Shown: piece by piece, positions 1 through 64,000 of the stretch | How positions within the stretch are numbered: the stretch's first letter is position 1 | Layout: the number at the start of each line of letters is the position of its first letter | DNA from: Promethearchaeota archaeon | GTDB lineage: Archaea; Asgardarchaeota; Lokiarchaeia; Sigyniarchaeales; SOKP01 | Direction of reading: 5' to 3' | Length of the DNA stretch: 64,000 bases | NCBI GenBank assembly: GCA_019058295.1 | Contig: JAHPZI010000002.1 | Span: 62,001 to 126,000 of the forward strand | Program-made: the position numbers and the translations under genes | Notes under the pieces: model-generated | Database searches by the model: none | Told to the model about the DNA's origin: nothing | What the model saw: the letters and a program-made list of their open reading frames with translations, nothing else

Positions 1-245
1 CAAGATTGTTTTCTACAGCCCAAATCTCTGACCGCATAACCCAAGATGTTTTATTATTGGCAGGATCTAAAGACCATTTTATCCCAGTAGAGATGTTTTA
101 TAAACAAATAGAAGCGTTAAAAAATGTCAAATCATTAACGTGTAGATTGTTTACAGAGAAAGAACATGCCGCAGGTCATTGCCAATATGGTAATTTGAAG
201 CTTGCTTTCGATTTTATCCTCAACTGGATAGAAACTACTAATTAA
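1..245 (+). CDS. alpha/beta hydrolase, C-terminal end (5' truncated by window)
   Basis: The reading frame is open to the left edge, so only the last ~80 residues are visible. They match the end of an alpha/beta-hydrolase fold: a strand followed by AGSKDHF, where the Asp sits in the usual position of the catalytic acid, then EHAAGHCQYGN with a His in the position of the catalytic base, then a closing amphipathic helix ending in NWIETTN. The nucleophile Ser and the lid are outside the window, so the substrate cannot be guessed. A ~37-bp sequence just after its stop recurs at the start of the PhlG-like gene near 1.7 kb. Fold assignment is fairly safe; function is unknown. Confidence 0.7.
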   Translation, partial: RLFSTAQISDRITQDVLLLAGSKDHFIPVEMFYKQIEALKNVKSLTCRLFTEKEHAAGHCQYGNLKLAFDFILNWIETTN

Positions 246-253
246 ACTATAAA

Positions 254-290
254 TAATAATACAGCGTTTTAAGAATAATGTTAAGGGAAG
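254..290 (+). repeat. direct repeat copy 1 (decayed gene start)
   Basis: This ~37-bp stretch, with the core taataatacagcgt, matches 1702-1738 with about five mismatches. The second copy is the leader and first codons of the PhlG-like gene. Here the ATG at 278 opens a frame of only about 16 codons. The two copies flank the AT-rich methyltransferase gene. It may be a relic of a duplicated gene start or of an insertion. Confidence 0.6.
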
Positions 291-563
291 ATTTATTGAA
301 CCTCATTAAAATAGGTTATATATTATAATATGAGCTATACTAATTTAAGTACTACTAAACTTGACTGATCTTGAATATTAACCATATTATCTGTAAATAA
401 TCTTCTGCTATAGACATATAGAGTATAATAGAGTATCACTGAAAAATCTTATATATATCAATAATATAACTATTTCATTTCAATTGGAGTAATATTTAGA
501 GATTCTCTCTTGAATTTACTAAATATTATATAAAATCAAAAACTAATCCATAATTTATATTGG
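291..563. other. AT-rich intergenic region
   Basis: Together with the repeat before it, this makes a ~318-bp gap between the hydrolase stop and the 3' end of the methyltransferase. It is very AT-rich with many stops in all frames. I see no RNA gene or convincing coding frame. Confidence 0.5.
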
Positions 564-1394
564 TTAAATTTTTTGAAATATTAAAAGAATCGAATGACTA
601 AAATACTTAGCAAAAATTTTATCTATTAATCCTTTTAATATATGTATAAATTTAGGATTTTCTGCATCCACTAAGAGTTGTAAAGATCTTTTTAAGAAGA
701 ATTTTAGAAAAAATAATTCATCTTTTAAACCTTTAAGACCAGAATAAGGCTCCACATATACTAATCTAAATTTTTTTTCTTCAAAAGTCTTAATGACTGA
801 GTTTTTATCTAATACATATTGATAAAAATTATTTGGCTCCTTTTTTTCCAAATAATATTTATTATTAAAAATTCTATACATATTAATTCTCGATTTAAAT
901 TTCCTAAAGGGTGACATATAAGGGAATGTTAAAAATAAATACCCTTTTGGTTTTATAACTCGCTCCATTTCTTTAAGAATATCATTATAACCATTAAAAT
1001 AATGTTCTATAACTCCTATAGACCAATAACCTGAAAAGAAATTGTCTGGATATTGAATTTGACGAATATCTCCAAACTCTATTTTAAGATTTGGCATTAT
1101 TAAATTAATTTTTTTAACAATATTTTTTGCGTAATCAATACCAATAACATCATATTTCATAAAATTGAGAGAATAAACATTCTGACCTAATCCACATCCT
1201 CCTTCAAGAATTACCCCATTATTTGTTTTTAAAAATTTTTTAGTAATTCTACAAACTAATGATTTTGAATTTGGCTGATAAATATTAGATTTTAATTTTT
1301 TCCAATATTTTAACCATTTAATATTCCAGAAGTTATTTCCTACATTTTTATGAAAATAGATAAGTCTATTTTTCTCAATATCATAAAACTTCAT
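564..1394 (-). CDS. class I SAM-dependent methyltransferase
   Basis: A 276-residue protein with a Methyltransf_11-type core: motif I EGGCGLGQN (around residues 89-97) binds SAM, GIDYA follows as the acidic motif II loop, GDIRQIQYPDNFFSGYWSIGV is split over motifs II-III, and MERVIKPKGYLFLTFP is the canonical post-motif III strand. The ~110-residue C-terminal extension is rich in Lys, Phe and Leu and unassigned. Such proteins often modify glycans or lipids, but nothing nearby fixes the acceptor. Codons are more AT-rich than neighbours, it runs opposite to both flanking genes, and it lies between two copies of a ~37-bp repeat, so acquisition by transfer is plausible. Confidence 0.8.
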   Translation of the reverse strand: MKFYDIEKNRLIYFHKNVGNNFWNIKWLKYWKKLKSNIYQPNSKSLVCRITKKFLKTNNGVILEGGCGLGQNVYSLNFMKYDVIGIDYAKNIVKKINLIMPNLKIEFGDIRQIQYPDNFFSGYWSIGVIEHYFNGYNDILKEMERVIKPKGYLFLTFPYMSPFRKFKSRINMYRIFNNKYYLEKKEPNNFYQYVLDKNSVIKTFEEKKFRLVYVEPYSGLKGLKDELFFLKFFLKRSLQLLVDAENPKFIHILKGLIDKIFAKYFSHSILLIFQKI

Positions 1395-1701
1395 TAAATC
1401 TTAATCCTTATTGTATTTTTTAAAATTCTTAAAGTTAATTACTATTTTATTTTAATTTTAAGTTTTTTTATAATCTTATTAAATTCTCTTATCATTATTT
1501 TAAGATTGGTTAAAAAAAATCTCTAATACTTTCATCAATTTTTTATATAATAAAATTTTTAGATTTTTTTTTCAAATGAAAATTCAGCAAATTTACGCAT
1601 AATATATAAAGTATAAGAATATTCTTTATTTTGGATTTATACACAAAAAAATTTATAAAGGAGCAATACTCCTATATAATAGAAATTTTAAAAATATAAA
1701 T
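1395..1701. other. divergent intergenic region
   Basis: This is a very AT-rich spacer between the divergent methyltransferase and PhlG-like genes. It must hold both promoters. A small inverted repeat (AGGAG and CTCCT, 5-bp arms, about 1659-1673) is followed by a TATATAAT-like stretch near 1673-1680, a reasonable TATA element for the rightward gene. No RNA gene seen. Confidence 0.4.
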
Positions 1702-1738
1702 TAATAATACAGCGTGTTAGGAATAATGCTAAGCGACG
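1702..1738 (+). repeat. direct repeat copy 2 (leader and start of PhlG-like gene)
   Basis: Partner of the copy at 254-290. It spans the leader, the start codon region and the first four codons of the PhlG-like gene. The ATG (1726) is conserved in both copies while the upstream GTG (1714) is not, which supports 1726 as the true start. Confidence 0.6.
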
Positions 1739-2298
1739 ATAAAGAATTTGAAAAGATAGTAGAGATGAGTAAAAAGTCATCTGAAGTAATGGAAGAGATT
1801 GCTAGAATGTCGAAATCTGAAACTGTAGATTTGATAGTTGATCACGAATTAAAAGGCGTTTCTGTGAACGCTCTAGATTGGTGGTGGGGCCATATCGATA
1901 ATACAGAACGCTATAAATTATGGCACCCTAATGATCACATTTCATTTAAATGGGAAAAACCTCCCGAAGAGGGACATTTTGGTGCGATCCATTGCGTTAT
2001 AGAAACGATTAAAGTTCCCACCATGTTACGAATTCGTTGGGAAGACCCAAGTTCAATACCCATAAAAGCAACCTACAGCCATTTAGCGGCAGGAAGTGTC
2101 CTTGATAGCAATGATAAACCTCTCAGTTGGATATTACATGAATACGAGCCTATTGATGATGGGACGCGATTGCGTACCACATTTCGATTACCCGCAAAGT
2201 CTCCCCGATGGTTTTTAAAAGCTCTGCGTAAACATAATATTGAAGAGATAGGTGAATTTACAAATTTTTTACCATCGTTATACGAAGAGAATAAGTAA
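1726..2298 (+). CDS. PhlG-like (DAPG hydrolase family) C-C bond hydrolase
   Basis: A ~190-residue protein resembling the DAPG hydrolase (PhlG) family, zinc enzymes that cleave carbon-carbon bonds between an aromatic ring and an acyl group. Seen here: LDWWWGHIDNTERYKLWHPNDH, a typical aromatic-rich segment with His and Asp/Glu candidates for metal binding, and a C-terminal HNIEE (HxxxE), as expected for the last two ligands. The start is taken at ATG 1726 because that codon is shared with the upstream repeat copy; an in-frame GTG at 1714 is possible. The substrate in this organism is unknown. The family call is from motif memory only, so moderate confidence. Confidence 0.55.
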   Translation: MLSDDKEFEKIVEMSKKSSEVMEEIARMSKSETVDLIVDHELKGVSVNALDWWWGHIDNTERYKLWHPNDHISFKWEKPPEEGHFGAIHCVIETIKVPTMLRIRWEDPSSIPIKATYSHLAAGSVLDSNDKPLSWILHEYEPIDDGTRLRTTFRLPAKSPRWFLKALRKHNIEEIGEFTNFLPSLYEENK

Positions 2299-2310
2299 TT
2301 TAAATTCTTT

Positions 2311-3396
2311 TTAATGTAGTTGTTTTCTTAATTCTTTTAGGATATTCTCAACTTTTTTATCTTTTATCCAATATCGAATTTTTTTAGATTTCAGTAAGGT
2401 TTGAATTTTTTCGTTTAATTCATTTAATTTTCGACGATCCTCTTCCGATAATTGAGGTATTGCCTCTATTATTTTTTCTTTTACTTTTTCAATTTCTTTT
2501 TCGATAATTGGAATACTAAACTGTTCTTTACCTTCAATAAGTCTCTTTCTCAAGATTTCTTTAATGTTTTTAACCCATCCTTTAATCCAGGGATAATTTC
2601 CTTGCTTTTTTGGGTCCTCTATAACGATATTTTTTCTTTCGACCACAATTAAATCATCAGGGCATGAATTCTCGCAAGCACCGCAGTAAAAACATGCATC
2701 TTCATTACATGCAATTTTTCCATATTTTATGACATCTTCGGCGCTTTCTGGAATAAAAAAAGATTCTGTGGGGCATAGATTAACACAAGCTTTACAACCT
2801 TGCGGATCACACTTCCACAACATATTTTTTTTGATAATTACTTCTCCCTCTATAGGAGAATCAATATGAAAACATTGAGTGGGACACTCTTTTTCAATTC
2901 TGAAATAATCTTTTACGCTGTTTCTATTTCGCACCTTTAAACATAATTCACAAATCTCGTTATTAAGATCTTCAACACATTTATCCTCATCGATTTTGTA
3001 AAATTTACCTATTGTAGGAAATTCATCAAGGTCAATTTGCCCTTCAGGTTCAAAATTTTCGTGAAATGCGTCGGTTGGGCAAACTATGGCGCACAACATG
3101 CAGTAGCAGCATTTTTCATGGTCAATTAAAAGTTTAGGATTAGATTCGTCTAAAATGTTTTGAGCTATTTCTGGAATTGGTCCAAGCTCAATAGCATCAA
3201 CAGGACATACAAGTTTACATAAACTACAACCTATGCATTTTTTAATATCGTACGTAAGTTCTTTTTTAATATCCTTATATTTCCAGTTGAGAAGGAATTG
3301 TTCTGGCCCAATTTCTAACCCTTTTTCAATTTTCTCTTCCGTTTCATCTTGAACATTATCTTCTTTAGACGCTTGAGTTATTTTTAATCGACCACA
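2311..3396 (-). CDS. polyferredoxin with multiple [4Fe-4S] motifs (start unresolved)
   Basis: An iron-sulfur electron carrier similar to the polyferredoxins of methanogen Fwd/Mvh complexes. Reading upstream past the first ATG (3099), the frame stays open to 3396 and adds two clear cluster motifs, CIGCSLCKLVCP and CCYCMLCAIVCP; the second is cut in half if ATG 3099 is used. Downstream are a degenerate Cys group and two more motifs, CDPQGCKACVNLCP and CNEDACFYCGACENSCP, then a charged helical tail. The extended frame has no ATG, GTG or TTG. A GTG at 3397 lies in another frame and would join if one A were lost from an A-run (3381-3385). Its electron partner is not evident locally. Confidence 0.75.
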   Translation of the reverse strand, partial: CGRLKITQASKEDNVQDETEEKIEKGLEIGPEQFLLNWKYKDIKKELTYDIKKCIGCSLCKLVCPVDAIELGPIPEIAQNILDESNPKLLIDHEKCCYCMLCAIVCPTDAFHENFEPEGQIDLDEFPTIGKFYKIDEDKCVEDLNNEICELCLKVRNRNSVKDYFRIEKECPTQCFHIDSPIEGEVIIKKNMLWKCDPQGCKACVNLCPTESFFIPESAEDVIKYGKIACNEDACFYCGACENSCPDDLIVVERKNIVIEDPKKQGNYPWIKGWVKNIKEILRKRLIEGKEQFSIPIIEKEIEKVKEKIIEAIPQLSEEDRRKLNELNEKIQTLLKSKKIRYWIKDKKVENILKELRKQLH

Positions 3397-3532
3397 CTAA
3401 AAATTTTCCTTTTTCCTAAGTATTCTAAAGTGTTTCTTTTTATTAATTTTAATGACTAAAAATTAAAATAAAAAAAAAAATTGCTATTTAGAATTAATAA
3501 ATTGATCTCAAAAAAATCAAAAAAAAATTAAT

Positions 3533-4906
3533 TTATATTAGAGCTTGAAGTTTTGCAATTTTTTTTTCTACTTTTTTTCTACTGGATTTATTATCAGAAT
3601 AAATTGAAAATTCTTTTAGAATTTCAAGTGCTTTTTGATAATGTCGTATGGCATTGTAGTAATCACTCTTTTTCTCAGCTTTCTCACCAGCATTTTGGGT
3701 GTATTCAAGTTCCATTTCTTTATACTTTTTATCAAGTTCTAGAACCATGAATGAAATTCTGCCAATAATATTTTTAAAATTGAACCCGGTTGCCAGATAA
3801 AGCGCTTTTTCATATTCTTTTTGTGCCTCTGTATAGGCTAAAGTCTTTTCGGCAGTTTGAGCTTTCTTAATGAAATGGTCTATTAATTTTTTTGCCTCTT
3901 CATTGTCTATATGTTTAGCTTTTTCTTTTAATTCTTCTATCTCATTATCAGCAGCAATTATTGGGGAAATTAGTTTATTACTAGCTATTCTTATTGCATA
4001 TGTTTCTTCAAAGTATTCAACGTTGTTTTGAACTGTTTCAAGAGTAGTGGGAATTATTACATCTTTTTCTAAAAGCTGATAGATTTCATAAAGAATAACC
4101 TTCGGCTCAATCTTGAAAGTTTTTTTAACCTCATCAAGTAAATTATTGATAAAAAAGAATGGTTTTGAAGCTAGAAAATCTTTAGCAAAGTCTACAGCTG
4201 CTTTTTGAATATAATTCTTATTAATTGATTCCATTACATCCGGGGAAAAAGTATGTGTAAGAATCATTGGAAACACTAATTTGACATTGAATGTATCAAC
4301 CATAAAATCAATTGTATCATCAAAATCGAGAACTCCTGTTTTTAAATTCTCTATAATTTTATCTCGATAATTCCTTTCATAAACGTTCAAAAATGCATTA
4401 AGGAGATTTTTTAGGTCGTCAGAAGCAATTTCGTCCAATATCAAGCAGACTCTTATAAGTTCTCCATTTTTAAGTAAGACATTGAAGTTTTTGTAATTGA
4501 ATTCGTAGAATTGTTGGTCTGTTGCAAAATTTGTACTCTCTTCTGAAGCGTTGTCTGTTTCAGAAAAAATTATATTCGCTTGCATAAAACCGGTCAATAA
4601 ATCTATATCCATCCCTATCCTTGAAATTGGATAATTCACAATAGGTAACCCAGACTCTTTTGACAATATTAAAATATGCTTTAAGTTCAAAACATCTAAG
4701 AATTTTTGCCAGATTAAGTCACGTAACATTTCCATGCGTTTTTCTTCAGAATCCATCTCGAAAACTCTTATATTATCATTTATTTCGAGACCAAGTTCTC
4801 GAATCCGAATCATAACGCATTCCGTACAGTGATTTGGATATTTATCACATTCTTTTTTATCATATCCGCAATTAAATCCTATGCGACTAATCTGAAAATA
4901 AACCAA
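3533..4906 (-). CDS. longin-like domain protein with N-terminal Cys cluster and helical repeat tail
   Basis: A 457-residue protein of three parts. Residues 13-30 hold four Cys spaced CX5CX7CX2C, a likely zinc knuckle. Residues ~68-190 read like a longin/roadblock-type sensor fold: HILILSKESGLPIVNYP, then DIDLLTGFMQANIIFS, a strand pair ending LLKNGELIRVCLILDE, then a long helix; this order is typical of longin domains in eukaryotic trafficking proteins and Asgard relatives. The C-terminus (~330-457) is helical with two similar segments, TLAYTEAQKEYEKAL and KSDYYNAIRHYQKALEIL, like TPR or MIT hairpins. A scaffold in small-GTPase or membrane regulation is an inference; no enzyme motif is visible. 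Confidence 0.6.
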   Translation of the reverse strand: MVYFQISRIGFNCGYDKKECDKYPNHCTECVMIRIRELGLEINDNIRVFEMDSEEKRMEMLRDLIWQKFLDVLNLKHILILSKESGLPIVNYPISRIGMDIDLLTGFMQANIIFSETDNASEESTNFATDQQFYEFNYKNFNVLLKNGELIRVCLILDEIASDDLKNLLNAFLNVYERNYRDKIIENLKTGVLDFDDTIDFMVDTFNVKLVFPMILTHTFSPDVMESINKNYIQKAAVDFAKDFLASKPFFFINNLLDEVKKTFKIEPKVILYEIYQLLEKDVIIPTTLETVQNNVEYFEETYAIRIASNKLISPIIAADNEIEELKEKAKHIDNEEAKKLIDHFIKKAQTAEKTLAYTEAQKEYEKALYLATGFNFKNIIGRISFMVLELDKKYKEMELEYTQNAGEKAEKKSDYYNAIRHYQKALEILKEFSIYSDNKSSRKKVEKKIAKLQALI

Positions 4907-5195
4907 TTAAACCACAAATAAGTATTTAATGAATTGTCGAATTTTAAAAATATTTCAGTATATTCTCTTTTTTTATATATTCTTATTTTTTTACTATTTA
5001 AATAGTTAGTAAATTTTGAGTTTTTAAATTTTTAGAAACCATAAAATAAATTATTTTTCATGTTTTAGAAAGATAAAAAGACAAATCTCATTCTTTTTAG
5101 GATTTTTTTCACACTTATTTTTGTCTTAAAAGTAAATAGGATTAAATCTTGAAAGAATAAATTATATTAATACCAATTGCATAATAGATATTAAT
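4907..5195. other. AT-rich divergent intergenic region
   Basis: This is most of a 388-bp spacer between the divergent longin-like and BNR genes. It must contain both promoters. Apart from the palindrome at 5196-5209 I see no RNA gene, repeat or coding frame. Confidence 0.4.
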
Positions 5196-5209
5196 ACCTA
5201 TATATAGGT
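5196..5209. promoter_or_regulatory. 14-bp palindrome with TATATA core upstream of BNR gene
   Basis: The perfect palindrome acctatatataggt is centred ~92 bp upstream of the ATG at 5295. Its TATATA core could serve as the TATA box, or as an operator overlapping one. The thermosome gene has a longer palindrome of the same style. Confidence 0.4.
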
Positions 5210-5294
5210 TTTTTAAACAGAATTTAACTAAAAAATAAGATAATTTATTTTAATTAGTAATTAGTTAAAATAAAATTAAACAAGGGTTATAAGA

Positions 5295-5834
5295 ATGGAA
5301 TTAAAAAGATTCAAAAAACTTCATTTGATTCTTTTGTTGATCTTTCTATGTTCTATAATAACAATGGCATTTTTGTCAACAAATTCTAATGTTAACTCTG
5401 ATTGTGTAGATAAGACTTCAATTACAATTAACTCTGGAAATCAACCTAAGAGTTCACAAGAGCCTTTTGAAATGATTCAAGATTTTTCAGCGTCTACATA
5501 TTTTATATCTCCATACACATCACCCGGGGAGAATGACGAGGTTTATTTTTCTTTTATGGCAAATAAAAAGGGAAATTATACGATTAGAATTGATAATTAC
5601 CCCGCATTCATAACTGATTCAGAGATTGAAGAATATCATCCTTCATTTGATAATCCAAGTGGTACAGACTTATGGTATATGGGTTTTTATGAAGTAGACT
5701 CTTCATTAAATAATTTTGGTACGATTAATCTTAAATGGATGTTAAGTGAAGATAAAGGGAAAACGTGGGAGAATAACCTAATAAAGAATATTACAGCGCC
5801 CGCATCAGACAATCCCCTTTATTGGCGTTATTAG
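5295..5834 (+). CDS. N-terminal part of amber-interrupted BNR-repeat surface protein
   Basis: Encodes 179 residues: a signal peptide (basic KRFKKLH, then a hydrophobic run to about residue 30) and the start of a secreted domain with one BNR/Asp-box motif, SEDKGKTW. It ends at a TAG (5832-5834) in the middle of the domain. Without any frame change the codons after the TAG continue as ILGSAFAANPETGVMFYITW, exactly the strand expected next in a BNR propeller, and run into the large frame to 9884. This is therefore almost certainly the front of one ~1,530-codon gene. The TAG could be a nonsense mutation, an assembly error or readthrough. Other genes here end normally in TAG (23846-23848, 31295-31297, 40660-40662), so general reassignment is unlikely. 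Confidence 0.75.
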   Translation: MELKRFKKLHLILLLIFLCSIITMAFLSTNSNVNSDCVDKTSITINSGNQPKSSQEPFEMIQDFSASTYFISPYTSPGENDEVYFSFMANKKGNYTIRIDNYPAFITDSEIEEYHPSFDNPSGTDLWYMGFYEVDSSLNNFGTINLKWMLSEDKGKTWENNLIKNITAPASDNPLYWRY

Positions 5835-8800
5835 ATATTAGGATCTGCATTTGCAGCTAATCCAGAAACAGGGGTTATGTTCTATATTACTTGGTTAAAT
5901 AGAACAGATCTTGTATGTATAAGATCTTTGGATAATGGTACAACATGGAGTGACCCAATAACAATTTTTAATTCAACGGTTATGGGAGCTAAAAATTCCT
6001 TGGATATTTATACAGCTCCACGAATGGACGTGGCAATACTAAAAAACGGCACGATATTGATAGTAAGTGAATGTGATGATGCACAATATACTGATTTGGT
6101 ATTTGTTCAAAGTGATAATAATGGAACCGAAGGGAGTTGGATTGCTCCTCAAAATGTAACTTGTGCGGTTGATGTATTTGGATTTAACCCAGAAGCAAAT
6201 GTTCCAAAAATTCAAGTAAATCGTAGTTCTGGCGTTTATTGGTTAATGTGGAATGCTTATAGACAAGGTGCAGGGACTTATAGAAATGATACAAAACGTT
6301 GGGCACAATTTCAACCAAATCAGAGTCCCTATACTAATGTTCAAACTAAAAACGTGACAGACAATGACTTGAGGGGAAGTTTTGATTTTTATTATGACCA
6401 TCATAATGAAAAAATTAGATTAATTAGGCTTTCAAGTCCTTATGGTATCCAAATAGAAAATTGGACATGTACAAACTTTAACGATAATGATTGGACAAGA
6501 ACAATACTGGGAGAATATAGTGATCTCGGAGCCATAGATTCCACATCAAGATATATTAATTACATATATTCTGACAATAAAAATAATATATTATATAGAG
6601 CACAATATCTCGGAAATACTGAGATTTTTCGTTATACTGTCCTTCCAGAAAGCATTTTTTTTATAAGGAAAGGATTATTTGATGCGGATCAACTAGTCCA
6701 AGTTCGTTGGAAGGGACGTAAATTTGACGGTTCTCCAATTGAGACTTCATTAGCTAAAGTTCTTTTTAGGGAAAATTACACCAATGAGGTTGGTGAAGTA
6801 GAACTTTTCATTATTATCGACAATTATAATCCTTCAATCAAAGAATTCCAACAAAACAGACAATATTTTAATCCTTTATCTTCCAACATAACTCTAACAG
6901 AAATACCATGGGAAATTCTTCCATCAGAGTCATGTGATGCATATTTGGAAGTTTTCAGTCAGGATATTGGGATAAGTGAATGGAATCAAATATTAGAAAA
7001 TAATTGGGATGACCGCCAACCTAAAATTTTCTATTCATATAGAGGGATATTATATGTCGCTTATAACAGCTTTGAATCTGGGAGGGACATCATTTATCTC
7101 ATCAAATCTTATGACAAGGGGATTACATGGTCAGATCCCATAAAAATTTATGAATCTACGCACCAAATTGCAGAAAGCGGTTTTCAATGTGCTGCCTGGG
7201 GCGATACTGTTTGCATACTTGTTCATAAAACCAATGAGGAACGCTTATTATTCCGAAGTTTTGATCAAGGTTCTACCTTTCAAGATCCCATAAACATATA
7301 TGACGCTAATTTGTTTGATGATGACGCTAAGCTCGTTTCTGATATGGTATTTACTAAAAATGGAACCATTTTTATAACATATCGAAATGATACTACTCAA
7401 TTCTATATTATACGCTCAGGCGATCTTGGAATTAATTGGACAGTGTCTAATATTTTTCCCGGAAACAATTCTTGGAGTACAGATTCAGGCGAACCTTTCT
7501 TAGCATATGATCCTGAAAATGATTTAGTCCATTTCGCAATGACCTTAGACAAGACACTGTCGCTTGAAAGTAGAATTGTAAATTTATCCATTGCAAGACT
7601 AAACGTTAGTATTAATCAATGGTCAACTCTTGAGAGCCTTAATTTGATAGAGGGAAGCTTTTTCACTCAGTTTTTTAACTTTATTATTACAAAAGATAAT
7701 AAAACCGCAACACCTAAGACAAAAATTACTTTTTTGGGGAACCTTACAATCCCAGATATAACCTTCACAATTAAAGAATTTGTCTCATATGATCTAGGAG
7801 ATAATTGGGGTAGTATGACGGTTTCAGATACTGATTTCTTTCAATCTGTGTGCACAAATTTAGCTGAAATTTTCTATATAAGAGCTGAAAGTGATGGGAA
7901 TGATGAGGAACTTTTCATTAAGAGAGAGGGAAGATTAGTTAAAACAGATTCATTTTCTCTTTCCACTTTTTTTTCATCAGAAATTACTTTTGATGGTATT
8001 GATGATTTTGAAGCTTACATAGATGAAGGAAATTATACATATGTAATAAGGCTAGAGGATTATGCAGGAAATAGTATGGAAGAAATCGGTTGGCTTTTTG
8101 CTGATTATAATGCTCCTCAAATAACAGATCTTTCGACGAGCCTAGGTGCTCCTCTTCCACTATATGACTTAACAATTATAGTCGACGTAACAGATGCTAT
8201 TAACTTTACAGTATATCTTCATTATAAGAGAGATGATGGTTCGTGGCAAAAGGTTCAAATGCATAATAATAGTGAGGATTCCTTTTCAGCTGTCATTCCG
8301 GGTGAGACAAATATTAATCGAATTGAATATTATGTAAGTGCTATTGATCTTGCAGGAAATGAATATATCTTGGATAACGACGGTAGTCATTATTCATATG
8401 GCATGCCAAATTTTGTTTGGTCAAGTGAAGGGCTGTTTAAGGAAGATAAAGATTACTCGTCTTCTAACTCCTATACATTTACTATAACAATATCGAGTGA
8501 CCTTGAATATGTCCAAGATGTTATATTTCGCTATTCTTATGATGAAGGAAATGATTGGGATGATTTAGAACTAGAACAGAGTAGTCCTGAATTTGAGGGT
8601 GAACTTGATGATATTCCAGGAGATTTACGAGAGCTTTACTATAAAATAATAATAATTGACATCTATGGAAACGAGTATGAATTAACAGATACACGAAAAA
8701 TCGAATTCTATCCAGAAGTACCGCGCCCTGAAGTTGATGTTTTTTGGACAAATATCTTAATAATAATTTCTGCAATTATAGGATTCTTGGTCGCGTTTGG

Positions 8801-9884
8801 ATATATCAGATTAAAGAACCTAAGTCATGAGAAGATATACCAAAAAATTTTAAGAAGAGAATTCATAAAAAAACCCAAAGAGCCAAAAGAAGAGCTTGAA
8901 GCTGAAGCTGAAATAATACCTTTAGAATCCACAAAGATTGCAACACCATTTACAATGACATATTTGGCTGTTTTATGCGGGACAGTGCTGTTATTTTCCT
9001 TAGGCATATTAGTTGCATATATCACGCCGGCGATGGGAATACTTATACTAGCAGGTAGTCTATTATTGGGTGTTTATGGGTATATGATTCTCATGAGTAG
9101 GGATATCACAATCAATGTCTACTTAGAACGAATTTATACTAAAAATATTATCCTTGAGTCCTTCCAAATGGCTTTCATGTTTTTCAATATCCTGATGATT
9201 TTAATAGTTGGATATTCAATGGATTGGTTTCGATATTATCTCGTAGAATCTACTTTCAATTTTGGTGATGTATCTATACCAAGATTATATCTTTCGGTAA
9301 TTGGTGTGTTTTTTACCTCATTAGTTCTGGTAATTATTACCACTTACGTTCAACTCAGGAAGATAGTTGTTAATATTCTTAAACAAAAATCTCAGGGAGC
9401 TTCTGAAAATATGTTATTATATTTAAAAGACCAAAATTCATCACGCATGATTACACATACGGGATATAAGACGATTGTATTTTTAGTAACTGTTCTTTTG
9501 GCTATTGTTACGACTACAAATCTATTAACGAATGAGACTGGGGTTTTATTAATAATAGTTCTTCTTCCTTTTGCGTTTTCTGGCTTGTTAGCTTTAATAA
9601 TTCATCGGCTTATTGAAAGAAAGAAGATAAAGAAAGAGAAAGAGCATATGGAAATGCTTTTTGTTGATTCTAAAAAGATATGTACTAAATGTGGTGAATC
9701 CGCATATCTATCCAATAAATTCTGTGGATCATGTGGAGCCCAGCTAATTTTCGAAGATATGATGGGGACTTATGTATCAAGATGTACTGAATGTAATGCC
9801 CTTCTCGATGAAAACGCAAAGCACTGTACCGAATGTGGAAAAGAAGTTCAACAAAAGAGTATTATAAAAAAAAATAATAAATAA
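5835..9884 (+). CDS. BNR/Asp-box propeller protein with membrane region and two zinc ribbons (continues after TAG)
   Basis: The main part of the protein begun at 5295. It has many Asp-box motifs (SLDNGTTW, SYDKGITW, SFDQGSTF, SGDLGINW, SYDLGDNW, SYDEGNDW), as in sialidase-like beta-propellers, mostly Asn-rich and presumably outside the cell. Then come fibronectin/Ig-like strands (SYGMPN region), a membrane span near 8750-8815, about six more spans to ~9620, and a cytoplasmic end with two CxxC...CxxC zinc ribbons (CTKCG/CGSCG and CTECN/CTECG). No sialidase catalytic residues were identified, so binding or sensing is likelier than hydrolysis. An ATG at 5877 exists, but it lies inside a propeller strand and is an unlikely natural start. 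Confidence 0.75.
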   Translation: MLGSAFAANPETGVMFYITWLNRTDLVCIRSLDNGTTWSDPITIFNSTVMGAKNSLDIYTAPRMDVAILKNGTILIVSECDDAQYTDLVFVQSDNNGTEGSWIAPQNVTCAVDVFGFNPEANVPKIQVNRSSGVYWLMWNAYRQGAGTYRNDTKRWAQFQPNQSPYTNVQTKNVTDNDLRGSFDFYYDHHNEKIRLIRLSSPYGIQIENWTCTNFNDNDWTRTILGEYSDLGAIDSTSRYINYIYSDNKNNILYRAQYLGNTEIFRYTVLPESIFFIRKGLFDADQLVQVRWKGRKFDGSPIETSLAKVLFRENYTNEVGEVELFIIIDNYNPSIKEFQQNRQYFNPLSSNITLTEIPWEILPSESCDAYLEVFSQDIGISEWNQILENNWDDRQPKIFYSYRGILYVAYNSFESGRDIIYLIKSYDKGITWSDPIKIYESTHQIAESGFQCAAWGDTVCILVHKTNEERLLFRSFDQGSTFQDPINIYDANLFDDDAKLVSDMVFTKNGTIFITYRNDTTQFYIIRSGDLGINWTVSNIFPGNNSWSTDSGEPFLAYDPENDLVHFAMTLDKTLSLESRIVNLSIARLNVSINQWSTLESLNLIEGSFFTQFFNFIITKDNKTATPKTKITFLGNLTIPDITFTIKEFVSYDLGDNWGSMTVSDTDFFQSVCTNLAEIFYIRAESDGNDEELFIKREGRLVKTDSFSLSTFFSSEITFDGIDDFEAYIDEGNYTYVIRLEDYAGNSMEEIGWLFADYNAPQITDLSTSLGAPLPLYDLTIIVDVTDAINFTVYLHYKRDDGSWQKVQMHNNSEDSFSAVIPGETNINRIEYYVSAIDLAGNEYILDNDGSHYSYGMPNFVWSSEGLFKEDKDYSSSNSYTFTITISSDLEYVQDVIFRYSYDEGNDWDDLELEQSSPEFEGELDDIPGDLRELYYKIIIIDIYGNEYELTDTRKIEFYPEVPRPEVDVFWTNILIIISAIIGFLVAFGYIRLKNLSHEKIYQKILRREFIKKPKEPKEELEAEAEIIPLESTKIATPFTMTYLAVLCGTVLLFSLGILVAYITPAMGILILAGSLLLGVYGYMILMSRDITINVYLERIYTKNIILESFQMAFMFFNILMILIVGYSMDWFRYYLVESTFNFGDVSIPRLYLSVIGVFFTSLVLVIITTYVQLRKIVVNILKQKSQGASENMLLYLKDQNSSRMITHTGYKTIVFLVTVLLAIVTTTNLLTNETGVLLIIVLLPFAFSGLLALIIHRLIERKKIKKEKEHMEMLFVDSKKICTKCGESAYLSNKFCGSCGAQLIFEDMMGTYVSRCTECNALLDENAKHCTECGKEVQQKSIIKKNNK

Positions 9885-9936
9885 TTTTTTTTCTATTTTA
9901 ATTACTTTTTATTTTTCAAATTTTTTCGCAACAGGT

Positions 9937-10446
9937 TTATGAATAATAGGAATAACTTTCCTTATCAAAACCGTTGACATATTCAATTGAAATTCCATCT
10001 GGACGATATTCTGGAGGATTATAAATTAAATTTAAATCTGGAAAATAAGCTCCGATTCCTTTTTTTGCTAGAATTATAGCAGGATGATTATTATTTGCGA
10101 AGATTTCTTCACTAATTTTTAGGGTGATAACACGGCATTGGTGCTCGTTCCATACACCTAAAGAATGAATATACTCATGCAATAGAATATGATAAGTATA
10201 GGCCCAAACTATTTCATAGGGTTGTTTTTCAAGAATAATTTTCAAAGGTGTTTTGTTCATAATAATATCGGTTCCTGGAGGAAAATGCATTCCACCAATA
10301 AATGCGCCTTGATACATTCCCATTTCTGCCAAACCCAAGTTTAAACCAGCCCTATGACGCCCTAGGATCTGCTTTACATCAGCTCGAACTTTTTCAAAAA
10401 TATCAGGCATTTCTTTCTTTAATTCTTTAAAATTTATATTATTCAC
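9937..10446 (-). CDS. zincin-type metallopeptidase-like protein (HEXXH)
   Basis: A 169-residue protein with LLHEYIHSLG, a textbook HEXXH zinc-binding and catalytic helix, followed by WNEHQC, where Glu or His could provide a third ligand. No signal peptide or membrane span is visible, so it is probably cytoplasmic. The size and lone motif resemble minimal gluzincin or SprT/ImmA-like peptidases, but I cannot place it in a named family. It runs in the same direction as the ArsR-type regulator 27 bp upstream and may share its transcript. Substrate unknown. Confidence 0.6.
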   Translation of the reverse strand: MNNINFKELKKEMPDIFEKVRADVKQILGRHRAGLNLGLAEMGMYQGAFIGGMHFPPGTDIIMNKTPLKIILEKQPYEIVWAYTYHILLHEYIHSLGVWNEHQCRVITLKISEEIFANNNHPAIILAKKGIGAYFPDLNLIYNPPEYRPDGISIEYVNGFDKESYSYYS

Positions 10447-10473
10447 CCAATTTTAGTTTTAGTTTTTACTAAA

Positions 10474-11298
10474 TTATAAATCAAAAAACCAATCATCTTC
10501 TTCTTCATGGAGAAAATCCATTATTTTTGATAAATCTTTAAGCAATGGTTCAATTGAAACTCGATTTCTCGCTCGTAAATCTATATCCATATCTGAAGAA
10601 AAGATGTCGTCTAATAGACGATCCAACAGACTAACAGATGTTTTTTTGAAATATTTTTCGGGATTGAAAAACAAAGTAAAAAAGATTTCTTCTCCCAAAT
10701 TTAGACTTTCCTTAATGAGTTTATCTTTTTTACGTCGTTCTTTAATTGATTTAAGAAGCTTTTCCTTATATTGCCTTTCCATTATATTTTTTAGCTCACC
10801 AAGAAAGCATTGTTTATTTTGTAGCAACATACTTCTCTCAATTTCTAAACTTCTTACATTATCTTCTATTTCTTTAATTCTTTCACCTAGGAATCTAATT
10901 TTTTTATTAGGTGATTTAATTCTTTGATAATCAGTAGAAAAATCAGTATCTTTGAGTTGAACTATATCGTTATCTCCCTTGATTTCTTCTGAACTATACT
11001 TAATATTGTAATAATGAGGATTTATATCTATTCTTATTGAAAGATTACTCTTAATACAATATTGTCCTCCTGGCTTTTCGGGATCTATTTCTTCAATTAT
11101 ATTATAACTAAGTAGAATTTTTAATTGACTATGAACTGCTTGTCTTGATATTCCTAATTCATTTGCTAATTCTGAAGTGGAGTGAGGAACTTTAGCTAAT
11201 TTTGATAAAATTAATCTTCTCGTTGGGTTTCCCAATATTTCCAATAAATTATCTAAACTGATAAAATTGCTATTTCCTTCACTTTCTTCTACTTCCAT
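10474..11298 (-). CDS. ArsR-type winged-helix transcriptional regulator
   Basis: 274 residues. The N-terminus (about 14-85) is a typical ArsR/HTH_20 winged helix: LLEILGNPTRRLILSKLAK, then STSELANELGISRQAVHSQLKIL as the recognition helix, then a wing ending GGQYCIKSN. A charged linker is followed by a coiled coil (about 140-200, ERIKEIEDNVRSLEIERSMLLQNK) that probably dimerises, and an acidic tail ending EEEDDWFFDL. No metal-binding Cys pair is seen, so metal sensing is unlikely. It lies between the metallopeptidase and cdc48 genes on the same strand, and a role in proteostasis control is only a guess from that position. Confidence 0.75.
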   Translation of the reverse strand: MEVEESEGNSNFISLDNLLEILGNPTRRLILSKLAKVPHSTSELANELGISRQAVHSQLKILLSYNIIEEIDPEKPGGQYCIKSNLSIRIDINPHYYNIKYSSEEIKGDNDIVQLKDTDFSTDYQRIKSPNKKIRFLGERIKEIEDNVRSLEIERSMLLQNKQCFLGELKNIMERQYKEKLLKSIKERRKKDKLIKESLNLGEEIFFTLFFNPEKYFKKTSVSLLDRLLDDIFSSDMDIDLRARNRVSIEPLLKDLSKIMDFLHEEEDDWFFDL

Positions 11299-11349
11299 CT
11301 AAAAACTCACACTTTTGTTTAATTTTTTTATTTGTATTTAAAATTTTAA

Positions 11350-13572
11350 TCATCTATACATTTCTTCTGGTTCTTTTGCATATCTATCTTGAGCAATTTT
11401 GGCCCGGTCTGCAGATTTTAATACTTTTTCCATAGCATCATCGAATTCCTTTTTTGAAATTTTTACTTTCTTTACTGATTCTGAATCTTGTGAATTAATG
11501 GTAGGATCGGCTAGAGCTCTTCGAATAGTTAACAGAGTTGCTTCTTCGCATATTCCTTGTATATCTGCACCAGTATAATTTTCCATACTTTGTGCCATTT
11601 TATCAATATCAACATCTTTAGCTAAGGGTTTATTTTTAAGATGAATCTTAAATATTTCTTTGCGTGCTTTTTTATCAGGCATTGGTATTTCAATGTGCCT
11701 GCCGAATCTTCCTGAACGTAACATTGCTGGATCGAGCATATCAACCCTATTTGTTGCAGCAAGTAAAATAACATCTTTTAATCCTTCTAATCCATCCATT
11801 TCAGTTAGTAATTGTGATATAACTGATTCAGTTACGTGAGACCCAGCTGATCTTCCCCGTAATCCTGCTATAGCATCAATTTCGTCAAAGAAAACAATAC
11901 AAGGAGATGCTGACCTTGCTTTTCGAAAAGTTTCTCTTACCGCTTTTTCACTTTCGCCGACCCATTTGGATAAAAATTCGGGTCCCTTAACCGAAATAAA
12001 ATTCACTTCGCTCTCATGAGCTAACGCCTTCGCTAATAAAGTTTTCCCAGTTCCAGGAGGTCCATGAAGTAAAATCCCATTTGGAGGCCTTGAATGCAAA
12101 TGGCGATATAATTCAGGATATTTTAAAGGCCACTCGATCACTTCCTTTAATTGTACAATTACCTCTTCTAAACCCCCAATATCTTCCCAAGTTTCAGTAG
12201 GTTGTGTTATCAAGACTTCCCTTAATGCTGAAGGTTCAATACTATTTAACGCAGATTCAAAATGATTCATTTTAATTTGAAGATTGTTTAAAATTTCAGG
12301 GGGGATAGGTCTCTCTAAATCAATTTTTGGCAATATTTCTCTTATTGATAACATTGCCGCTTCTTTTGCCAATGCTTCAACATCTGCTCCAACAAATCCG
12401 TGAGTTTTTTCAGCCATTAATCGTAAATTAACATCATTATATAATGGCATTCCACGCGTGTGAATTAATAATATTTCATATCGTCCATCTGTGTCTGGGA
12501 CTCCAATTTCAATTTCACGGTCAAATCTTCCAGGTCTTCTAAGCGCAGGATCAATATCATTTACTCTATTAGTTGCTCCGATGACAATAATTTCACCTCT
12601 TCCTTCCAAACCATCTAACAAGGAAAGAAGTTGAGCAACAACCCTCCTTTCTACTTCACCAGTTACTTCGCCTCTTTTAGGAGCTATTGAATCTAATTCA
12701 TCAATAAAAATTATTGAAGGGGCGTTATCCTTTGCATCGTCGAAAATTTTGCGAAGATTTTCTTCACTTTGTCCGTAAAATTTGCTCATAATTTCAGGTC
12801 CACTAATCGTTATAAAATGGGCATCAGTCTCGTATGAGACTGCTCTTGCTAACAATGTTTTCCCTGTACCAGGGGGTCCATGAAGCAAAACGCCTTTGGG
12901 AGGATCAATCCCAATTCTTTTGTACAACTCGGGGTGTCTTATGGGTAATTCAATCATTTCACGGATTCTCTGAATTTCTTCTTCTAACCCTCCTATATCC
13001 TCGTAAGTAACTTTTGCTTTCTCTAACTCTATAAGCTCCATATGACTTTTTTCACTAAAAACAACTTTCGTGTCTAAATGAATTCGAACCGCATCAGCTT
13101 TTGGATAAAAATCTACAACTACAAGATCTACTCTACGAGCATAAGCGTAAAAACTTATAAGATCGTCTTTGGTAATTACACGATTCTCTAATTTTCTCGC
13201 CAATTGTTGAGGATTTCTTAATATTACAGCTTCTTTTAATCCCGCAAATGTTACTTTATTTGCTAAGGCAGCTTCTATTTTACGAATTTCCACGATGTCA
13301 TCTAAAGAAGCGCCTAAATTTCTTCTCAAGGATTGATCGATCCGAATTATGCCAGCTCCTTTATCTTCTGACCTTCCAGGGTATAATAAAGCAGCAGTTT
13401 TTTTATTAGTTGTAGGATGGGCTATTTCTACAACATCTCCTGTTTTTATGTTTAATTCTGCCGTTAAATCTGGATCAATTCTTACAATACCCCTTCCAGC
13501 ATCTTCCTTAAAAGCATCTTTTACTCTTAACTTATTCCCCTCTCTTTCATATCCACTTGTAAAACCACTCAT
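11350..13572 (-). CDS. cdc48: Cdc48/VAT-type AAA+ ATPase
   Basis: 740 residues with the full Cdc48/p97/VAT layout. An N-domain (~1-185, double-psi barrel with two [16 protein letters not shown]-type repeats) is followed by D1 and D2 AAA modules. Each has Walker A GPPGTGKT (about 231 and 504), Walker B ([16 protein letters not shown]) and a second region of homology ([38 protein letters not shown]) with arginine fingers. It is a hexameric unfoldase that feeds substrates to proteolysis or disassembles complexes. The C-terminus ends MYR, without a clear HbYX proteasome-docking motif. The Hsp20-type gene upstream on the same strand suggests a protein quality control unit. Confidence 0.95.
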
Positions 13573-13637
13573 CTTTTTCCCGGTATATTAATTTTTATTT
13601 TCTTTCAATTAATATAATACTATTTATTAATTAAGAT

Positions 13638-14264
13638 TTAATCTTGATTTGTATTCTTTCTAAACTTTAATGTCGCAATCCCGTTATTGACTTCTAAATT
13701 GTAATTCTCCATAGAAATATTAAAGGGTAAATAAATATGCTTAAGATAATGCTTTAGGTCATTTCGAGCAGAAAATGTTATTTTCCTCTCAAATTCGTTT
13801 GAACTTAAGTTAATATCGTCCTTATTTATACCTGGAACTTCAATAATAATCTCATAAGAATTGTCAAAATCGTTAATTTCTGTATATGGTTCTATAACGC
13901 GTGATTCGGTTGTATATATACCAGATTCTGGTTCTAAAGAAAGTTCGCTAGCGTCAATTTCTCCTATTTGCTTAGAATTGAATATATTGTTAAATCTTGA
14001 GTCTACTTCAATATTGTGTTTCTGTAAATATTCTCGAAGTTTTTTCTCATCTATATCACCCTCAATTTTGATTTCTGGCTCATCCATTCCTGATTCATAG
14101 CGATATGAAACTTTAAATCCTCTAGCATTTTTCTTATTAAAATCTAAATCATTATCCGACTCTGGAATAAAAAAGAAATCTGCATCAAAAAATTTTGAAT
14201 TGAACTTAAATAATTTTTTTATATCATCTAAAAATTTATCATAATCATCCGACACTTTCACCAC
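13638..14264 (-). CDS. Hsp20/alpha-crystallin family small heat-shock protein
   Basis: 208 residues. The C-terminal ~90 form an alpha-crystallin-like beta-sandwich: IEPYTEINDFDNSYEIIIEVPGINKDDI, then ERKITFSARNDLKHYLKHIYLPF, then YNLEVNNGIATLKFRK, the usual strand order with the GIATLKF end. The N-terminal half is acidic and specific to this archaeal type. The C-terminal IxI anchor of bacterial Hsp20 is not obvious. It probably binds unfolding clients, and it is the upstream neighbour of cdc48 on the same strand, 65 bp away, which suggests co-expression. Confidence 0.8.
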   Translation of the reverse strand: MVKVSDDYDKFLDDIKKLFKFNSKFFDADFFFIPESDNDLDFNKKNARGFKVSYRYESGMDEPEIKIEGDIDEKKLREYLQKHNIEVDSRFNNIFNSKQIGEIDASELSLEPESGIYTTESRVIEPYTEINDFDNSYEIIIEVPGINKDDINLSSNEFERKITFSARNDLKHYLKHIYLPFNISMENYNLEVNNGIATLKFRKNTNQD

Positions 14265-14406
14265 CTTTATTTTTGAGACTCTGTCAAGATCTTCTTGTCA
14301 AATAAATAATGACACTCGACCTATAAAAATTTATCGCTTTTAAAAAAATAATACCTAAAAGAAACAATTTATTAAAAAAACATTAGAAAATAAAATGAAA
14401 AAATAA

Positions 14407-15483
14407 TTAGATTTTTTTTTTAACTTGTTCTATGACTTCCTTTGTTCGATGGAGCAATTCAAAAGCAATTTGTGGATCTTCCCAACCTCCTAAACCGCAA
14501 TCAGGTCCTATGAATTTTAATCGATCGCCGTATAATTCAATTGCAGTTAATAAATTTTTTCTAATCCTTTCTTTAGGGTCAATTAAGCTTAATTTTCCTG
14601 AAACAGTTTTAAAATCATCTATAGAACTTCCCAAATCTAATTTCTCAGCAATAATGTTATCAATATTGGTTCTAGTGATGCCAACTCGAATAAATTTATC
14701 GTACTGATCCAATTCTTTTTTTGGAATTTTATTGCTCGAATCTGAAGCATATTCACATGTTAACACATCAATCTTTTTTGTCTGCATCGGAAGTATAGCT
14801 TTATTTAAAGTATGAAGATGAATTTGAATTGTGGCATCAACACCTTCTAGAGATTTATCTAAGATATTGATGATATCATCATTGTTTATATTAAACATAT
14901 CAACATAACCGAAGGAAGGCTCATCAATCGCAACGACTGACGTTTTTATATATTTATCATTTACTATCGCACTTTTTATAAAGGAGTTTACTGACCTTGC
15001 AAAATTTAAAGCCAAATCTAAGTATACAGTAAAATTATGCTGTTTAATATATAATTCTAATGGTCCAGTAACACAAATTTTAACATTTAAGGGATGTCCC
15101 GTTTCTTCATAATAATTTTTTGCGAAATTCTTAAGTATAAACAACTCGGGTATAAAAGCTTTTTGAGAATTTATTAAACCCGGGGCAGTTTCGTATTCTG
15201 AAATTGGTTTTAAGAATTGATTGTACATATCTAAATGCTGAGGGTAATTAATTATTTCTACTCCCGCTTTATGTTTTAATTGGAATGAACTAAGAAATGG
15301 ATTTATGAAATAATTATTAATACCTGTATGCTCTAAAATATCATTTTCATTCTTATTAATAAAAGCCTTGTAAGTTACCCAATAGAATTTACGATAATGC
15401 TCGATATCCACATTATTAGGCAGTGGAAAGCTACCAACATCATCAAATAGAGGGAATTCAATCAAATCTGATCTAAAACTCAT
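14407..15483 (-). CDS. MetE-type (core) cobalamin-independent methionine synthase
   Basis: 358 residues, the length of archaeal single-domain MetE enzymes rather than the ~750 of bacterial MetE. It makes methionine by methylating homocysteine bound to zinc. Visible motifs: DVGSFPLP near the N-terminus, VAIDEPSFGYVD, the zinc region IQIHLH, LTCEYASDS with the expected Glu, and GPDCGLGGW with the final Cys ligand. In MetE the first zinc motif is normally HxC, but here it reads HxH, so one thiolate ligand is replaced or shifted. The short form suggests a methyl donor other than polyglutamyl-folate, perhaps a methyl-corrinoid protein as proposed for archaeal core-MetE. It stands alone with no folate-binding half. 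Confidence 0.8.
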   Translation of the reverse strand: MSFRSDLIEFPLFDDVGSFPLPNNVDIEHYRKFYWVTYKAFINKNENDILEHTGINNYFINPFLSSFQLKHKAGVEIINYPQHLDMYNQFLKPISEYETAPGLINSQKAFIPELFILKNFAKNYYEETGHPLNVKICVTGPLELYIKQHNFTVYLDLALNFARSVNSFIKSAIVNDKYIKTSVVAIDEPSFGYVDMFNINNDDIINILDKSLEGVDATIQIHLHTLNKAILPMQTKKIDVLTCEYASDSSNKIPKKELDQYDKFIRVGITRTNIDNIIAEKLDLGSSIDDFKTVSGKLSLIDPKERIRKNLLTAIELYGDRLKFIGPDCGLGGWEDPQIAFELLHRTKEVIEQVKKKI

Positions 15484-15636
15484 TCTAGAATATAATTTGG
15501 ATAATATTGGAAAAATTTCTGAATTTAAAAATCTTTAGGAGAAAGTTATATTATTAAAAGTATGAATTAGTAATGTTTGTTATATTAATGAAATATAATC
15601 TCAATTTTTTTTAAGAAAAAACACATAATTATTATC

Positions 15637-16005
15637 ATGTCACTTGCAAGAAATGATGCTCCAAAAAGTTTTATCCCTATTTTTATGACATGGATTTTCC
15701 TATGTAATATCACAGCAATAATCCTAGCGATTATATGGTATTTTCAATTTCCCGAGAGTTTCAGATTTGATGCAATGGTCTCAATGTATATAATAATTGC
15801 GATAAATGTTCTTAGCATCATTCTATTATATCCCATGCTAAGTATGGATCCAATAACTCCATTTCTAAAGGGAGCAATCATATGGTTTATTGTAATATCG
15901 ATAATATATGTTATTTTGGGTGCTTACATTGCATTAATTCCGGGGACAATCCAATTGCTCGGAGACCTTTGGTTTCATTGGAAGCGTAATAAGCTGATAG
16001 GATAA
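15637..16005 (+). CDS. small integral membrane protein
   Basis: 122 residues with three predicted membrane spans (about 13-35, 46-68 and 77-102), a short basic tail (WKRNKLIG) and no recognisable motif. It lies 38 bp upstream of an ABC ATPase and its permease on the same strand, so it may be an accessory subunit of that exporter. I do not recognise the family. Confidence 0.6.
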   Translation: MSLARNDAPKSFIPIFMTWIFLCNITAIILAIIWYFQFPESFRFDAMVSMYIIIAINVLSIILLYPMLSMDPITPFLKGAIIWFIVISIIYVILGAYIALIPGTIQLLGDLWFHWKRNKLIG

Positions 16006-16043
16006 ATGGAAAAAAATCGAAAAAAGAATTTGAGAAATAATTT

Positions 16044-16994
16044 ATGTCAGAACTAGCAATAGAAACAAAAAATTTACACTTTACTTATGGAAAAGGTAAA
16101 TCTGCTGTTAATGCGCTTAGAGGCGTAGATTTCAAAATTGCTAAAGGTGAAAATTATTGCTTATTAGGTCCAAATGGATCGGGCAAAACAACACTCATTA
16201 GATGTATTCTTGGTTTATTAAAAGGCGAAGGGTCTATTTGTCTATTAGGTCATGAAATGCCCCGTGATCAGAGTAAAATTGTTTCGCAGATTGGTTATAT
16301 GCCACAAGCAATTTCATTGTACCCTGATTTATCTGTGAAAGAGTCTTTGCACTTTTTCGGAAAGATTTTTGGAATGAATAAGCAAGAAAGAGATGAATCT
16401 GTAGAAAAACATCTTGAGATATTCTTATTAAAAGAATGGAAGAATACTAAGGTTGATAATTTATCTGGGGGTATGAAACGAAGATTATCTTTAGCATGTA
16501 GTCTCATCCATGAACCGAAATTACTTATTTTGGATGAACCCACGGTAGGTGTAGATCCGACCCTTCGGCTAAATTTTTGGGATTATTTTAAAGACTTAAA
16601 CGACCAAGGTACAACGATAATAACAACAACTCATATAATGGATGAGGCTGAAAAAAGCAGAATTATAGGTTTTATGAGAAATGGAAAATTAATTGCTGAA
16701 GGAACGTATCATGAATTAAAAAAAAAAGTTCCAGGGAAAAGGAAATTAATTATTAAGACAAAAGAAGAAGATACAACACAATTAGTAAAAACTATTTACA
16801 GTGAATATCAATTAAAAGTGCTTTCTTCTAAGTTTAAACTTGAAATCTTTTACGATGATGATTCCTTGATTGACAATATATTATCACTTGTAAGAAATCA
16901 AGTTAAAATCTTTTCAATACAGACAGAAGAACCAAGTTTGGAGGATACTTTCATATTCTTTTCGAATGAGAATGAGGTGAAATTCGCAAAATGA
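16044..16994 (+). CDS. ABC-2 type exporter, ATP-binding protein
   Basis: 316 residues with all ABC ATPase motifs: Walker A GPNGSGKTT (around residue 40), Q-loop GYMPQAISLYP, signature LSGGMKRRLSL, Walker B LLILDEPTVGVDP and H-switch TTTHIMDEAE. The C-terminal ~90 residues form the regulatory extension common in CcmA/DrrA-type exporters. Its stop overlaps the start of the permease gene by 4 bp (ATGA), so the two are translationally coupled and should form one pump for a drug, lipid or polysaccharide. The substrate cannot be told from sequence. Confidence 0.92.
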   Translation: MSELAIETKNLHFTYGKGKSAVNALRGVDFKIAKGENYCLLGPNGSGKTTLIRCILGLLKGEGSICLLGHEMPRDQSKIVSQIGYMPQAISLYPDLSVKESLHFFGKIFGMNKQERDESVEKHLEIFLLKEWKNTKVDNLSGGMKRRLSLACSLIHEPKLLILDEPTVGVDPTLRLNFWDYFKDLNDQGTTIITTTHIMDEAEKSRIIGFMRNGKLIAEGTYHELKKKVPGKRKLIIKTKEEDTTQLVKTIYSEYQLKVLSSKFKLEIFYDDDSLIDNILSLVRNQVKIFSIQTEEPSLEDTFIFFSNENEVKFAK

Positions 16995-18508
16995 AGTTAT
17001 CAAATATTAAAGCAATAGCGATTAAAAATTTTCATCAAATAAAGAGAGACCCACGTATGATCGCTTTATCGGTAATTGCTCCTATAATCATTACAGCATT
17101 ATTCGGGTTTGTATTTGGAGGTGAATTAACCCATATCGAAATTTATATTGTCGACAAGGATAATAACTTTGAAAATGTATTTGCAACTGAAATAATAAAT
17201 AAATTTTCTGAAGATTCAAGAATTCAGTTAAATACTAGTATTTCAGATCCAAATTTAGTTAAAGCAGCAGTAGCAAACAATTTTACTCAAGCAGCAGTGA
17301 TTTTACCAAGTACGTTTACACAAGATACATTGCTTGGTCGTGGCAGCCAAATTGATTTAATTATCGGCAATTTAAGTATTAATGCGTCAAATTATGTTAT
17401 TGCCTCCTTTGAAATTAGTTTTGGTATAATTATGGCAAAATATTTTGGTGCTTCTCAACCTAAAATTGTAATAAAACAGCTTCATGAAGTATCTGATGGT
17501 AAAATACCAGATAAAATCAATGTTTCTCTTTGTAATTATGATTTAGGATGGGCACTCTTACACGACAAACTGTCTGATAAAGTTATTAAGATTTTAAAGG
17601 AAGACGATACGGTTGACATCAAAAAAGTAAAATCAATAAAGGATAATGAAGATGACATTAAAAATGGAAACAAAAGAGGGATGATAATTTTTCCTAAAGA
17701 TTTCACATATGAAGCACTAGTAAATAAGGAGATAAGTGTTGATGTTAGACTTGATGGAGCGGAACCGCAAGCATGTGGAGCAATAATGGGTGCATTAAGT
17801 GAAGCATTGTCTGATTCATTTGAGGACACATTTGATAAAAAATCTTTCAATATTAATGAATATTATTATAATAATATTGATGGAACAGATGAATCTGTTG
17901 ACCCTATTACTTATTTTACACCAGCTATAATTGGTTTTATTGGATTTTTCTTTGGATTTATTTTAACGATGTTATCCTTTATAAGAGAAAGAAAAGAGGG
18001 AACAATGGAAAGGATTTTAACATCACCATTAAAACGTTCTGAAATTATAATTGGTTATATATTATCATTCAGCATATTATCTACAATTCAAGCTGCAGTA
18101 ACGTTGATTGTAGCAATCCTTATTTTTAATGCGCAAATAGAGTTTTCCATATTTATTCTTCTACAAGCCTATTTAATTATATATCTTCTATTATTAACAG
18201 CTCTGGGAATTGGTATTTTTTTATCAACTTTAGCAAAGACTGAATTCCAGATAATCCAATTTATACCCCTAATAATTTTACCTTTTATGTTGTTATCAGG
18301 GGTCTGGTCACCAATAGAAACATTACCTGATTTTCTTCGCCCAATATCATCATTTATACCATTAACATATGCTAATTTAGCTATGCGGGATATATTTCTT
18401 AGAAATGAGACAATTCTAGATATTATTTTACCAATAGGAATTTTAGCATTATCAGCTTTTCTAATGATTTCATTAGGAATTATAAAGCTTAATAAAACAT
18501 TGAAATAA
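16991..18508 (+). CDS. ABC-2 type exporter, permease protein
   Basis: 505 residues. One N-terminal span (MIALSVIAPIIITALFGFVFG) is followed by a large ~270-residue external domain, then five more spans from ~315 to the end, the six-span layout of ABC-2 (YhgE/DrrB-like) permeases. The segment RERKEGTMERILTSPLKRSEIIIGY is the characteristic cytoplasmic coupling helix. It overlaps the ATPase gene by 4 bp. The external domain looks duplicated, with two similar predicted halves (around AAVILPSTFTQ and GMIIFPKDFTY), as in many such permeases. Confidence 0.9.
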   Translation: MKLSNIKAIAIKNFHQIKRDPRMIALSVIAPIIITALFGFVFGGELTHIEIYIVDKDNNFENVFATEIINKFSEDSRIQLNTSISDPNLVKAAVANNFTQAAVILPSTFTQDTLLGRGSQIDLIIGNLSINASNYVIASFEISFGIIMAKYFGASQPKIVIKQLHEVSDGKIPDKINVSLCNYDLGWALLHDKLSDKVIKILKEDDTVDIKKVKSIKDNEDDIKNGNKRGMIIFPKDFTYEALVNKEISVDVRLDGAEPQACGAIMGALSEALSDSFEDTFDKKSFNINEYYYNNIDGTDESVDPITYFTPAIIGFIGFFFGFILTMLSFIRERKEGTMERILTSPLKRSEIIIGYILSFSILSTIQAAVTLIVAILIFNAQIEFSIFILLQAYLIIYLLLLTALGIGIFLSTLAKTEFQIIQFIPLIILPFMLLSGVWSPIETLPDFLRPISSFIPLTYANLAMRDIFLRNETILDIILPIGILALSAFLMISLGIIKLNKTLK

Positions 18509-18544
18509 TTTTTTATATTTGCTTATATTAGTAGTTAAAAATCC

Positions 18545-18562
18545 AACAACTAGCTAGTTGTT
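18545..18562. promoter_or_regulatory. 18-bp perfect palindrome upstream of trmB-like gene
   Basis: The sequence aacaactagctagttgtt lies in the 146-bp gap between the ABC permease stop and the TrmB-like start, ~93 bp before the ATG. It is followed by A's rather than T's on the + strand, so it does not look like a terminator of the ABC operon. An operator, perhaps bound by the TrmB protein itself, is more likely. Confidence 0.45.
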
Positions 18563-18585
18563 AAAAAAATAAATACTTAACTTAA

Positions 18586-18598
18586 AATACTCAGTATT
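18586..18598. promoter_or_regulatory. 13-bp inverted repeat upstream of trmB-like gene
   Basis: AATACT-C-AGTATT, 6-bp arms around one base, 57 bp upstream of the TrmB-like ATG and near the expected promoter. With the palindrome at 18545-18562 it gives two dyads in the same short region, fitting autoregulation. Confidence 0.35.
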
Positions 18599-18654
18599 CT
18601 ATTTATTAATTAAATACAGTTTTATTGAATTAATTAAAGATTAGATTTTAAAAA

Positions 18655-19527
18655 ATGTCTGTTTATAATCCATTTTCTGAATTTAATTTTAACGATGCTG
18701 AAGAAAACATTTACAAATTACTAATTCAATTATCTTTAATTCCAAGAAAAGATTCAAAAAGTACCTACCACAAAATAAAAGCGACTGACTTGGTAGAATT
18801 CTCAAAGTATTCAAAACCAAAAGTATATGATATCATTAAGAGATTAGAAGAAAAAAGATTGATCCAGATTGATAATACTCGTCCTAAATTTGTAAAACCT
18901 ATAGAACCTGCGATTTCAATCGAGAATTTATTAAAATCGCGGAAAATTGAATTAGAAAAAGCTTCTGAATCCATAATCAATGAAATTAAATCATTACCCA
19001 AGCTGGACATTAATTACCCATTCAGTGAAGTACCCCCTCTCTCTTTCATAACAGGTTTAGAAGAATATCATAAACTTATGAGAACTATTTTACAAGGAGC
19101 AAAAGATGAAATTATCCTAATAATAGCATATCTATTAAAATATGAAGAGGATCTTTTGCGAGATTATATACAAAAAGCTGTCACAAAGGGTATAAAAGTG
19201 AGGATTCTATATGGAGGTCCACCTAAGTTTAGGATCTACTTTAGAAAGGAGATACTTGAACCGATTGGTTTGGAAGATGGTCAGACAACCACTGAAATTG
19301 ATGTTAAAGCAATTAATTTTGCCCCTCCTATAAGAATGACAATGGTTGATAATCGGGAATTAATTATGACGTTAATTAAAACTAATGTGAAAAATAAAAG
19401 AATAAACATCGAAGAAGCTTCTGCACTTTTTTCAGATCATGAAGAGCTCCTTGAATATACACGTCGCACTTATATTCTCTTAAGACCGACAGCAGATGCA
19501 CAACTTGCTGCGAAACTTAAAGGATAA
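18655..19527 (+). CDS. TrmB-family transcriptional regulator
   Basis: 290 residues. The N-terminal winged helix (about 13-85) has the TrmB form: DAEENIYKLLIQL, then KATDLVEFSKYSKPKVYDIIKRLEEKRLIQ, then RPKFVKPIEP. A coiled-coil linker is followed by a C-terminal effector domain (~125-290) with IILIIAYLLKYEEDLLRDYIQKAVTKGIKVRILYGG, a phospholipase-D-like fold common in TrmB relatives that bind sugars or other small ligands. It stands between an ABC exporter and the glycyl radical cluster, all on the same strand, and could regulate either. Two dyads lie just upstream. Confidence 0.85.
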   Translation: MSVYNPFSEFNFNDAEENIYKLLIQLSLIPRKDSKSTYHKIKATDLVEFSKYSKPKVYDIIKRLEEKRLIQIDNTRPKFVKPIEPAISIENLLKSRKIELEKASESIINEIKSLPKLDINYPFSEVPPLSFITGLEEYHKLMRTILQGAKDEIILIIAYLLKYEEDLLRDYIQKAVTKGIKVRILYGGPPKFRIYFRKEILEPIGLEDGQTTTEIDVKAINFAPPIRMTMVDNRELIMTLIKTNVKNKRINIEEASALFSDHEELLEYTRRTYILLRPTADAQLAAKLKG

Positions 19528-19656
19528 GAATATTAATGAGATATGAAAATAATAAAAATATAAGTTAATTTTTATAATGGGTTAATTTAATTTCTGAACC
19601 TTGAAAGCTTTAAAAACTCAATTTATATTTAAAGAAATGCTCTTAAATAGGTAGAA

Positions 19657-19668
19657 ACTATAAATACT
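19657..19668 (+). promoter_or_regulatory. candidate TATA box of the GRE-corrinoid cluster
   Basis: The sequence aactataaatac lies ~95 bp before the ATG of the first glycyl radical enzyme, in a 231-bp gap with no other gene. Transcription would start near 19690, giving a ~70-nt leader. The leader ends in gtgatg, which can pair with the archaeal anti-Shine-Dalgarno. Prediction by eye only. Confidence 0.35.
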
Positions 19669-19758
19669 TATTTCTTCTAGTGTAACTTGAAGAATATTAC
19701 AGATCTTTCTAGAAATGTTTATTTTTTTAGCAGATTCTAATTCTAATTGTGATGAAAA

Positions 19759-22311
19759 ATGCAAACTGAGATTAAAAAACAGGTAAAAGTTCCAGAATTT
19801 AACTCAATGGATCTTCACCCTCAAAATCAAATTCAAAAAGATCGCTTATTAACAGCAGATCATTGGATCTGCTTGGAACGGGCGAAATTTTATACGGATA
19901 GTTATAAAGAGACAGAAGGGCAACATCCTTCAATCCGTACAGCAAAGGCTTTAAAGCACACCTTTGAGAATATGACTATCGCTATTTATCCTGAGGAATT
20001 ATTGGTGGGAAATAGATCTTCTCAATATATTGCACCCCCTATAGCCCCAGAAAGAGGCGACATGAATATGGTAATAAAGTTTCTTTTACCAACTCTTAAG
20101 AAAAGATATGGATATCATATCACGAAAGAGCATAAAAAATGGCTTAATAAAGAGATTATACCTTACTGGAAAGATAAATCCGTGAGAGCTCTGAAGGTTC
20201 CATTATTTGAGGAGCATGATCTATCGGACAAACTCACTTTAGGCAATGGCGGATTAAAAAGACTAAGAAATGCGTTTGGTTTAAAACACATAGGTAAGCT
20301 GGTGACAGACCCAGATGCTAATTTCTTTGATAAAGTTAAATTCTTTTTACAATTACCAAAATGGATTAAGCTAATGAAAGTAGGTACCGCTGATAATGTG
20401 AAAGGAAGGGGAAGATGTATTGATATGCAAGGTCATATTGTTCCAGGATATAAGAATGTCGTGAAATTTGGATTTAAGGGGATAAAAGAACAAGCTGAAA
20501 ACAGATTAAAGACTGCTAAGAATGATTCAGAAAAGGGTTTTCTGGAGGGAGTTATTATGACTTGTGAAGCAATGAGGGATTTTAGTCTTCGCTTCACAAA
20601 ATTAGCTAAGGAGATGGCGAGTACTGAAACTGATGAGGAAAGAAAAAAGGAATTACTGAAAATTGCAAAAATTTGTGAAAAGGTACCTTGGAATCCTCCA
20701 GACACATTTTATGAAGCAGTCCAATCTTTCTGGTTTACTCATAATGTGGTAATAATCAGTTATGGGATGGGGGGTATGACTCCAGGGCGTCTGGATCAAA
20801 TCCTATATCCATATTATAAGAAAGATAAAGATGCCAATTTAATTACGGATGATGATGCTTTAAGGTTACTTGAAGAAGTTATCATAAAGATTAACAATAA
20901 TGTAGTTATATGGCCTAATGTATTGGGTGCTCGCCTCAACCATTTAGGTTCAGATGTTCAAGATATTACTTTTGGAGGAGTAGATCGAAATGGAGAAGAT
21001 GCAACCAATGAACTTACGTATATCTGTATGGAAGCAATAAAAAATACTAAGCTTGCTACTCAATCCTCTTTCCGAATTTCAAAAAATAGTCCTGAAGAAT
21101 ATTTAAAAAAGGTCTTGGAATTACACAAATATACAGCTGGACCAGCTTTGTTTAATGATGAGGTTATTATTAAAGCTCTTCAGAAAGATGGATATTCATT
21201 GGAAGCTGCAAGAGACTACTGTGTAGTGGGGTGCGTAGAGCCAAGTGGTAATGGAGATACATATGGAGCAACTGGAGGTACTAAACTATATTTCCCATCT
21301 ATTCTTGATTTGACATTTAATCGGGGTATTACAACCTTTTTTGGAGGGGAAAGGGATATTGATACGGGAGATCCCGTAGAGTTTAAGTCATTTGATGAGT
21401 TTATGGAAGCATATTATACTCAATTAGATCATATTGTTGATGTATGTGCTAAAGCAGGAGACTTGAGAGATCAAGTCTGGGCTGAAAACTATCATAATCC
21501 ATTGATTTCATGTACTATTGATGGGTGTATTGAAAATGCTATGGATATGACTCAAGGGGGAGCTGAACTCATGTTCCATGCAATTGGTGGCGGGGGATTA
21601 GGAACGATAGTGGATTCTTTAGCGGCTATAAAGAAATTTGTGTATGAAGAAAAAAAAGTATCTATGAACGATTTACTTCATGCTATACAAACCAATTTTA
21701 AGGATAACGAACCTTTAAGGCAAATCTTAATGAATGGTCCAAAATTTGGAAATGATGATGATTACACAGACAAAATCGCCGTAGAATTAGTGAAAAAGTT
21801 TTGTACAATGGTAAAAAGTAAAAATTTGTCAATGGGAGATTTTTTCAAACCAAGTTTTAGTTCTTATGGTCTAAATGTATATGAAGGAGCATTAGAACCC
21901 GCAACTCCGAATGGAAGAAAAGCGGGTGAGCCAATTTCAAACGCAATCTCTCCTTGTAATGGTGCTGAACTGAATGGTCCTACCGCAGCATTAAATTCAG
22001 TAGCTAAAATTGACCATACGAATATAGGATATGGTGATTCTCTGAATATGAGGTTCCCACCCTTCTTAACAGATAATGATAAGGGACTTGAAACCTTTAA
22101 GAATTTGCTTGAAACCTACTTTGAAAAAGGAGGAATGCATCTTCAAGTCAATAATATGGGAACTGACACATTAAAGGATGCTCAACTAAATCCTGAAAAT
22201 TATCCCGATTTAATTGTACGGGTTTCTGGATATTCAGCCTATTTTACAAGGCTTGGCAGGGCAATCCAAGATGATTTGATAGATAGAATTGAATTTTGTA
22301 ATTGTTTTTAA
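19759..22311 (+). CDS. glycyl radical enzyme (dehydratase/lyase class) 1
   Basis: 850 residues, the usual length of PFL-like glycyl radical enzymes. The active-site loop reads GCVEP (Cys492, Glu494), the thiyl-radical Cys and general-base Glu pattern of the dehydratase and C-N/C-O/C-S lyase group rather than the CC pair of pyruvate formate-lyase. The C-terminal radical motif is RVSGYSAYF with Gly824. It needs a radical SAM activase, and none is encoded in the window. First gene of a cluster with an FAD-linked oxidase, a decarboxylase-like protein, a second GRE and corrinoid methyltransferases. The substrate is unknown; the loop after the Cys (SGNGDTYGATGGTK) differs from the common glycerol/choline enzymes as I recall them. 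Confidence 0.9.
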   Translation: MQTEIKKQVKVPEFNSMDLHPQNQIQKDRLLTADHWICLERAKFYTDSYKETEGQHPSIRTAKALKHTFENMTIAIYPEELLVGNRSSQYIAPPIAPERGDMNMVIKFLLPTLKKRYGYHITKEHKKWLNKEIIPYWKDKSVRALKVPLFEEHDLSDKLTLGNGGLKRLRNAFGLKHIGKLVTDPDANFFDKVKFFLQLPKWIKLMKVGTADNVKGRGRCIDMQGHIVPGYKNVVKFGFKGIKEQAENRLKTAKNDSEKGFLEGVIMTCEAMRDFSLRFTKLAKEMASTETDEERKKELLKIAKICEKVPWNPPDTFYEAVQSFWFTHNVVIISYGMGGMTPGRLDQILYPYYKKDKDANLITDDDALRLLEEVIIKINNNVVIWPNVLGARLNHLGSDVQDITFGGVDRNGEDATNELTYICMEAIKNTKLATQSSFRISKNSPEEYLKKVLELHKYTAGPALFNDEVIIKALQKDGYSLEAARDYCVVGCVEPSGNGDTYGATGGTKLYFPSILDLTFNRGITTFFGGERDIDTGDPVEFKSFDEFMEAYYTQLDHIVDVCAKAGDLRDQVWAENYHNPLISCTIDGCIENAMDMTQGGAELMFHAIGGGGLGTIVDSLAAIKKFVYEEKKVSMNDLLHAIQTNFKDNEPLRQILMNGPKFGNDDDYTDKIAVELVKKFCTMVKSKNLSMGDFFKPSFSSYGLNVYEGALEPATPNGRKAGEPISNAISPCNGAELNGPTAALNSVAKIDHTNIGYGDSLNMRFPPFLTDNDKGLETFKNLLETYFEKGGMHLQVNNMGTDTLKDAQLNPENYPDLIVRVSGYSAYFTRLGRAIQDDLIDRIEFCNCF

Positions 22312-22315
22312 GGTT

Positions 22316-23848
22316 ATGGTTAAAATGTCTAAAATAAAAGAAATATATAAAGAAATTGAAAACATCGTCGGGTCTGATTATGTTTCTGATAAAGATTTCA
22401 TGAAAGCGGCATATTCTAGGAATGTAGATCCTGCCTTTCCCGATAGATGGGCTGATGTAATAGTTAGACCTGAAAATGCCGAGGAAGTTTCTGATATTGT
22501 GAAAATTGCAAATAAGTATAAGATACCTATTGTTCCAAGAGGCGGCGGGGCTGACTTGGTTGGCGGGTCAGTCTCAGAGGGTGGGATTTTGATGGACCTC
22601 ACTCGGATGAATAAGATCATAGAAATTAATGAAGATGATTTTTACTGTTTCGTTGAGTGCGGTATTACTTGGGGAGAATTGAATTCAGCACTTCTCAAAA
22701 AGGATTTGACTGTTGGGATTATTGGTCCTGGCAGCGGATTTAGTGCGACAATTGGAGGGGGATTATCAAATAATACAGCAGGATTTGGATCAACCAAATA
22801 TGGATTAATTACTGAAAATTGTCTTGGTGTCGAAGTTGTTTTAGGAAATCCTGAGGGTTCAATCATAAGAACTGGTTCCATTGCCAATCAATTTGCCAAA
22901 CCTTTTTGCAGGTATGGAGTCACTCCCGATTTTACAGGTATATTTCTTGGAGATGTGGGCACCATGGGTATAAAAACGAAGGCCGCCTTGAAACTTTATC
23001 CACATCCCCCTTATAAAATCAGAAAAAACTATATGCTATTGAAAAATGATTATAATCTACTTTTTAAAGTAATGAAGAAGTGTCAGACTGAACTTAGAGA
23101 TGGAATGCAAGATTTGTATGTAACTCCGCTTACAGCTGTAAAGGTATTGGCGTCTCAAGTAAAAAAAAAACCTCAAAAAAGAGCTAGAATAAAAGGACCT
23201 ATTTTACTTTTTATTTTAGAGGCTTTTAATGAGCGAATTCTAAAGATTTATGAAGAAACGCTTTCAGATATTATGAAAGATGTTGCTAGACCATTTGAGT
23301 GGACAGAACTAGATTTGACGGCAGAGTCAACAAAGGAATGGCGGTTTAATTTAGGTTTTTCATATACATATTTTAATAAATTTGTTTCACTTGCCCCACC
23401 GAAGATATCTTGTACCACATGTCATAAAATTCCTATATCTTCGATGGCTGAAAAGAAAGCGCTTAGTTCAGAATTTGATGATGCACATAAGGGTGAATTT
23501 CCACCCCAAAGTGTCGCATTATTTGCATCTTCAATCCATTTAATATCAAATGGTCATTGTGTTTTTGCTGGAGGATTTGCCACAGACAATATAGAATCTT
23601 CTCGGGACTTAGCAATGAAAATTTGGCATAAAAGGGTTGCAAATCAAGCTAAATATGGGGGCGTACATTATTGGTTAGGCGAATCGATTTCCCAATCAAT
23701 CGTTGAGTCGGGAGCACTTACCCCTGATTTCCTAAAATTTTTCAAAAACATTAAAAAAAGTGTGGATCCGAATTTTCTTTTAAGTCCAAAGAAATTCCAT
23801 ATGTATTCGTATAAAGATGATATAAATAAATACATTAAAAAAGAATAG
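22316..23848 (+). CDS. FAD-linked oxidase/dehydrogenase (PCMH/VAO-type)
   Basis: About 510 residues. The N-terminal PCMH FAD-binding domain shows VPRGGGADLVGGSVSEGGILMDL, GITWGEL, and GPGSGFSATIGGGLSNNTAGFGSTKYG, the flavin-pyrophosphate signatures of the GlcD, alkyl-DHAP synthase and vanillyl-alcohol oxidase superfamily. The C-terminal cap ends LSPKKFHMYS. SCTTCHKIP has two Cys that might bind a metal or cluster. An upstream ATG at 22289 overlaps the GRE; starts at 22316 or 22325 fit better, just after a short aagg. Likely role: oxidise a 2-hydroxy acid or alcohol made by the adjacent GRE, passing electrons to an unknown carrier. Confidence 0.8.
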   Translation: MVKMSKIKEIYKEIENIVGSDYVSDKDFMKAAYSRNVDPAFPDRWADVIVRPENAEEVSDIVKIANKYKIPIVPRGGGADLVGGSVSEGGILMDLTRMNKIIEINEDDFYCFVECGITWGELNSALLKKDLTVGIIGPGSGFSATIGGGLSNNTAGFGSTKYGLITENCLGVEVVLGNPEGSIIRTGSIANQFAKPFCRYGVTPDFTGIFLGDVGTMGIKTKAALKLYPHPPYKIRKNYMLLKNDYNLLFKVMKKCQTELRDGMQDLYVTPLTAVKVLASQVKKKPQKRARIKGPILLFILEAFNERILKIYEETLSDIMKDVARPFEWTELDLTAESTKEWRFNLGFSYTYFNKFVSLAPPKISCTTCHKIPISSMAEKKALSSEFDDAHKGEFPPQSVALFASSIHLISNGHCVFAGGFATDNIESSRDLAMKIWHKRVANQAKYGGVHYWLGESISQSIVESGALTPDFLKFFKNIKKSVDPNFLLSPKKFHMYSYKDDINKYIKKE

Positions 23849-23883
23849 ATTTGAGACAATTTTAAATAAAAAAAGGATGAAAA

Positions 23884-24684
23884 ATGAGTTTTAGAAGAGA
23901 ATTAGAAGATATTAAAAAGAAAAAAGAAGAAATGATTACCAGCGTTTTTAAAGGAGCAGAAATGGTCTGGGTATTATGGGAAACTAAAAAGGAAGTTGTT
24001 GAGCGAGTACTCCCTCCCCCGTTGGAACCACTGAATCGTCCAATTGCTCTTGCGTTTGTAGCTAACTATCCCTCTCATTCATATGGATTGCCTTACAGAG
24101 AAGCAGCATTAATTTTAAGGTGTAAATATAAAGCTGAATTGGGAAATTACTTCCTTGCGATGCCCCTGACAGACGATAGAGCTACATTTGCTGGTAGAGA
24201 GATATTTGGCTTCCCAAAAAAAATCGCAAATGTCCATTTTGAGAAGAATGGAAACAAAATTTACGGATTTTCTGAGCGCAATGGAGTTAAAAATATTGAA
24301 ATTAAACTGAATATTACAGGTAAGTTCAATGATGTGGAAACCCCTAAAATTGTGTCTGAGATCCAAATGATTCCAAAAAGAGGTAAAGGAACTGTTAATT
24401 ACCTTTTTAAACATTTTCCCCATCCAACTAAAGAAGGATTTGATTATACCCCTTGGTTGATAAAGCAGGTAACTAAATCTAAAATCAAATCTATGCAAAT
24501 GGGAGAAGCTGAAATTACTTTAAATTCAACAATCCATGATCCATGGGGGGAAATTGAAGTTGTAAAAATTTTGGGGGGCATGTATTTACAATCTGAGAAT
24601 GAAATGTTCCCAGGAGAAATACTTACAGAAGTAGATCCTGATGAATTTTTACCCTATTCATACATTAAATGGGATTGGTATTAA
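23884..24684 (+). CDS. acetoacetate decarboxylase-family protein
   Basis: 266 residues with the acetoacetate decarboxylase fold: LALAFVANYPSHSYGLPYREAAL, then GREIFGFPKKIA, where Lys112-Lys113 match the Schiff-base lysine and the neighbour that tunes its pKa, then LGGMYLQSENEM. The family includes decarboxylases and also aldolase-dehydratases, so the reaction may be decarboxylation of a beta-keto acid or another imine-based step. Ribosome site AGGATGA lies 7 nt before the ATG. It sits between the FAD oxidase and the second GRE, 35 and 29 bp away, clearly in the same operon. Confidence 0.85.
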   Translation: MSFRRELEDIKKKKEEMITSVFKGAEMVWVLWETKKEVVERVLPPPLEPLNRPIALAFVANYPSHSYGLPYREAALILRCKYKAELGNYFLAMPLTDDRATFAGREIFGFPKKIANVHFEKNGNKIYGFSERNGVKNIEIKLNITGKFNDVETPKIVSEIQMIPKRGKGTVNYLFKHFPHPTKEGFDYTPWLIKQVTKSKIKSMQMGEAEITLNSTIHDPWGEIEVVKILGGMYLQSENEMFPGEILTEVDPDEFLPYSYIKWDWY

Positions 24685-24713
24685 AAATAAGTTTTTAAAT
24701 TTAGAAGATTAAG

Positions 24714-27269
24714 ATGAGCGAAAGAATTAAAAGATTGCGTAAAAGATACCAGACAGAAATGCCAAAAATTTCAATTGAAAGGGCAAAATATTATACAGAT
24801 CAGTGGTTCGAAACTGAGAATAATGGAACCCCCCAGAATATACGAGTTGCACTTTCAATGAAGAATGTATATAAAAACATGACTCATTATGTAGATCCCG
24901 ATGATAGGATTGCAGGTTATTGGACTGAGGATTTTATGGGGATACCAATTGATATTGAACGGGGGGTTTTCAATAAAGTGTTTGAGACGGAACTTAGTTG
25001 GTGGACTCTTTTACGTTTCAGAATAGGAGCAATCCTAAAGTCCTTTAAATTCTTACGTGAAAAAGAATATTTGCATGACTTTCTACAAAATAATAAGAGA
25101 CTCCGCAAAGAAGGTTCCCAACCTTTAAATTTTGGAGTCAAAACAATGGAAAAAAGAAAAATAAATCCCTTTAAAATTAATAAGAAAGATAAGAAAATTT
25201 TATTGAAAAAACTCCTTCCGAAATGGAATGGGAACACGCTAGTAAATATACTAGAGGATGAAATTCCGAAAGCAGGTATTCTTTCAGGAAGTATGGTAGA
25301 ATTTTCTAATGCTATGCCCGCAAATACCTCTAGGCAAACTAAAATGATTAGTATGTGTGCTACAATATCTACTTACCAAGGCCATGTTATAATAGATTAT
25401 GAAACCCCAATTAAAAAAGGTTTGCTTAAAATGAAGGAGGAGATTGAGGTTGAAATTGAAAATAGTTCGTCATTATCCTCAGATGATTTAAATACATTAA
25501 AATCCCTTAAGACGGCAATAGAAGGAGTCATTATCTTCGCAGAAAGACTAGCTGAAAAGGTTGAATCTGAATATAACAAAGCAACCGATTCTACACAGAA
25601 AGCGATCTTAAAAAGAATGTTAGAAAATTGTAAAAAAGGTCCCTTATATCCAGCAGAAACTTTTTATGAGGCGATACAATCAGGATGGACAGTAAAAACC
25701 GCTATTGAGTTAGCACATCCTGTAAATTTACATTGTTTTGGTCGTATGGATCAAATATTTTATCCTTATTATAAAAAGGATATTGAGAATGGTATTATTA
25801 CCCAAGATGAGGCAAGAGAGCTATTAGAAGAACTTTTACTAAAAGTTATGTCTCAGAATATCAGACCAGAAACAAACTTGCTTGCAAATTTTTATCATAG
25901 ATTTTTAGGTTCTACTCCAATAACACTTGGAGGACTAAAACCTGATGGGACAGACGCAACTAATGAATTAACCTATCTTTTTCTCGAGGCTGCTAATAAT
26001 TCAAGGGCAGTAACAAATATCTCTCTCAGAATTAATGAAGCCACGCCCGATGATGTATTGTTGAAAGCAGCAGATGTTTTATATCAAGGGAGTTCAAATC
26101 TCTCGTTTTTTAATGATGATGTTAATGTAGAGTCGATGAAAAAAAGAGGCTTTTCTGAAGAGGATGCCCGCGATTATGCTGTAATGGGATGTGTAGAAAT
26201 GCTCTGTCCTGGTAAAACAGGGGGCATGAGCGCTAATGCATTACTTCTATGTAGGTTGTTAGATCTCACATTGCGTAATGGTGATTCTCAAACTTTTATG
26301 GGTCTTATTAAAGAATTAGGACTTAAAACTGGTGAACCAGATTCTTTCTCTACATTTGAAGAATTTTTGGAAGCCTTTTTAACTCAAGCAAATAAACAGG
26401 TAAAATTGCTTGTTGATGTCTCAAATCTTCGCGATCAATTATATGCTAAATATTTACCAGCTCCATATATCTCTGCTTTTATAGAGGGATGTATAGAAAG
26501 TAGGAAAGATGTTACTCAAGGAGGGGGAAAATATGATTTATCTGGTATCTCCTTCATCAATAGTATTGCCAATTTAACCGATTCTTTATATGTTATTAAG
26601 AAACTCATCTTCGATGAAAAGATAACAACTTTTAAGGAACTTATGAATGCAATAGATATGAATTATAACGGCTATGAAGACCTCTATTATAAAATTCTAA
26701 AATTAGAGGGTAAATGGGGAAATGGTTATAAAGAAGTCGACGATCTATGTCATTATGTTTCTAAACAGCTATTCGAAGACACATATAATTATACTTCTTA
26801 TAGGGGGGGAGCATTTGTCCCGTATCTTATCAGTATGACAACACATACTATTGATGGTCGAATCTCTATTGCAACTCCAGATGGTCGTAAAGCTGCTAGT
26901 CCTTATGCTGCAAGCTGTAATCCATATAATGTAGAAAAATGTGGTATAACCAACGTATTCCATTCCGTTTCTGCTATAGATTATGAAGATGTATTAGGAT
27001 GTGCTGTAAATGTAAAGTTTCATCCCACAGCCATAGGAGAAAAATTAGAAAATCGTGAAAAATGGATTGCTTTAATCCGCGCATATTTCGAATTAGGTGG
27101 ACAACAGGTACAACCCACTGTCGTTTCTGCTGAAATGCTTAAAGAGGCACAAGACAATCCAGGCATGTATGGAGATTTAATTGTTAAAGTTGGAGGATAT
27201 TCTGCATATTTCTGTGAGTTAGGTATTGAAATCCAAAATGAAATTATTGCTAGGACAGAACATGAATAA
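24714..27269 (+). CDS. glycyl radical enzyme 2 (divergent)
   Basis: 851 residues, paralogous to the GRE at 19759. The active-site loop is GCVEM with Cys493 and Glu495, again the lyase/dehydratase pattern. The C-terminal radical motif is KVGGYSAYF, in place of the usual R-V-[SA]-G-Y. Arg is Lys and the residue before the radical Gly828 is Gly, an unusual variant. Everything else looks intact. Two GREs of different loop sequence in one operon suggest two consecutive radical steps or two related substrates. The 5' end is close to the decarboxylase-like gene and the 3' end is 15 bp from the UroD-type methyltransferase. Confidence 0.88.
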   Translation: MSERIKRLRKRYQTEMPKISIERAKYYTDQWFETENNGTPQNIRVALSMKNVYKNMTHYVDPDDRIAGYWTEDFMGIPIDIERGVFNKVFETELSWWTLLRFRIGAILKSFKFLREKEYLHDFLQNNKRLRKEGSQPLNFGVKTMEKRKINPFKINKKDKKILLKKLLPKWNGNTLVNILEDEIPKAGILSGSMVEFSNAMPANTSRQTKMISMCATISTYQGHVIIDYETPIKKGLLKMKEEIEVEIENSSSLSSDDLNTLKSLKTAIEGVIIFAERLAEKVESEYNKATDSTQKAILKRMLENCKKGPLYPAETFYEAIQSGWTVKTAIELAHPVNLHCFGRMDQIFYPYYKKDIENGIITQDEARELLEELLLKVMSQNIRPETNLLANFYHRFLGSTPITLGGLKPDGTDATNELTYLFLEAANNSRAVTNISLRINEATPDDVLLKAADVLYQGSSNLSFFNDDVNVESMKKRGFSEEDARDYAVMGCVEMLCPGKTGGMSANALLLCRLLDLTLRNGDSQTFMGLIKELGLKTGEPDSFSTFEEFLEAFLTQANKQVKLLVDVSNLRDQLYAKYLPAPYISAFIEGCIESRKDVTQGGGKYDLSGISFINSIANLTDSLYVIKKLIFDEKITTFKELMNAIDMNYNGYEDLYYKILKLEGKWGNGYKEVDDLCHYVSKQLFEDTYNYTSYRGGAFVPYLISMTTHTIDGRISIATPDGRKAASPYAASCNPYNVEKCGITNVFHSVSAIDYEDVLGCAVNVKFHPTAIGEKLENREKWIALIRAYFELGGQQVQPTVVSAEMLKEAQDNPGMYGDLIVKVGGYSAYFCELGIEIQNEIIARTEHE

Positions 27270-27284
27270 AAAAGAGGTGTAATC

Positions 27285-28790
27285 ATGGTTTATATTCCAG
27301 GATTTCTAGTAAATAAGGTGTATGAGAGAGGTAGTTTACAAAACACAGAAGATGGGTTCACATTTACGTTTAAGAATACTATGACTCCCGTAAAAATTAG
27401 CGGGATGAGCCAATTAAAAATAACTATTGATGGTGAAATTTCAATCCCGCAAGAGAATGTGGAACTTGAACTTGGAGGTCGAATCTTCAAGGTCTCTGGC
27501 GAACCTTTAAAGGAACTTGTAGAATTTTCAAAAAATTCAAAACTTTTTATTCGTATTAAAGGAGATCATCTCTCAAATGGAAAACATGTGTTAAAAATTA
27601 GTTTTATTACTCATGAATATGGAGGAGTCACTCTTAAAGTTAAAGATGCCATGGGAGATATTGAATATCTAACTAAATGGCAGAAATTTAAAAAGCTGTT
27701 TTCAAGAAAAAAGAAGAAAGTGGCTATAAAACCTATGATTATTGAAGGGGAGTTAGGTGGTGTTCCATTAGATCCCGATTTTTCACGATTAGAAAAGGTG
27801 ATACATCATGAAATACCTGATAGAGTACCTTTATTTGAAGCAGAAATCGAAATACCGATTAAAGAAGCCTTCTTAGGTCGTGAAATCCAGACGGCCGAAG
27901 ATGATGTCGAGTTTTACATCAGAGCAGGTTATGACTTTGTACCCGTAGTTCCTCCCTTTTTCACGCCTAGAGTAATGCGACAAGCGAATGGGGATGAGAG
28001 GAGTTGGATTACCGAAAGTGAAGGGCGCATTAAAACTATAGAAGACTTTGAAAAATTTCCATGGCCTGACCCGGATGAAGTCGACTTCTCTTCTTTTTAT
28101 GAAATAGCAGCACTACTTCCTCCAAAAATGAAAATTTTAGGATTACTTTCACCAGCCGCAGTATTTGGAAACACATCCCAATCAATGGGATTAACTAATT
28201 TTTCTTATGCCCTATATGATAATATTGAATTAGTTGAAGCCTTATTCGAAAAAATTGGTTCTTCTTATTTAAAAATAGCAAAACGGCTTGCTAAAGTACC
28301 AAAACTAGGAGCAGTACTAATGTCAGACGATCTAGCACATACAGGAGGGTGTTTTATAAATCCAAAAATTTATAGAAAATACGTGTTCCCGTGGTATAGA
28401 GAGATAGGACGTGTTTTTGAGAATGCGGGCATTCCGTTTATTTTTCATTCTGATGGCAATTTTATGGCTGTTTTTAATGATTTAGCAGATTGTGGTGTCA
28501 AGGCAATTCACCCAATTGAGCCTCAGGCAATGAATATTGTAGAAGTTAAGAAAGAATATGGTGATAAGTTCTGTATTTTTGGTAATATAGATCTTGAATA
28601 TACATTGACCAGAGGAACCGTGGAAGAAGTCGAAGCACAAGTGAAACAAAGAATAAAAGAACTCGCACCCGGTGGAGGCTGGGGGTGTGCTGCTTCAAAT
28701 TCCATCCCTGATTATGTTAAACCTGAAAATTTTAAGGCGATGGTTGAAGCTGTCAAAAAATATGGTAAATATCCTATAAATATTGAATAA
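27285..28790 (+). CDS. UroD-type methyltransferase with N-terminal CGDB-like domain
   Basis: 501 residues. From ~160 on it is a uroporphyrinogen decarboxylase-fold methyltransferase (MtaA/MtbA-like): ...HEIPDRVPLFEAEIEIP, FIFHSDGN with His388, and GGGWGCAASNSIPDYVKPENF with Cys468, plausible zinc ligands. Residues ~1-125 are a separate beta-rich domain with SLQNTEDGFTFTFKNTM..VKISG and LSNGKHVLKISF, which I recognise tentatively as the C-glycoside deglycosidase beta-subunit family (CGDB, formerly DUF6379). Fusion to a methyltransferase is unusual. It probably moves a methyl group from an unknown donor to the corrinoid protein encoded 14 bp downstream. Ribosome site AGAGGTG is strong. Confidence 0.8.
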   Translation: MVYIPGFLVNKVYERGSLQNTEDGFTFTFKNTMTPVKISGMSQLKITIDGEISIPQENVELELGGRIFKVSGEPLKELVEFSKNSKLFIRIKGDHLSNGKHVLKISFITHEYGGVTLKVKDAMGDIEYLTKWQKFKKLFSRKKKKVAIKPMIIEGELGGVPLDPDFSRLEKVIHHEIPDRVPLFEAEIEIPIKEAFLGREIQTAEDDVEFYIRAGYDFVPVVPPFFTPRVMRQANGDERSWITESEGRIKTIEDFEKFPWPDPDEVDFSSFYEIAALLPPKMKILGLLSPAAVFGNTSQSMGLTNFSYALYDNIELVEALFEKIGSSYLKIAKRLAKVPKLGAVLMSDDLAHTGGCFINPKIYRKYVFPWYREIGRVFENAGIPFIFHSDGNFMAVFNDLADCGVKAIHPIEPQAMNIVEVKKEYGDKFCIFGNIDLEYTLTRGTVEEVEAQVKQRIKELAPGGGWGCAASNSIPDYVKPENFKAMVEAVKKYGKYPINIE

Positions 28791-28804
28791 AGAGAGGTTC
28801 TATA

Positions 28805-29434
28805 ATGGAAAAATTAAAAGAATTAGTAGTAGAAGGATATAATAAAGATACTGTGGAAAGAATAAATATACTTTTAGAGAAAGGTAACAGCGCAGAAGAT
28901 ATTTTAAACAAAGCGTTGATTCCAGCTATGGATAAAGTAGGAGAATTATTTCAAAAAAATGAATATTTTATTCCAGATTTGTTGATCGCCTCAAGAGCAA
29001 TGGAAGAAGGGATGGAAATTCTAAAACCATTACTAGCCAAAGGAGAAAATACGAAATCCTTGGGAAAATTCGTCCTTGGTACAGTCAAGGGTGATCTACA
29101 TGACATTGGTAAGACCTTAGTAGAATCTGTACTGAAAGGTGCGGGATTTGAAGTGATAGATCTTGGAACTGATATTCCTCCTGAAAAATTTGTAGAGGCA
29201 ATAAAAGAGCATAATCCTTTCGCAGTTGGATTAAGTGCCCTTCTTACAATTACTATGATAGAAATGGAAAATGTAGTGAAGGCAATAAAAGAGGCAGGAT
29301 TACGGGATAAAGTTAGAATCCTGCTTGGAGGAGCTCCTGTAACTAAAGAATTTACAGAAGAAATAGGAGCAGATTTCTATGGAGAGGATCCTCATTCAGC
29401 AAAAAATTACCTCCTAAGTGTTATTAAACAATAA
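28805..29434 (+). CDS. corrinoid (B12-binding) protein 1
   Basis: 209 residues with the two-part layout of methyltransferase corrinoid proteins (MtbC/MttC-like). A helical cap (about 1-85) is followed by a Rossmann-type cobalamin domain containing GDLHDIGKT, where His99 is the lower cobalt ligand of the DxHxxG motif, then GLSALLTITMIEME and ILLGGAPVT. It carries methyl between methyltransferases. Directly follows the UroD-type enzyme, 14 bp away, with ribosome site GAGAGGT. The Co(II)-to-Co(I) reactivating enzyme is not in the window. Confidence 0.92.
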   Translation: MEKLKELVVEGYNKDTVERINILLEKGNSAEDILNKALIPAMDKVGELFQKNEYFIPDLLIASRAMEEGMEILKPLLAKGENTKSLGKFVLGTVKGDLHDIGKTLVESVLKGAGFEVIDLGTDIPPEKFVEAIKEHNPFAVGLSALLTITMIEMENVVKAIKEAGLRDKVRILLGGAPVTKEFTEEIGADFYGEDPHSAKNYLLSVIKQ

Positions 29435-29519
29435 AAATAATATTTTATTAAAAATCTATAAAAAATTTTAATATTAATTTTACTATCTTGTAATCATCAA
29501 ATAACATTAAAAAAAAAAA

Positions 29520-30656
29520 ATGATAAAAATGATGAAAATAGAAAAATTGCCAAGAGAATGCGAAGAATATATGACTCCTAAGGAAAGAATTACAGCAATG
29601 ATTATGAGAAAGAAATGCGATAGAATCCCTGTTTTTCCATTTGTTTCTGCCGCAGCAGCACAAATACTTAAACTTAATTATGGAGAATATGCACAAAAGC
29701 CAGATTTATTTTTACGTGCGCAAATTGAAGCTCAAAAATTATTTGGCTACGATGCGATTACTGCGATGCCAGATTTATGTGTTGAAGCTCAAGGTTTTGG
29801 AGCGAACATAATTTATCCTGATAATAACGCTGCTTATCCAGATCCATATAATCCTGTAATAAAAGATCCTAGTGGATATAAGACTATTGATAAATTATTT
29901 GATTGGTCCCATGCAGACAGAATGAAAAATCAACTAAAGGTTGTAAGTACTATAAATGATCAATTACCCGATATGATGATTGGGGGAATGTCTATAGGTC
30001 CACTAGGACTCATTTCAAGACTTAGAAATGTTAATGAATTTGTACGAGACTTCATTCGGCATCCAGATTTAATCCATGAGGCATGTGAAAAAGTAACTGA
30101 TATTCAAATTGAATATATAGAGAAACAAATTGAGGCAGGAGCGAGGACTATAATGCTACCAGTTGTTTTAGCTGAGAGAGAACTGATGAGTAAAGAAATG
30201 TGGTTAGAATTTGATATGCCTTACCAACAGCGGATTGCTAAATTTGTCAAGAGAAAAAAGGCTCTATATTGTATACATACATGTGGTCGTGGGCCTTATT
30301 TCGATCTTTTAATTGAACACCTTAAACCTGTTCTTATCCAGAATGCTTTTTTACCGGATGGTGTTAAAACCGAAGAGGAAATGGTTGAAAAATATGGTAG
30401 AAAGTTAGTATTCTTAGGTTTTCTAAGTGTTGCATTGCTTGCTTGGTCAAGTCCTATGGAAGTAATAGCAGAATGTAAAAGAGAGCTTGAAGTCTTTGGA
30501 AAATCTCCCGCAGGATATTTTCTTGGAGCATCGTGTGAATACCCTCCATATGCTCCTTTATACAATGCACTGGCAGTAGTAAAGGCTGCTAGAATGTACG
30601 GGGCTAATTTTAAAACTGGAGAAGGACCAGATTATGAAGAGGAGGGTGCAACCTAA
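29520..30656 (+). CDS. UroD-type corrinoid methyltransferase 2 (MtaA/MtbA-like)
   Basis: 378 residues, whole-length UroD fold. Zinc-binding HTCG (His253, Cys255) and a later GASCEYPP Cys match the HxC...C site of MtaA/MtbA, which methylates a thiol-type or other acceptor from a methylcorrinoid. It differs from the first UroD protein, which has HSDG at this place, so the two probably do opposite half-reactions (substrate to corrinoid, corrinoid to acceptor). The N-terminus has several Met codons (29520, 29529, 29532). No coenzyme M pathway is evident here; a pterin acceptor is possible. Its gene abuts corrinoid protein 2. Confidence 0.85.
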   Translation: MIKMMKIEKLPRECEEYMTPKERITAMIMRKKCDRIPVFPFVSAAAAQILKLNYGEYAQKPDLFLRAQIEAQKLFGYDAITAMPDLCVEAQGFGANIIYPDNNAAYPDPYNPVIKDPSGYKTIDKLFDWSHADRMKNQLKVVSTINDQLPDMMIGGMSIGPLGLISRLRNVNEFVRDFIRHPDLIHEACEKVTDIQIEYIEKQIEAGARTIMLPVVLAERELMSKEMWLEFDMPYQQRIAKFVKRKKALYCIHTCGRGPYFDLLIEHLKPVLIQNAFLPDGVKTEEEMVEKYGRKLVFLGFLSVALLAWSSPMEVIAECKRELEVFGKSPAGYFLGASCEYPPYAPLYNALAVVKAARMYGANFKTGEGPDYEEEGAT

Positions 30657-30658
30657 AA

Positions 30659-31297
30659 ATGTCAAGAGAAGAAATTTTAGAAAAACTCAAGAATAGTGTT
30701 ATAGATTGCGATGAAGAGATTGCAAAGGAAGCTGCCAAAGAAGCTTTAGAGGCGGGAATCGATCCGATGGAGGCTTTAAAAGAGGGGCTTTATATGGGTT
30801 TGAAAGAAGTTTGCAACCAATATGAAGAAACTGTTTATATAACAGAAATGATATTTGCCTCAGATACATTTTATGCGGGTGCTAATATATTAAAAGCAAG
30901 TATAGATCCGGAAAAATTAAAAAAAAATAGAAAAGGTATTGCTGTGATTGGTGTTGTTGAAGGAGATATTCACGATCTTGGCAAAAATATGGTAAAATAT
31001 CTAATGGAAGCAGAAGGCTTTGAAGTTCATGATTTAGGATTTGATGTAAAAGCAGAGAGATTTATAGAAGAGGCAGAAAAATCTAACGCAGACCTCATCT
31101 TAATCTCATTGATGTTAAGTTCAATGTATCCAGAGATAAGTAAAATCGTCGGATTAGCAAAAGAAAAAGGTTTAAAAGCAAAAATAATGGCTGGTGGAGG
31201 ACCAGTTTCAGAAGGAATCGCTCAAAAATATGGCGCAGAGGGATGGGCTCTGACTGGTCCCTTAGCTGTTGAAAAAGCTTTAGACTTACTTAAATAG
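30659..31297 (+). CDS. corrinoid (B12-binding) protein 2
   Basis: 212 residues, same architecture as the corrinoid protein at 28805 but clearly divergent. Helical cap with acidic helices, then a cobalamin domain with GDIHDLGKN (His105 as cobalt ligand), LISLMLSSMYPEI and IMAGGGPVS. The start is 2 bp after the UroD stop and uses the GAGGAGGGTG within the end of that gene as ribosome site, so translation is coupled. It ends in TAG (31295-31297), showing TAG is a normal stop here. Last gene of the cluster. Confidence 0.92.
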   Translation: MSREEILEKLKNSVIDCDEEIAKEAAKEALEAGIDPMEALKEGLYMGLKEVCNQYEETVYITEMIFASDTFYAGANILKASIDPEKLKKNRKGIAVIGVVEGDIHDLGKNMVKYLMEAEGFEVHDLGFDVKAERFIEEAEKSNADLILISLMLSSMYPEISKIVGLAKEKGLKAKIMAGGGPVSEGIAQKYGAEGWALTGPLAVEKALDLLK

Positions 31298-31337
31298 ATT
31301 TAATTTTATATATTTTTAATATTTTTTTTATAATAAA

Positions 31338-32765
31338 ATGGTTATAACTCCTACTAAAATTTATGAAGATTTTAAGAATAATATTTTAGATAAACATTCC
31401 GCTGTTGATATTTTAATCTCACTAATAGAAAATAGTAAAAATAATAACATAAGAACTGAAAGCGTTGGATTTATTGAAAAAATTGGATATAACCACGATA
31501 AAATCTTTAGACTTTTTGAAAACTTATTAATATCAGATTCGAATAAAGAAGTTAGAATTGCTGCTGCTAATGCAATATATAAAAATTTTTTAGATAAGGC
31601 ATTAAGCCCTATGATGTATTCAATTCTTAATGAATCATCATTAGAATGCTTGAATATAGTTAAAAATTCTTTAACCAATATAATAAAAACATTGTTAGAA
31701 AGAGATGATAATTTCTCTAAACCAATCCTAATTAAAGAAATAAAGAAGATATCTAATCAAAAATTTAACGATAACTTGTATGATCTGATTAAGGAAGGTC
31801 AAATTAAAGAATTTTCAAGGAATGAATTAGCTCAAGTGTTAATTGATTACATTACAATTTCATTATTAAAAAAACAATTCCAAAAATTAAATTTCGAGTT
31901 AGAAAATGGAACAGTTAAAAAATTAGATTTAAGATTTAGATATTATAACATATCCTCCGAGTTAATATCGCCTTCTTCTCCAGTAATAATTCCGATCTTC
32001 AAAAATGATGGATTAGATACTCAATCAGGGTCAATTAATCCTCTATCTTCTTGTACTGAACTACATTTAAGTTATAATTCTTTAAAAGAACTTCCTAATT
32101 GGATAAAATCCCTTTCTTCTCTTGAATCTCTATATTTACATGGAAATTACTTAACTAAGCTTCCAGATTGGATTGGTTCTATAAGCTCGCTTAAAACAAT
32201 TGGATTATCTAGAAATAAATTATTGTCGCTCCCTAAATCTTTATTGGATCTTAGCTTGCTTAAATATTTGGGATTAAGCAATAATAATCTTAAATATGTA
32301 CCCGAATGGTTAGGATCACATAATTCGCTTGAAAAATTATGGTTGGATAATAATCATATTTTATCCCTTCCTGAGTCGCTTAAATCGCTTTCTTCGCTAA
32401 AATCTCTCTATTTAGGAAATAATAATTTAAGGATCCTTCCCGAAATTTTTGAGTCATTTAAATCTCTTAAGGCTCTATGGCTGGAAGGGAATGACATAGA
32501 AAAACTCCCTGAATCAATAGGTTCTCTCTCTTCCCTTGAATATTTATATTTGAATGATAATAAAATAAATGAACTTCCAAAGTCAATTAGTAAGCTTTCT
32601 TCGTTGAAATACTTACATCTTAATAATAATATGCTGATGAAAATTCCTGAATCGTTAGAACATCTCTCATCACTTAAAGGATTATGGTTAAAGGGTAATA
32701 ATTTAAAGGAAATACCTGATTCTATAAAAAAATTGAGAGAGAGAGGGGTTTCAGTTCATATCTAA
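31338..32765 (+). CDS. leucine-rich-repeat protein with HEAT-like N-terminus
   Basis: 475 residues. The first ~200 are helical with a HEAT-like look (KEVRIAAANAIYKNFL). From ~235 there are about ten 23-residue LRR units of the form LxxLxLxxNxLxxLPxxIxxLSS, e.g. LSSLESLYLHGNYLTKLPDW and LKALWLEGNDIEKLPES. No signal peptide or membrane span, so cytoplasmic. LRR proteins of this type are common in Lokiarchaeia and usually bind proteins; target unknown. It is convergent with the DNA methylase gene with no bases between the stops. AT-rich, with no sign of operon membership. Confidence 0.8.
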   Translation: MVITPTKIYEDFKNNILDKHSAVDILISLIENSKNNNIRTESVGFIEKIGYNHDKIFRLFENLLISDSNKEVRIAAANAIYKNFLDKALSPMMYSILNESSLECLNIVKNSLTNIIKTLLERDDNFSKPILIKEIKKISNQKFNDNLYDLIKEGQIKEFSRNELAQVLIDYITISLLKKQFQKLNFELENGTVKKLDLRFRYYNISSELISPSSPVIIPIFKNDGLDTQSGSINPLSSCTELHLSYNSLKELPNWIKSLSSLESLYLHGNYLTKLPDWIGSISSLKTIGLSRNKLLSLPKSLLDLSLLKYLGLSNNNLKYVPEWLGSHNSLEKLWLDNNHILSLPESLKSLSSLKSLYLGNNNLRILPEIFESFKSLKALWLEGNDIEKLPESIGSLSSLEYLYLNDNKINELPKSISKLSSLKYLHLNNNMLMKIPESLEHLSSLKGLWLKGNNLKEIPDSIKKLRERGVSVHI

Positions 32766-34718
32766 TCAAAAATTATAATATTTTTTGAGTAAATAATCGA
32801 TTTCCTCTTCATTTAGTTCAAATAATTGAAAAAATAATTTATCAATAATTTTTTGAATGAAATCTTTATTATTATACTCAAGAGCTACCTTAATATCTGC
32901 CATTAAATCTATTTGGTTAAAAATTGAAAAAAATCTTAAATTATTTAATTTTAAAATCAAGTGATTTAGATTGTGCTGTTCAGAGGAACGATCTAGTTCA
33001 ATTAAACAGGAGATAAGGAATTTAATTACAGATAAAATCGCTAAATCTTCCTCAGACTGAAATTTTTCCATATTTGGTATAGGTAATCCATATTCAAGTT
33101 TTGTTTTGCTTCTTTTAATTTGAATGTTTTTTGCTTTAAATAGAAAGTGAACAAGTTTGGAATTTAAATAGGCCAGGATAAATCTATAGTTTACTTTTTC
33201 TTCCAAAATTCTTGGCCACAGAAAATATGTATCTGAGGTGGCAAAATAAGGAGAATTTGAAAATCCAAATATGTTTTTAGTTGAGATATATTTTAAAAAG
33301 ATTTTTTTACTATTCTCATATAAAGGTTCGAGATCTATTATTTTATCTTTAAAATCTTCTTCTAACCTTCTAATAAAAGTACCTCGTCTTGGAAAATAAA
33401 AATCTTCAGGATTTTCTTTTGCGTTTATTAATATTTCTCGTAATTCTTTTTCAAACTGTTTTAAATATGATGTAAGAACAGGATATTTTTTATCATATAA
33501 TTGATTTCGTTCATGTTCTTCATGATAAGGGAATTCATTTTTATTAAAATAAATTGCATATCCATCGTTATCATTCTGATTATATCCATAATGCTTTATA
33601 GATTTACTCTTGTATATTTTTTTAAGCCTATTTTTTTCTATTTCAGAAAGTTTTAAATAATGATTATTTATTTTAACGAAATATTCGTCATTTTCAATTT
33701 TTAAGTTATTTTCCTTGGTTAAAATAAAGATTTTATCCTTTATGAAGATTAAACCATTGCGAATTATAAAATAATCTCTTAATAAAGAAAGTTCTCCTTT
33801 AATGGAACAAAAATTTTCAATTTTATTAACAATTTCTTTAACTTCTTGAGGATAAATCAGATTCCAACTACCTTCTCTTTTCAAATCCCTATTAGTTGAA
33901 GCAGATTTATATCTCAATATATCATTAGATTCAGCGTTCTGGAGTAAATCCATAAAAATTTTCTTATTAAAGAGTTCATCTGATAGATTAGAGTTCTTTC
34001 TGTGCCGAACTTGAACAATCTCTATAGATTTATCAATTTTTTGTATTTTTTCTTGCTCATTTTTCTTTTGCAACACGAATATACAGTTATGTTGCCCTTC
34101 TGCTCCCTTAAATAGCTTTAAACGTGATAAATCGACATATTGAAGCAAAAAACACTCATCTATTATATGAGGTTTTAAAAATTTTATTCCTGTTTTTTTG
34201 GATTTTGTAATCCAATAATTTGTAGTAATAAATGATAGAATTCCTCCAGGATTTAATTTTATTATTCCTAAATGAATAAAATAATAAAATAAATCCATAT
34301 TTCCTACGAAATAGTTTTCGCATACTGGATAATTCTTAACATAATCTTGAAAAACTTCTGCATTATAGTTTTGCCCTAAATAGGGAGGATTTCCTATAAT
34401 TACATCAAATTTTTCATTAATGTTTGAACTAAAAAAATTTTCAAATTTGAATTTTACACTCGAATAAGTACTTAAAAGATGATCTTTTAAACAATCATCT
34501 ATTTCATAAGCAGTAATATCATTAAAATTGTTTTGAAGTAGGTATTTCAAGAAAATTCCTTTTCCAACAGATGGTTCTAAAATTTTGAAATCATGCGGGT
34601 TCTTATCATCAACCTCAATGAATTTTAATACATTATTTACCATAAACTCAGCAACATATTCAGGAGTGAAGATCTGACTAAAAGACTCATTCCTAATATT
34701 ATTATTTTTTAAAACCAT
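32766..34718 (-). CDS. adenine-specific DNA methylase (TaqI/Eco57I-like)
   Basis: 650 residues. The N-terminal N6-adenine methyltransferase has SQIFTPEYVAEFMV, motif I ILEPSVGKGIF and catalytic motif IV IGNPPY. The C-terminal half, with YFATSDTYFLWP and LNSKLVHFLFKAK, looks like the TaqI-type target-recognition domain of type II/IIG enzymes. A nuclease (PD-(D/E)xK) motif at the N-terminus is absent, so a stand-alone methylase is more likely than a complete type IIG restriction enzyme. No separate restriction gene is adjacent. It could methylate a specific DNA site for regulation or as a leftover of a mobile defence unit. Confidence 0.82.
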   Translation of the reverse strand: MVLKNNNIRNESFSQIFTPEYVAEFMVNNVLKFIEVDDKNPHDFKILEPSVGKGIFLKYLLQNNFNDITAYEIDDCLKDHLLSTYSSVKFKFENFFSSNINEKFDVIIGNPPYLGQNYNAEVFQDYVKNYPVCENYFVGNMDLFYYFIHLGIIKLNPGGILSFITTNYWITKSKKTGIKFLKPHIIDECFLLQYVDLSRLKLFKGAEGQHNCIFVLQKKNEQEKIQKIDKSIEIVQVRHRKNSNLSDELFNKKIFMDLLQNAESNDILRYKSASTNRDLKREGSWNLIYPQEVKEIVNKIENFCSIKGELSLLRDYFIIRNGLIFIKDKIFILTKENNLKIENDEYFVKINNHYLKLSEIEKNRLKKIYKSKSIKHYGYNQNDNDGYAIYFNKNEFPYHEEHERNQLYDKKYPVLTSYLKQFEKELREILINAKENPEDFYFPRRGTFIRRLEEDFKDKIIDLEPLYENSKKIFLKYISTKNIFGFSNSPYFATSDTYFLWPRILEEKVNYRFILAYLNSKLVHFLFKAKNIQIKRSKTKLEYGLPIPNMEKFQSEEDLAILSVIKFLISCLIELDRSSEQHNLNHLILKLNNLRFFSIFNQIDLMADIKVALEYNNKDFIQKIIDKLFFQLFELNEEEIDYLLKKYYNF

Positions 34719-34854
34719 ATAATTTAAATTATAGGTTATAAAAACTAAATAATTGTTTGTTTAATGCTTATTATTTTGAAGATTTTATTAAATGAAAAGT
34801 AAGAATTATAAAAAATTATTTTTAATTTTTATTGATATTCTTATCCCAACTAAA

Positions 34855-35784
34855 TTATGCTTTTACTACTTCCACGAGTTTAGGAAATATTCTTGTGTAA
34901 TGGACTGCCATGCAATGTATGCCCGCTAAAAGACCTTTACTTTTCAATTCGGATATAAACGGTTTAAAGAACTCATAATTTAATTGATCGTACACATCTT
35001 TTTGTTCCTTCTTGTCAGTAACATCTGTCTTAACGCTTTTCCATTTAGCAAGAATGTCTTTTGGCACGTCTACTCCCGGAACAAACATGTCAAAACCTTT
35101 CGCAATCCCATAACTTTTCATTGGAAATATACCTAAAAATACAGGTACTTTATACTTTTGAATTGCTCGTAAAAATTCAATCGTCATGTCAAGGTCATAA
35201 ACAACTTGCGTTTGTATGAATTCAGCTCCCGCTTCAGCTTTTCTTCCAATTTTTAAGATTTCTGCCTCCATTGGATCTGCATTTGGATTAGCAGCAGCAC
35301 CAACATGCATAGTCGGCGGATGTTCAATTTCATTATTATTAATTTTTCCTCTATCCACCATTTCTCTAACAAGCTTAACTAACGTTGCGGAATCAAGGTC
35401 AAAAACAGGTTTTGCTTCAGGAACATCACCTAAGTTGGTATGATCACCAGTAAGAGATAAAACATTGCGAAGGCCCAAAGCTTGAGCTCCCATAATTTGT
35501 CCTGCCAAACCTATTTTATTACAATCTCTAACCGTTAATTGCCACACACACTCTAAACCCGTTTCTCTCTGTATTATATGAGAAGCTGCCATAGAATTAA
35601 TTGTCACTATTGCAAGAGGGCTATCTGTAATATTTGCGGCTACAACATAAGGAGCCATTTCTTTTGCTTCCTGAATGGTGTGAGAAAGATCACAAGTCTT
35701 TTCAGGTTCCAGTTCTCCAGTTAGAACAAATTCCCCTTTTGAAATCATCTCACCTAACTTTGAGTAAATTTTTTTCTCTGCCAT
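34855..35784 (-). CDS. metF: methylenetetrahydrofolate reductase, MetF family (copy 1)
   Basis: 309 residues of the MetF TIM-barrel flavoenzyme family, which interconverts methylene- and methyl-pterin. Visible: GELEPEKTCD at the N-terminus, LGLRNVLSLTGDHT with the flavin/pterin-site Asp, GAAANPNADP, GAEFIQTQVVYD and PVFLGIFPMKSYG. It follows metV on the same strand by 12 bp with a strong AGGAGGGAG ribosome site. With its zinc/iron-sulfur partner MetV it should form the methyl-branch reductase. Whether it uses H4F or H4MPT is not visible. A second metF lies at 42394. Confidence 0.9.
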   Translation of the reverse strand: MAEKKIYSKLGEMISKGEFVLTGELEPEKTCDLSHTIQEAKEMAPYVVAANITDSPLAIVTINSMAASHIIQRETGLECVWQLTVRDCNKIGLAGQIMGAQALGLRNVLSLTGDHTNLGDVPEAKPVFDLDSATLVKLVREMVDRGKINNNEIEHPPTMHVGAAANPNADPMEAEILKIGRKAEAGAEFIQTQVVYDLDMTIEFLRAIQKYKVPVFLGIFPMKSYGIAKGFDMFVPGVDVPKDILAKWKSVKTDVTDKKEQKDVYDQLNYEFFKPFISELKSKGLLAGIHCMAVHYTRIFPKLVEVVKA

Positions 35785-35796
35785 CTTCTCTCCCTC

Positions 35797-36468
35797 CTAC
35801 CTAAAAATTACCTCTCTTTGATGTCCAGAATCGGACCAATCTCTAGGTTCTCTTAATTTGCTGAATAAATCCAACCGTCCAATAGCTTTAAGGCGATTAT
35901 ATATTAGTACCCATCCGCAATCTCTCTCGTAATTTCCAACTTCACATTTGCCATTGACCATCCCACCACAAGGCCCATTCATTAAAGCTTTAGCACAGGT
36001 AGTTATGGGACAGATTCCTCCTGTTTCGTTTAATAGACAATCTCCGCAACCTAAACAGCGCATTCTAAACCGACCGATTCTTTCTGTCATTCCCATAAAT
36101 TCCGTATTATTAGTTACAAATACCTTTTTATTTGGATGTTTCTTACTAAGTATTTGGACTATAGATTGAACTCCGAGTCCACAACTTAATGTTACAATCG
36201 CATCTGCTTCTTTAACCGAATCATCAATTTTTCTTAAATCCTTCATCATAACTCTATTGTCGCATACATCTTCAGAAACAATGCCAGTTAAAACCTCAAA
36301 TCCTTCATTTTCTAATATCTCAGTCCATTCCTTTAATCCCTCTGTTCCTCCTGTTTGACATAATGCAGCACATACACCACAAGAAACAACAACAAGAGAT
36401 CTCACATTATTTTCTCTCAATATGTTTAAAACTTCATCAACCGGCTTTTTTGTTGTAATTACTACCAT
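35797..36468 (-). CDS. metV: MetV-type methylene-THF reductase partner subunit (copy 1)
   Basis: 223 residues. The C-terminal half carries the MetV Cys signature: CLGCGDCLLNETGGICPITTCAKALMNGPCGG, which binds zinc or an iron-sulfur cluster. The N-terminal half has VSCGVCAALCQTGG and VTLSCGLGVQSIV. In acetogens MetV links MetF to electron donors such as Hdr/Rnf modules. Here it is upstream of metF with a 12-bp gap. A second metV (43369) precedes the Hdr genes, so the two pairs may use different electron partners. Confidence 0.88.
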   Translation of the reverse strand: MVVITTKKPVDEVLNILRENNVRSLVVVSCGVCAALCQTGGTEGLKEWTEILENEGFEVLTGIVSEDVCDNRVMMKDLRKIDDSVKEADAIVTLSCGLGVQSIVQILSKKHPNKKVFVTNNTEFMGMTERIGRFRMRCLGCGDCLLNETGGICPITTCAKALMNGPCGGMVNGKCEVGNYERDCGWVLIYNRLKAIGRLDLFSKLREPRDWSDSGHQREVIFR

Positions 36469-36658
36469 TTTATCATCAACAATTTTGTTTTAATATAAAA
36501 AATATATACCTATTTTAGAGAAATTTTCAAATTATTAAAATTTTAATATTAATTTTGATAAATTTATGTCTAAAAAAAATACTAATCTTTTTAAAAAAAG
36601 AAATAGTATTACGAAAAATAAAAAAATGAAAAAAAAAAGAAATTAATTTAAAATTGTC

Positions 36659-38158
36659 TTAACCACCAGCAGCAAGCATTCGACCGATAGGAGCAGCGAG
36701 TCCACCGATTATTGAGCCAAAGGATGTTAATTTCTTTAACTGTGTTTTTAAATCTTTAGAAACTTTTACGGATCTTGTTTTTCCTTCTATTATTGTACCA
36801 TCAGCTGTTTCTAAAAAGATTTGGATTGTCTGTTCTCCAATTTCTTTGGGTTCTAATGTAAGCCATGTTGTATCTCCATTCTCTAACATTATTGACATTG
36901 TTCCACAAATATCTTCACCAGTAGAAAACAATGGAATTGGTTTATTCGGAATTTCATAAGTTCCTCGCCCCTCAACTTCGATATCTAATATAATTTCTTT
37001 TGGATCAAAACCAGGTGCGGTAACTTTAATACGATATTCTTTTGCTTCAGGTGCGTTATTGTAAAGATAGACCATTACATTAAGTTCAGTTCCTTTATAC
37101 ACGATTTCTTGCGCAGATGAGTCCATGTATATTGGATCCTTAGATAACCGTTCGATATTATCAGCTAACTCTAGCTGGAGCCTATCAATGATATTGAAAA
37201 ATCCTGGATTGTATTCTTTAATAAATTCAAATATCTTATAGATATCTTTCTTTCCAAAATACCATCGATTTTCTATTAAACCCCCTTTATCAATATCAAA
37301 AGTGTCAGATTTTATATTTAATACTTCTGACATTTCGTTATTAAGCTGCTCATCTGTAAGGACATCATGATTTCTCAAATAATATAAGAACAGGATTTTC
37401 TCCATAGCAAAAGTAATAGGGAATTCCTCCGCTTCCCTCTTCTTTACAGCTTCAACAAAACTTGGATTAAGATTTTTATTAATAACTGCTAAATATTCAT
37501 CCCATTTCAAGAATGTGACAGGATCCAAATGATTGGATAGTACATCTGAGAAAAAGTTATCAAGAAATATCTGATGCGTCGTGGGTTTATAGAAATCCTG
37601 AAGTCCGTTAACATCATGGATATTGAGCTTTAAACTTCGAACTAACAACGCTAAACCGAACCCAAATAATGCAAAGCCGATTGCAACAAAACCAATATAA
37701 GAACGAGGCTCCTCTGCCGTTAATACCAACATTCCTATAAATAGCCCTAACGAGACTAAACATAAAAGGGCAATCATGAAAAGAAGATTTATTACACCCT
37801 TCACATTATTATAGAGCAAATCAAATCCGTCTAGACTATCAATGGGTCTGCCTCTCTTACGTTCAAATTTTAATCTTGCTTTTAGTGATTTTTGCGTATA
37901 AAATGCGCCTAACAGTAGTAAAATTGAGTTTAAACCGTAGATACCTAAAACAGTCCAAAAACCAATTACACCAACTATCGCAAAAACAGAAGCTCCTGTA
38001 AGAAAACCAACTAGAATCAATAAGGCAAGAACCACTAGCACAATAGGAAGTACAAATAGTAATAATTTCCCTATTCTATAGATATAATTTATCAGGGCAC
38101 CTTGCAAACTTTCTAATCGTTTAATTTTCTTTAAATCTTTCGCTAATCTTGGTTCCAT
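36659..38158 (-). CDS. four-TM membrane protein with C-terminal beta domain (tandem paralog A)
   Basis: 499 residues of unknown family. The first ~180 hold four membrane spans, ending in LLVRSLKLNIHDVNGLQDFYKPTTHQIFLDN, a segment almost identical in its neighbour. The middle is soluble and helical (~200-340). The C-terminal ~130 form a beta-rich, Ig-like region (LNVMVYLYNNAPEAKEYRIKV..., EQTIQIFLETADGTIIEG) and the end is Gly/Ala-rich. Nothing indicates catalysis. Both copies lie head-to-tail on the minus strand and share upstream sequence, so they arose by duplication. Possibly an Asgard-specific membrane scaffold; this is a guess. Confidence 0.6.
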   Translation of the reverse strand: MEPRLAKDLKKIKRLESLQGALINYIYRIGKLLLFVLPIVLVVLALLILVGFLTGASVFAIVGVIGFWTVLGIYGLNSILLLLGAFYTQKSLKARLKFERKRGRPIDSLDGFDLLYNNVKGVINLLFMIALLCLVSLGLFIGMLVLTAEEPRSYIGFVAIGFALFGFGLALLVRSLKLNIHDVNGLQDFYKPTTHQIFLDNFFSDVLSNHLDPVTFLKWDEYLAVINKNLNPSFVEAVKKREAEEFPITFAMEKILFLYYLRNHDVLTDEQLNNEMSEVLNIKSDTFDIDKGGLIENRWYFGKKDIYKIFEFIKEYNPGFFNIIDRLQLELADNIERLSKDPIYMDSSAQEIVYKGTELNVMVYLYNNAPEAKEYRIKVTAPGFDPKEIILDIEVEGRGTYEIPNKPIPLFSTGEDICGTMSIMLENGDTTWLTLEPKEIGEQTIQIFLETADGTIIEGKTRSVKVSKDLKTQLKKLTSFGSIIGGLAAPIGRMLAAGG

Positions 38159-38237
38159 AATTTATCAACTTTTTTTGATTAGAATTTTTTTTTTAAAAAG
38201 TATATACTAAAAAATAAAGATCGTGCTATTTATAAGA

Positions 38238-38255
38238 TTAACGCATTGAAATTTA
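38238..38255 (-). promoter_or_regulatory. upstream element shared with paralog (single copy)
   Basis: The sequence ttaacgcattgaaattta, 80 bp before the start of paralog A, resembles the tandem TTTTAACGGATG element ahead of paralog B, followed in both by an aaattta tract. It may be a shared operator or duplication residue. Confidence 0.3.
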
Positions 38256-38313
38256 AAAAAAAAAAAAGCTGAAATTTTCAAATCTTTTTTCAAAAAATAA
38301 AAAAAAAAAGAAA

Positions 38314-39807
38314 TTAGGTAACTATGAGTGCTCTTGAGATAGGTGCTGCGATTCCACCCAAAATGGACCCTATTGAGGTAAGCTTCTTTAATTGACTTCT
38401 AAAATCTTTAGCAACTCGAACATTACGAGTTCTTCCTTCAATTATGGTTCCATCAGCAGTCTCTAAGAAGATTTGAATCGATTGCTCTCCAAGTATTCGA
38501 GGCTCTAATGTAAGCCATAGAGAATCTCCATTTTCTAGCATATCAGACATAACGCCTACAATATCAGTTCCTGAACTAGACGTGAGAGGTATTGGTTCTT
38601 CCGGTATTTTGAATGAACCTCTTCCCTCCACTCTCATATCAAGCTTAAATTCTCCAGGAGCAAAACCAGTTGCTATGACTCTAATTCTATATTCCTTAGA
38701 TTTTGGTGAATTATTAAATAAATAAACCATTACATTGAGAGCTTGTCCCTTAAAAACGGATTCATGAGCGAATGAATCCATATATATCTTATCTTGTGAA
38801 AACATCTCAATATTATCTCGTAATTCAATTTGAAGTCGGTCGATGATCTTAAAAATTCCTGGATTATGTTCTTTTATATATTCAAAAAGACTGAAAATAT
38901 CCTTTCTGCTAAAATAAAACTTGCCATCTATTAATAATCCCTTGTCGACATCAAATGTTTTTGATTCTATTTTGATTACTTCTTTTAATTCTGCTAAAAA
39001 GCGCTCCTCTTCTAAGACTCCTTGAGACCTTAAGTAATAAAGATAGAGAATTTTTTCTATGGCAAAAGTTATAGGTCGTTCGCCTTTTTCTAAGCCCTTA
39101 ATCTTCTTAATGAAAGCAGGATTTAAGATTTCGCTAATTCCTAATATATAATCATTCCATCTTAAAAGCGTTATTGGATCAATATGATTTGAAACAACAT
39201 CCGAAAATAAATTATCTAAGAAGATTTGATGGTTCGTTGGTTTATAAAAATCTTTAAGCCCGTTGACATCATATATATTTAAGTTCAAACTCCTGATAAG
39301 CAACGCTACTCCGATAGCAAATAAAGTGAATCCAATTGCAGCATAACCCAGCTCAATAAATGTTAGAATAACCATCGCAGCAAAAAGGGAAGTTGCTATA
39401 AGATTTAAAATAGCTGTAACTTTTAGTAGTGTTATTACTCTTTTTACATGATGAGTCAGCTCATCGAAACCATCAAGCGCATCAATTGGACGACCTCTCA
39501 TTCTCTCGAATTCTAACCGAACTTCTAATAGTTTTTTTGTCCTAGCGGCCCCTAAATAAAGTATAATTGAATTTAAAGTATAAAGAGCCAATATACCAAA
39601 AAAAATACCTATCAATCTAGTTGAAATAACAACTAAATCTACTAAGGTAAGAATAGCTAGTACTGTAATCCCGATAAGCATAAAGGGTAGAAGGAATTGA
39701 AGCCATTTACCTATCTTTGTAATAAAACGTATAATAAATGCCTGAAAGCGTTCAAGTTTATTTAATTCTCTTAAATCTTTTTCATAATTCGGTTCCATTG
39801 ATATCAA
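38314..39807 (-). CDS. four-TM membrane protein with C-terminal beta domain (tandem paralog B)
   Basis: 497 residues, the upstream twin of the gene at 36659. Same plan: four N-terminal spans, the conserved LNIYDVNGLKDFYKPTNHQIFLDNLFSDV block, a helical middle, a beta-rich C-terminal domain (GQALNVMVYLFNNSPKSKEYRIRV, EQSIQIFLETADGTIIEG) and a Gly/Ala-rich end. The most conserved parts are the post-membrane block and the beta domain, which suggests they carry the shared function. ATG 39801 is an alternative start. Promoter region has two 12-bp direct repeats, so it is probably transcribed separately. Family not recognised. Confidence 0.6.
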   Translation of the reverse strand: MISMEPNYEKDLRELNKLERFQAFIIRFITKIGKWLQFLLPFMLIGITVLAILTLVDLVVISTRLIGIFFGILALYTLNSIILYLGAARTKKLLEVRLEFERMRGRPIDALDGFDELTHHVKRVITLLKVTAILNLIATSLFAAMVILTFIELGYAAIGFTLFAIGVALLIRSLNLNIYDVNGLKDFYKPTNHQIFLDNLFSDVVSNHIDPITLLRWNDYILGISEILNPAFIKKIKGLEKGERPITFAIEKILYLYYLRSQGVLEEERFLAELKEVIKIESKTFDVDKGLLIDGKFYFSRKDIFSLFEYIKEHNPGIFKIIDRLQIELRDNIEMFSQDKIYMDSFAHESVFKGQALNVMVYLFNNSPKSKEYRIRVIATGFAPGEFKLDMRVEGRGSFKIPEEPIPLTSSSGTDIVGVMSDMLENGDSLWLTLEPRILGEQSIQIFLETADGTIIEGRTRNVRVAKDFRSQLKKLTSIGSILGGIAAPISRALIVT

Positions 39808-39858
39808 CTTATTTTATAAAGTATTATAAATAAGTATAGAAGAGCTTGATATTTATAT

Positions 39859-39891
39859 TTTTAACGGATGAAAATTTAATTTTAACGGATG
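39859..39891 (-). promoter_or_regulatory. tandem 12-bp direct repeats upstream of paralog B
   Basis: Two exact copies of ttttaacggatg (39859-39870 and 39880-39891), 21 bp apart, i.e. two helical turns, 52-84 bp upstream of the membrane-protein start. On the coding strand they read CATCCGTTAAAA. An A/T-rich TATA-like stretch lies between them and the gene. Same-face spacing fits an activator or repressor binding cooperatively. Confidence 0.45.
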
Positions 39892-40253
39892 GTAAAAATT
39901 TCAACACTAAAAACTATCTATGAATTCTATTTTGATCGATCTTAAAGATTTTTTGAAATAAATATTAAGGATTTCGATCAAAAATTGGGAAGTTTTTATA
40001 CTTTTCGCGACAACTCTTTTAGTATTTTTTTTCCCAAAAAAATTAGTTTTATTTAAAATAGTAACAAATTGTGATCTTAAATTCCGATTTTTGCGGTTTT
40101 TCAAAAATTAATTTAATAAAAATTATTATATTCGTGAAAAATCTCTCATAAAATGATGAATTCCGTTTTTCGTCATAAAAATCGCAGAAAAAATCAAATC
40201 TTAAAAATTATTACCGGATCAGTAGAATACGATAAGAATTTTAACCAGAAACA
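39892..40253. other. intergenic region without clear gene
   Basis: Part of a ~500-bp spacer between the divergent membrane-protein gene and the small helical protein. A 65-codon minus-strand frame (39907-40104) is Lys/Asn/Ile-rich and has no ribosome site or family look, so I did not call it. No tRNA or repeat seen. Confidence 0.4.
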
Positions 40254-40262
40254 TTTATATAC
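40254..40262 (+). promoter_or_regulatory. candidate TATA box for small helical protein
   Basis: The sequence tttatatac lies ~25 bp before position 40282, where a five-codon mini-frame (M-E-T-K-K-stop, 40282-40299) begins. Transcription starting there would place this mini-frame at or near the 5' end of the mRNA, ahead of the real gene at 40327. Confidence 0.35.
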
Positions 40263-40326
40263 TAAAAAATCCTAACTTAAAATGGAAACAAAAAAATAAA
40301 AAAATAAAAAATTGGAGGAAAAAAAA

Positions 40327-40662
40327 ATGGAAGTAATAGAAAAAATAAAGAAAGAAGGAATTACAGACGAGCAACGCACAAAAATATATACTTTATCAAC
40401 TCATATTAGTAAAGAAACGCGAGAAGAAATTTGTCCAGCACTATATAACACTCTATTAAATACAGAAAAAGGAGCATTAAAAAATGAGTTAGGCAGAGTC
40501 ATATTCCATCTATATAAAAATGACAGTCTTACTACTGTTATAGGACTAGAAAAATTAATAGATGCTTCGTTAATAGTTGCTCCTGAAGAAATGTTTAAAA
40601 TTCTTGAAGAATCTGAAGCAGATGCTAAAGAATTGGCAAAGAAAATTAGACAGGTTTTATAG
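40327..40662 (+). CDS. small helical protein, HEAT-like
   Basis: 111 residues, all-helical, MEVIEKIKKEGITDEQRTKI... ending AKELAKKIRQVL, with no catalytic motif. The start is set by a clear GGAGG at 40314-40318, 9 nt before ATG 40327; a longer reading from TTG 40312 would put the ribosome site inside the gene. ALYNTLLNTEKGALKNELGRVIFHLYK has a HEAT/ARM-like look. The stop is TAG. It stands alone between divergent regulatory sequence and a metallo-beta-lactamase gene. Function unknown. Confidence 0.55.
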   Translation: MEVIEKIKKEGITDEQRTKIYTLSTHISKETREEICPALYNTLLNTEKGALKNELGRVIFHLYKNDSLTTVIGLEKLIDASLIVAPEEMFKILEESEADAKELAKKIRQVL

Positions 40663-40781
40663 ATAATAAAAATTTTTTTAATTTCTCATTTTATATTTTT
40701 GGCTTTTATTAAATAGTAACCTAAAAATTGTTCTAATTCTTTTCTTAATAAAGAATATAACAAGATTTATTAGCTTTAATT

Positions 40782-41804
40782 TTGTCAAAATTTAAATCTG
40801 AGTTAAATGAAATAGATGGAGTTTATCAATTTAAGATTGATACGCCTTTCGACGTGGGATTTGTAACCATTTACTTATTCGAAATAGATGGTAAAAAGGT
40901 TTTCTATGATGCTGGATTAAATATGCGCAATTGGGAAAAATTATTTTTTTCTGCCCTTCAAGATATAAATATTTCAATTAAAGATATTGATTATTGTATT
41001 GTCTCGCATAATCATCTAGACCATACGGGGCTAATCAAGAAATTTAAACGTAGAAATCCTGACATTCAAATTGTAATGGGTGAATTAACTCATTCTACTA
41101 TGAAATGGGAGACAGAAAGTGAAAATTCTGAGGAATTAAAGAACGAAGCTAAGAAAATTGCTAAGGAAATGATTAAATTCGGGATTAGTGAAGCCCAAGG
41201 AAAAAGATTAGTTGAATGGCATACAATGTGGCCAAAGTTAAGGAGATATCATAAACCGGATCTAATTGTACGGGATGGTGAGGAGATTTTTTTCAAAACT
41301 AATAAATTAAAGATAATTTGGACTCCTGGTCACTCTGTTGGCCACATTTGCGTATTTGATGAAAATAATCGATACTTATTTTCAGGAGATCACATTCTTT
41401 CCAGAATAACCCCACATATAGGAAATTTTGTTATCAATCCAATGATTAGAAAAGATTACGATTTTGAAAATATCTTGGATTATTACTTAAAATCATTGGA
41501 TCGAATTGATAAATTAAATCCAAAAATCATCTTTCCAGCTCATCAAGAAATCATTTATAATCCACATGAGCGTATATTAGAAATTAAAGAACATCACAAA
41601 AATAGACTTAATGAAATTTCAAGTTTAATTAAAAATAATCCAATGGTTCCTATCAAAATTTCTCAGATTCACTTTGGAGAGGATTTGGATGAAATAAACA
41701 GTTTTTTAGCATTAAGTGAAGTTTTAGCTCATCTTATTTATTTAGAAAGTCAAGGAAAAGTTAAAAGAATTGAAAAGAACGGAAAATTCTTCTTTTCTAG
41801 CTGA
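40782..41804 (+). CDS. metallo-beta-lactamase superfamily hydrolase
   Basis: 340 residues. The MBL core is clear: SHNHLDHTG (HxHxDH), a later GHSVGHICVF His, SGDHIL Asp and PAHQE final His, the set needed for two metal ions. After ~265 comes a helical extension ending in a winged-helix-like segment (ISQIHFG... HLIYLESQGKVKRIEKNGKFFF), an arrangement seen in the glyoxalase II-like/LACTB2-type subgroup. It probably hydrolyses a thioester, phosphodiester or lactone; which cannot be told. Start is TTG 40782, with no in-frame ATG before the conserved core. Confidence 0.8.
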   Translation: MSKFKSELNEIDGVYQFKIDTPFDVGFVTIYLFEIDGKKVFYDAGLNMRNWEKLFFSALQDINISIKDIDYCIVSHNHLDHTGLIKKFKRRNPDIQIVMGELTHSTMKWETESENSEELKNEAKKIAKEMIKFGISEAQGKRLVEWHTMWPKLRRYHKPDLIVRDGEEIFFKTNKLKIIWTPGHSVGHICVFDENNRYLFSGDHILSRITPHIGNFVINPMIRKDYDFENILDYYLKSLDRIDKLNPKIIFPAHQEIIYNPHERILEIKEHHKNRLNEISSLIKNNPMVPIKISQIHFGEDLDEINSFLALSEVLAHLIYLESQGKVKRIEKNGKFFFSS

Positions 41805-41850
41805 ATAATTATCTTATTATTATAAACAACAAGTAAAATAAGCTTAAACT

Positions 41851-42303
41851 TTATTGAAATTGATGATTGTTAGGTGAAGGAGTTTTGATTGGTTTTAAAA
41901 CAACGCAAACACGCTCTACGCTCTTTACATCACTCCTACCACGAAAAGTTTCCATTAATGCATCCAATTCGGTAATTTCAGGTACATTAACTTTAATTAA
42001 AACCCCACATTGACCGGCAAGAAAGTAAACTTCTTCGCATTGAGGTAATAACTGAGTCTCTCTTAATAATTCTTTTATTTCATTCTCCGATTTTGGTATT
42101 ACAGTGAGAAAAGCAATTATACAACGTTCTTCTTCTCTGCAGATCTTTATAGTGAACTTCTCAATTACACCATCCTCTTGCAACCGAACCACTCTTTTTC
42201 TTACTGTTGATTCAGACAAGTCTACTTCATCCGCAATTTCACGATATGGTCTTCTTGCATCCTCTATAAGCATTTCAAGAATGCGTTTGTCTTTTTCGTC
42301 CAG
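41851..42303 (-). CDS. Lrp/AsnC-family transcriptional regulator (start likely frameshifted)
   Basis: The helix-turn-helix EDARRPYREIADEVDLSESTVRKRVVRLQEDGVIEKFTI is followed by the RAM/AsnC ligand domain (CIIAFLTVIPKS..., GVLIKVNVPEI, VKSVERVCVVLK). The usual first helix, LDEKDKRILEML, is present upstream of ATG 42273 in the same frame, but this frame lacks an ATG/GTG/TTG and meets a stop at 42319. An ATG at 42322 lies in the other frame and would give M-K-Q-N-K-N-L-D-E-K-D-K if one A of the six-A run (42305-42310) were removed. Either an assembly indel, a real mutation or slippage. Placed next to the metFV-hdr block, it may sense an amino acid and control it. Confidence 0.75.
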   Translation of the reverse strand: MDEKDKRILEMLIEDARRPYREIADEVDLSESTVRKRVVRLQEDGVIEKFTIKICREEERCIIAFLTVIPKSENEIKELLRETQLLPQCEEVYFLAGQCGVLIKVNVPEITELDALMETFRGRSDVKSVERVCVVLKPIKTPSPNNHQFQ

Positions 42304-42393
42304 ATTTTTTATTTTGTTTCATCTCATGGTTGTTTTTTAGTATTTTTAAAAAAATTTTAAATTAAAATTAAAAAAATTTTAAAGATTTGATAT

Positions 42394-43368
42394 TTAATAA
42401 TAATTCTTTGCATAATCTGGGTACTTGTCAAGGAGCGGAGCGAAAAGCCTCTCATACTCCACTGCCATACAATGGATTCCACTTGCTTTTGAATTTTTCT
42501 TGATCTCTTCTATAAATGGTACAAAGAACTCCACGTTAACTTTATCTAATGCGGCATATTTAGCTGGTTTGTTTCCTTTGTTATCCTTTTCAGCTTTCTT
42601 TAATGCATTTAGAAGCTCCTTTGGAACGCTTACCCCAGGAATATATTTGTCAAAGTACCAAGCAATCCCGTATGATTTCATAGGAAAGACGCCCAATAAA
42701 ATTGGAACATTATATCGAGCTAATTCATTGATGAAATTCTTAGCAACATCAATATCAAAAGCGGTTTGTGTTTGGATAAAATCAATTCCTTGCTCAACTT
42801 TTCTTCCTACTTTGAGGATTTCTGGTTCCATATATTCTCCTACAGCATTAGGATTAGCAACACACCCATAATTCATTTCAATCTTTCCGTCAGTTATCTC
42901 ATTACCAGAATAATCTGTCCCCTCATCAATCATTTTTTTAAGAAGCTCACAAAATTGAGTACTGTCAAGATCATAAGAAATACGACCCTGTTTGTTGTCT
43001 CCAAGGGCTGTATGATCTCCGGTGAGTACTAATACGTTCTTTAATCCCAATAAGGCTCCACCAAGAACGTCACCAAAAAGAGCAACTCGATTACGATCTC
43101 GGACGGCAACTTGCCAAACTGTTTCGATTTCAGCATCACGTTGTACTACAAAGCTAGGGACTAATGAGCATATGTAGGCGTCTCCTTGAGGACCATCTGT
43201 CACGTTAGCTGCAATGATACGATTGGTTTTCTTCATTTCCTTTGCGGAATGGACGACTTCTTCCATACCATCAGCCAATATTTTTTTGGGCTCGAGTTCA
43301 CCTGTAAAAACAAAATGTCCATCTGCAAGTGCTTTGCATAATTTACTATATGCAGGTCGTTTTGCCAT
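42394..43368 (-). CDS. metF: methylenetetrahydrofolate reductase, MetF family (copy 2)
   Basis: 324 residues, same family as the MetF at 34855: GELEPKKILA, LLGLKNVLVLTGDHT, GCVANPNAVG, GIDFIQTQTAFD and PILLGVFPMKSYG. Its ATG directly follows the TAA of metV (TAAATG), and the AGGAGG ribosome site is written in the EEKEEKK end of metV, so the two are translationally coupled. This copy belongs with the Hdr genes, as in the MetFV-HdrABC-MvhD complex of acetogens such as Moorella, where electron bifurcation has been proposed. Confidence 0.9.
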   Translation of the reverse strand: MAKRPAYSKLCKALADGHFVFTGELEPKKILADGMEEVVHSAKEMKKTNRIIAANVTDGPQGDAYICSLVPSFVVQRDAEIETVWQVAVRDRNRVALFGDVLGGALLGLKNVLVLTGDHTALGDNKQGRISYDLDSTQFCELLKKMIDEGTDYSGNEITDGKIEMNYGCVANPNAVGEYMEPEILKVGRKVEQGIDFIQTQTAFDIDVAKNFINELARYNVPILLGVFPMKSYGIAWYFDKYIPGVSVPKELLNALKKAEKDNKGNKPAKYAALDKVNVEFFVPFIEEIKKNSKASGIHCMAVEYERLFAPLLDKYPDYAKNYY

Positions 43369-44064
43369 TTATTTCTTCTCCTCCTTTTCTTCTTTTATGT
43401 TTGTGTAATCCTTATTAATTGGGATATAAGCGGGACTAGTAGAAGAACGATAATCACGGGCAGGTCTATATAATGTAAATAAATCTAACCGATTGAATTT
43501 CTTCAAACGCTTATAAATTTCAATCCATGCACAAGGATGAGTATAACCCCCTACTTCACACATACCATCAACAGTTCCACCACATGGACCATTTTTAAGA
43601 TGTTTGGCGCATCCTGCTATAGGACAAATACCTCCTGTTTCTCCTAATAGACAACTTCCACAAGTCTCACAATATTGAATAAAATAGTTATCACCAGCAT
43701 TTTGAACACCGCCAAACATACTATTTTGGGCGGGGTAAGTAATGATATTTTCAGCTACTTTGTTTAACATCACAACGCCTAAGCCACACGCTAATGAAAC
43801 GATTGCATCGTACTCTTCTATGAATGGTCTAATCGTGGTGGCAGCAATTCTATCGTCGCATTGTCTTAAAACTGTAATTGCCCTCCATTTTAAGTCCTTG
43901 CCTTCAGTCTTAGCTTTTAATTCTAAAAGCTGTCCAAGTACTTTTGCCTCATTAATAGACCGAGGTGGTTGACAACATCCATCGCATCCAGCGATTAAGA
44001 TTTTGTTATAATCCTTTATCATTTCATATATATCGTTTATATCTTTCTGTTCTGTAATAATCAT
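43369..44064 (-). CDS. metV: MetV-type methylene-THF reductase partner subunit (copy 2)
   Basis: 231 residues. Cys motifs CETCGSCLLGETGGICPIAGCAKHLKNGPCGGTVDGMCEVGG match the MetV signature, and an N-terminal AGCDGCCQPPRS Cys group may bind a further cluster. The Lys/Glu-rich tail contains the ribosome site for metF. Lies 91 bp from hdrB on the same strand. Probably joins MetF to the Hdr complex. Confidence 0.88.
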   Translation of the reverse strand: MIITEQKDINDIYEMIKDYNKILIAGCDGCCQPPRSINEAKVLGQLLELKAKTEGKDLKWRAITVLRQCDDRIAATTIRPFIEEYDAIVSLACGLGVVMLNKVAENIITYPAQNSMFGGVQNAGDNYFIQYCETCGSCLLGETGGICPIAGCAKHLKNGPCGGTVDGMCEVGGYTHPCAWIEIYKRLKKFNRLDLFTLYRPARDYRSSTSPAYIPINKDYTNIKEEKEEKK

Positions 44065-44155
44065 ATTTCATTTCTCTATTTTTTTTTTTTTCCATTCTTA
44101 TTTTTATTTGATTAATGTAATTTTGTTTTGATTTTTAAAAAAAGGGATTTACATA

Positions 44156-45037
44156 TTAAATATTTAATTTTTCCAGTAATTTATTCGGTTTTACACTCCT
44201 ATTAGTAAGGCCCAGCTTATCTTTCTCTACACCAAACGCGATTGCCATCAATTCCGGCACATATAAAACAGGAATGTCGAGTTCTTTGCCAGTTTTTCGA
44301 GAAAGTAGTCGTTGTTTTCTATCGTATTGCCCCACACAAGCGGGACATACTCCAACCATTACATCGACTTCTTCTTCTAGTTCTTTGAGTTCAGTCATTT
44401 TGTCCTCGACAAGTTTAAATCCAATTTCCTCTTGAAGGCGCGCACAGAAACCACAGCATTCTAGTTTTCCAGCAAATGCAACAGTTTTTGCTCCTAGCGC
44501 TTTTATTATCTTATCTATGGTTTCTGGCCGTTCTGGATGATCAAATTGTAAAATTTTACTCGGCCTTATGAGATGGCACCCATAATGTACTGCCACGTTT
44601 AAATCATCTAAAGGATTCATTAAGATCTTTTTAATCTTCTCCAGGTATTCTTCTTGAGAGAACAGTTCTGCAAAATGATAGACATTCGAAGTTCCCTTAT
44701 ATTCATAACCTATTTTCTTTAAAACAGTATTTACCCGATCAAAAGCAGCTTTATCTTCTGATAATAACACTTTTGCAGTTTTTAATGTTTCAAAACAGCC
44801 AGAGCAGATTGTTAATATGTCCAGACCTAATTTTTCCCCTAAACAAAGGTTTCTAGCAGCCAATGTCAACCATGTATCAATGCTTACAGATTGAGTAGCT
44901 ACAGGGTCTGGACAGCAGCTTGCACCCTCCATTTCTTTAAATGTAAGTCCTAAATAATTCGAAATCTCTCTAAAAGCATATTCAAAATGGGGCAATTTCA
45001 ATGGTATTGTACAACCTAAATATAACGCATACTCCAT
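44156..45037 (-). CDS. hdrB: heterodisulfide reductase subunit B-like protein
   Basis: 293 residues with two CCG domains: YLGCTIPLKLPHF...GASCCPDP...CSGCFETL and AVHYGCHLIRP...LECCGFCARL...GVCPACVGQYD. In methanogens these Cys bind the noncubane [4Fe-4S] clusters that reduce the CoM-CoB heterodisulfide. Here the substrate may instead be a different disulfide or an electron acceptor, since no coenzyme M genes are seen. ATG overlaps the hdrC stop by one base. Confidence 0.9.
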   Translation of the reverse strand: MEYALYLGCTIPLKLPHFEYAFREISNYLGLTFKEMEGASCCPDPVATQSVSIDTWLTLAARNLCLGEKLGLDILTICSGCFETLKTAKVLLSEDKAAFDRVNTVLKKIGYEYKGTSNVYHFAELFSQEEYLEKIKKILMNPLDDLNVAVHYGCHLIRPSKILQFDHPERPETIDKIIKALGAKTVAFAGKLECCGFCARLQEEIGFKLVEDKMTELKELEEEVDVMVGVCPACVGQYDRKQRLLSRKTGKELDIPVLYVPELMAIAFGVEKDKLGLTNRSVKPNKLLEKLNI

Positions 45038-45582
45038 TATTTATCACTCTCCTTATTCTCTGATGCTTTTTTGATTAGATTTCCGATTCCTGTTTCATTC
45101 ATAATTATATCAATCTCTTTTAAATCAGGTGGAACGATTTTGGGCAATCCAAATCTATCTCTACGTCTATCAATATTAGTTGCCAATCCTCCTGTATAAG
45201 GAACTACATATCCATTATCATATATCGTTTGAATAGTTCCTCGATATTCCTCTGGACAATTTCCTTCTTTTACAGCTAAGTTTCTCAATAGCGCCAATAT
45301 AAAAGAATAATCCACACCCTTAGGACATCTTTCCGTACATCTATGACATAGGGAACATGTCCAGATTGCATTGCTGGAGAGGACTCTGTCTTTTAATCCT
45401 AACAGACAAGAAGCAACCACTCTGTGAGGTTGAAGATCAACGTATTCCGTTACAGTACAGCCAGATGAGCACACTCCACATTGAATACACTTTAGGAGTG
45501 ATTTTGCTCCTACTTTTTCGCTAATTTCATAGCGAAAATTATAATCTAAATCCTCTGCATTTATAATCTCTTCTTCTGTCAT
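45037..45582 (-). CDS. hdrC: heterodisulfide reductase subunit C-like protein
   Basis: 181 residues with two [4Fe-4S] motifs, CIQCGVCSSGCTV (~36-48) and CSLCHRCTERCP (~76-87), the electron relay between HdrA and HdrB. It is coupled to hdrB by a 1-base overlap and follows hdrA by 3 bp, with the GGAGGA ribosome site in the hdrA end. No membrane span, so a soluble complex. Confidence 0.9.
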   Translation of the reverse strand: MTEEEIINAEDLDYNFRYEISEKVGAKSLLKCIQCGVCSSGCTVTEYVDLQPHRVVASCLLGLKDRVLSSNAIWTCSLCHRCTERCPKGVDYSFILALLRNLAVKEGNCPEEYRGTIQTIYDNGYVVPYTGGLATNIDRRRDRFGLPKIVPPDLKEIDIIMNETGIGNLIKKASENKESDK

Positions 45583-45585
45583 TTT

Positions 45586-48500
45586 TTATGCTTCCTCCTT
45601 TGCTTTTTTAGGTTTATCGCCTGTCTTACTTAGTGGACCTAATTGTTTTATTTGATTAACAAAGTCTATAACGACTTCAGAGAATCGCTTTCCCTCGCTT
45701 GCTGACACCCATTCAAGGCGGAAACGATTAGGATCAATCCCTACCTTTCCAAGAATTTCATTTATTTCATTATATCTCTGCAATGTGTCGTAATTTCCTT
45801 CTAAATAGTGGCAATCTCCAAGATGGCAACCTCCGATTAAAACTCCATCAGCACCTTCCAAAAATGCTTGTAAGATATAACTTTTCGGTAGTCTTCCAGA
45901 ACACATCACTCGAATTGGTCGGATATTGGTGGGATATTGAAATCGACTAACCCCGCATGTATCAGCACCTGCATAACTACACCAATTACATAAAAAGGCA
46001 ACTATACGCGGTCTTTCATCTACAAATTCACCCTTCAGTGCTTCAGAAATCATAGGAGTTATTTGATCATCTGCAAAATGACTCATCGTAATTGCGCCTG
46101 CGGGACATGCAGCAGCACAATCACCACATCCTTTACATAAGAGAGGATTTGATTCAGACACTAATACGTCATTATCAAAATTAACTCCAATTGCTCCAAA
46201 ATTACACACTTCCTCACATTTCTGACATCCAATACATAAAGCTGGATTTACTACAGAAACCAATGGTTCATTCTCAACAATTCCAGCTGTCAAAGGAATT
46301 AAAGCATGAGCAGCAGCACCTCTTCCCTGAGAAATTGAATCTGCGATACCTTTTGGACCATGTGCCGTCCCTGCAAGATAGATTCCATCAGTTGCAAAAT
46401 CTACTGGCCTTAGTTTCACATGTGCTTCTAGGAAAAAGCCGTTTTGATCCCTTGGAACTTTAAGTAATTCAGCTAAAACCTTATTATCGTTTGGCTTTAA
46501 CGGAGTAGATAATACAACTTTATCAGCTTTAATATTAAGTGTGATCTGTGTTTGGATATCTTTTACTTTAACTTTAATATCACCATTAGTCAAGTTAACC
46601 TCGGGATATTCACTAAACCTAATGTAATTGACATTTTCACGAGCATCCCAATAATAATGTTCTTCATCAGTGCCTACTCTAATATCTCTATACATTACAA
46701 ATATTTTTGAGTTCGGATAATTTTCTTTCACATAAAGCGCATGTCTTATAGATTCAGAACAACAAATCAACGAGCAATAAGAACATCCCATCTCAGGATC
46801 AGTTTGCCTTGATGCCACACAATGGATAAATACCAATGTTTCTCCATCCGTTAATGTATTATCTCTTAGTTTTTCTGATAATTCTAATTGCGTCATAATG
46901 CGAGGATCTTCTCCATAATGATACCACCCTTCTGGTTTATATTCGTTGGCTCCAGTGGCAACAACAATAGCTCCAACATTTATATCGGAAACTTTATCAT
47001 CTGCTTTATTTTTAATTTTGACCTTAAAATCACCAATTGATCCTTTAACATCAATAACTTCAGAATTCAGATAGGGAATAATATTTTTAATTTCATTGAA
47101 TTCTTTTAAAGTCTCATTTAAAAATTCCTTAGAATCTATTCTATCAAAATTAATTTTATAGATAAGGTTTAAATTACCACCTAGTTTCTCTTCTTTTTCA
47201 ACTATATGTGTTTTAAATCCTTTTTTGGCTATTTCCATTGCTGCATTCATCCCTGCAACACCTCCTCCAATAACAAGAGCTTCTGGAACGACATCACCTT
47301 TGATTTTAAACTCCGTTTTTAGGAATCGCGAACGAGCAACCCCCATACGGATTAAGTCCTTCGCTTTATCTGTCGCTTTATCACGATCTTTCATATGAAC
47401 CCATGAATCTAACTCTCGAATACTCACGAAATTAAAAAGATATTCATTTAAACCAGCTTCTCGAATAGTTTTTTGAAATAATGGCTCATGTGTTCTTGGA
47501 GTACATGCTGCAACTACAACTCGATTTAGATTTAATTCCTCAATTTTCTCCTTAATAATATCTTGCGTTAAGCTTGAACAACTATATTTATTATCCATAG
47601 AAAATACTACATTAGGGAGTGATTTAGAATACTCTACTAACTCAGGTACATCGATGTAGCCACCAATATTAATACCACAATGACAAATAAAAACTCCTAC
47701 GCGGGGCTCTTCCCCTTCGCGCACTACTCTTAAGGGAGGTAATTCCACTCTTTGTTCTTCTTCTGTGAGCGGAACGGCATGTAATGCAGCTAAAGCAGCG
47801 GCTCCACTTGCTTTTGAGACAGAATTTGCAATATCATCAGGAGATTGACAAGAACCAGTCACATATACACCTTCGCGAGTTGACTGTAAGTCTTCAATAG
47901 AATTCTTTGTTTTGAAAAATCCTAGTTCATTTAATTCAATTCCTAATATTTTAGCAAAATCTTCAGTTCCCTTTCTAGGTATAACCGCATTTGCTAAAAC
48001 AACTAAATCAAACTTAGCAGTCTCGACCTCGCCCGTATCTAAATTTGCGTGTTTCACTAACAAATCGTGAGTTTCGGGATCTTCACGAATATCTCCTGGA
48101 ATTCCATGAAAGTATTTTAATTTATATTCATTTTTAGCTCGCTCAATAAATTCTTCTTGATTTTTTCCTATCACACGAGTATCGTTGAAAAAAATGGTTA
48201 CATTTGTATCAGAAGCGTGTTCTCTCGTGACGACTCCTTCTTTAGCCATGTACATACAACAAAATTTAGAGCAATAAGCACATAATGATTCGTTTCTAGA
48301 ACCTACACATCCAATAAACGCAATATTTTGAGCATGTTTTTTATCAGAAGGACGTAAAAGTTCACCTCCGGTAGGACCTGATGCACTAAGAAGCCTTTCA
48401 TATTGCATTGCAGTAACAATGTTAGGGTATTCCCCGTAATGATAACGTGAAAGGACTGAAGGATCTAATAGATCAATACCAGTAGCCACAATTATAGAGG

Positions 48501-49068
48501 CAACATTATACTCGACTACCTCGTCTTTCATCTCAAAATCTATAGCATCAGCCTCACATTCTTCTAAGCATAGTTTACAAGCACCTTTAGTTAAAAATAG
48601 GCATTTTTCAGCATCGATCGTAGCTTTTCTTGGAACAGCTTGAGGGAATGGAATGTAAATAGCTTGACGCATACCAATCCCCTCTTCAAACTCATTAGGT
48701 ATCTTTTTCATTGGACATTTTTCTGAACATGCCCCACACCCCGTACATTTATTAATATCGACGTATCGAGATTTCTTTAAAATTTTCACCTTAAAATCTC
48801 CGACTTCTCCAGCAATATCTTGAACTTCTGAATAAGTTAATAATTCAATGTTAGGATGCCGAGCGACTTCGACCATTTTTGGAGCTAGGATACAAATACT
48901 ACAATCTAAAGTCGGAAATGTTTTATCTAATTGTGCCATTCGGCCACCTACAGATGGAGATCTCTCAACTAATATGACTCGATATCCTTGTTCCCCTAAG
49001 CTAAGACTTGCTTCAATTCCTGAAATACCAGCACCGATAACTAAAATTGAACTTAATTCTTTAGTCAT
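45586..49068 (-). CDS. hdrA: double HdrA-MvhD fusion protein
   Basis: 1,160 residues, about double a normal HdrA. Residues 1-450 form an HdrA-like FAD module (VIGAGISGIEASLSLGEQGY) with a [4Fe-4S] CTGCGACSEKCP and a Cys group near 255-280. At ~454 the canonical HdrA start appears (VGVFICHCGINIGGYIDV, YSCSSLTQDII), then a second FAD domain from ~595 (VIGGGVAGMNAAMEIAKKG), two ferredoxin motifs at ~940-990 (CIGCQKCEEVCNFGAI, CKGCGDCAAACPAGAI), and an MvhD domain from ~1015 (FLCNWCSYAGADTC, VMCSGRLPKSYI, GCHLGDCHY). Two flavins and many clusters fit flavin-based electron bifurcation. Works with the adjacent HdrC, HdrB and MetFV. Confidence 0.9.
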   Translation of the reverse strand: MTKELSSILVIGAGISGIEASLSLGEQGYRVILVERSPSVGGRMAQLDKTFPTLDCSICILAPKMVEVARHPNIELLTYSEVQDIAGEVGDFKVKILKKSRYVDINKCTGCGACSEKCPMKKIPNEFEEGIGMRQAIYIPFPQAVPRKATIDAEKCLFLTKGACKLCLEECEADAIDFEMKDEVVEYNVASIIVATGIDLLDPSVLSRYHYGEYPNIVTAMQYERLLSASGPTGGELLRPSDKKHAQNIAFIGCVGSRNESLCAYCSKFCCMYMAKEGVVTREHASDTNVTIFFNDTRVIGKNQEEFIERAKNEYKLKYFHGIPGDIREDPETHDLLVKHANLDTGEVETAKFDLVVLANAVIPRKGTEDFAKILGIELNELGFFKTKNSIEDLQSTREGVYVTGSCQSPDDIANSVSKASGAAALAALHAVPLTEEEQRVELPPLRVVREGEEPRVGVFICHCGINIGGYIDVPELVEYSKSLPNVVFSMDNKYSCSSLTQDIIKEKIEELNLNRVVVAACTPRTHEPLFQKTIREAGLNEYLFNFVSIRELDSWVHMKDRDKATDKAKDLIRMGVARSRFLKTEFKIKGDVVPEALVIGGGVAGMNAAMEIAKKGFKTHIVEKEEKLGGNLNLIYKINFDRIDSKEFLNETLKEFNEIKNIIPYLNSEVIDVKGSIGDFKVKIKNKADDKVSDINVGAIVVATGANEYKPEGWYHYGEDPRIMTQLELSEKLRDNTLTDGETLVFIHCVASRQTDPEMGCSYCSLICCSESIRHALYVKENYPNSKIFVMYRDIRVGTDEEHYYWDARENVNYIRFSEYPEVNLTNGDIKVKVKDIQTQITLNIKADKVVLSTPLKPNDNKVLAELLKVPRDQNGFFLEAHVKLRPVDFATDGIYLAGTAHGPKGIADSISQGRGAAAHALIPLTAGIVENEPLVSVVNPALCIGCQKCEEVCNFGAIGVNFDNDVLVSESNPLLCKGCGDCAAACPAGAITMSHFADDQITPMISEALKGEFVDERPRIVAFLCNWCSYAGADTCGVSRFQYPTNIRPIRVMCSGRLPKSYILQAFLEGADGVLIGGCHLGDCHYLEGNYDTLQRYNEINEILGKVGIDPNRFRLEWVSASEGKRFSEVVIDFVNQIKQLGPLSKTGDKPKKAKEEA

Positions 49069-49491
49069 ATTTTCTCAATTTTTTAATTTTTTAATTTTTA
49101 TACGAAAAAAGTTTGGAATCGACTTTTATTTTTTTACTATTTACTATAACAATCAAAATCATTAATAAATATTATTCAAAATGATTTTTTTTCGCAATAA
49201 TGTATTAATTTTTAAATAAAAATGTAAATCTTCGATCAAAAAATTCCAAGAAAATTACGAAAAATAATACTTTTTTATCTCTAATTGTTAATTGACGAAA
49301 ATGACAAAAAAATTACAATTTGAATTATTATCTGACTATTTTTAATAACATTTTGTTTTCTATTTGACTTTTTACTGAAAAATCGACTTATGCTTATATA
49401 AGAAAGATTAAAAATATGTAGTTTAATAATATATTAAAAAGAAAAAACAAAATTATTATTGAGTAACAATGATTTTTGGTGATCTTAGCAG
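49069..49491. other. divergent intergenic region (hdrA / GTPase)
   Basis: A 423-bp A/T-rich spacer holding the promoters of the hdr-met block (left) and the GTPase gene (right). A TATA-like tatataag occurs at 49395-49402, ~95 bp before the GTPase start. I see no clear repeat or RNA gene. Confidence 0.4.
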
Positions 49492-50148
49492 TTGAAAGTG
49501 GTTGTTTCAGGTGCCTCTCAATGTGGAAAATCGGATTATATTAAATTCTTTGATAAAGATTCTATGAACGTACATGTAAAAGGACATACCGTTGCAATGG
49601 ATGTAGCATATATAAATTTTGAGGGTTTTCAAATCACATTGTTCGGCACGCCTGGTCTTTCAAGATTTAAAATAATGAGAAAAATTATTTTAAATGGTGC
49701 TGATGGAATTATTTTCATTTTTGATGCTGCTAATCCCAAATCTGATAACGATGCTATATCAGTATTAAATGAAATAAAAAATCCAAAGGTTCCAAAAGTT
49801 TATTTAGCTAATAAACAAGATTTGAAGGATGCACGTACACCAAAAATGTTGCAAACCCAAATTAAATTACCTAAAGATTGTAAAATTTTCCCGTCAAGTA
49901 CAAAGACTGGACAAAATATAAAAGAATCTTTAAAATATTTAGTATCTGAAATCTTTAAAAAATACAAAAAGCTTTTACAAATTCTCTGCAATTATGAAAC
50001 TAATATTAGAGGATTAGCAGAGAAAATACACAAGAATAAGGCTCAAATGCGCGAATTTTTATATGCTCTGGAAATTAGACGATTCATTAAGATTGATAGG
50101 GTTAATAGGGTATATCGAGTTAATGAAGTCTTAAAAAAATTAATTTAA
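49492..50148 (+). CDS. COG2229/MglA-like small GTPase with C-terminal winged helix
   Basis: 218 residues. G1 GASQCGKS (P-loop), G3 in the form LFGTPGLSRFK (the FGTPG variant of COG2229 and SRPRB-like GTPases, not Ras DTAGQ), G4 NKQD and G5-like SSTKTG. After ~160 an extension, NIRGLAEKIHKNKAQMREFLYALEIRRFIKIDRVNRVYRVNE, looks like a winged helix. Such domains could tie GTP state to DNA or protein binding. Start is TTG 49492; an ATG at 49469 is out of frame. Small GTPases are abundant in Asgard archaea; partner here unknown. Confidence 0.82.
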   Translation: MKVVVSGASQCGKSDYIKFFDKDSMNVHVKGHTVAMDVAYINFEGFQITLFGTPGLSRFKIMRKIILNGADGIIFIFDAANPKSDNDAISVLNEIKNPKVPKVYLANKQDLKDARTPKMLQTQIKLPKDCKIFPSSTKTGQNIKESLKYLVSEIFKKYKKLLQILCNYETNIRGLAEKIHKNKAQMREFLYALEIRRFIKIDRVNRVYRVNEVLKKLI

Positions 50149-50161
50149 GTAAAGTTAATTC

Positions 50162-51631
50162 TCACTCCGGCGGTGGTAAAATCTCTTTACTTTCAATACT
50201 AATGGTCTTAATTTCAGAAATTCTTTTTTCTAACTTAATTTGTCTGAGGTATAGCACCGCAATTAAATAAAATATTCCCGTAGATGCTAAGCAAATTGTA
50301 AGAATTTCCGAGTTTTCTTGGTTTGATCCCATAAGAATAAATCCTAATAAAAGAGAAGCTATCGCAGGGCCAACTGAAGCCATAAATGTGAGTAATCCGG
50401 TATATGCCCCTGAGATGGAGGATACAGCCTCATCTATATTTTCAGTTTCTTTTTCAATTTTTGCCGCAGCTTCATAAACTAATGCGCTATATATTGGTCC
50501 CGTAAACAATCCAAACGCGTACATAGACCCTAACACTGTACCCATAGTTACAACAAATAGAATAATCTTAAACTCAAAAGAAAGTATCTCTATCAAGAAA
50601 AAAAGCTCTAAAAACGATGCTATAACCGAAAACGCAATGCAAAGGGAGAATACCTTAATAAGTGTTTGTCTTTCACTTATTTTTTTCCAAAAATAATACC
50701 ATCCAAATTTACAGGTGAATGATACAAAAACATAAATAAAATAGTCAGTTCCTCTAAATTTAAGTACATATATTAGAAAGGGTATTATTATGAGACCAAC
50801 TATTCTGCCGGAAATCCCAGTATAGAATCCCACAGCCATAAATTTTCTGAACTTCTTATCCTTTGCAGGAATAATCATTTGATGAAAAACCATGCTAATG
50901 GATACTTTTTCTACTTCAGTTTCTAAGCTGGCTTTATGAAAACTCTCATTAACTGAGAAAAATGTTATAACTATACAAAATAATGCAAAAATAGCAAAAG
51001 TAGTTCCAATTAAAGGTATATAAAAAAGTAATATTTTACCTGAAGGCTGCCACCATTTGACATTTTGCGGATCTGGTAGTATACTTTGAACAACTAAAGG
51101 TACGAGTAAGCCTAAAATTGAAGAAATAATAAGCAAAATGGTTCCTGCTGATGCTATTTTCTGTCTGTTTTCCTCAGTTTGAGATTGTTCTGGGAACATC
51201 GATGCATGAGCTATTATAATTGATGTTCCAGCTATTGGTTTTATTATGATAATGATCCAAAAATATATTGCCGTAGGCCAAAACATTGAATTATTTTTTG
51301 GACAATACCAAGGTGGAAGCCAAAGTAAAATACTTACTACAACCCAAATTGGAAGCCCATAAAATAAATATGGTCGACGTTTTCCAAATTTTCCAGGTTT
51401 TTTATTATCAATAATGACTCCCCAAATAATCGAACATAACGCAGCAATGATCAATTGAATAGCTAATCCGATCGAAACAAGTAAAGAGTTTAAATTAATT
51501 GTATATACATAATATTGAAAGACAAATACACCACTTAACATATTTGTTAAAGAGACTCCAAAACCTCCTATAATATAGCCAAGAAGTCGTTTTCCATGTA
51601 ATTCTCGTGGGGCTATTATTGTCTCACTCAT
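50162..51631 (-). CDS. GPH/MelB-like MFS transporter (paralog 1)
   Basis: 489 residues with about 12 membrane spans. PGKFGKRRPYLFYGLPIWV is the loop-2/3 signature of the glycoside-pentoside-hexuronide:cation symporter family. These take up sugars or organic solutes with Na+ or H+. The cation-site Asp of MelB (Asp in helices II and IV) could not be confirmed by eye. Head-to-tail with a close paralog upstream (51721), and both have a conserved ~30-bp leader just before the start. Confidence 0.8.
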   Translation of the reverse strand: MSETIIAPRELHGKRLLGYIIGGFGVSLTNMLSGVFVFQYYVYTINLNSLLVSIGLAIQLIIAALCSIIWGVIIDNKKPGKFGKRRPYLFYGLPIWVVVSILLWLPPWYCPKNNSMFWPTAIYFWIIIIIKPIAGTSIIIAHASMFPEQSQTEENRQKIASAGTILLIISSILGLLVPLVVQSILPDPQNVKWWQPSGKILLFYIPLIGTTFAIFALFCIVITFFSVNESFHKASLETEVEKVSISMVFHQMIIPAKDKKFRKFMAVGFYTGISGRIVGLIIIPFLIYVLKFRGTDYFIYVFVSFTCKFGWYYFWKKISERQTLIKVFSLCIAFSVIASFLELFFLIEILSFEFKIILFVVTMGTVLGSMYAFGLFTGPIYSALVYEAAAKIEKETENIDEAVSSISGAYTGLLTFMASVGPAIASLLLGFILMGSNQENSEILTICLASTGIFYLIAVLYLRQIKLEKRISEIKTISIESKEILPPPE

Positions 51632-51651
51632 GTCTTGTTAAATATGGAATT

Positions 51652-51680
51652 AATTATTATCTTTATGATTCTGAAAAGGT
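51652..51680 (-). promoter_or_regulatory. conserved leader upstream of transporter paralog 1
   Basis: This stretch, reading on + as attattatctttatgattctgaaaag, closely matches 53209-53240 before the paralog, at the same distance (about 20-50 bp) from each ATG. Retained common regulation, or recent duplication. Confidence 0.35.
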
Positions 51681-51720
51681 AAAATGTTAAATTATTAAAA
51701 AAGCGAGTATTTTAATCTTT

Positions 51721-53190
51721 TTATACTGGTGCAACTGTTCTCGAAATCTTTTTACTTTCAATAGTAGTATCAATGTCAAATATACTTCTTTCTATTTTAA
51801 TTCGTCCAAGAATTAACATACTAATTAAGTAAAATATACCCATGGAACATAAACATAGAGTAATAATTGTAGGATTCTCTGAATTTGGCCCCATAAGAAA
51901 AATCCCTACCATAACAGTAGCAGAGGCTTGACCAACCGACATCATAAAACTCATTATTCCTAAATAAGATCCAGAAAGTTCGGAGACCGCTTTATCCTTA
52001 TCATTATTTTCAACTTTATCTGCAGCTTCGTAAATTAAGATAGCTGATAATGGCGTTGCAAACAATCGAAAGGAATATATACTTCCAAGCACTGTGCCTA
52101 TAGTTATAACAAATAGAATCATCTTAAACTCATAAGAAAGTATATTAATTAAAAAGAACACCTCTAAAAATGATGCAATAATGGAGCTAACGATGCATAG
52201 CGAATACATCTTAATAAGGGATTGTTTTTCTTTTTCAAGAATCTTTTTCCAAATAAAAAACCATCCAAACTTACAGAAAATTGAAATAAGAATATAAATA
52301 TAAAATTCATTTCCCTTAAATCTTAGCACAAAAGCAAGAAAAGGTATCACCAAAATACCTAAGATTCTGCCTCCAATACTATTAAAATATCTTACAGCCA
52401 GATACTTTCTATACTTTTTATCCTTGGCAGGAATTACCATTTGTTGAAAAGTAGCCAAAATTGATTTTTTTTTCATTTCAGTGTCTAAAGAGGTATTATG
52501 AAAGCTCTCATCTACAGAAAAAAATGTTAAGATTAATGAAATTACTCCAAAAATAGCAAATGCGATGCTTATCAATGGCATATAAAAAAGAAGTACTTTT
52601 CCAGAAGGCTCCCACCATTTAACGGCGGTTGGATCCTCAAGAATGCTCTGAATGATCAATGGGAGTAAAGTAGCCAAAATTGAGGCAATGATCGTGAAAA
52701 GAGTATTCATTGATGCTACACTTTTTCTGTTATTGTGCGTTTGAGACTGTTCAGGTAGCATTGATATGTGGGCTGTCAAGATTAAAGTCCCTGATATTGA
52801 ATTTAAAATGATTACTACACAAAAATAAATCGCTGTAGGCAAAAAAATTGAATTGTTCTTTGGACAATACCAAGGAGGGAGCCATATTAAGATACTAGTT
52901 AAAACCCAAATAGGTAATCCATAGATTAAAAAAGGTCGACGTTTTCCGAATCGCCCCGGCTTTTTATTATCTGTCATTACTCCGAATATAATTGAAAACA
53001 CCGCCGCGAGAATTAAACGAATAGCAATACCGATAGAAACAAGTAATGAATTTAAATTGACTGTGTAAACGTAGAATTGAAAGGCAAATACGGAAATTAA
53101 GAGATTAGTTAAAAATAGTCCAAAAAATCCTACAGAATATCCAAATAATTTTGTTCCATGTAATTCTCGAGGTTGTATTATCTCACTCAT
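51721..53190 (-). CDS. GPH/MelB-like MFS transporter (paralog 2)
   Basis: About 489 residues, closely similar to the neighbour throughout (PGRFGKRRPFLIYGLPIWV signature, ~12 spans). I start it at ATG 53190 because MSEIIQPRELHG then aligns with MSETIIAPRELHG of the paralog; an ATG at 53208 adds only six residues. The duplication suggests either more dosage or two related substrates. No sugar enzymes are adjacent, so substrate is open. Confidence 0.8.
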   Translation of the reverse strand: MSEIIQPRELHGTKLFGYSVGFFGLFLTNLLISVFAFQFYVYTVNLNSLLVSIGIAIRLILAAVFSIIFGVMTDNKKPGRFGKRRPFLIYGLPIWVLTSILIWLPPWYCPKNNSIFLPTAIYFCVVIILNSISGTLILTAHISMLPEQSQTHNNRKSVASMNTLFTIIASILATLLPLIIQSILEDPTAVKWWEPSGKVLLFYMPLISIAFAIFGVISLILTFFSVDESFHNTSLDTEMKKKSILATFQQMVIPAKDKKYRKYLAVRYFNSIGGRILGILVIPFLAFVLRFKGNEFYIYILISIFCKFGWFFIWKKILEKEKQSLIKMYSLCIVSSIIASFLEVFFLINILSYEFKMILFVITIGTVLGSIYSFRLFATPLSAILIYEAADKVENNDKDKAVSELSGSYLGIMSFMMSVGQASATVMVGIFLMGPNSENPTIITLCLCSMGIFYLISMLILGRIKIERSIFDIDTTIESKKISRTVAPV

Positions 53191-53208
53191 GATGTGTAAA
53201 ATACACAA

Positions 53209-53240
53209 TTAAATAATATCTTTTTGATTCTGAACAAGAA
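53209..53240 (-). promoter_or_regulatory. conserved leader upstream of transporter paralog 2
   Basis: Matches the leader at 51652-51680 (aataatatctttttgattctgaacaag versus the copy downstream), at the same spacing from the start codon. Possible operator or promoter element. Confidence 0.35.
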
Positions 53241-53314
53241 AAAGTCTATAAAAAATGGATTGAATTTATATATTCTATAAAAGTGTTAAAAAACATAAAT
53301 TATATGTCTAATTA

Positions 53315-53635
53315 TCAAAATTCATTAAATTCTTCTTTCAAAATACTTTTATATTCAAGTTCTTCATCTATGGATTCATCATCTTCAGATTCTGAGTATT
53401 TATCACATGGAGATTCTTTATCAAAAATCGTTAGAAATAATATTATTAAATTAGAAATATTGACATAGCAATCTCGGCAATTTTTATATTTAAATAATTC
53501 ATTAACAAGCTCAGAAATTAATTTGAATTTACATTTCTGAACTTTTTCCTTATCTAATTTGTATAATTCATGAAATCTAAGGGTACTTTCCAATTTTTTT
53601 AGATATTTTTTCTCACAAAATTGTGTCGAATTCAA
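53315..53635 (-). CDS. small acidic-tailed hypothetical protein
   Basis: 106 residues. N-terminal two-thirds are Lys/Leu-rich and helical with four Cys (KCKFKL, KNCRDCY and others). The end is strongly acidic: SESEDDESIDEELEYK. No known domain recognised. It lies alone between the transporters and PEP carboxykinase. It could be a real small gene given its length and composition, but support is weak. Confidence 0.4.
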   Translation of the reverse strand: MNSTQFCEKKYLKKLESTLRFHELYKLDKEKVQKCKFKLISELVNELFKYKNCRDCYVNISNLIILFLTIFDKESPCDKYSESEDDESIDEELEYKSILKEEFNEF

Positions 53636-53827
53636 TTATCATCCCTTTCTTATTTAATATCATTCTGAGTTTTTAATATCCACAAATTCATCAAAATCAA
53701 GATGAAACCTAGTAATTATTTTTAAATTAAAAAAAAAGATTAAAAAAAAGAATAATATCGTAGTATCACACGAGAGTAAGTCCTTTATTAAAAAGAAAAT
53801 GAATTAAATTTTTTCCAAAGGATTTAT

Positions 53828-55744
53828 TTATAAAAATTCCTCGGGAGATATTTCTTCTTTTTTATATTTTTCTTTAAGACTTAAAAGTTTCTCTCTTTCA
53901 TCATAAAGTATAGTCCAGAAAAATTCAGGAACGTTTTCTTCTTTCTTGAACATCGTTTCTATTCTTTCTAACTTTTCTAACATTTTAGTCACTCGAATTG
54001 CAAATTGTTCCATGTATTCTTCCTTGGTATAATCTTTCTCCAAATATTCGTTAAACAGTTCTTTCAAATCCTCATATTTCGGAATGTACCCTACTGGCGT
54101 CTCAATTGCCTCAAAATCTCCATGAAATCGTCCTTCTGCCCAAATAACCCAACATAACTTATCTAACATGCCGTTTAAATACTTACCATCCTGATTTTTA
54201 AGAAAATAATTAGTGGCGAACACTCTAGGGCAATGTTCTAACGAATTTCCAAATATCTGATGATTTTCTAAATATTTCCGTAGTGGTATTACAATGAAAT
54301 CTAAGTTGGCCATTGGCTGCTGTACCCTTACTCCAACTGCCCCAAGAGTTGCGGATGTTGTTTCTGATTCAATAGACGCCCCCAAAAATATACCATGTTC
54401 CCAATTAAGGCTTTCAAGGATCGGTGGCATTGTATCACTATCTCTTCCACCATAGAAGATACCATGGACAGGTACACCATCTGGATTATGTAAATTTTCG
54501 TCAGCATTTTTTAATTCCTCGATTCGAAGAGTATATCTTGCATTTGGATGAGCATGCGGAATTTCTTTACCATCCTTATCTTTCTTCCCCTTATACCATT
54601 CTCCTGAAAAATTTTCACCCTTATCGGGAATTTGCCTTCCATCACCAATCCAATAAGGTGTTCCTTCTTTTATTAATACATTTGAGAAGATTATTTCTCT
54701 AGGATTAGTAATAGCATCCCAAATATATGGATCATCTTCAGGATTTACATCTCTGATAATTCCAAAAAGGCCTTGCTCAATATTGACAACATGAGCATAG
54801 CCATCGTCCCATGGTCTGAGGTAAACGATGTCATCCCCTAGTACGGTTTGTCCAGGGAGCATTGCTGTGCTTGTTTTACCACATGCACTTGGATACGCTC
54901 CACAAAAGTATGACACTCGATTTTTTCCTTTAGGATGAACTCCTAAAATGAAATAATGCTCTGTCAACCAATCTTCATTATTAGCTTGGTTAATTGCTAG
55001 CCTTAATGCAAGCTTCTTTAAACCCAAACTATTACCAGCATATTGATTATTTACCGATAAAACGCGATCTTCGTTTAAATCTACATAAATCCTACGTTTA
55101 TCTAAATTTTTTGAAACTGGAGGATTTCCTATAAGCTCTCCAGAAGAATGAATGAAATAAAAGAAATCATTAGAACCATTCAACTTTTTAAATTCCTCAT
55201 AAGCTTTTCGATATAAAATATCCTCACTATGACATACATAAAGGGAATCTGTCAATTGCAATGCAAGAATTGAAAATTTAGAGTTAATAGGACCTAAACA
55301 AAAGAATCGAACAATACATTCGTTTCCTCTCATACAACCATCCATTATTTCCAAAATCTCTTTCAACCCTTCATCTCTGTCAATAGTATTAATCCAAGGA
55401 CTTTCATATTCACCTTTCGGGACCAATATTCTTGTGTTTGTTTTATCTCTGGCTTGATCGTGATAACCCATTGTAGAGAACGCATCGTAATGGATTGTAT
55501 GGCCATCTATGGATAATTTAGCTTCTTCACCAATTTCGATTGCCCTTTGCCTTACATAATCAATATCTTCTTGGGAATCAGTAATCACGGTAACTTTGCT
55601 GGGTTTACAAAGAGATACAAATTCGTTCACAATCTTTAAAACGTGCTCGTTATTCAAAGCATATAGTTTATCGAGACTCTCTTGGTCTATAACATCAGAG
55701 TCAATATTGATCGACAAATCTTTTACTCCATACATTCTGATCAA
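53828..55744 (-). CDS. pckG: phosphoenolpyruvate carboxykinase (GTP)
   Basis: 638 residues, full length for GTP-type PEPCK, which interconverts oxaloacetate and PEP. Motifs: P-loop GAYPSACGKTSTAML (kinase-1a), HPKGKNRVSYFCGAYPSACGK context, DDIVYLRPWDDG (metal Asp pair region), NARYTL and GVPVHGIFYGGRDSDTMPPILES. Enables gluconeogenesis or CO2 fixation. A 21-bp hairpin-like dyad lies ~45-65 bp before the start. No strong Shine-Dalgarno seen. Confidence 0.95.
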   Translation of the reverse strand: MIRMYGVKDLSINIDSDVIDQESLDKLYALNNEHVLKIVNEFVSLCKPSKVTVITDSQEDIDYVRQRAIEIGEEAKLSIDGHTIHYDAFSTMGYHDQARDKTNTRILVPKGEYESPWINTIDRDEGLKEILEIMDGCMRGNECIVRFFCLGPINSKFSILALQLTDSLYVCHSEDILYRKAYEEFKKLNGSNDFFYFIHSSGELIGNPPVSKNLDKRRIYVDLNEDRVLSVNNQYAGNSLGLKKLALRLAINQANNEDWLTEHYFILGVHPKGKNRVSYFCGAYPSACGKTSTAMLPGQTVLGDDIVYLRPWDDGYAHVVNIEQGLFGIIRDVNPEDDPYIWDAITNPREIIFSNVLIKEGTPYWIGDGRQIPDKGENFSGEWYKGKKDKDGKEIPHAHPNARYTLRIEELKNADENLHNPDGVPVHGIFYGGRDSDTMPPILESLNWEHGIFLGASIESETTSATLGAVGVRVQQPMANLDFIVIPLRKYLENHQIFGNSLEHCPRVFATNYFLKNQDGKYLNGMLDKLCWVIWAEGRFHGDFEAIETPVGYIPKYEDLKELFNEYLEKDYTKEEYMEQFAIRVTKMLEKLERIETMFKKEENVPEFFWTILYDEREKLLSLKEKYKKEEISPEEFL

Positions 55745-55787
55745 AATTATTATTGAATCGTTAATATATTTTTTAAAAAATTTTTAG

Positions 55788-55808
55788 ATCCACATAAAAT
55801 ATGTGGAT
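55788..55808. promoter_or_regulatory. 21-bp inverted repeat upstream of pckG
   Basis: ATCCACATA-AAA-TATGTGGAT, 9-bp arms and 3-base centre, 44-64 bp upstream of the pckG ATG. Perfect arms. A repressor/activator operator or a 5'-leader hairpin. A terminator of the kelch gene, whose stop is 190 bp away, is less likely. Confidence 0.5.
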
Positions 55809-55997
55809 AATTATTTAAAAAATTTATGGGAACCATAAAAGATTTCTAAGATTTTCATCAAAAAATGAACATTTTTCAAAATATTATTTTCTCATATTAA
55901 AACTTATTGTTTCACATTGAACAATTTTTTATAAAAAAATAAAATAATGGGGAAAGATTGCAAAATTAATAGGAATTGATTTTAATTTATATTTCGA

Positions 55998-57638
55998 TTA
56001 TCGCTTGGAATGCTTCTTTTGGTAATAAATTACACCGACGCCTAAGATTCCAAGCAAGATAATAAATAGAATTATGGGATTAAAACTTTCCTCACCGTTA
56101 TCTCCTCCTCCATCATCATCATCCGTGCTTGGAATTTGCCCATATGGTTGAGATACTCCAGAACTGCCAAGCTTAAATCTCCAGAGGTCATTCAACCATC
56201 CAAAATCACCTAAATCGTCATAAGCATGACCTCCGAATAACCATAAATTTCCGTCCGTACCCGTCCAAGAAACTGAAAAATATCTAGCTCCCGGATAATT
56301 CGCCTTATCAGGAACTCCCTTCGTGCCATATACGCCATTTTGATTTGTGGTTTTATTTCCTGACATCCACGCCCACTCCTTTGAGGTGATGTTAAATCTC
56401 CAGAGGTCATTCAGATACCCAGAACCGAATCCGGAATAACCCAAACCTCCAAATAACCATAAATTTCCATCCATATCTGTCCCAGAAACAGGATTATATC
56501 TACCTCCCGGATAATTCGCCACATCAGGAACTCCCTTCGTGCCATATATGCCATTTTGATTTATGGTTTTTTTCCCTGACATCCATGCCCACTCCTTTGA
56601 GGTGATGCTAAATCTCCAGAGGTCATTCAGATATCCAGAACCACCTGATTCGGGATAACCATCTCCTCCGAATAACCATAAATTTTCATCCATATCTGTC
56701 CAAGAAACAGAACCCTTTCGACCTCCTGGATAATTCGCACTATCAGGAGCTTCCTTCGTGCCGTATACGCCATTTTCATCTGTGGTTTTATTCCCTGAGA
56801 TCCACGTCCATTTCTTTGAGGTGATGGTAAATCTCCAGAGGTCATTCAGCTGTCCAAAATCACCTGATTCGTTATAACCAAGACCTCCGAATAACCATAA
56901 ATTTTCATCCGTATCTGTCCAAGAAACAGAATCCTCTCGACCTCCTGGATAATTTGCCCTATCTGGAACCTCCTCCGTGCCATATACGCCATTTTGATTT
57001 ATGGTTTTATTCCCTGAGATCCACGTCCATTCCTTTGAGGTGATGCTAAATCTCCAGAGGTCATTAAGATATCCATTAATTAAACCTGATTCGGGAAGAC
57101 CATCTCCTCCAAATAACCATAAATCTCCATAAGTATCCCTCCAAGAAACAGAACCCTTTCGACCTCCCGGATAATTTGCCCTATCAGGAACTCCCTTCGT
57201 GCCATATACGCCATTTTGATTTGTGGTTTTATTCCCTGAGATCCACGTCCATTCCTTTGAGGTGATGGTAAATCTCCAGAGGTCATTCAGATACCCCCAA
57301 CTACCTGATTCGGGAAGACCAATACCTCCGAATAACCATAAATTTCCGTCCGTATCCGTCCAAGAAACAGGTCTATCTCTAGCTCCCGGATAATACGCCA
57401 TATCAGGAACGTCATATACCCCATTTTCATCTATGGTTTTATTCCCTGACATCCACGTCCAACTATAGGTCGCTCCATTACAATATGGTGTGCTTAAGGA
57501 GCCTGTTTTCTTGGACCCTATGACAACATCAGCAGAGAAAGTTATTGAGATAATTGATGTTGTTAATGCCGTGAAGCACAAAACAAGGACAAAATTTAAC
57601 CCTCTCACTTTACTCTGATATGTATTTAAGTTAGACAT
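55998..57638 (-). CDS. secreted kelch-repeat protein with C-terminal membrane anchor
   Basis: 546 residues. N-terminal signal segment (LNFVLVLCFTALTTSIISI), then six kelch units from ~60 to ~492, each like WTWISGNKT...NGVYGTKGVPD.ANYPGGR..SVSWTDTDGNLWLFGG...LNDLWRF, forming one six-bladed propeller. Then an acidic DDDDGGGDNGEE spacer, one span (PIILFIILLGILGVGVIYY) and KKHSKR at the end, so the propeller faces outside. Repeats are also near-identical in DNA (period ~210-219 bp), so copy number may be unstable. Probably binds glycans or proteins at the cell surface. Confidence 0.85.
   Translation of the reverse strand: MSNLNTYQSKVRGLNFVLVLCFTALTTSIISITFSADVVIGSKKTGSLSTPYCNGATYSWTWMSGNKTIDENGVYDVPDMAYYPGARDRPVSWTDTDGNLWLFGGIGLPESGSWGYLNDLWRFTITSKEWTWISGNKTTNQNGVYGTKGVPDRANYPGGRKGSVSWRDTYGDLWLFGGDGLPESGLINGYLNDLWRFSITSKEWTWISGNKTINQNGVYGTEEVPDRANYPGGREDSVSWTDTDENLWLFGGLGYNESGDFGQLNDLWRFTITSKKWTWISGNKTTDENGVYGTKEAPDSANYPGGRKGSVSWTDMDENLWLFGGDGYPESGGSGYLNDLWRFSITSKEWAWMSGKKTINQNGIYGTKGVPDVANYPGGRYNPVSGTDMDGNLWLFGGLGYSGFGSGYLNDLWRFNITSKEWAWMSGNKTTNQNGVYGTKGVPDKANYPGARYFSVSWTGTDGNLWLFGGHAYDDLGDFGWLNDLWRFKLGSSGVSQPYGQIPSTDDDDGGGDNGEESFNPIILFIILLGILGVGVIYYQKKHSKR
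56165..57461 (-). repeat. six tandem ~213-bp kelch-unit repeats
   Basis: Six in-frame copies of a ~210-219-bp unit inside the kelch gene, strongly conserved at DNA level. Recent amplification or gene conversion is likely. Confidence 0.75.
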
Positions 57639-57896
57639 TATTTTTCTGTTTCTGAATTATTATCTAGATTTTATTATTATTATTAAATTTTTAAGTATGA
57701 TCAATAAAGAATAGATCTCGTTTTTAGTTTTCTTTTACGCTCGGAATGATGAGGATGGGGTATTCAAGGTAGTATGATATTCTAATAGAAATAAAAAAAT
57801 TTTAAATGTTGAGACACAGCAAACCAATTCCTATCGACACAGAAATATGAGTATCCTCTTTCAAATATTTATTTTGAATAATAAAATTAGCTTTCT

Positions 57897-58907
57897 TTAT
57901 GGTTCTACAATAATTTTTATCTCTTTAGTATCGGGTTTTATAGCTTCTTGAAAACCTTCTTCCACTATATCATCTAAAGAAATAATTTTTGTAACAATTG
58001 GTTCAGGATCAATAAGCTTTTTAGCAACTAATTCTACAGCATACTCAAAATCTTTTTGATGATATGCATAGACACACTGAATTTTATTATGGTTCATAAT
58101 AAAAGGAAGATAACTTATTTCAAAGGGAGTATCAGAAACACCCACTTGAACTACCGTTCCTCCCTTGCGTACTAAGCTAGAAGTTGCATTTATCGCGGCA
58201 GGTCTTCCCGTGCATTCAAAAACAAAGTCAGCACCGCGCCGTTCTGTCGCACCTTTCACCTTCCCTATAATAGTTTTGTTTAGAGCAACATCTGGATTAA
58301 ATTTCTTCGCAACTTCAAGCCGATGTTTATTTTTCTCTATAACGATTAGTTTTCGCGCTCCAGATATCTTTAAGATCTGCATTAAGAATTGTCCAATTGT
58401 TCCCAAACCTAATACAACCGCGGATTCCCCAGTTATAAAGGGTCCTTCTCTAACAGCTAACAAACCTGTAGCTATTTGGTCATAAACTGTACCGTGCTTA
58501 TCCGGAATTGTGTCAGGGAGGGGAACAAGACTTGATGCTGGGACGGAGGCATATTCAGTGAAGCCACCATTTTTAAATAGTCCAAACCCTTCAAATTCGG
58601 CCTCACATATATTCGTGTAACCTTTCAGACACCAATAACATTTTCCACATGGCATTACAGGATTAATAACTACTCGATCTCCAACTTTCCATTTTTTTAC
58701 ATTAGGACCGAACTCTTCAATTACACCACAGGCTTCATGTCCCATCACTACAGGTACGGGATATAATCCTGTTTTATAACCTTCGAGGTCTGACCCGCAA
58801 ATTCCGGCATATTTTATTTTAACTAAAACTTCATCAGCTTTAGGAATGGGTTTTGGAATATCAACAATTCGAATTGTTTCTTTTCCTTCATATAATGCTG
58901 CTTTCAT
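57897..58907 (-). CDS. zinc-dependent alcohol dehydrogenase (MDR family)
   Basis: 336 residues from ATG 58907, chosen because MKAALYEGKETIRI is the family's normal start and a GAGGT ribosome site lies just before it; an upstream ATG (58994) would overlap the next gene. Catalytic zinc: CGSDLEGYK and GHEACG; structural zinc: CGKCYWCLKGYTNIC. NAD site GLGTIGQFL. Oxidises a polyol, sugar or secondary alcohol. Located 26 bp after a ThDP-dependent enzyme gene, so the two may act on one pathway. Confidence 0.88.
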   Translation of the reverse strand: MKAALYEGKETIRIVDIPKPIPKADEVLVKIKYAGICGSDLEGYKTGLYPVPVVMGHEACGVIEEFGPNVKKWKVGDRVVINPVMPCGKCYWCLKGYTNICEAEFEGFGLFKNGGFTEYASVPASSLVPLPDTIPDKHGTVYDQIATGLLAVREGPFITGESAVVLGLGTIGQFLMQILKISGARKLIVIEKNKHRLEVAKKFNPDVALNKTIIGKVKGATERRGADFVFECTGRPAAINATSSLVRKGGTVVQVGVSDTPFEISYLPFIMNHNKIQCVYAYHQKDFEYAVELVAKKLIDPEPIVTKIISLDDIVEEGFQEAIKPDTKEIKIIVEP

Positions 58908-58933
58908 TTTTTCTCTTACCTCATGAAGATAAT

Positions 58934-60724
58934 TTATTTTTTGACTGTTACTAATTCGATAACTTCTTCTTTTTTCTTTACTTCGCGTTTCCAACTTCCC
59001 GGATTATAAGCTTCTTTTGCCAAGTAATCCATTACAGTATTTACTTTAGGATTCACTCGTACATCTATAATCGCAGGAAGGCCAGAATCAAAAGCTCGTT
59101 TTAGAGCTGGGCGAATTTCGTTTGGATCTATTACCAATTCTCCGTAACAATTAAAAGCTTCGGCATATTTATCATATCTCGTTTCATCGCTTAAAGATGA
59201 ACCTAAGCCAAAATATTTTCTTCCATGAGCTATTCGTTGACTTCTAGCGACCATTCCCCATAATCTATCATTACTTATAACAACTACAAATGGAAGATCA
59301 TGCCTGCGAGCCGTATCAATTTCCTTTCCATTGAATAAAAATGACCCGTCACCAGTTAAGACTAGTACTTTCCTATCAGGATAAACATATTTTGTAGCAA
59401 TAGCTATTGGAACGCCGCCACCGAGATGTTGAATACCAAAACTTCCAGAAAAAAATAATGACTTTGGAAAATAGGGTTTTAAGCCAGTAAGTCCCCAAAT
59501 TGTAGTATCTCCCCCATCAAGAATGATAAATCCATCTTCGGGCATGAATTCACTGATTTCTTTTACCAAACGCTGAGGATGGATGGGAACCTTATCGTTA
59601 GATCCGTCTCTTTCAACTCGCTCGTAAAACTTTTTTACTTCGGCTTGCACGGTTTTAACCCAAAGGATTTCAGGTCTTGGGGTACTAATTTTTGATTTTG
59701 TTATATTAATCATTTGAGTTAGAACCCCTTTTACATCTCCAACAATCGGTACATCGATAGCTCGATTTCTTCCAATCTCTTCGGCTTTTATATCTACTTG
59801 TATAATTTTCGCATTGTCATTGAAACATGGCATATAACCATAATTCATCATTTCTGTAATTCTTGCTCCTAATATAAGGATTACATCAGCTTTTTGAAGC
59901 AATGATGTTCCAGGACCATCTAAAGGACTTGCCAAACCAAAGTAGAGGGGATGATCAGGAGGAATACAGCCAAGCCCATAACCCCACATTCCTACAGGAA
60001 TTTGTGCTAATTCTGCAAATTCCACAATTTCCTTGGAAGCTCCTGAAAAGTTGGTTCCTGTACCTGCCATGATTAAAGGACTCTTGGCATTTAATAGAAG
60101 ATCTAAAGCTTTTGTTACCATTTCTTCATTTCCATATGGACCGTTGAAAGCGCGAAGAGTTTTAACGGGTTTGAATGCTTGTTGTATTATATCTAATTCG
60201 TCGTCACATTCTTTTACCATCACATCGAAAGGTACAAGCAAAAGTACTGGTCCAGGACGTCCAGTTGAAGCTATTCTAAATGCCATGTTGATATAATCTG
60301 GTAATCGAGCCGTTTCATAGCAGTACCCCGCCCATTTTGTTACTGGTCTGAAGCTCGGAATTACGTCTATCTCATTTGCAGCTAACTTTTCAAAATCCAT
60401 CATTGGTGTCGAACTACATAGAGCAACTAAAGGGATGCTTGCGTCCCATGCTATAGGAATTGAAGGGAATAAATCCGTAATTCCAGGACCAGATTGGACT
60501 GAACAAACACCAACTTTACCCGTAGCTAAATAGTAGCCCATAGCAGCATGCCCCGTTGCTTGTTCATGACGGAAATCAATCAAATCAATGCCCATTTCAG
60601 TACACTCTTTATCATGGCAGTAATTATAGATATAATCGTTATCTCCACATAGAGTCCAAATAACTTTTACTCCTTGATTGCTTAAAGCGCGAACAATTAG
60701 TTGGGCACCGTTTACATTAACCAT
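58934..60724 (-). CDS. thiamine diphosphate-dependent enzyme (acetolactate synthase-like)
   Basis: 596 residues with the three-domain ThDP fold. RHEQATGHAAMGY carries the catalytic Glu that activates thiamine. The C-terminal ThDP/Mg motif is GDGSFLFNGKEIDTARRHDLPFVVVISNDRLWG (GDG...N). Could be acetolactate synthase, or a decarboxylase/lyase of a 2-keto acid or acyloin; the absence of an adjacent regulatory subunit and the paired alcohol dehydrogenase suggest a catabolic role. GGAGGT ribosome site at 60733-60738. AATT-tandem repeat in its promoter. Confidence 0.85.
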   Translation of the reverse strand: MVNVNGAQLIVRALSNQGVKVIWTLCGDNDYIYNYCHDKECTEMGIDLIDFRHEQATGHAAMGYYLATGKVGVCSVQSGPGITDLFPSIPIAWDASIPLVALCSSTPMMDFEKLAANEIDVIPSFRPVTKWAGYCYETARLPDYINMAFRIASTGRPGPVLLLVPFDVMVKECDDELDIIQQAFKPVKTLRAFNGPYGNEEMVTKALDLLLNAKSPLIMAGTGTNFSGASKEIVEFAELAQIPVGMWGYGLGCIPPDHPLYFGLASPLDGPGTSLLQKADVILILGARITEMMNYGYMPCFNDNAKIIQVDIKAEEIGRNRAIDVPIVGDVKGVLTQMINITKSKISTPRPEILWVKTVQAEVKKFYERVERDGSNDKVPIHPQRLVKEISEFMPEDGFIILDGGDTTIWGLTGLKPYFPKSLFFSGSFGIQHLGGGVPIAIATKYVYPDRKVLVLTGDGSFLFNGKEIDTARRHDLPFVVVISNDRLWGMVARSQRIAHGRKYFGLGSSLSDETRYDKYAEAFNCYGELVIDPNEIRPALKRAFDSGLPAIIDVRVNPKVNTVMDYLAKEAYNPGSWKREVKKKEEVIELVTVKK

Positions 60725-60749
60725 TTAATTTTACCTCCAAACATTATTG

Positions 60750-60770
60750 AATTAATTAATTAATTAATTA
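60750..60770. repeat. AATT short tandem repeat in promoter region
   Basis: About five AATT units lie 26-46 bp upstream of the ThDP enzyme start, where the TATA box would be expected. Slippage here could alter expression, but AT-rich genomes often have such runs. Confidence 0.5.
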
Positions 60771-60885
60771 TTGATTCTTTAATATTTAAAGGTTGAATTT
60801 GCCTTGAAATAATAGTTTAATGATGATTTTAAGACAAATTCTAAATAAAATTTTAATAAAAAAAAATAAATTATAAAGAGAACTA

Positions 60886-62484
60886 CTAAGGCTGGAATCC
60901 TGTTTTTGAAGCGTTACTTGCTTTAATGATTCTGTCAACCCTTAAAACTAACTTTGCTAATTCGCTTCCAGATTTTAATATATAATTTACCAATGCTGCT
61001 GGCTCCACTATACCTTTTTCAAAATTATTTCCGATTGTATTTGTAATGGTGTCAATTCCTATCCATTTATCAGCATCAGTTTTATGAGCAGCTCTTAATT
61101 CGGTCAATCTTTCAATTTCATCTAATCCAGCATTATTAATTAAGGTTTTAGGGATTTCTTCAAGTGCAAGAGCATATGCTGTGACTGCGATTTGTTCTTT
61201 ACCACCAATTTTATTAGCGTAATCTTTTATTTTTTTGGCAAGTTCGATATATATTGCTCCACCGCCAGCGACTACCATTTGTGTATCAATAATTTTAGCA
61301 ATTACAGATAAAACATCATTTAAAGTGATTTCAGCAGAATTTAAAATCTTTTCAAGCCCTCCTTTAAGTAAAATCGACACAGATTTAGGGTTTTTACATC
61401 CGGTAAAGAAAGTATATTCATTATCCTCAATTTTTTCAAATTTCACTGTTTCTGCGTAGCCTAAATCATCTTCAGTTAAAGAAGTCAAATCATCAATTTG
61501 TTTTGCTCCAACGGCTTTTAAAACCGCCTTTATATCGCTATCACCTAAATTCTTTATCGCAGCAATGTTTTCCCTGGCTAAATAGGCGCCAAACTTATCG
61601 GAAATGTCTTTATTGTTTACAATCATATTTATTCCCAAGTCTTTAAAGATTTTCAAGTAATCTTGAAGTATTTTTTCTTCTTGATTCTTGAACCCTTGAA
61701 TATCCTCAGGTCTAAAGATTTGGATTTGAGCGTCAAACTCTGTTTTTACGACGTCCAATTTCTTTCGAATAACAGCAATTTTCACATTTTTCAATGCATT
61801 GGGCATAGCAGGATTAACTTTTTCCTTTTGAATGTAAACACCGTTAATTAATTCAGAATCCTTAAGAGATTTTCCGGCAGCTTTAACAATTTTTATATTT
61901 CCAACTTTAGCAAATGTATTTTCTTCACCAGCTATTTTCTTAACTGCCTTTAAAGCTAAGTCCGCAAAAAATTCTTTTAATGGAGCAATATCCTTCGCGT
62001 TCATAGCTGTCATAGCAGCATTTTTAAGATTTTTATCGTCATCTTTAGAAATTTTCATGGCTATTTCATTTACTAACTCAATTGCTTTATCTGTAGCGAT
62101 TTTATAGCCAGTTATGATATGTTTAGGATGTATTGATTGTTCAATTAAATCTAAAGCATTTTTTAAAAGAGCTGAGGTAAAAATTACGGCAGACGTAGTT
62201 CCATCTCCAATATCCGTGTCAATTGCTTTAGCTACATTTACCATCATGATTGCAGCAACATTTTCAATATCTAATGCTTTAAGAATTTCTGCACCATCGT
62301 TTGTAATAGTCGTATCACCTAACGTATCAACGAGCATCTTACTCATTCCTTTTGGTCCTAAAGTTGACTTAATTGTTTCTGTGATTGCAAGCATAGCATT
62401 AATATTTTGTTCTCGAGCTTGTTTTTCTTGAGTTTCTTCTGTACCTTCCTTAAGTATGATTATGGGTACTCCTCCAAACGACAT
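60886..62484 (-). CDS. thermosome (group II chaperonin) subunit
   Basis: 532 residues. GPKGMSKMLVDTLGDTTITNDGAEIL near the N-terminus and IGDGTTSAV hold the ATP/Mg site; VAGGGAIYIELAKKI and the KTLINNAGLDEIERL region are in the C-terminal equatorial domain. The segment near GGLEKILNSAEITLNDVLSV departs from the usual GGTE..DE.ER...DAL, though the Asp remains, and the end lacks the Gly-Gly-Met tail. So a functional but divergent subunit. A perfect 30-bp palindrome covers its probable TATA box. Folds cytosolic proteins in two eight-membered rings. Confidence 0.93.
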   Translation of the reverse strand: MSFGGVPIIILKEGTEETQEKQAREQNINAMLAITETIKSTLGPKGMSKMLVDTLGDTTITNDGAEILKALDIENVAAIMMVNVAKAIDTDIGDGTTSAVIFTSALLKNALDLIEQSIHPKHIITGYKIATDKAIELVNEIAMKISKDDDKNLKNAAMTAMNAKDIAPLKEFFADLALKAVKKIAGEENTFAKVGNIKIVKAAGKSLKDSELINGVYIQKEKVNPAMPNALKNVKIAVIRKKLDVVKTEFDAQIQIFRPEDIQGFKNQEEKILQDYLKIFKDLGINMIVNNKDISDKFGAYLARENIAAIKNLGDSDIKAVLKAVGAKQIDDLTSLTEDDLGYAETVKFEKIEDNEYTFFTGCKNPKSVSILLKGGLEKILNSAEITLNDVLSVIAKIIDTQMVVAGGGAIYIELAKKIKDYANKIGGKEQIAVTAYALALEEIPKTLINNAGLDEIERLTELRAAHKTDADKWIGIDTITNTIGNNFEKGIVEPAALVNYILKSGSELAKLVLRVDRIIKASNASKTGFQP

Positions 62485-62521
62485 TTGAGATCATATCCTT
62501 AATTTTCTTATTTTTCTAATT

Positions 62522-62551
62522 GTTTTCTTAGTTTATATAAACTAAGAAAAC
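62522..62551. promoter_or_regulatory. 30-bp perfect palindrome over the thermosome promoter
   Basis: Both halves are exact complements around a central TTTATATAAA, 38-67 bp upstream of the thermosome ATG. The centre is in the right place for a TATA box with a ~25-nt leader. A regulator binding here would block TBP, as known for archaeal heat-shock repressors such as Phr. The same dyad was not found upstream of the hsp20 or cdc48 genes. Confidence 0.65.
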
Positions 62552-62640
62552 TTAAAAAAGTTTATGACTTGGAGATCATTAAAAAATAATTATTTAATCA
62601 ATAAATTAGGAAATAATTTGTAATTTATAATTTGAAAATA

Positions 62641-63096
62641 TTAGATTTCAACATAAGAAGAGTTCTTATATTCTTTAAGAACCATATTCGAAACCGTACG
62701 AGTAACAAAATCTTTTTCGTTTAATTCTCTTACAAAATTATGAACATCTTCAGATTCCCTAAATCTACATATTAGAGCTGCTGATTGTTCCCCTGTCGTG
62801 TGAAAAACCGAGCAAACTTCGGGTTTTTTTCCAATTTCGTTAAGAATTTCTTCAGTATGTTTTCCATCAACATGAATCCGAATTAAGAAAGTTAATTTAT
62901 AACCCAATTTAGTATTATTAAGTTTCAGCGTGTAACCTTCTATTATACTCTTTTCTTTAAGTTTTGAGATTCTATTGTGAATGGTGCCTATGGAGATGCC
63001 GAGCTGATCCTGAATTTCTCTGTAAGACTTGCGTGCGTCTTCTTGCAATATTCTTAAGATCTCTTTGTCAATACCGTCAAGTTGTTCTTTTTTCAT
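62641..63096 (-). CDS. Lrp/AsnC-family transcriptional regulator
   Basis: 151 residues from ATG 63096, where MKKEQLDGIDKEILRIL gives the usual family start; an ATG at 63150 would add 18 hydrophobic, AT-rich residues. HTH: DARKSYREIQDQLGISIGTIHNRISKLKEKSIIEGYTL. RAM domain: LTFLIRIHVDGK, VFHTTGEQSAALICRF. Divergent from hisI only by distance; it is next to the thermosome promoter palindrome, so it might bind there, which is a guess. Confidence 0.85.
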   Translation of the reverse strand: MKKEQLDGIDKEILRILQEDARKSYREIQDQLGISIGTIHNRISKLKEKSIIEGYTLKLNNTKLGYKLTFLIRIHVDGKHTEEILNEIGKKPEVCSVFHTTGEQSAALICRFRESEDVHNFVRELNEKDFVTRTVSNMVLKEYKNSSYVEI

Positions 63097-63316
63097 TAGA
63101 ATCAAATATAATTTATTTTGAAAAATATTTAAATTTTTTTCACAATACAACCAATTTGTTTATTTAATTTAACACTATGAAATTTCAATATTTAAAGAAT
63201 ATATCTATATTTCATTAAAAAAGCGTTATAATAAGGAATCTAAATAATTTTTAATTTAAAATTGGAAAATCTGATTTTTTTAAATAAATTCAAGTTTTAA
63301 CAAAAAAATTATTTTT

Positions 63317-63733
63317 TTATTGCTTTTTATAAACTTCTTCAGGATTAAACACTTTTTTTCCAATTATTTTGATCTTTCCATCCACAAATTCGTTGTAGAA
63401 ACATGTATCATAGCCTTTATGACAAGCAGCCCCAATTTGTTTTACTTTAAATAATAAAGAATCTGAGTCGCAATCTGATATGATCTGCTGAATTTCCTGA
63501 ACGTGTCCACTGGTTTCTCCTTTTTTCCATAATTCACTACGAGATCTCGAATAATAATGAGCGTATCCTGTCTCCAAAGATTTTCTTACTGCGTCTTCGT
63601 TTGCGAAAGCTAACATTAAAATCTCATTTGTTTGACTGTCTTGTGTTATTATTGGTACTAAACGACCTTCGATTTTAGAAAAGTCTAAAATCTCAATGAA
63701 CTTATCTATTTCTTCTTTGGAAAATTGCTTCAT
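63317..63733 (-). CDS. hisI: phosphoribosyl-AMP cyclohydrolase
   Basis: 138 residues from ATG 63733 (MKQFSKEEIDKF; ATG 63751 possible). It opens the ring of PR-AMP in histidine synthesis. SRSRSELWKKGETSGH and DCDSDSLLFKVKQIGAACHKGYDTCF are the Mg- and Zn-binding signatures, complete with both Asp-x-Asp and the Cys/His ligands. Stand-alone, without HisE fusion or other his genes in the window. Confidence 0.93.
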   Translation of the reverse strand: MKQFSKEEIDKFIEILDFSKIEGRLVPIITQDSQTNEILMLAFANEDAVRKSLETGYAHYYSRSRSELWKKGETSGHVQEIQQIISDCDSDSLLFKVKQIGAACHKGYDTCFYNEFVDGKIKIIGKKVFNPEEVYKKQ

Positions 63734-63815
63734 AAATATTAAATTACTCAATTACCAAAAAATTTTTCTATTTTAAATAATTAAATGGATAAAAATACTC
63801 TATAGATTGAAAAAG

Positions 63816-64000
63816 ATGAATGATAAACAACCTAATATTGATCCTTGGGGATCTGAATTAGTAGGGGAAAAGGATTATCAAAGAATAATAGATGAATTTG
63901 GTATCGAACTAGTGGAGGATCTTGATATTCCTGCAAGTTTTTTCGAGGATAATCTATTTTTTCGGCGAAAATTGATAATTGGACATAGAGGATTTGAAAC
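63816..64000 (+). CDS. trpS: tryptophanyl-tRNA synthetase, N-terminus (3' truncated by window)
   Basis: The first ~61 codons of a gene running off the right edge. MNDKQPNIDPWGSELVG, then DYQRIIDEFGIELVEDLD, then LFFRRKLIIGHRGFE match the start of archaeal/eukaryotic-type TrpRS, in which RR...GHRDF precedes the class I core. Divergent from hisI with ~80 bp between. Confidence 0.85.
   Translation, partial: MNDKQPNIDPWGSELVGEKDYQRIIDEFGIELVEDLDIPASFFEDNLFFRRKLIIGHRGFE

Follow-up and report, generated by a model that had tools for sequence, protein, structure and literature searches.

Organization of the locus

The analyzed window is a 64,000-nucleotide stretch of DNA from a lokiarchaeon, an Asgard archaeon living in sediment. 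Between positions 19759 and 31297 it carries eight open reading frames, all on the + strand and separated, in order, by 4, 35, 29, 15, 14, 85 and 2 bp (Table 1). Pfam confirmed two glycyl radical enzymes (GRE-A and GRE-B), an FAD_binding_4 protein, an acetoacetate-decarboxylase-family protein (ADC), two URO-D proteins and two B12-binding proteins, so that the eight-gene cluster described in an earlier sequence-only reading is real. The limits of the unit differ from that description, however, as a TrmB-like regulator upstream also belongs to it and the final gene pair proves to be an indel when compared with a sister species. For the FAD gene, the ATG at 22316 is the most likely start. Promoter and terminator scans gave no signal above that of shuffled sequence, and a tRNA scan found none. 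The host genome holds eight glycyl radical enzyme loci.

Table 1. Features of the island and its surroundings, in window positions.
Feature	Positions	Strand	Basis
TrmB-like transcription regulator, probable island regulator	18655..19527	+	PF01978 TrmB; likewise precedes GRE-A in L039 (88% id) and L074 (44% id)
GRE-A, glycyl radical enzyme, uncharacterized clade	19759..22311	+	PF02901 + PF01228; tree clade; motif alignment
VAO/GlcD-fold FAD-linked oxidoreductase	22316..23848	+	PF01565; Foldseek; CCG neighbor in most relatives
Junction where G023 has an extra 1.2-kb CCG (HdrB/GlpC-type) gene	23845..23863	+	blastn vs L039; PF02754
Acetoacetate-decarboxylase-family protein (ADC)	23884..24684	+	PF06314; alignment to solved ADCs; motif conserved among homologues
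GRE-B, glycyl radical enzyme, new family, clade 1 (GCVE)	24714..27269	+	Pfam; alignment; trees
UroD1, UroD-type methyltransferase I candidate	27285..28790	+	PF01208 + PF25653; nearest solved protein CdmB
Cor1, corrinoid protein, UroD1 partner	28805..29434	+	PF02310 + PF02607; GDLHDIG motif
UroD2, MtaA/CmuA-like methyltransferase	29520..30656	+	PF01208; 4ay7 match; zinc motif HTCG...C
Cor2, corrinoid protein, invariable UroD2 partner	30659..31297	+	PF02310 + PF02607; pair in many other Asgard loci
Segment absent from G022 (UroD2, Cor2, LRR gene, DNA methyltransferase gene end)	29449..33070	+	blastn
MetF + MetV, methylene-tetrahydropterin reductase pair	34855..36468	-	Similarity to a Pfam-identified second pair (42394-44064); earlier reading

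Conservation and mobility of the gene order

In the sister species G023 (locus L039) the genes run regulator, GRE-A, FAD, CCG, ADC, GRE-B, UroD1, Cor1, which is the order of the window plus a gene for a CCG iron-sulfur protein. Parts of this order recur in other genera and in bacteria. Because of the shared order in G023 and these recurring pieces, the linkage exceeds chance; the sequence-only reading had made its proposal hinge on such conservation, and it passes on this point. Comparison by blastn places the breakpoints of the CCG indel at 23844/23863 in the window and at 7825/9044 in L039 (reverse strand), with a PF02754 match to the CCG gene at L039:5455-6537. The FAD gene adjoins a CCG gene in most relatives, and CCG is a ninth gene, part of the FAD module, that is missing from the window.

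In a further sister species, G022 (locus L040), the sequences matching window positions 24810-29448 and 33071-36500 lie only about 340 bp apart (blastn). As UroD2 and Cor2 are absent from this site, they are an add-on pair, gained or lost as a module, and in many other Asgard contexts the two occur as a pair by themselves. A fixed eight-gene pathway was rejected on the strength of this indel. The single eight-gene pathway proposed earlier is therefore supported only in part, with two members absent from a sister species and a ninth lacking here. The island is partly mobile, and its core consists of the regulator, GRE-A, FAD (with CCG), ADC, GRE-B, UroD1 and Cor1.

The glycyl radical enzymes lie outside characterized clades

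GRE-A and GRE-B, radical enzymes of an oxygen-sensitive type, both match PF02901 and PF01228 well above cut-off and have the R/K-V-x-G-Y-S-A glycyl loop intact (RVSGYSAYF and KVGGYSAYF, respectively). Both carry GCVE in the Cys loop, which in GRE-A reads GCVEPSGNGDT, of dehydratase/lyase type, and is accompanied by a QGH motif. A C-x-E motif in this loop marks GRE eliminases (PMC7077986), and the loop from which dehydration or lyase chemistry was predicted earlier is present in both enzymes. The CC motif is absent, GCVE standing in its place, and PFL-type thiolysis was rejected.

No NCBIfam equivalog cut-off for a characterized GRE (GD/PD, HypD, CutC, sulfopropanediol, HPAD, IAD, PFL) was reached. 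The best score was 576 bits for GRE-A and 470 bits for GRE-B against a subfamily cut-off of 678. The top equivalog for both was trans-4-hydroxy-L-proline dehydratase HypD, yet at 557 and 419 bits, respectively, they fall below its cut-off of 1100 and branch separately from it. In trees with GD, PD, HypD, CutC and 6lon references both enzymes stayed apart, GRE-A in a clade of 6 Asgard sequences with 100% support. The tree check suggested earlier thus places neither inside a characterized clade, and membership of both in a known clade was rejected on scores and branching alike.

Homology to the B12-independent glycerol and 1,2-propanediol dehydratases (1r9d, 5i2g) is clear, and includes the GCVE loop, the glycyl loop and the catalytic-type histidine (GD H164). 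However, the substrate-binding residues H281, S282 and D447 (GD numbering) are not kept at the aligned columns in either window enzyme, and these form separate, fully supported clades. YbiW and PflD, 1,5-anhydroglucitol / anhydromannitol 6-phosphate radical enzymes, are GREs of sugar-alcohol catabolism that act on cyclic sugar alcohols (PMC12441222). They resemble the window enzymes as GREs and in the sugar-alcohol-type role proposed here, but the latter score lower to these solved chains than to GD, HypD or CutC. GRE-A has few informative neighbors of its own; in a genome of another family (G075, locus L189) GRE-A adjoins an ADC gene and points away from it in divergent orientation. Literature searches on GREs with corrinoid methyltransferases gave mainly choline/betaine-type work, and those on Asgard GREs mostly work on hydrocarbons.

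GRE-B and its neighbors

Judged by alignment and trees, GRE-B founds an undescribed family, common to Asgard archaea and several bacterial phyla, with two clades. Clade 1, which includes the window enzyme, keeps the C-x-E loop, with GCVE in every member seen, whereas clade 2 has C-x-D. A family split this cleanly between Glu and Asp, at a motif reported to be conserved across GRE eliminases, offers a direct test of how such enzymes form the ketyl radical.

Clade 1 often adjoins ADC, in bacteria as well (two metagenome-assembled genomes, loci L278 and L280, the latter from Actinomycetota and with a truncated GRE-B homologue). GRE-B lies beside FAD and/or ADC in G015 and G013, and beside FAD in G025 and in G024, where ADC is 3.8 kb away. 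A second cluster in G023 (L043) reads GRE-B (60%), AE, UroD1 (78%), Cor1, and a clade activase is encoded at L043:13197-14105. The neighbors of clade 2 are a GPH sugar symporter, FGGY kinase, KDPG aldolase, cupin GPI and 2-hydroxyacid dehydrogenase. UroD/corrinoid pairs adjoin both clades: UroD2 homologues lie beside clade 2 in G027 and G031, and a Dehalococcoidia locus combines two GRE-B-family genes and an AE with a GPH symporter that exceeds its cut-off, a corrinoid protein and two UroD genes, one of them 32% to UroD1. A sugar-like or polyol substrate, not proposed in the earlier reading, is what the GRE-B family points to.

UroD/corrinoid pairs and the methyl acceptor

Each UroD gene adjoins a corrinoid gene with the DxHxxG motif, as expected of a methyltransferase I and its corrinoid partner. 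In UroD1, HSDGN replaces the zinc HxC motif and an extra N-terminal beta domain is present; its structure model (pLDDT 49) is too poor for use. The nearest solved relative, weakly similar, is the chloromethane dehalogenase CdmB (E 1.9e-6, C-terminal part). CdmB and the Moorella O-demethylase contain no zinc, and the UroD superfamily includes the O-demethylases MtvB, OdmB, VdmB and MtoB (PMC13222342). UroD1 shares with these enzymes the UroD fold and a separate corrinoid protein, but differs in its beta domain and in its genetic linkage, which is to GREs and not to an MtrH-type partner. Since its nearest solved relative belongs to the corrinoid methyltransferases of the O-demethylase/dehalogenase superfamily, methyl removal by UroD1 is a reasonable prediction, and the methyl transfer ascribed earlier to the UroD/corrinoid pairs is supported. 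UroD2 keeps the zinc ligands (HTCG, GASC) and aligns over its full length with 4ay7, as in the MtaA/CmuA methylcobamide methyltransferases; unlike these, it is always paired with its own corrinoid protein, and it scores 106 bits against the subfamily cut-off of 235.

MetF, MetV and Hdr genes lie near the island on the opposite strand, and the MetF/MetV adjacency is kept in G022. An MtrH-type methyltransferase II and a corrinoid activator, which would complete an Mto/Odm system, were not found in or near the cluster; one MtrH homologue is encoded on another contig. Entry of the methyl group into the Wood-Ljungdahl branch, suggested earlier, is plausible given the nearby MetFV and the MtrH elsewhere, with MetF/MetV as a possible acceptor branch.

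The cluster might instead comprise two or three unrelated modules (GRE-A/FAD/ADC/GRE-B for radical dehydration and oxidation, UroD1-Cor1 and UroD2-Cor2) rather than a single pathway, UroD2-Cor2 in particular serving another substrate. The behavior of UroD2-Cor2 in G022 and elsewhere fits this explanation, as do the absence of UroD1/Cor1 from the clade 1 GRE-B loci of G024 and G025 and the frequency, within the taxonomic order, of FAD-CCG-ADC without GREs. However, UroD1 homologues number only 6 in 228 genomes of the phylum, and 4 of the 6 lie directly downstream of GRE-B clade 1 (one with an activase between), in two diverged copies (60% id). UroD pairs also adjoin clade 2 in the Dehalococcoidia locus and in a different genus of lokiarchaea, and the ADC-GRE-B adjacency recurs across domains. 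Unrelated modules are thus unlikely, though far from negligible.

The FAD oxidoreductase and ADC

An FAD_binding_4 protein beside a CCG protein, as in most relatives, resembles the pairing of GlcD/LctD-type flavoproteins with GlcF/GlpC-type partners; the window differs in lacking the CCG gene and in an FAD protein whose C-terminal half has no Pfam match. ADC carries the Schiff-base lysine motif GREIFGFPKK (family pattern GRE-x-x-GFPKK), aligned to 3c8w and 3bgt and conserved in homologues.

The flavoprotein bears on a second alternative, the degradation of methoxylated, lignin-type aromatics, in which UroD1-Cor1 would be an Mto/Odm-like O-demethylase, a VAO-fold flavoenzyme would oxidize the methoxyphenol side chain, and the GREs would act by dehydrating a side chain of arylglycerol type or by decarboxylating an aryl acid. 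Fold and sequence place the FAD protein close to pinoresinol hydroxylase, eugenol oxidase and VAO, but equally close to D-lactate dehydrogenase: a moderate model of VAO/lactate-dehydrogenase fold matches eugenol oxidase and D-lactate dehydrogenase with TM about 0.7 (Foldseek) and does not choose between them. In phenol-oxidizing flavoenzymes of the VAO/PCMH type a Tyr-Arg pair binds the phenolate. The Arg appears to be missing here, HYWLG standing opposite GEYRT of p-cresol methylhydroxylase, in a weakly scored stretch of the profile alignment. The O-demethylases of the UroD superfamily favor this alternative, as do the mto homologues reported in Lokiarchaeota (PMC8359953). However, both GREs score far below the aryl-acid decarboxylases HPAD and IAD, and the sister clade of GRE-B sits in sugar operons. 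We regard the degradation of methoxylated aromatics as improbable.

A tentative route for methylated polyhydroxylated compounds

We tentatively favor, at somewhat less than even confidence, a catabolic island by which a methylated polyhydroxylated compound would be degraded anaerobically, the likeliest substrates being an O-methyl sugar, sugar acid or cyclitol. The earlier idea that a methylated compound is degraded is thereby retained, with the substrate refined to a sugar-like or polyol one from the context of the GRE-B family. The order of reactions and the direction of methyl transfer that we infer are as follows. UroD1 would move a substrate methyl group to the corrinoid of Cor1 (the methyltransferase I step), from which it would reach the tetrahydropterin pool via an unlinked methyltransferase II, the MtrH homologue. 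The FAD enzyme, normally paired with the CCG protein, would convert an alcohol into a ketone; GRE-B and GRE-A would each remove water at vicinal-diol-like positions by a thiyl/ketyl radical route; and the ADC-family protein would use its lysine to act on the beta-keto intermediate so formed, by decarboxylation or cleavage. UroD2-Cor2 would be a second, optional methyl-transfer pair.

This route is favored by the order from the regulator to Cor1 in G023, the linkage of GRE-B to ADC and FAD, the GRE-A next to ADC in G075, the second cluster in G023, the sugar context of clade 2 and the UroD pairs beside GRE-B. The C-x-E motif and the GD-H164 histidine kept in both GREs also favor it, as does the precedent of YbiW/PflD for GREs that act on cyclic sugar alcohols. 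Against it, the window cluster lacks a sugar kinase, aldolase or sugar transporter, and the sugar context is that of the sister clade (GCVD), which may act on a different substrate. Asgard loci also combine FAD-CCG-ADC with acyl-CoA ligase, thiolase and OYE genes, which suggests carboxylic or alicyclic substrates. The GRE-B loci without UroD1/Cor1 likewise speak against it, and neither a GRE activase in the island cluster nor a RACo-type corrinoid activator (PF14574) in the 79%-complete genome was found.

Cleavage of choline by CutC followed by corrinoid demethylation of TMA is a known precedent for another logic, in which one GRE would free a small methylated leaving group (methylamine, methanethiol, dimethyl sulfide or methanol) for demethylation by the UroD/corrinoid pairs. 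TauE/SafE-family exporters near GRE-B clade 1 in L043 and L280 would suit it, but the His of both window GREs aligns with Asp in CutC and with a gap in 6lon, and the two enzymes fall far short of the CutC and sulfopropanediol-dehydratase cut-offs, making this quite improbable. Very unlikely is a biosynthetic use, with the corrinoid pairs methylating or remodeling a cofactor- or lipid-like product and the GREs taking off hydroxyls: UroD-corrinoid enzymes can work in both directions and the window cluster has no dedicated transporter, but the TrmB-type regulator, the MFS (L041, L042) and GPH (sister clade) transporters and the patchy presence between close species look catabolic.

The proposed breakdown of methylated polyhydroxylated compounds allows a bolder reading, which we consider rather unlikely as a whole. 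GRE-B would be a new cross-domain radical dehydratase family acting on sugars or cyclitols, with Asp in one clade in place of the supposedly conserved catalytic Glu, and its GCVE clade would be coupled in Lokiarchaeota to corrinoid O-demethylation. Methylated sugars or cyclitols would then be degraded anaerobically by a route not described before, their methyl groups entering the archaeal Wood-Ljungdahl branch. In these relatives of the ancestor of eukaryotes, whose diet is poorly charted, the island brings radical dehydration and corrinoid methyl transfer together, and, if this reading is true, O-methylated sugars or cyclitols would be a source of both carbon and methyl groups for Lokiarchaeota.

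Gene order and its conservation

The best-supported reading of the island, which we hold tentatively, is a catabolic one, for a methylated polyhydroxy compound. The evidence for its methyl and dehydration steps is family membership and linkage; the substrate class is taken from the sugar context of a sister clade. ORFs, gaps and domain scans bore out the eight one-direction genes of the sequence-only reading. The glycyl and Cys loops, DxHxxG in the corrinoid proteins and the lysine of the ADC protein are all intact. The host genome (3.2 Mb, ~79% complete) holds eight glycyl radical enzyme (GRE) loci. Same-genus contigs come from Ca. Lokiarchaeota/Lokiarchaeia AMARA_1S, TEKIR_6S, LW40_45 and ABR15; GRE-B is 96% identical to that of AMARA_1S.

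Features of the island and its surroundings in the window (ADC, acetoacetate-decarboxylase family; CCG, HdrB/GlpC-type iron-sulfur protein)
Feature	Position	Strand	Domains or content	Gap to next gene (bp)
TrmB-like regulator	18655-19527			231
GRE-A	19759-22311	+	GRE (PF02901+PF01228)	4
FAD	22316-23848	+	FAD_binding_4	35
CCG indel site	23844-23863		1.2-kb CCG gene missing
ADC	23884-24684	+	ADC	29
GRE-B	24714-27269	+	GRE	15
UroD1	27285-28790	+	URO-D	14
UroD1 N-terminus	27285-27650	+	HMG-CoA_red_N (PF25653)
Cor1	28805-29434	+	B12-binding	85
Segment absent from G022	29449-33070		UroD2, Cor2, LRR gene
UroD2	29520-30656	+	URO-D	2
Cor2	30659-31297	+	B12-binding
MetF-MetV	34855-36468	-
Second MetF-MetV set	42394-49068		MetF, MetV, Hdr-like genes; large HdrA-MvhD fusion (FlpD + pyridine nucleotide-disulphide + Fer4)

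The order was recovered in part in Asgard relatives. The sister species G023 (L039) keeps regulator, GRE-A, FAD, ADC, GRE-B, UroD1 and Cor1, where its contig ends, with an extra CCG gene between FAD and ADC. In DNA alignment this gene is missing from the window, as a clean loss there or a gain in the sister species. The FAD protein is 79% identical to that of G023, versus 97% for GRE-A and 94% for ADC, so the FAD/CCG/ADC junction has been remodelled. In the sister species G022 (L040), a DNA methyltransferase, MetF and MetV come straight after GRE-B, UroD1 and Cor1; ~340 bp replace the UroD2-Cor2 segment, and this pair is therefore an optional part of the island. At many other, unrelated loci UroD2 and Cor2 stay together as an intact pair of genes (UroD2 matches in 19 Asgard genomes). 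The indel resembles a movable methyltransferase cassette with an LRR passenger.

A main rival is that separate modules simply lie side by side. Pieces of the island recur in other genera: G015 has a regulator-GRE-A-GRE-B start (L074; the regulator also precedes GRE-A in G023) and GRE-B-FAD-ADC (L061), G013 has FAD, ADC and GRE-B (L063), G024 and G025 have GRE-B-FAD-MFS (ADC 3.8 kb from GRE-B in G024), and in G075 (L189) ADC is divergent from GRE-A, 87 bp apart. A second G023 locus (L043) reads GRE-B (60%), activase, UroD1 (78%), Cor1 (71%), an unnamed protein and TauE. ADC lies within 6 kb of GRE-B at 5 of 8 Asgard GRE-B clade 1 loci seen; since ADC-family genes are few per genome, chance would give about the 1% level by our rough estimate. 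Across 228 genomes from the phylum, UroD1 had six matches at E<=1e-60: four behind GRE-B clade 1 and two on short contigs without a GRE.

Both GREs lie outside the reference clades

NCBIfam scores of both GREs fell far under every characterised equivalog. In trees with partial reference sequences copied from HMMER alignments (GD, PD, HypD, CutC and 6lon in one; GD, PD and HypD in the other), GRE-A and GRE-B formed separate clades apart from all references. Both share the His at position 164 of GD (Asp in CutC, a gap in 6lon); neither keeps GD H281, S282 or D447. From this pattern we call both dehydratase-like, with predicted new pockets.

The GRE-B clade (30 members, support 100/100, long stem) spans Lokiarchaeota, Helarchaeota, Actinomycetota, Chloroflexota (Dehalococcoidia), Thermodesulfobacteriota, Myxococcota, Zymogenaceae and unnamed bacteria. 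Clade 1, with the window protein, has GCVE and NFYHR[FY]LGS-type and AHP[VI]N-type strands; clade 2 has GCVD and R[YF]EGSE-type and PFNV-type strands, with S-C-V/T-D in tandem bacterial partners. According to PMC7077986, GRE eliminases conserve C-x-E, and its Glu acts as the base in ketyl radical formation. Asp took this position in 1 of 39 other GREs checked.

Methyl transfer and activation

Among solved proteins UroD1 matches CdmB best, a UroD methyltransferase I that lacks zinc and stands closest to archaeal O-demethylases (PMC13222342). The zinc HxC motif is present in UroD2 and absent from UroD1, whose N-terminus is a fused ~120-residue beta domain. An MtrH homologue lies on another contig; no RACo-type corrinoid activator was detected in the ~79% complete host genome. 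MetF-MetV keeps its place beside the island in G022, and methyl entry into the H4MPT branch is plausible.

The window cluster contains no GRE activase. Two homologues occur elsewhere in the host genome, one beside another GRE and one beside an alpha-galactosidase-like gene. The activase at L326:7621-8640 (G000:C30) adjoins an alpha-galactosidase-like gene and a GPH-like symporter, with no GRE within the 15 kb fetched; it may serve the orphan window GREs.

The FAD-CCG-ADC module

The other main rival is methoxyaromatic degradation; Mto homologues were earlier reported from Lokiarchaeota (PMC8359953). The FAD protein model has a VAO/D-lactate dehydrogenase fold (mean pLDDT 70.5, TM ~0.7). In a weak C-terminal alignment the Arg of the p-cresol methylhydroxylase Tyr-Arg pair is not kept, which would speak against a phenol substrate.

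Relatives of the FAD protein (~59-71% identity) occur commonly within the order. A TfrB/GlpC-like CCG protein adjoins in 16/20 loci, often with an ADC gene, and no GRE is present; some of these loci also have genes for an OYE-type reductase, acyl-CoA ligase, thiolase and SDR. We infer an alcohol dehydrogenase that hands its electrons to an iron-sulfur protein, then a Schiff-base decarboxylase/lyase. In six Lokiarchaeota loci (L105, L109, L110, L112, L113, L121), 2-4 FAD paralogues are arrayed together with genes for CCG, a BaiCD/OYE-like reductase, acyl-CoA ligase and thiolase, a set that recalls the breakdown of alicyclic or steroid-like compounds.

Gene context of the GRE-B family

In two bacterial MAGs, L278 and L280, clade 1 occurs with ADC. 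L280, like L252, has SDR/epimerase genes nearby, and L257 an SDR gene; acyl-CoA dehydrogenase, TauE and PIG-L are further neighbours in L280. Clade 2 has its own adjoining activase and lies near GPH sugar symporter (11 loci), KDPG aldolase (9), FGGY kinase (8), cupin GPI, 2-hydroxyacid dehydrogenase and DUF2804 genes; bacterial neighbours are Fe-ADH, DeoC aldolase and GPH symporters. The Dehalococcoidia locus L268 (clade 2) combines two GRE-B-family genes, an activase, a GPH symporter, a UroD (32% to UroD1), a corrinoid protein and a second UroD. UroD/corrinoid genes also lie beside clade 2 in G027 and G031; the tie of the GRE-B family to UroD-corrinoid methyl transfer has therefore arisen or persisted more than once. 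The C-x-D loci (L045-L060, L062, L065, L258, L259, L263, L265, L268, L277, L284) lie mostly near sugar-catabolism genes, and this sister clade of GRE-B may represent a radical sugar dehydratase of a new kind.

Follow-up and report, generated by a model that had tools for sequence, protein, structure and literature searches.

The window, the 64-kb stretch of DNA analyzed here, contains a gene for a thermosome (group II chaperonin) subunit that is preceded by a perfect palindrome. The ATG of this gene (62484, minus strand) is located 38–67 bp downstream of the palindrome GTTTTCTTAGTTTATATAAACTAAGAAAAC, whose two 15-bp arms are 100% complementary and are not separated by a spacer. Upstream of the palindrome, at a distance of 9 bases, lies a conserved 17-bp element with the consensus GATCYCNAWRTCAYAAA, which is abutted by a TATA-like block, and an Lrp/AsnC-type regulator is encoded beyond it (Table 1). 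Two further genes of the window were noted. The first encodes a 546-aa kelch-repeat protein (55998–57638) whose tandem repeats are almost identical and whose two termini carry hydrophobic segments; it is likely anchored in the membrane as a surface protein. Small ORFs of a different frame recur in step with it. The second (49492–50148) encodes a Ras/Arf-like small GTPase, typical of Asgard genomes.

Table 1. Features of the thermosome locus, with positions in the window.
Feature	Position	Strand	Remarks
Thermosome (group II chaperonin) subunit, paralogue q1	60886..62484	-	532 aa; Pfam Cpn60_TCP1
30-bp palindrome	62522..62551	.	This genome only; arm nearer the gene (62522-62536) ancestral, arm farther from it (62537-62551) derived
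Predicted start of the mRNA leader	62522..62555	-	If the conserved TATA is used; palindrome would fold as a hairpin of 13 bp with a loop of 4 nt
Chaperone-regulon element GATCTCCAAGTCATAAA (consensus GATCYCNAWRTCAYAAA)	62561..62577	-	F orientation (TATA-element-gene)
TATA-like block TTTTTTAAT	62578..62586	-	Abuts the GATC side of the element; promoter inferred
Lrp/AsnC-type regulator	62641..63096	-	151 aa (counted from ATG); family-wide synteny with this thermosome; candidate regulator

The preliminary description had called the sequence before the thermosome gene a 30-bp perfect palindrome that is very unlikely to arise by chance, and both statements were borne out. It is the longest perfect dyad of the window, the next best having 10 bp per arm. 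The largest arm among 60 simulated third-order Markov windows was 12 bp, reached once. Extrapolation from this simulation (0.017 per window at 12 bp, falling by a factor of ~0.3 per added bp) gave an expectation of ~5e-4 per 64 kb for a 15-bp arm. The palindrome is a single-copy sequence in the 3.2-Mb genome, even with up to 3 mismatches allowed, and does not occur at the other thermosome gene of this genome.

For comparison with relatives, thermosome genes were searched in 58 genomes (the window's own and 57 relatives) and the available leaders were then inspected. The palindrome was found in none of the readable thermosome leaders of the 57 relatives, and only one of 68 family thermosome leaders, that of the window gene, had a perfect dyad of more than 10 bp per arm. 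The preliminary description had proposed to look for the dyad before the thermosome genes of relatives and elsewhere in the genome, and had itself named lack of conservation as speaking against its reading. No copy was found in either place, and the palindrome was rejected as a conserved operator.

The thermosome leaders of the closest genomes suggest how the palindrome may have arisen. G003 and G004, whose thermosome is 92–94% identical to that of the window, retain the right arm together with the sequence downstream of it (ATATAAACcAAGAAAACAATTAGAAAAATAA), and have an unrelated, longer sequence in place of the left arm. G001 and G002, which lie outside the trio formed by G003, G004 and the window's genome, align with the longer form and thus support it as the ancestral state. 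Because the right arm is shared with G003 and G004 and the left arm has no match there, the left arm arose within the lineage of the window's genome. It probably originated as an inverted copy made locally from the right arm, with a loss of ~20 bp; such an event would account for the net deletion as well as for the perfect symmetry. Template-switch scoring required 23 edits for a linear path versus 8 with an inverted copy, and 158 of 300 shuffled sequences gained at least as much. This shuffle test did not discriminate, because the model leaves the deletion cost-free.

The sequence that is conserved at this position of the thermosome leaders is the 17-bp element. The closest relatives carry an identical block, AATGATCTCCAAGTCATAAA, 9 bases upstream of the palindrome position. 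In the window's 3.2-Mb genome, exact GATCYCNAWRTCAYAAA occurs at two sites only, one per thermosome gene. When two mismatches were allowed, 29 matches were obtained versus 23 for the reversed control, and these matches were treated as chance because they are about as frequent as those of the control. The element was present with 0–1 mismatch in 61 of 68 family thermosome upstream regions, compared to 0.26% of shuffled and none of 68 reversed upstream regions. A scan of 228 Asgard genomes detected the exact element in 57 of the 65 genomes of the Lokiarchaeota family versus 12 of the 163 others; its reversed control was nearly absent.

We then classified 121 exact sites by their adjoining genes, 113 within the family and 8 outside it. 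Within the family, chaperone genes account for 107 of 113 sites: 94 stand before thermosome genes, which belong to three paralogue groups, and 13 before dnaK and/or grpE, usually as one site in the gap between the divergent genes. Four of the other 6 family sites are a single orthologous coding site in an oxidoreductase-like gene; the remaining two comprise another coding site and a site before a carbohydrate phosphorylase gene. None of the 8 classified sites outside the family is located at a thermosome, dnaK or grpE gene. The distribution of GATCYCNAWRTCAYAAA fits that of a chaperone-regulon operator, namely a site shared by several chaperone genes and rare elsewhere.

Two further occurrences were observed. 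In G009 (L066, 1501–1517), the exact element lies ~100 bp before the carbohydrate phosphorylase gene, either by chance or as an extension of the regulon. At the start codon of the window thermosome gene, GATCTCAAATG (62483–62496) matches the initial part of the element (GATCTC-A-A); this repeat is present in the window's genome and in G004, not in G003, and is probably due to chance.

An information profile of the element was built from 47 non-redundant sites. The search pattern fixed the core positions, and their invariance in the profile is in part a consequence of this selection. Outside the pattern, a TATA-like T-W-T-W-W-A immediately adjoins the element on its GATC side, and an A-rich tail lies on the opposite side. 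In this TATA-like block, T at −6 and AA at −3/−2 are kept in all 17 F-type sites. The element itself is partially two-fold symmetric (GAT-N-T-NN-A-N-ATC, extended by ATGAT/ATCAT), which fits binding by a dimer. It occurs in both orientations, each time with the TATA-like block on its GATC side. The F orientation (TATA, site, gene) is common for the thermosome paralogue of the window, and the R orientation (site, TATA, gene) is usual for the thermosome paralogues q2 and q3. The spacing between TATA box and transcription start is usually ~25 bp in archaea, and the start of the window thermosome gene would be near 62555. Since the conserved geometry sets the TATA box at ~62578–62586, the palindrome is probably located inside the mRNA leader.

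With moderate confidence, we propose that the 17-bp TATA-abutting element, and not the palindrome, controls the thermosome promoter as a repressor-type chaperone operator, and that the palindrome is young, with little or no regulatory role. GATCYCNAWRTCAYAAA would be the operator of a chaperone regulon of the Lokiarchaeota family, comprising the thermosome paralogues and the divergent dnaK/grpE pair. In the unstressed cell, a dimeric DNA-binding protein would occupy the element and block TBP/TFB or RNA polymerase. Stress would free the protein from the element and thereby lead to chaperone production; heat induction is assumed here from the set of genes. In F promoters the bound protein would lie over the stretch from TATA to start, and in R promoters over the BRE. 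The repressor reading is preferred because occupancy would stop initiation in F and R promoters alike; as the geometries of the two differ, that a single mechanism serves both is something we infer. The palindrome, downstream of the element, would be a lineage-specific change produced by a template switch from the ancestral right arm.

The preliminary description had suggested that a dimeric or tetrameric repressor bound to the palindrome occludes TBP and confers heat-shock control. A putative TATA-adjacent, dyad-like operator common to heat-shock genes is indeed present, but it is the other sequence, 9 bp upstream. Control of heat-shock expression by a TATA-occluding dimer was probably the right idea for this promoter, tied to the wrong sequence.

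Instead of binding a repressor, the element could function as a special core-promoter element, for instance as a BRE recognized by an alternative TFB. In both orientations it directly adjoins the TATA box with fixed spacing, and in R-type promoters it takes the place of the BRE. Heat-responsive BRE/TATA core promoters have been reported in haloarchaea (PMC9133787), and strong BRE elements in heat-induced genes of Sulfolobus (PMC10653856). However, a BRE sets the direction of transcription, yet the orientation of the site flips between genera for the same gene, and the divergent dnaK and grpE genes are served by one site. We consider a core-promoter role unlikely.

The predicted location of the palindrome in the leader raises the possibility that it acts as RNA, folding into a 13-bp hairpin at the mRNA 5′ end and thereby stabilizing the thermosome transcript or tuning translation with temperature. 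If the conserved TATA is used, the dyad would lie at ~+4 to +33 of the transcript. The predicted folding energy of the hairpin is −12.4 kcal/mol at 37°C, and the fold of the leader is better than that of 200 of 200 shuffled sequences (z −3.8). On the other hand, the hairpin lies before the ribosome-binding region and leaves AAGGAU and the start codon uncovered, it is predicted to stay folded up to 65°C with the start region in a separate weak stem, and it has no counterpart in any relative. A role as RNA is improbable. An RNA thermometer that masks the SD was rejected, as the hairpin lies upstream of AAGGAU and does not open below this temperature in the model. A search against Rfam gave no credible match, only one match to a miRNA precursor far under the cut-off.

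We regard it as quite improbable that the palindrome itself is the operator, where a dimeric or tetrameric regulator (Lrp or another) would cover a central TATA box and repress the thermosome gene. The palindrome had been described as centred on the TATA box of this gene. The central TTTATATAAA, 53 bp before the ATG, resembles a TATA box well, but the TATA-like block conserved in the family is the one abutting the element. At the position of the centre, AAATATAA is found throughout genus g1 (four of four relatives), which leaves room for a TATA box there. The arms, far above the chance expectation for the window, and the adjoining Lrp gene also speak for such an operator. Against it, the palindrome occurs in one genome only and not at its second thermosome gene, one arm is unmatched in the closest relatives, and the sequence that is conserved is a different element.

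An assembly or amplification artefact deserves hardly any credence. The relatives are MAGs, the window's genome is a fragmentary assembly of 30 contigs (79% complete), the dyad has no second copy and chimeric reads also yield local inverted copies, but the dyad lies inside a 184-kb contig with the sequence back in register on both flanks, and a simple foldback would not rejoin the locus. The palindrome is probably an accidental feature of a single genome, with some room for a leader hairpin or a private operator. It cautions that even a conspicuous perfect dyad may have arisen by accident in one lineage, next to a genuine signal.

As candidate regulators, the preliminary description had named the neighboring Lrp and an ArsR-type protein. 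Among the 14 ORFs of the window that were scanned, no ArsR-type protein was found. The Lrp gene is the only regulator gene that recurs beside this thermosome and among the neighbors of the element sites (58 loci; cluster representatives judged by eye). It is orthologous and adjoins this thermosome paralogue in most genomes, either divergently or in parallel, and the linkage is kept although the relative orientation flips between genera. The window's genome has nine AsnC-domain matches. The promoter of the Lrp gene is without the element except where it is shared divergently. Moreover, G011 (99% complete) has two perfect element sites at other thermosome genes, while no copy of this Lrp or of this thermosome paralogue was detected in it. 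With these observations, Lrp was not accepted as a proven regulator, and the probability that it is the regulator of the element appears rather low.

Similar elements were found in other Asgard lineages. In the sister family, TGACTTAGACKT was present in all 9 thermosome upstream regions first examined, and 16 of the 19 exact matches to an extended pattern precede thermosome genes. The other 3 (in G042, G037 and G046) precede a CxxCxxCC-domain gene (G042) or genes alike to it. The corresponding sites, with TGACTTAGACTTCCT before the gene for a CxxCxxCC zinc/iron-chelating domain (L292, L293 and L296, site 1501; domain assigned by Pfam for L292 alone), may mark an extra member of the regulon. 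In other Asgard families, TTTATATAGAAGTNC, consisting of a TATA box and an abutting element, precedes thermosome, dnaK (Hsp70) and Hsp20 genes. It was located at L311 (205) and at L315, L314 and L322 (1501); Hsp20 was confirmed by Pfam in L315, and L311 is alike by eye. Homology of the three lineage elements is plausible. We tentatively suggest an ancient Asgard chaperone regulon of thermosome, DnaK/GrpE and Hsp20 genes, whose TATA-abutting operator may have diverged into lineage-specific sequences (GATCTCTAAGTCATAAA in the present family, TGACTTAGACTTCCT in its sister family and TTTATATAGAAGTSC in others) and whose regulator would be unrelated to Phr, HSR1 and HrcA.

The element GATCYCNAWRTCAYAAA looks like the operator of a previously undescribed Asgard chaperone (heat-shock) regulon, probably under a dimeric repressor. 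Our literature search, in which most subscription journals were out of reach, found no published description of an Asgard chaperone operator. As a putative operator common to the thermosome, DnaK and GrpE genes of Lokiarchaeota, which are among the archaea closest to eukaryotes, the element offers a direct bait for the missing regulator, and from it the regulon can be predicted in newly sequenced members of the family.

The same regulon logic is known from bacterial CIRCE/HrcA, where a short inverted repeat is common to chaperonin and dnaK/grpE genes; the site described here differs in being AT-rich and abutting the TATA box. The half site TTAGCACTC of CIRCE (TTAGCACTC-N9-GAGTGCTAA) is absent upstream of the window thermosome gene, and HrcA (PF01628) had no match in the window's 79%-complete genome, with 7 control genomes positive. 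Membership in CIRCE/HrcA was rejected on these grounds.

In the literature consulted, Phr and HSR1 are the only archaeal heat-shock regulators described (PMC9133787), and their regulons are without thermosome genes (PMC10653856). The Phr operator of Pyrococcus furiosus resembles the present element in being a core-promoter operator of archaeal heat-shock promoters with proposed release upon heating, and Phr prevents the recruitment of polymerase (PMC9133787). It differs in its sequence, with TTTA at −10, TGGTAA at the start and AAAA at +10, over 29 bp. Neither TGGTAA nor its complement occurs in the 200 bp upstream of the window thermosome gene, and the element was rejected as a Phr operator. 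HSR1 of Archaeoglobus fulgidus, an autoregulated repressor, also has a dyad (CTAAC-N5-GTTAG) near a heat-shock promoter, but its regulon consists of hsp20 and an AAA+ ATPase, with no thermosome (PMC9133787, PMC10653856). CTAAC-N5-GTTAG had no match upstream of the window thermosome gene, and HSR1 membership was likewise rejected. The BRE/TATA core promoter of haloarchaeal hsp5 is similar in that heat control is exerted at the core promoter (PMC9133787). No operator or dedicated regulator has been reported for hsp5, whereas here a long, specific site is kept across paralogues.
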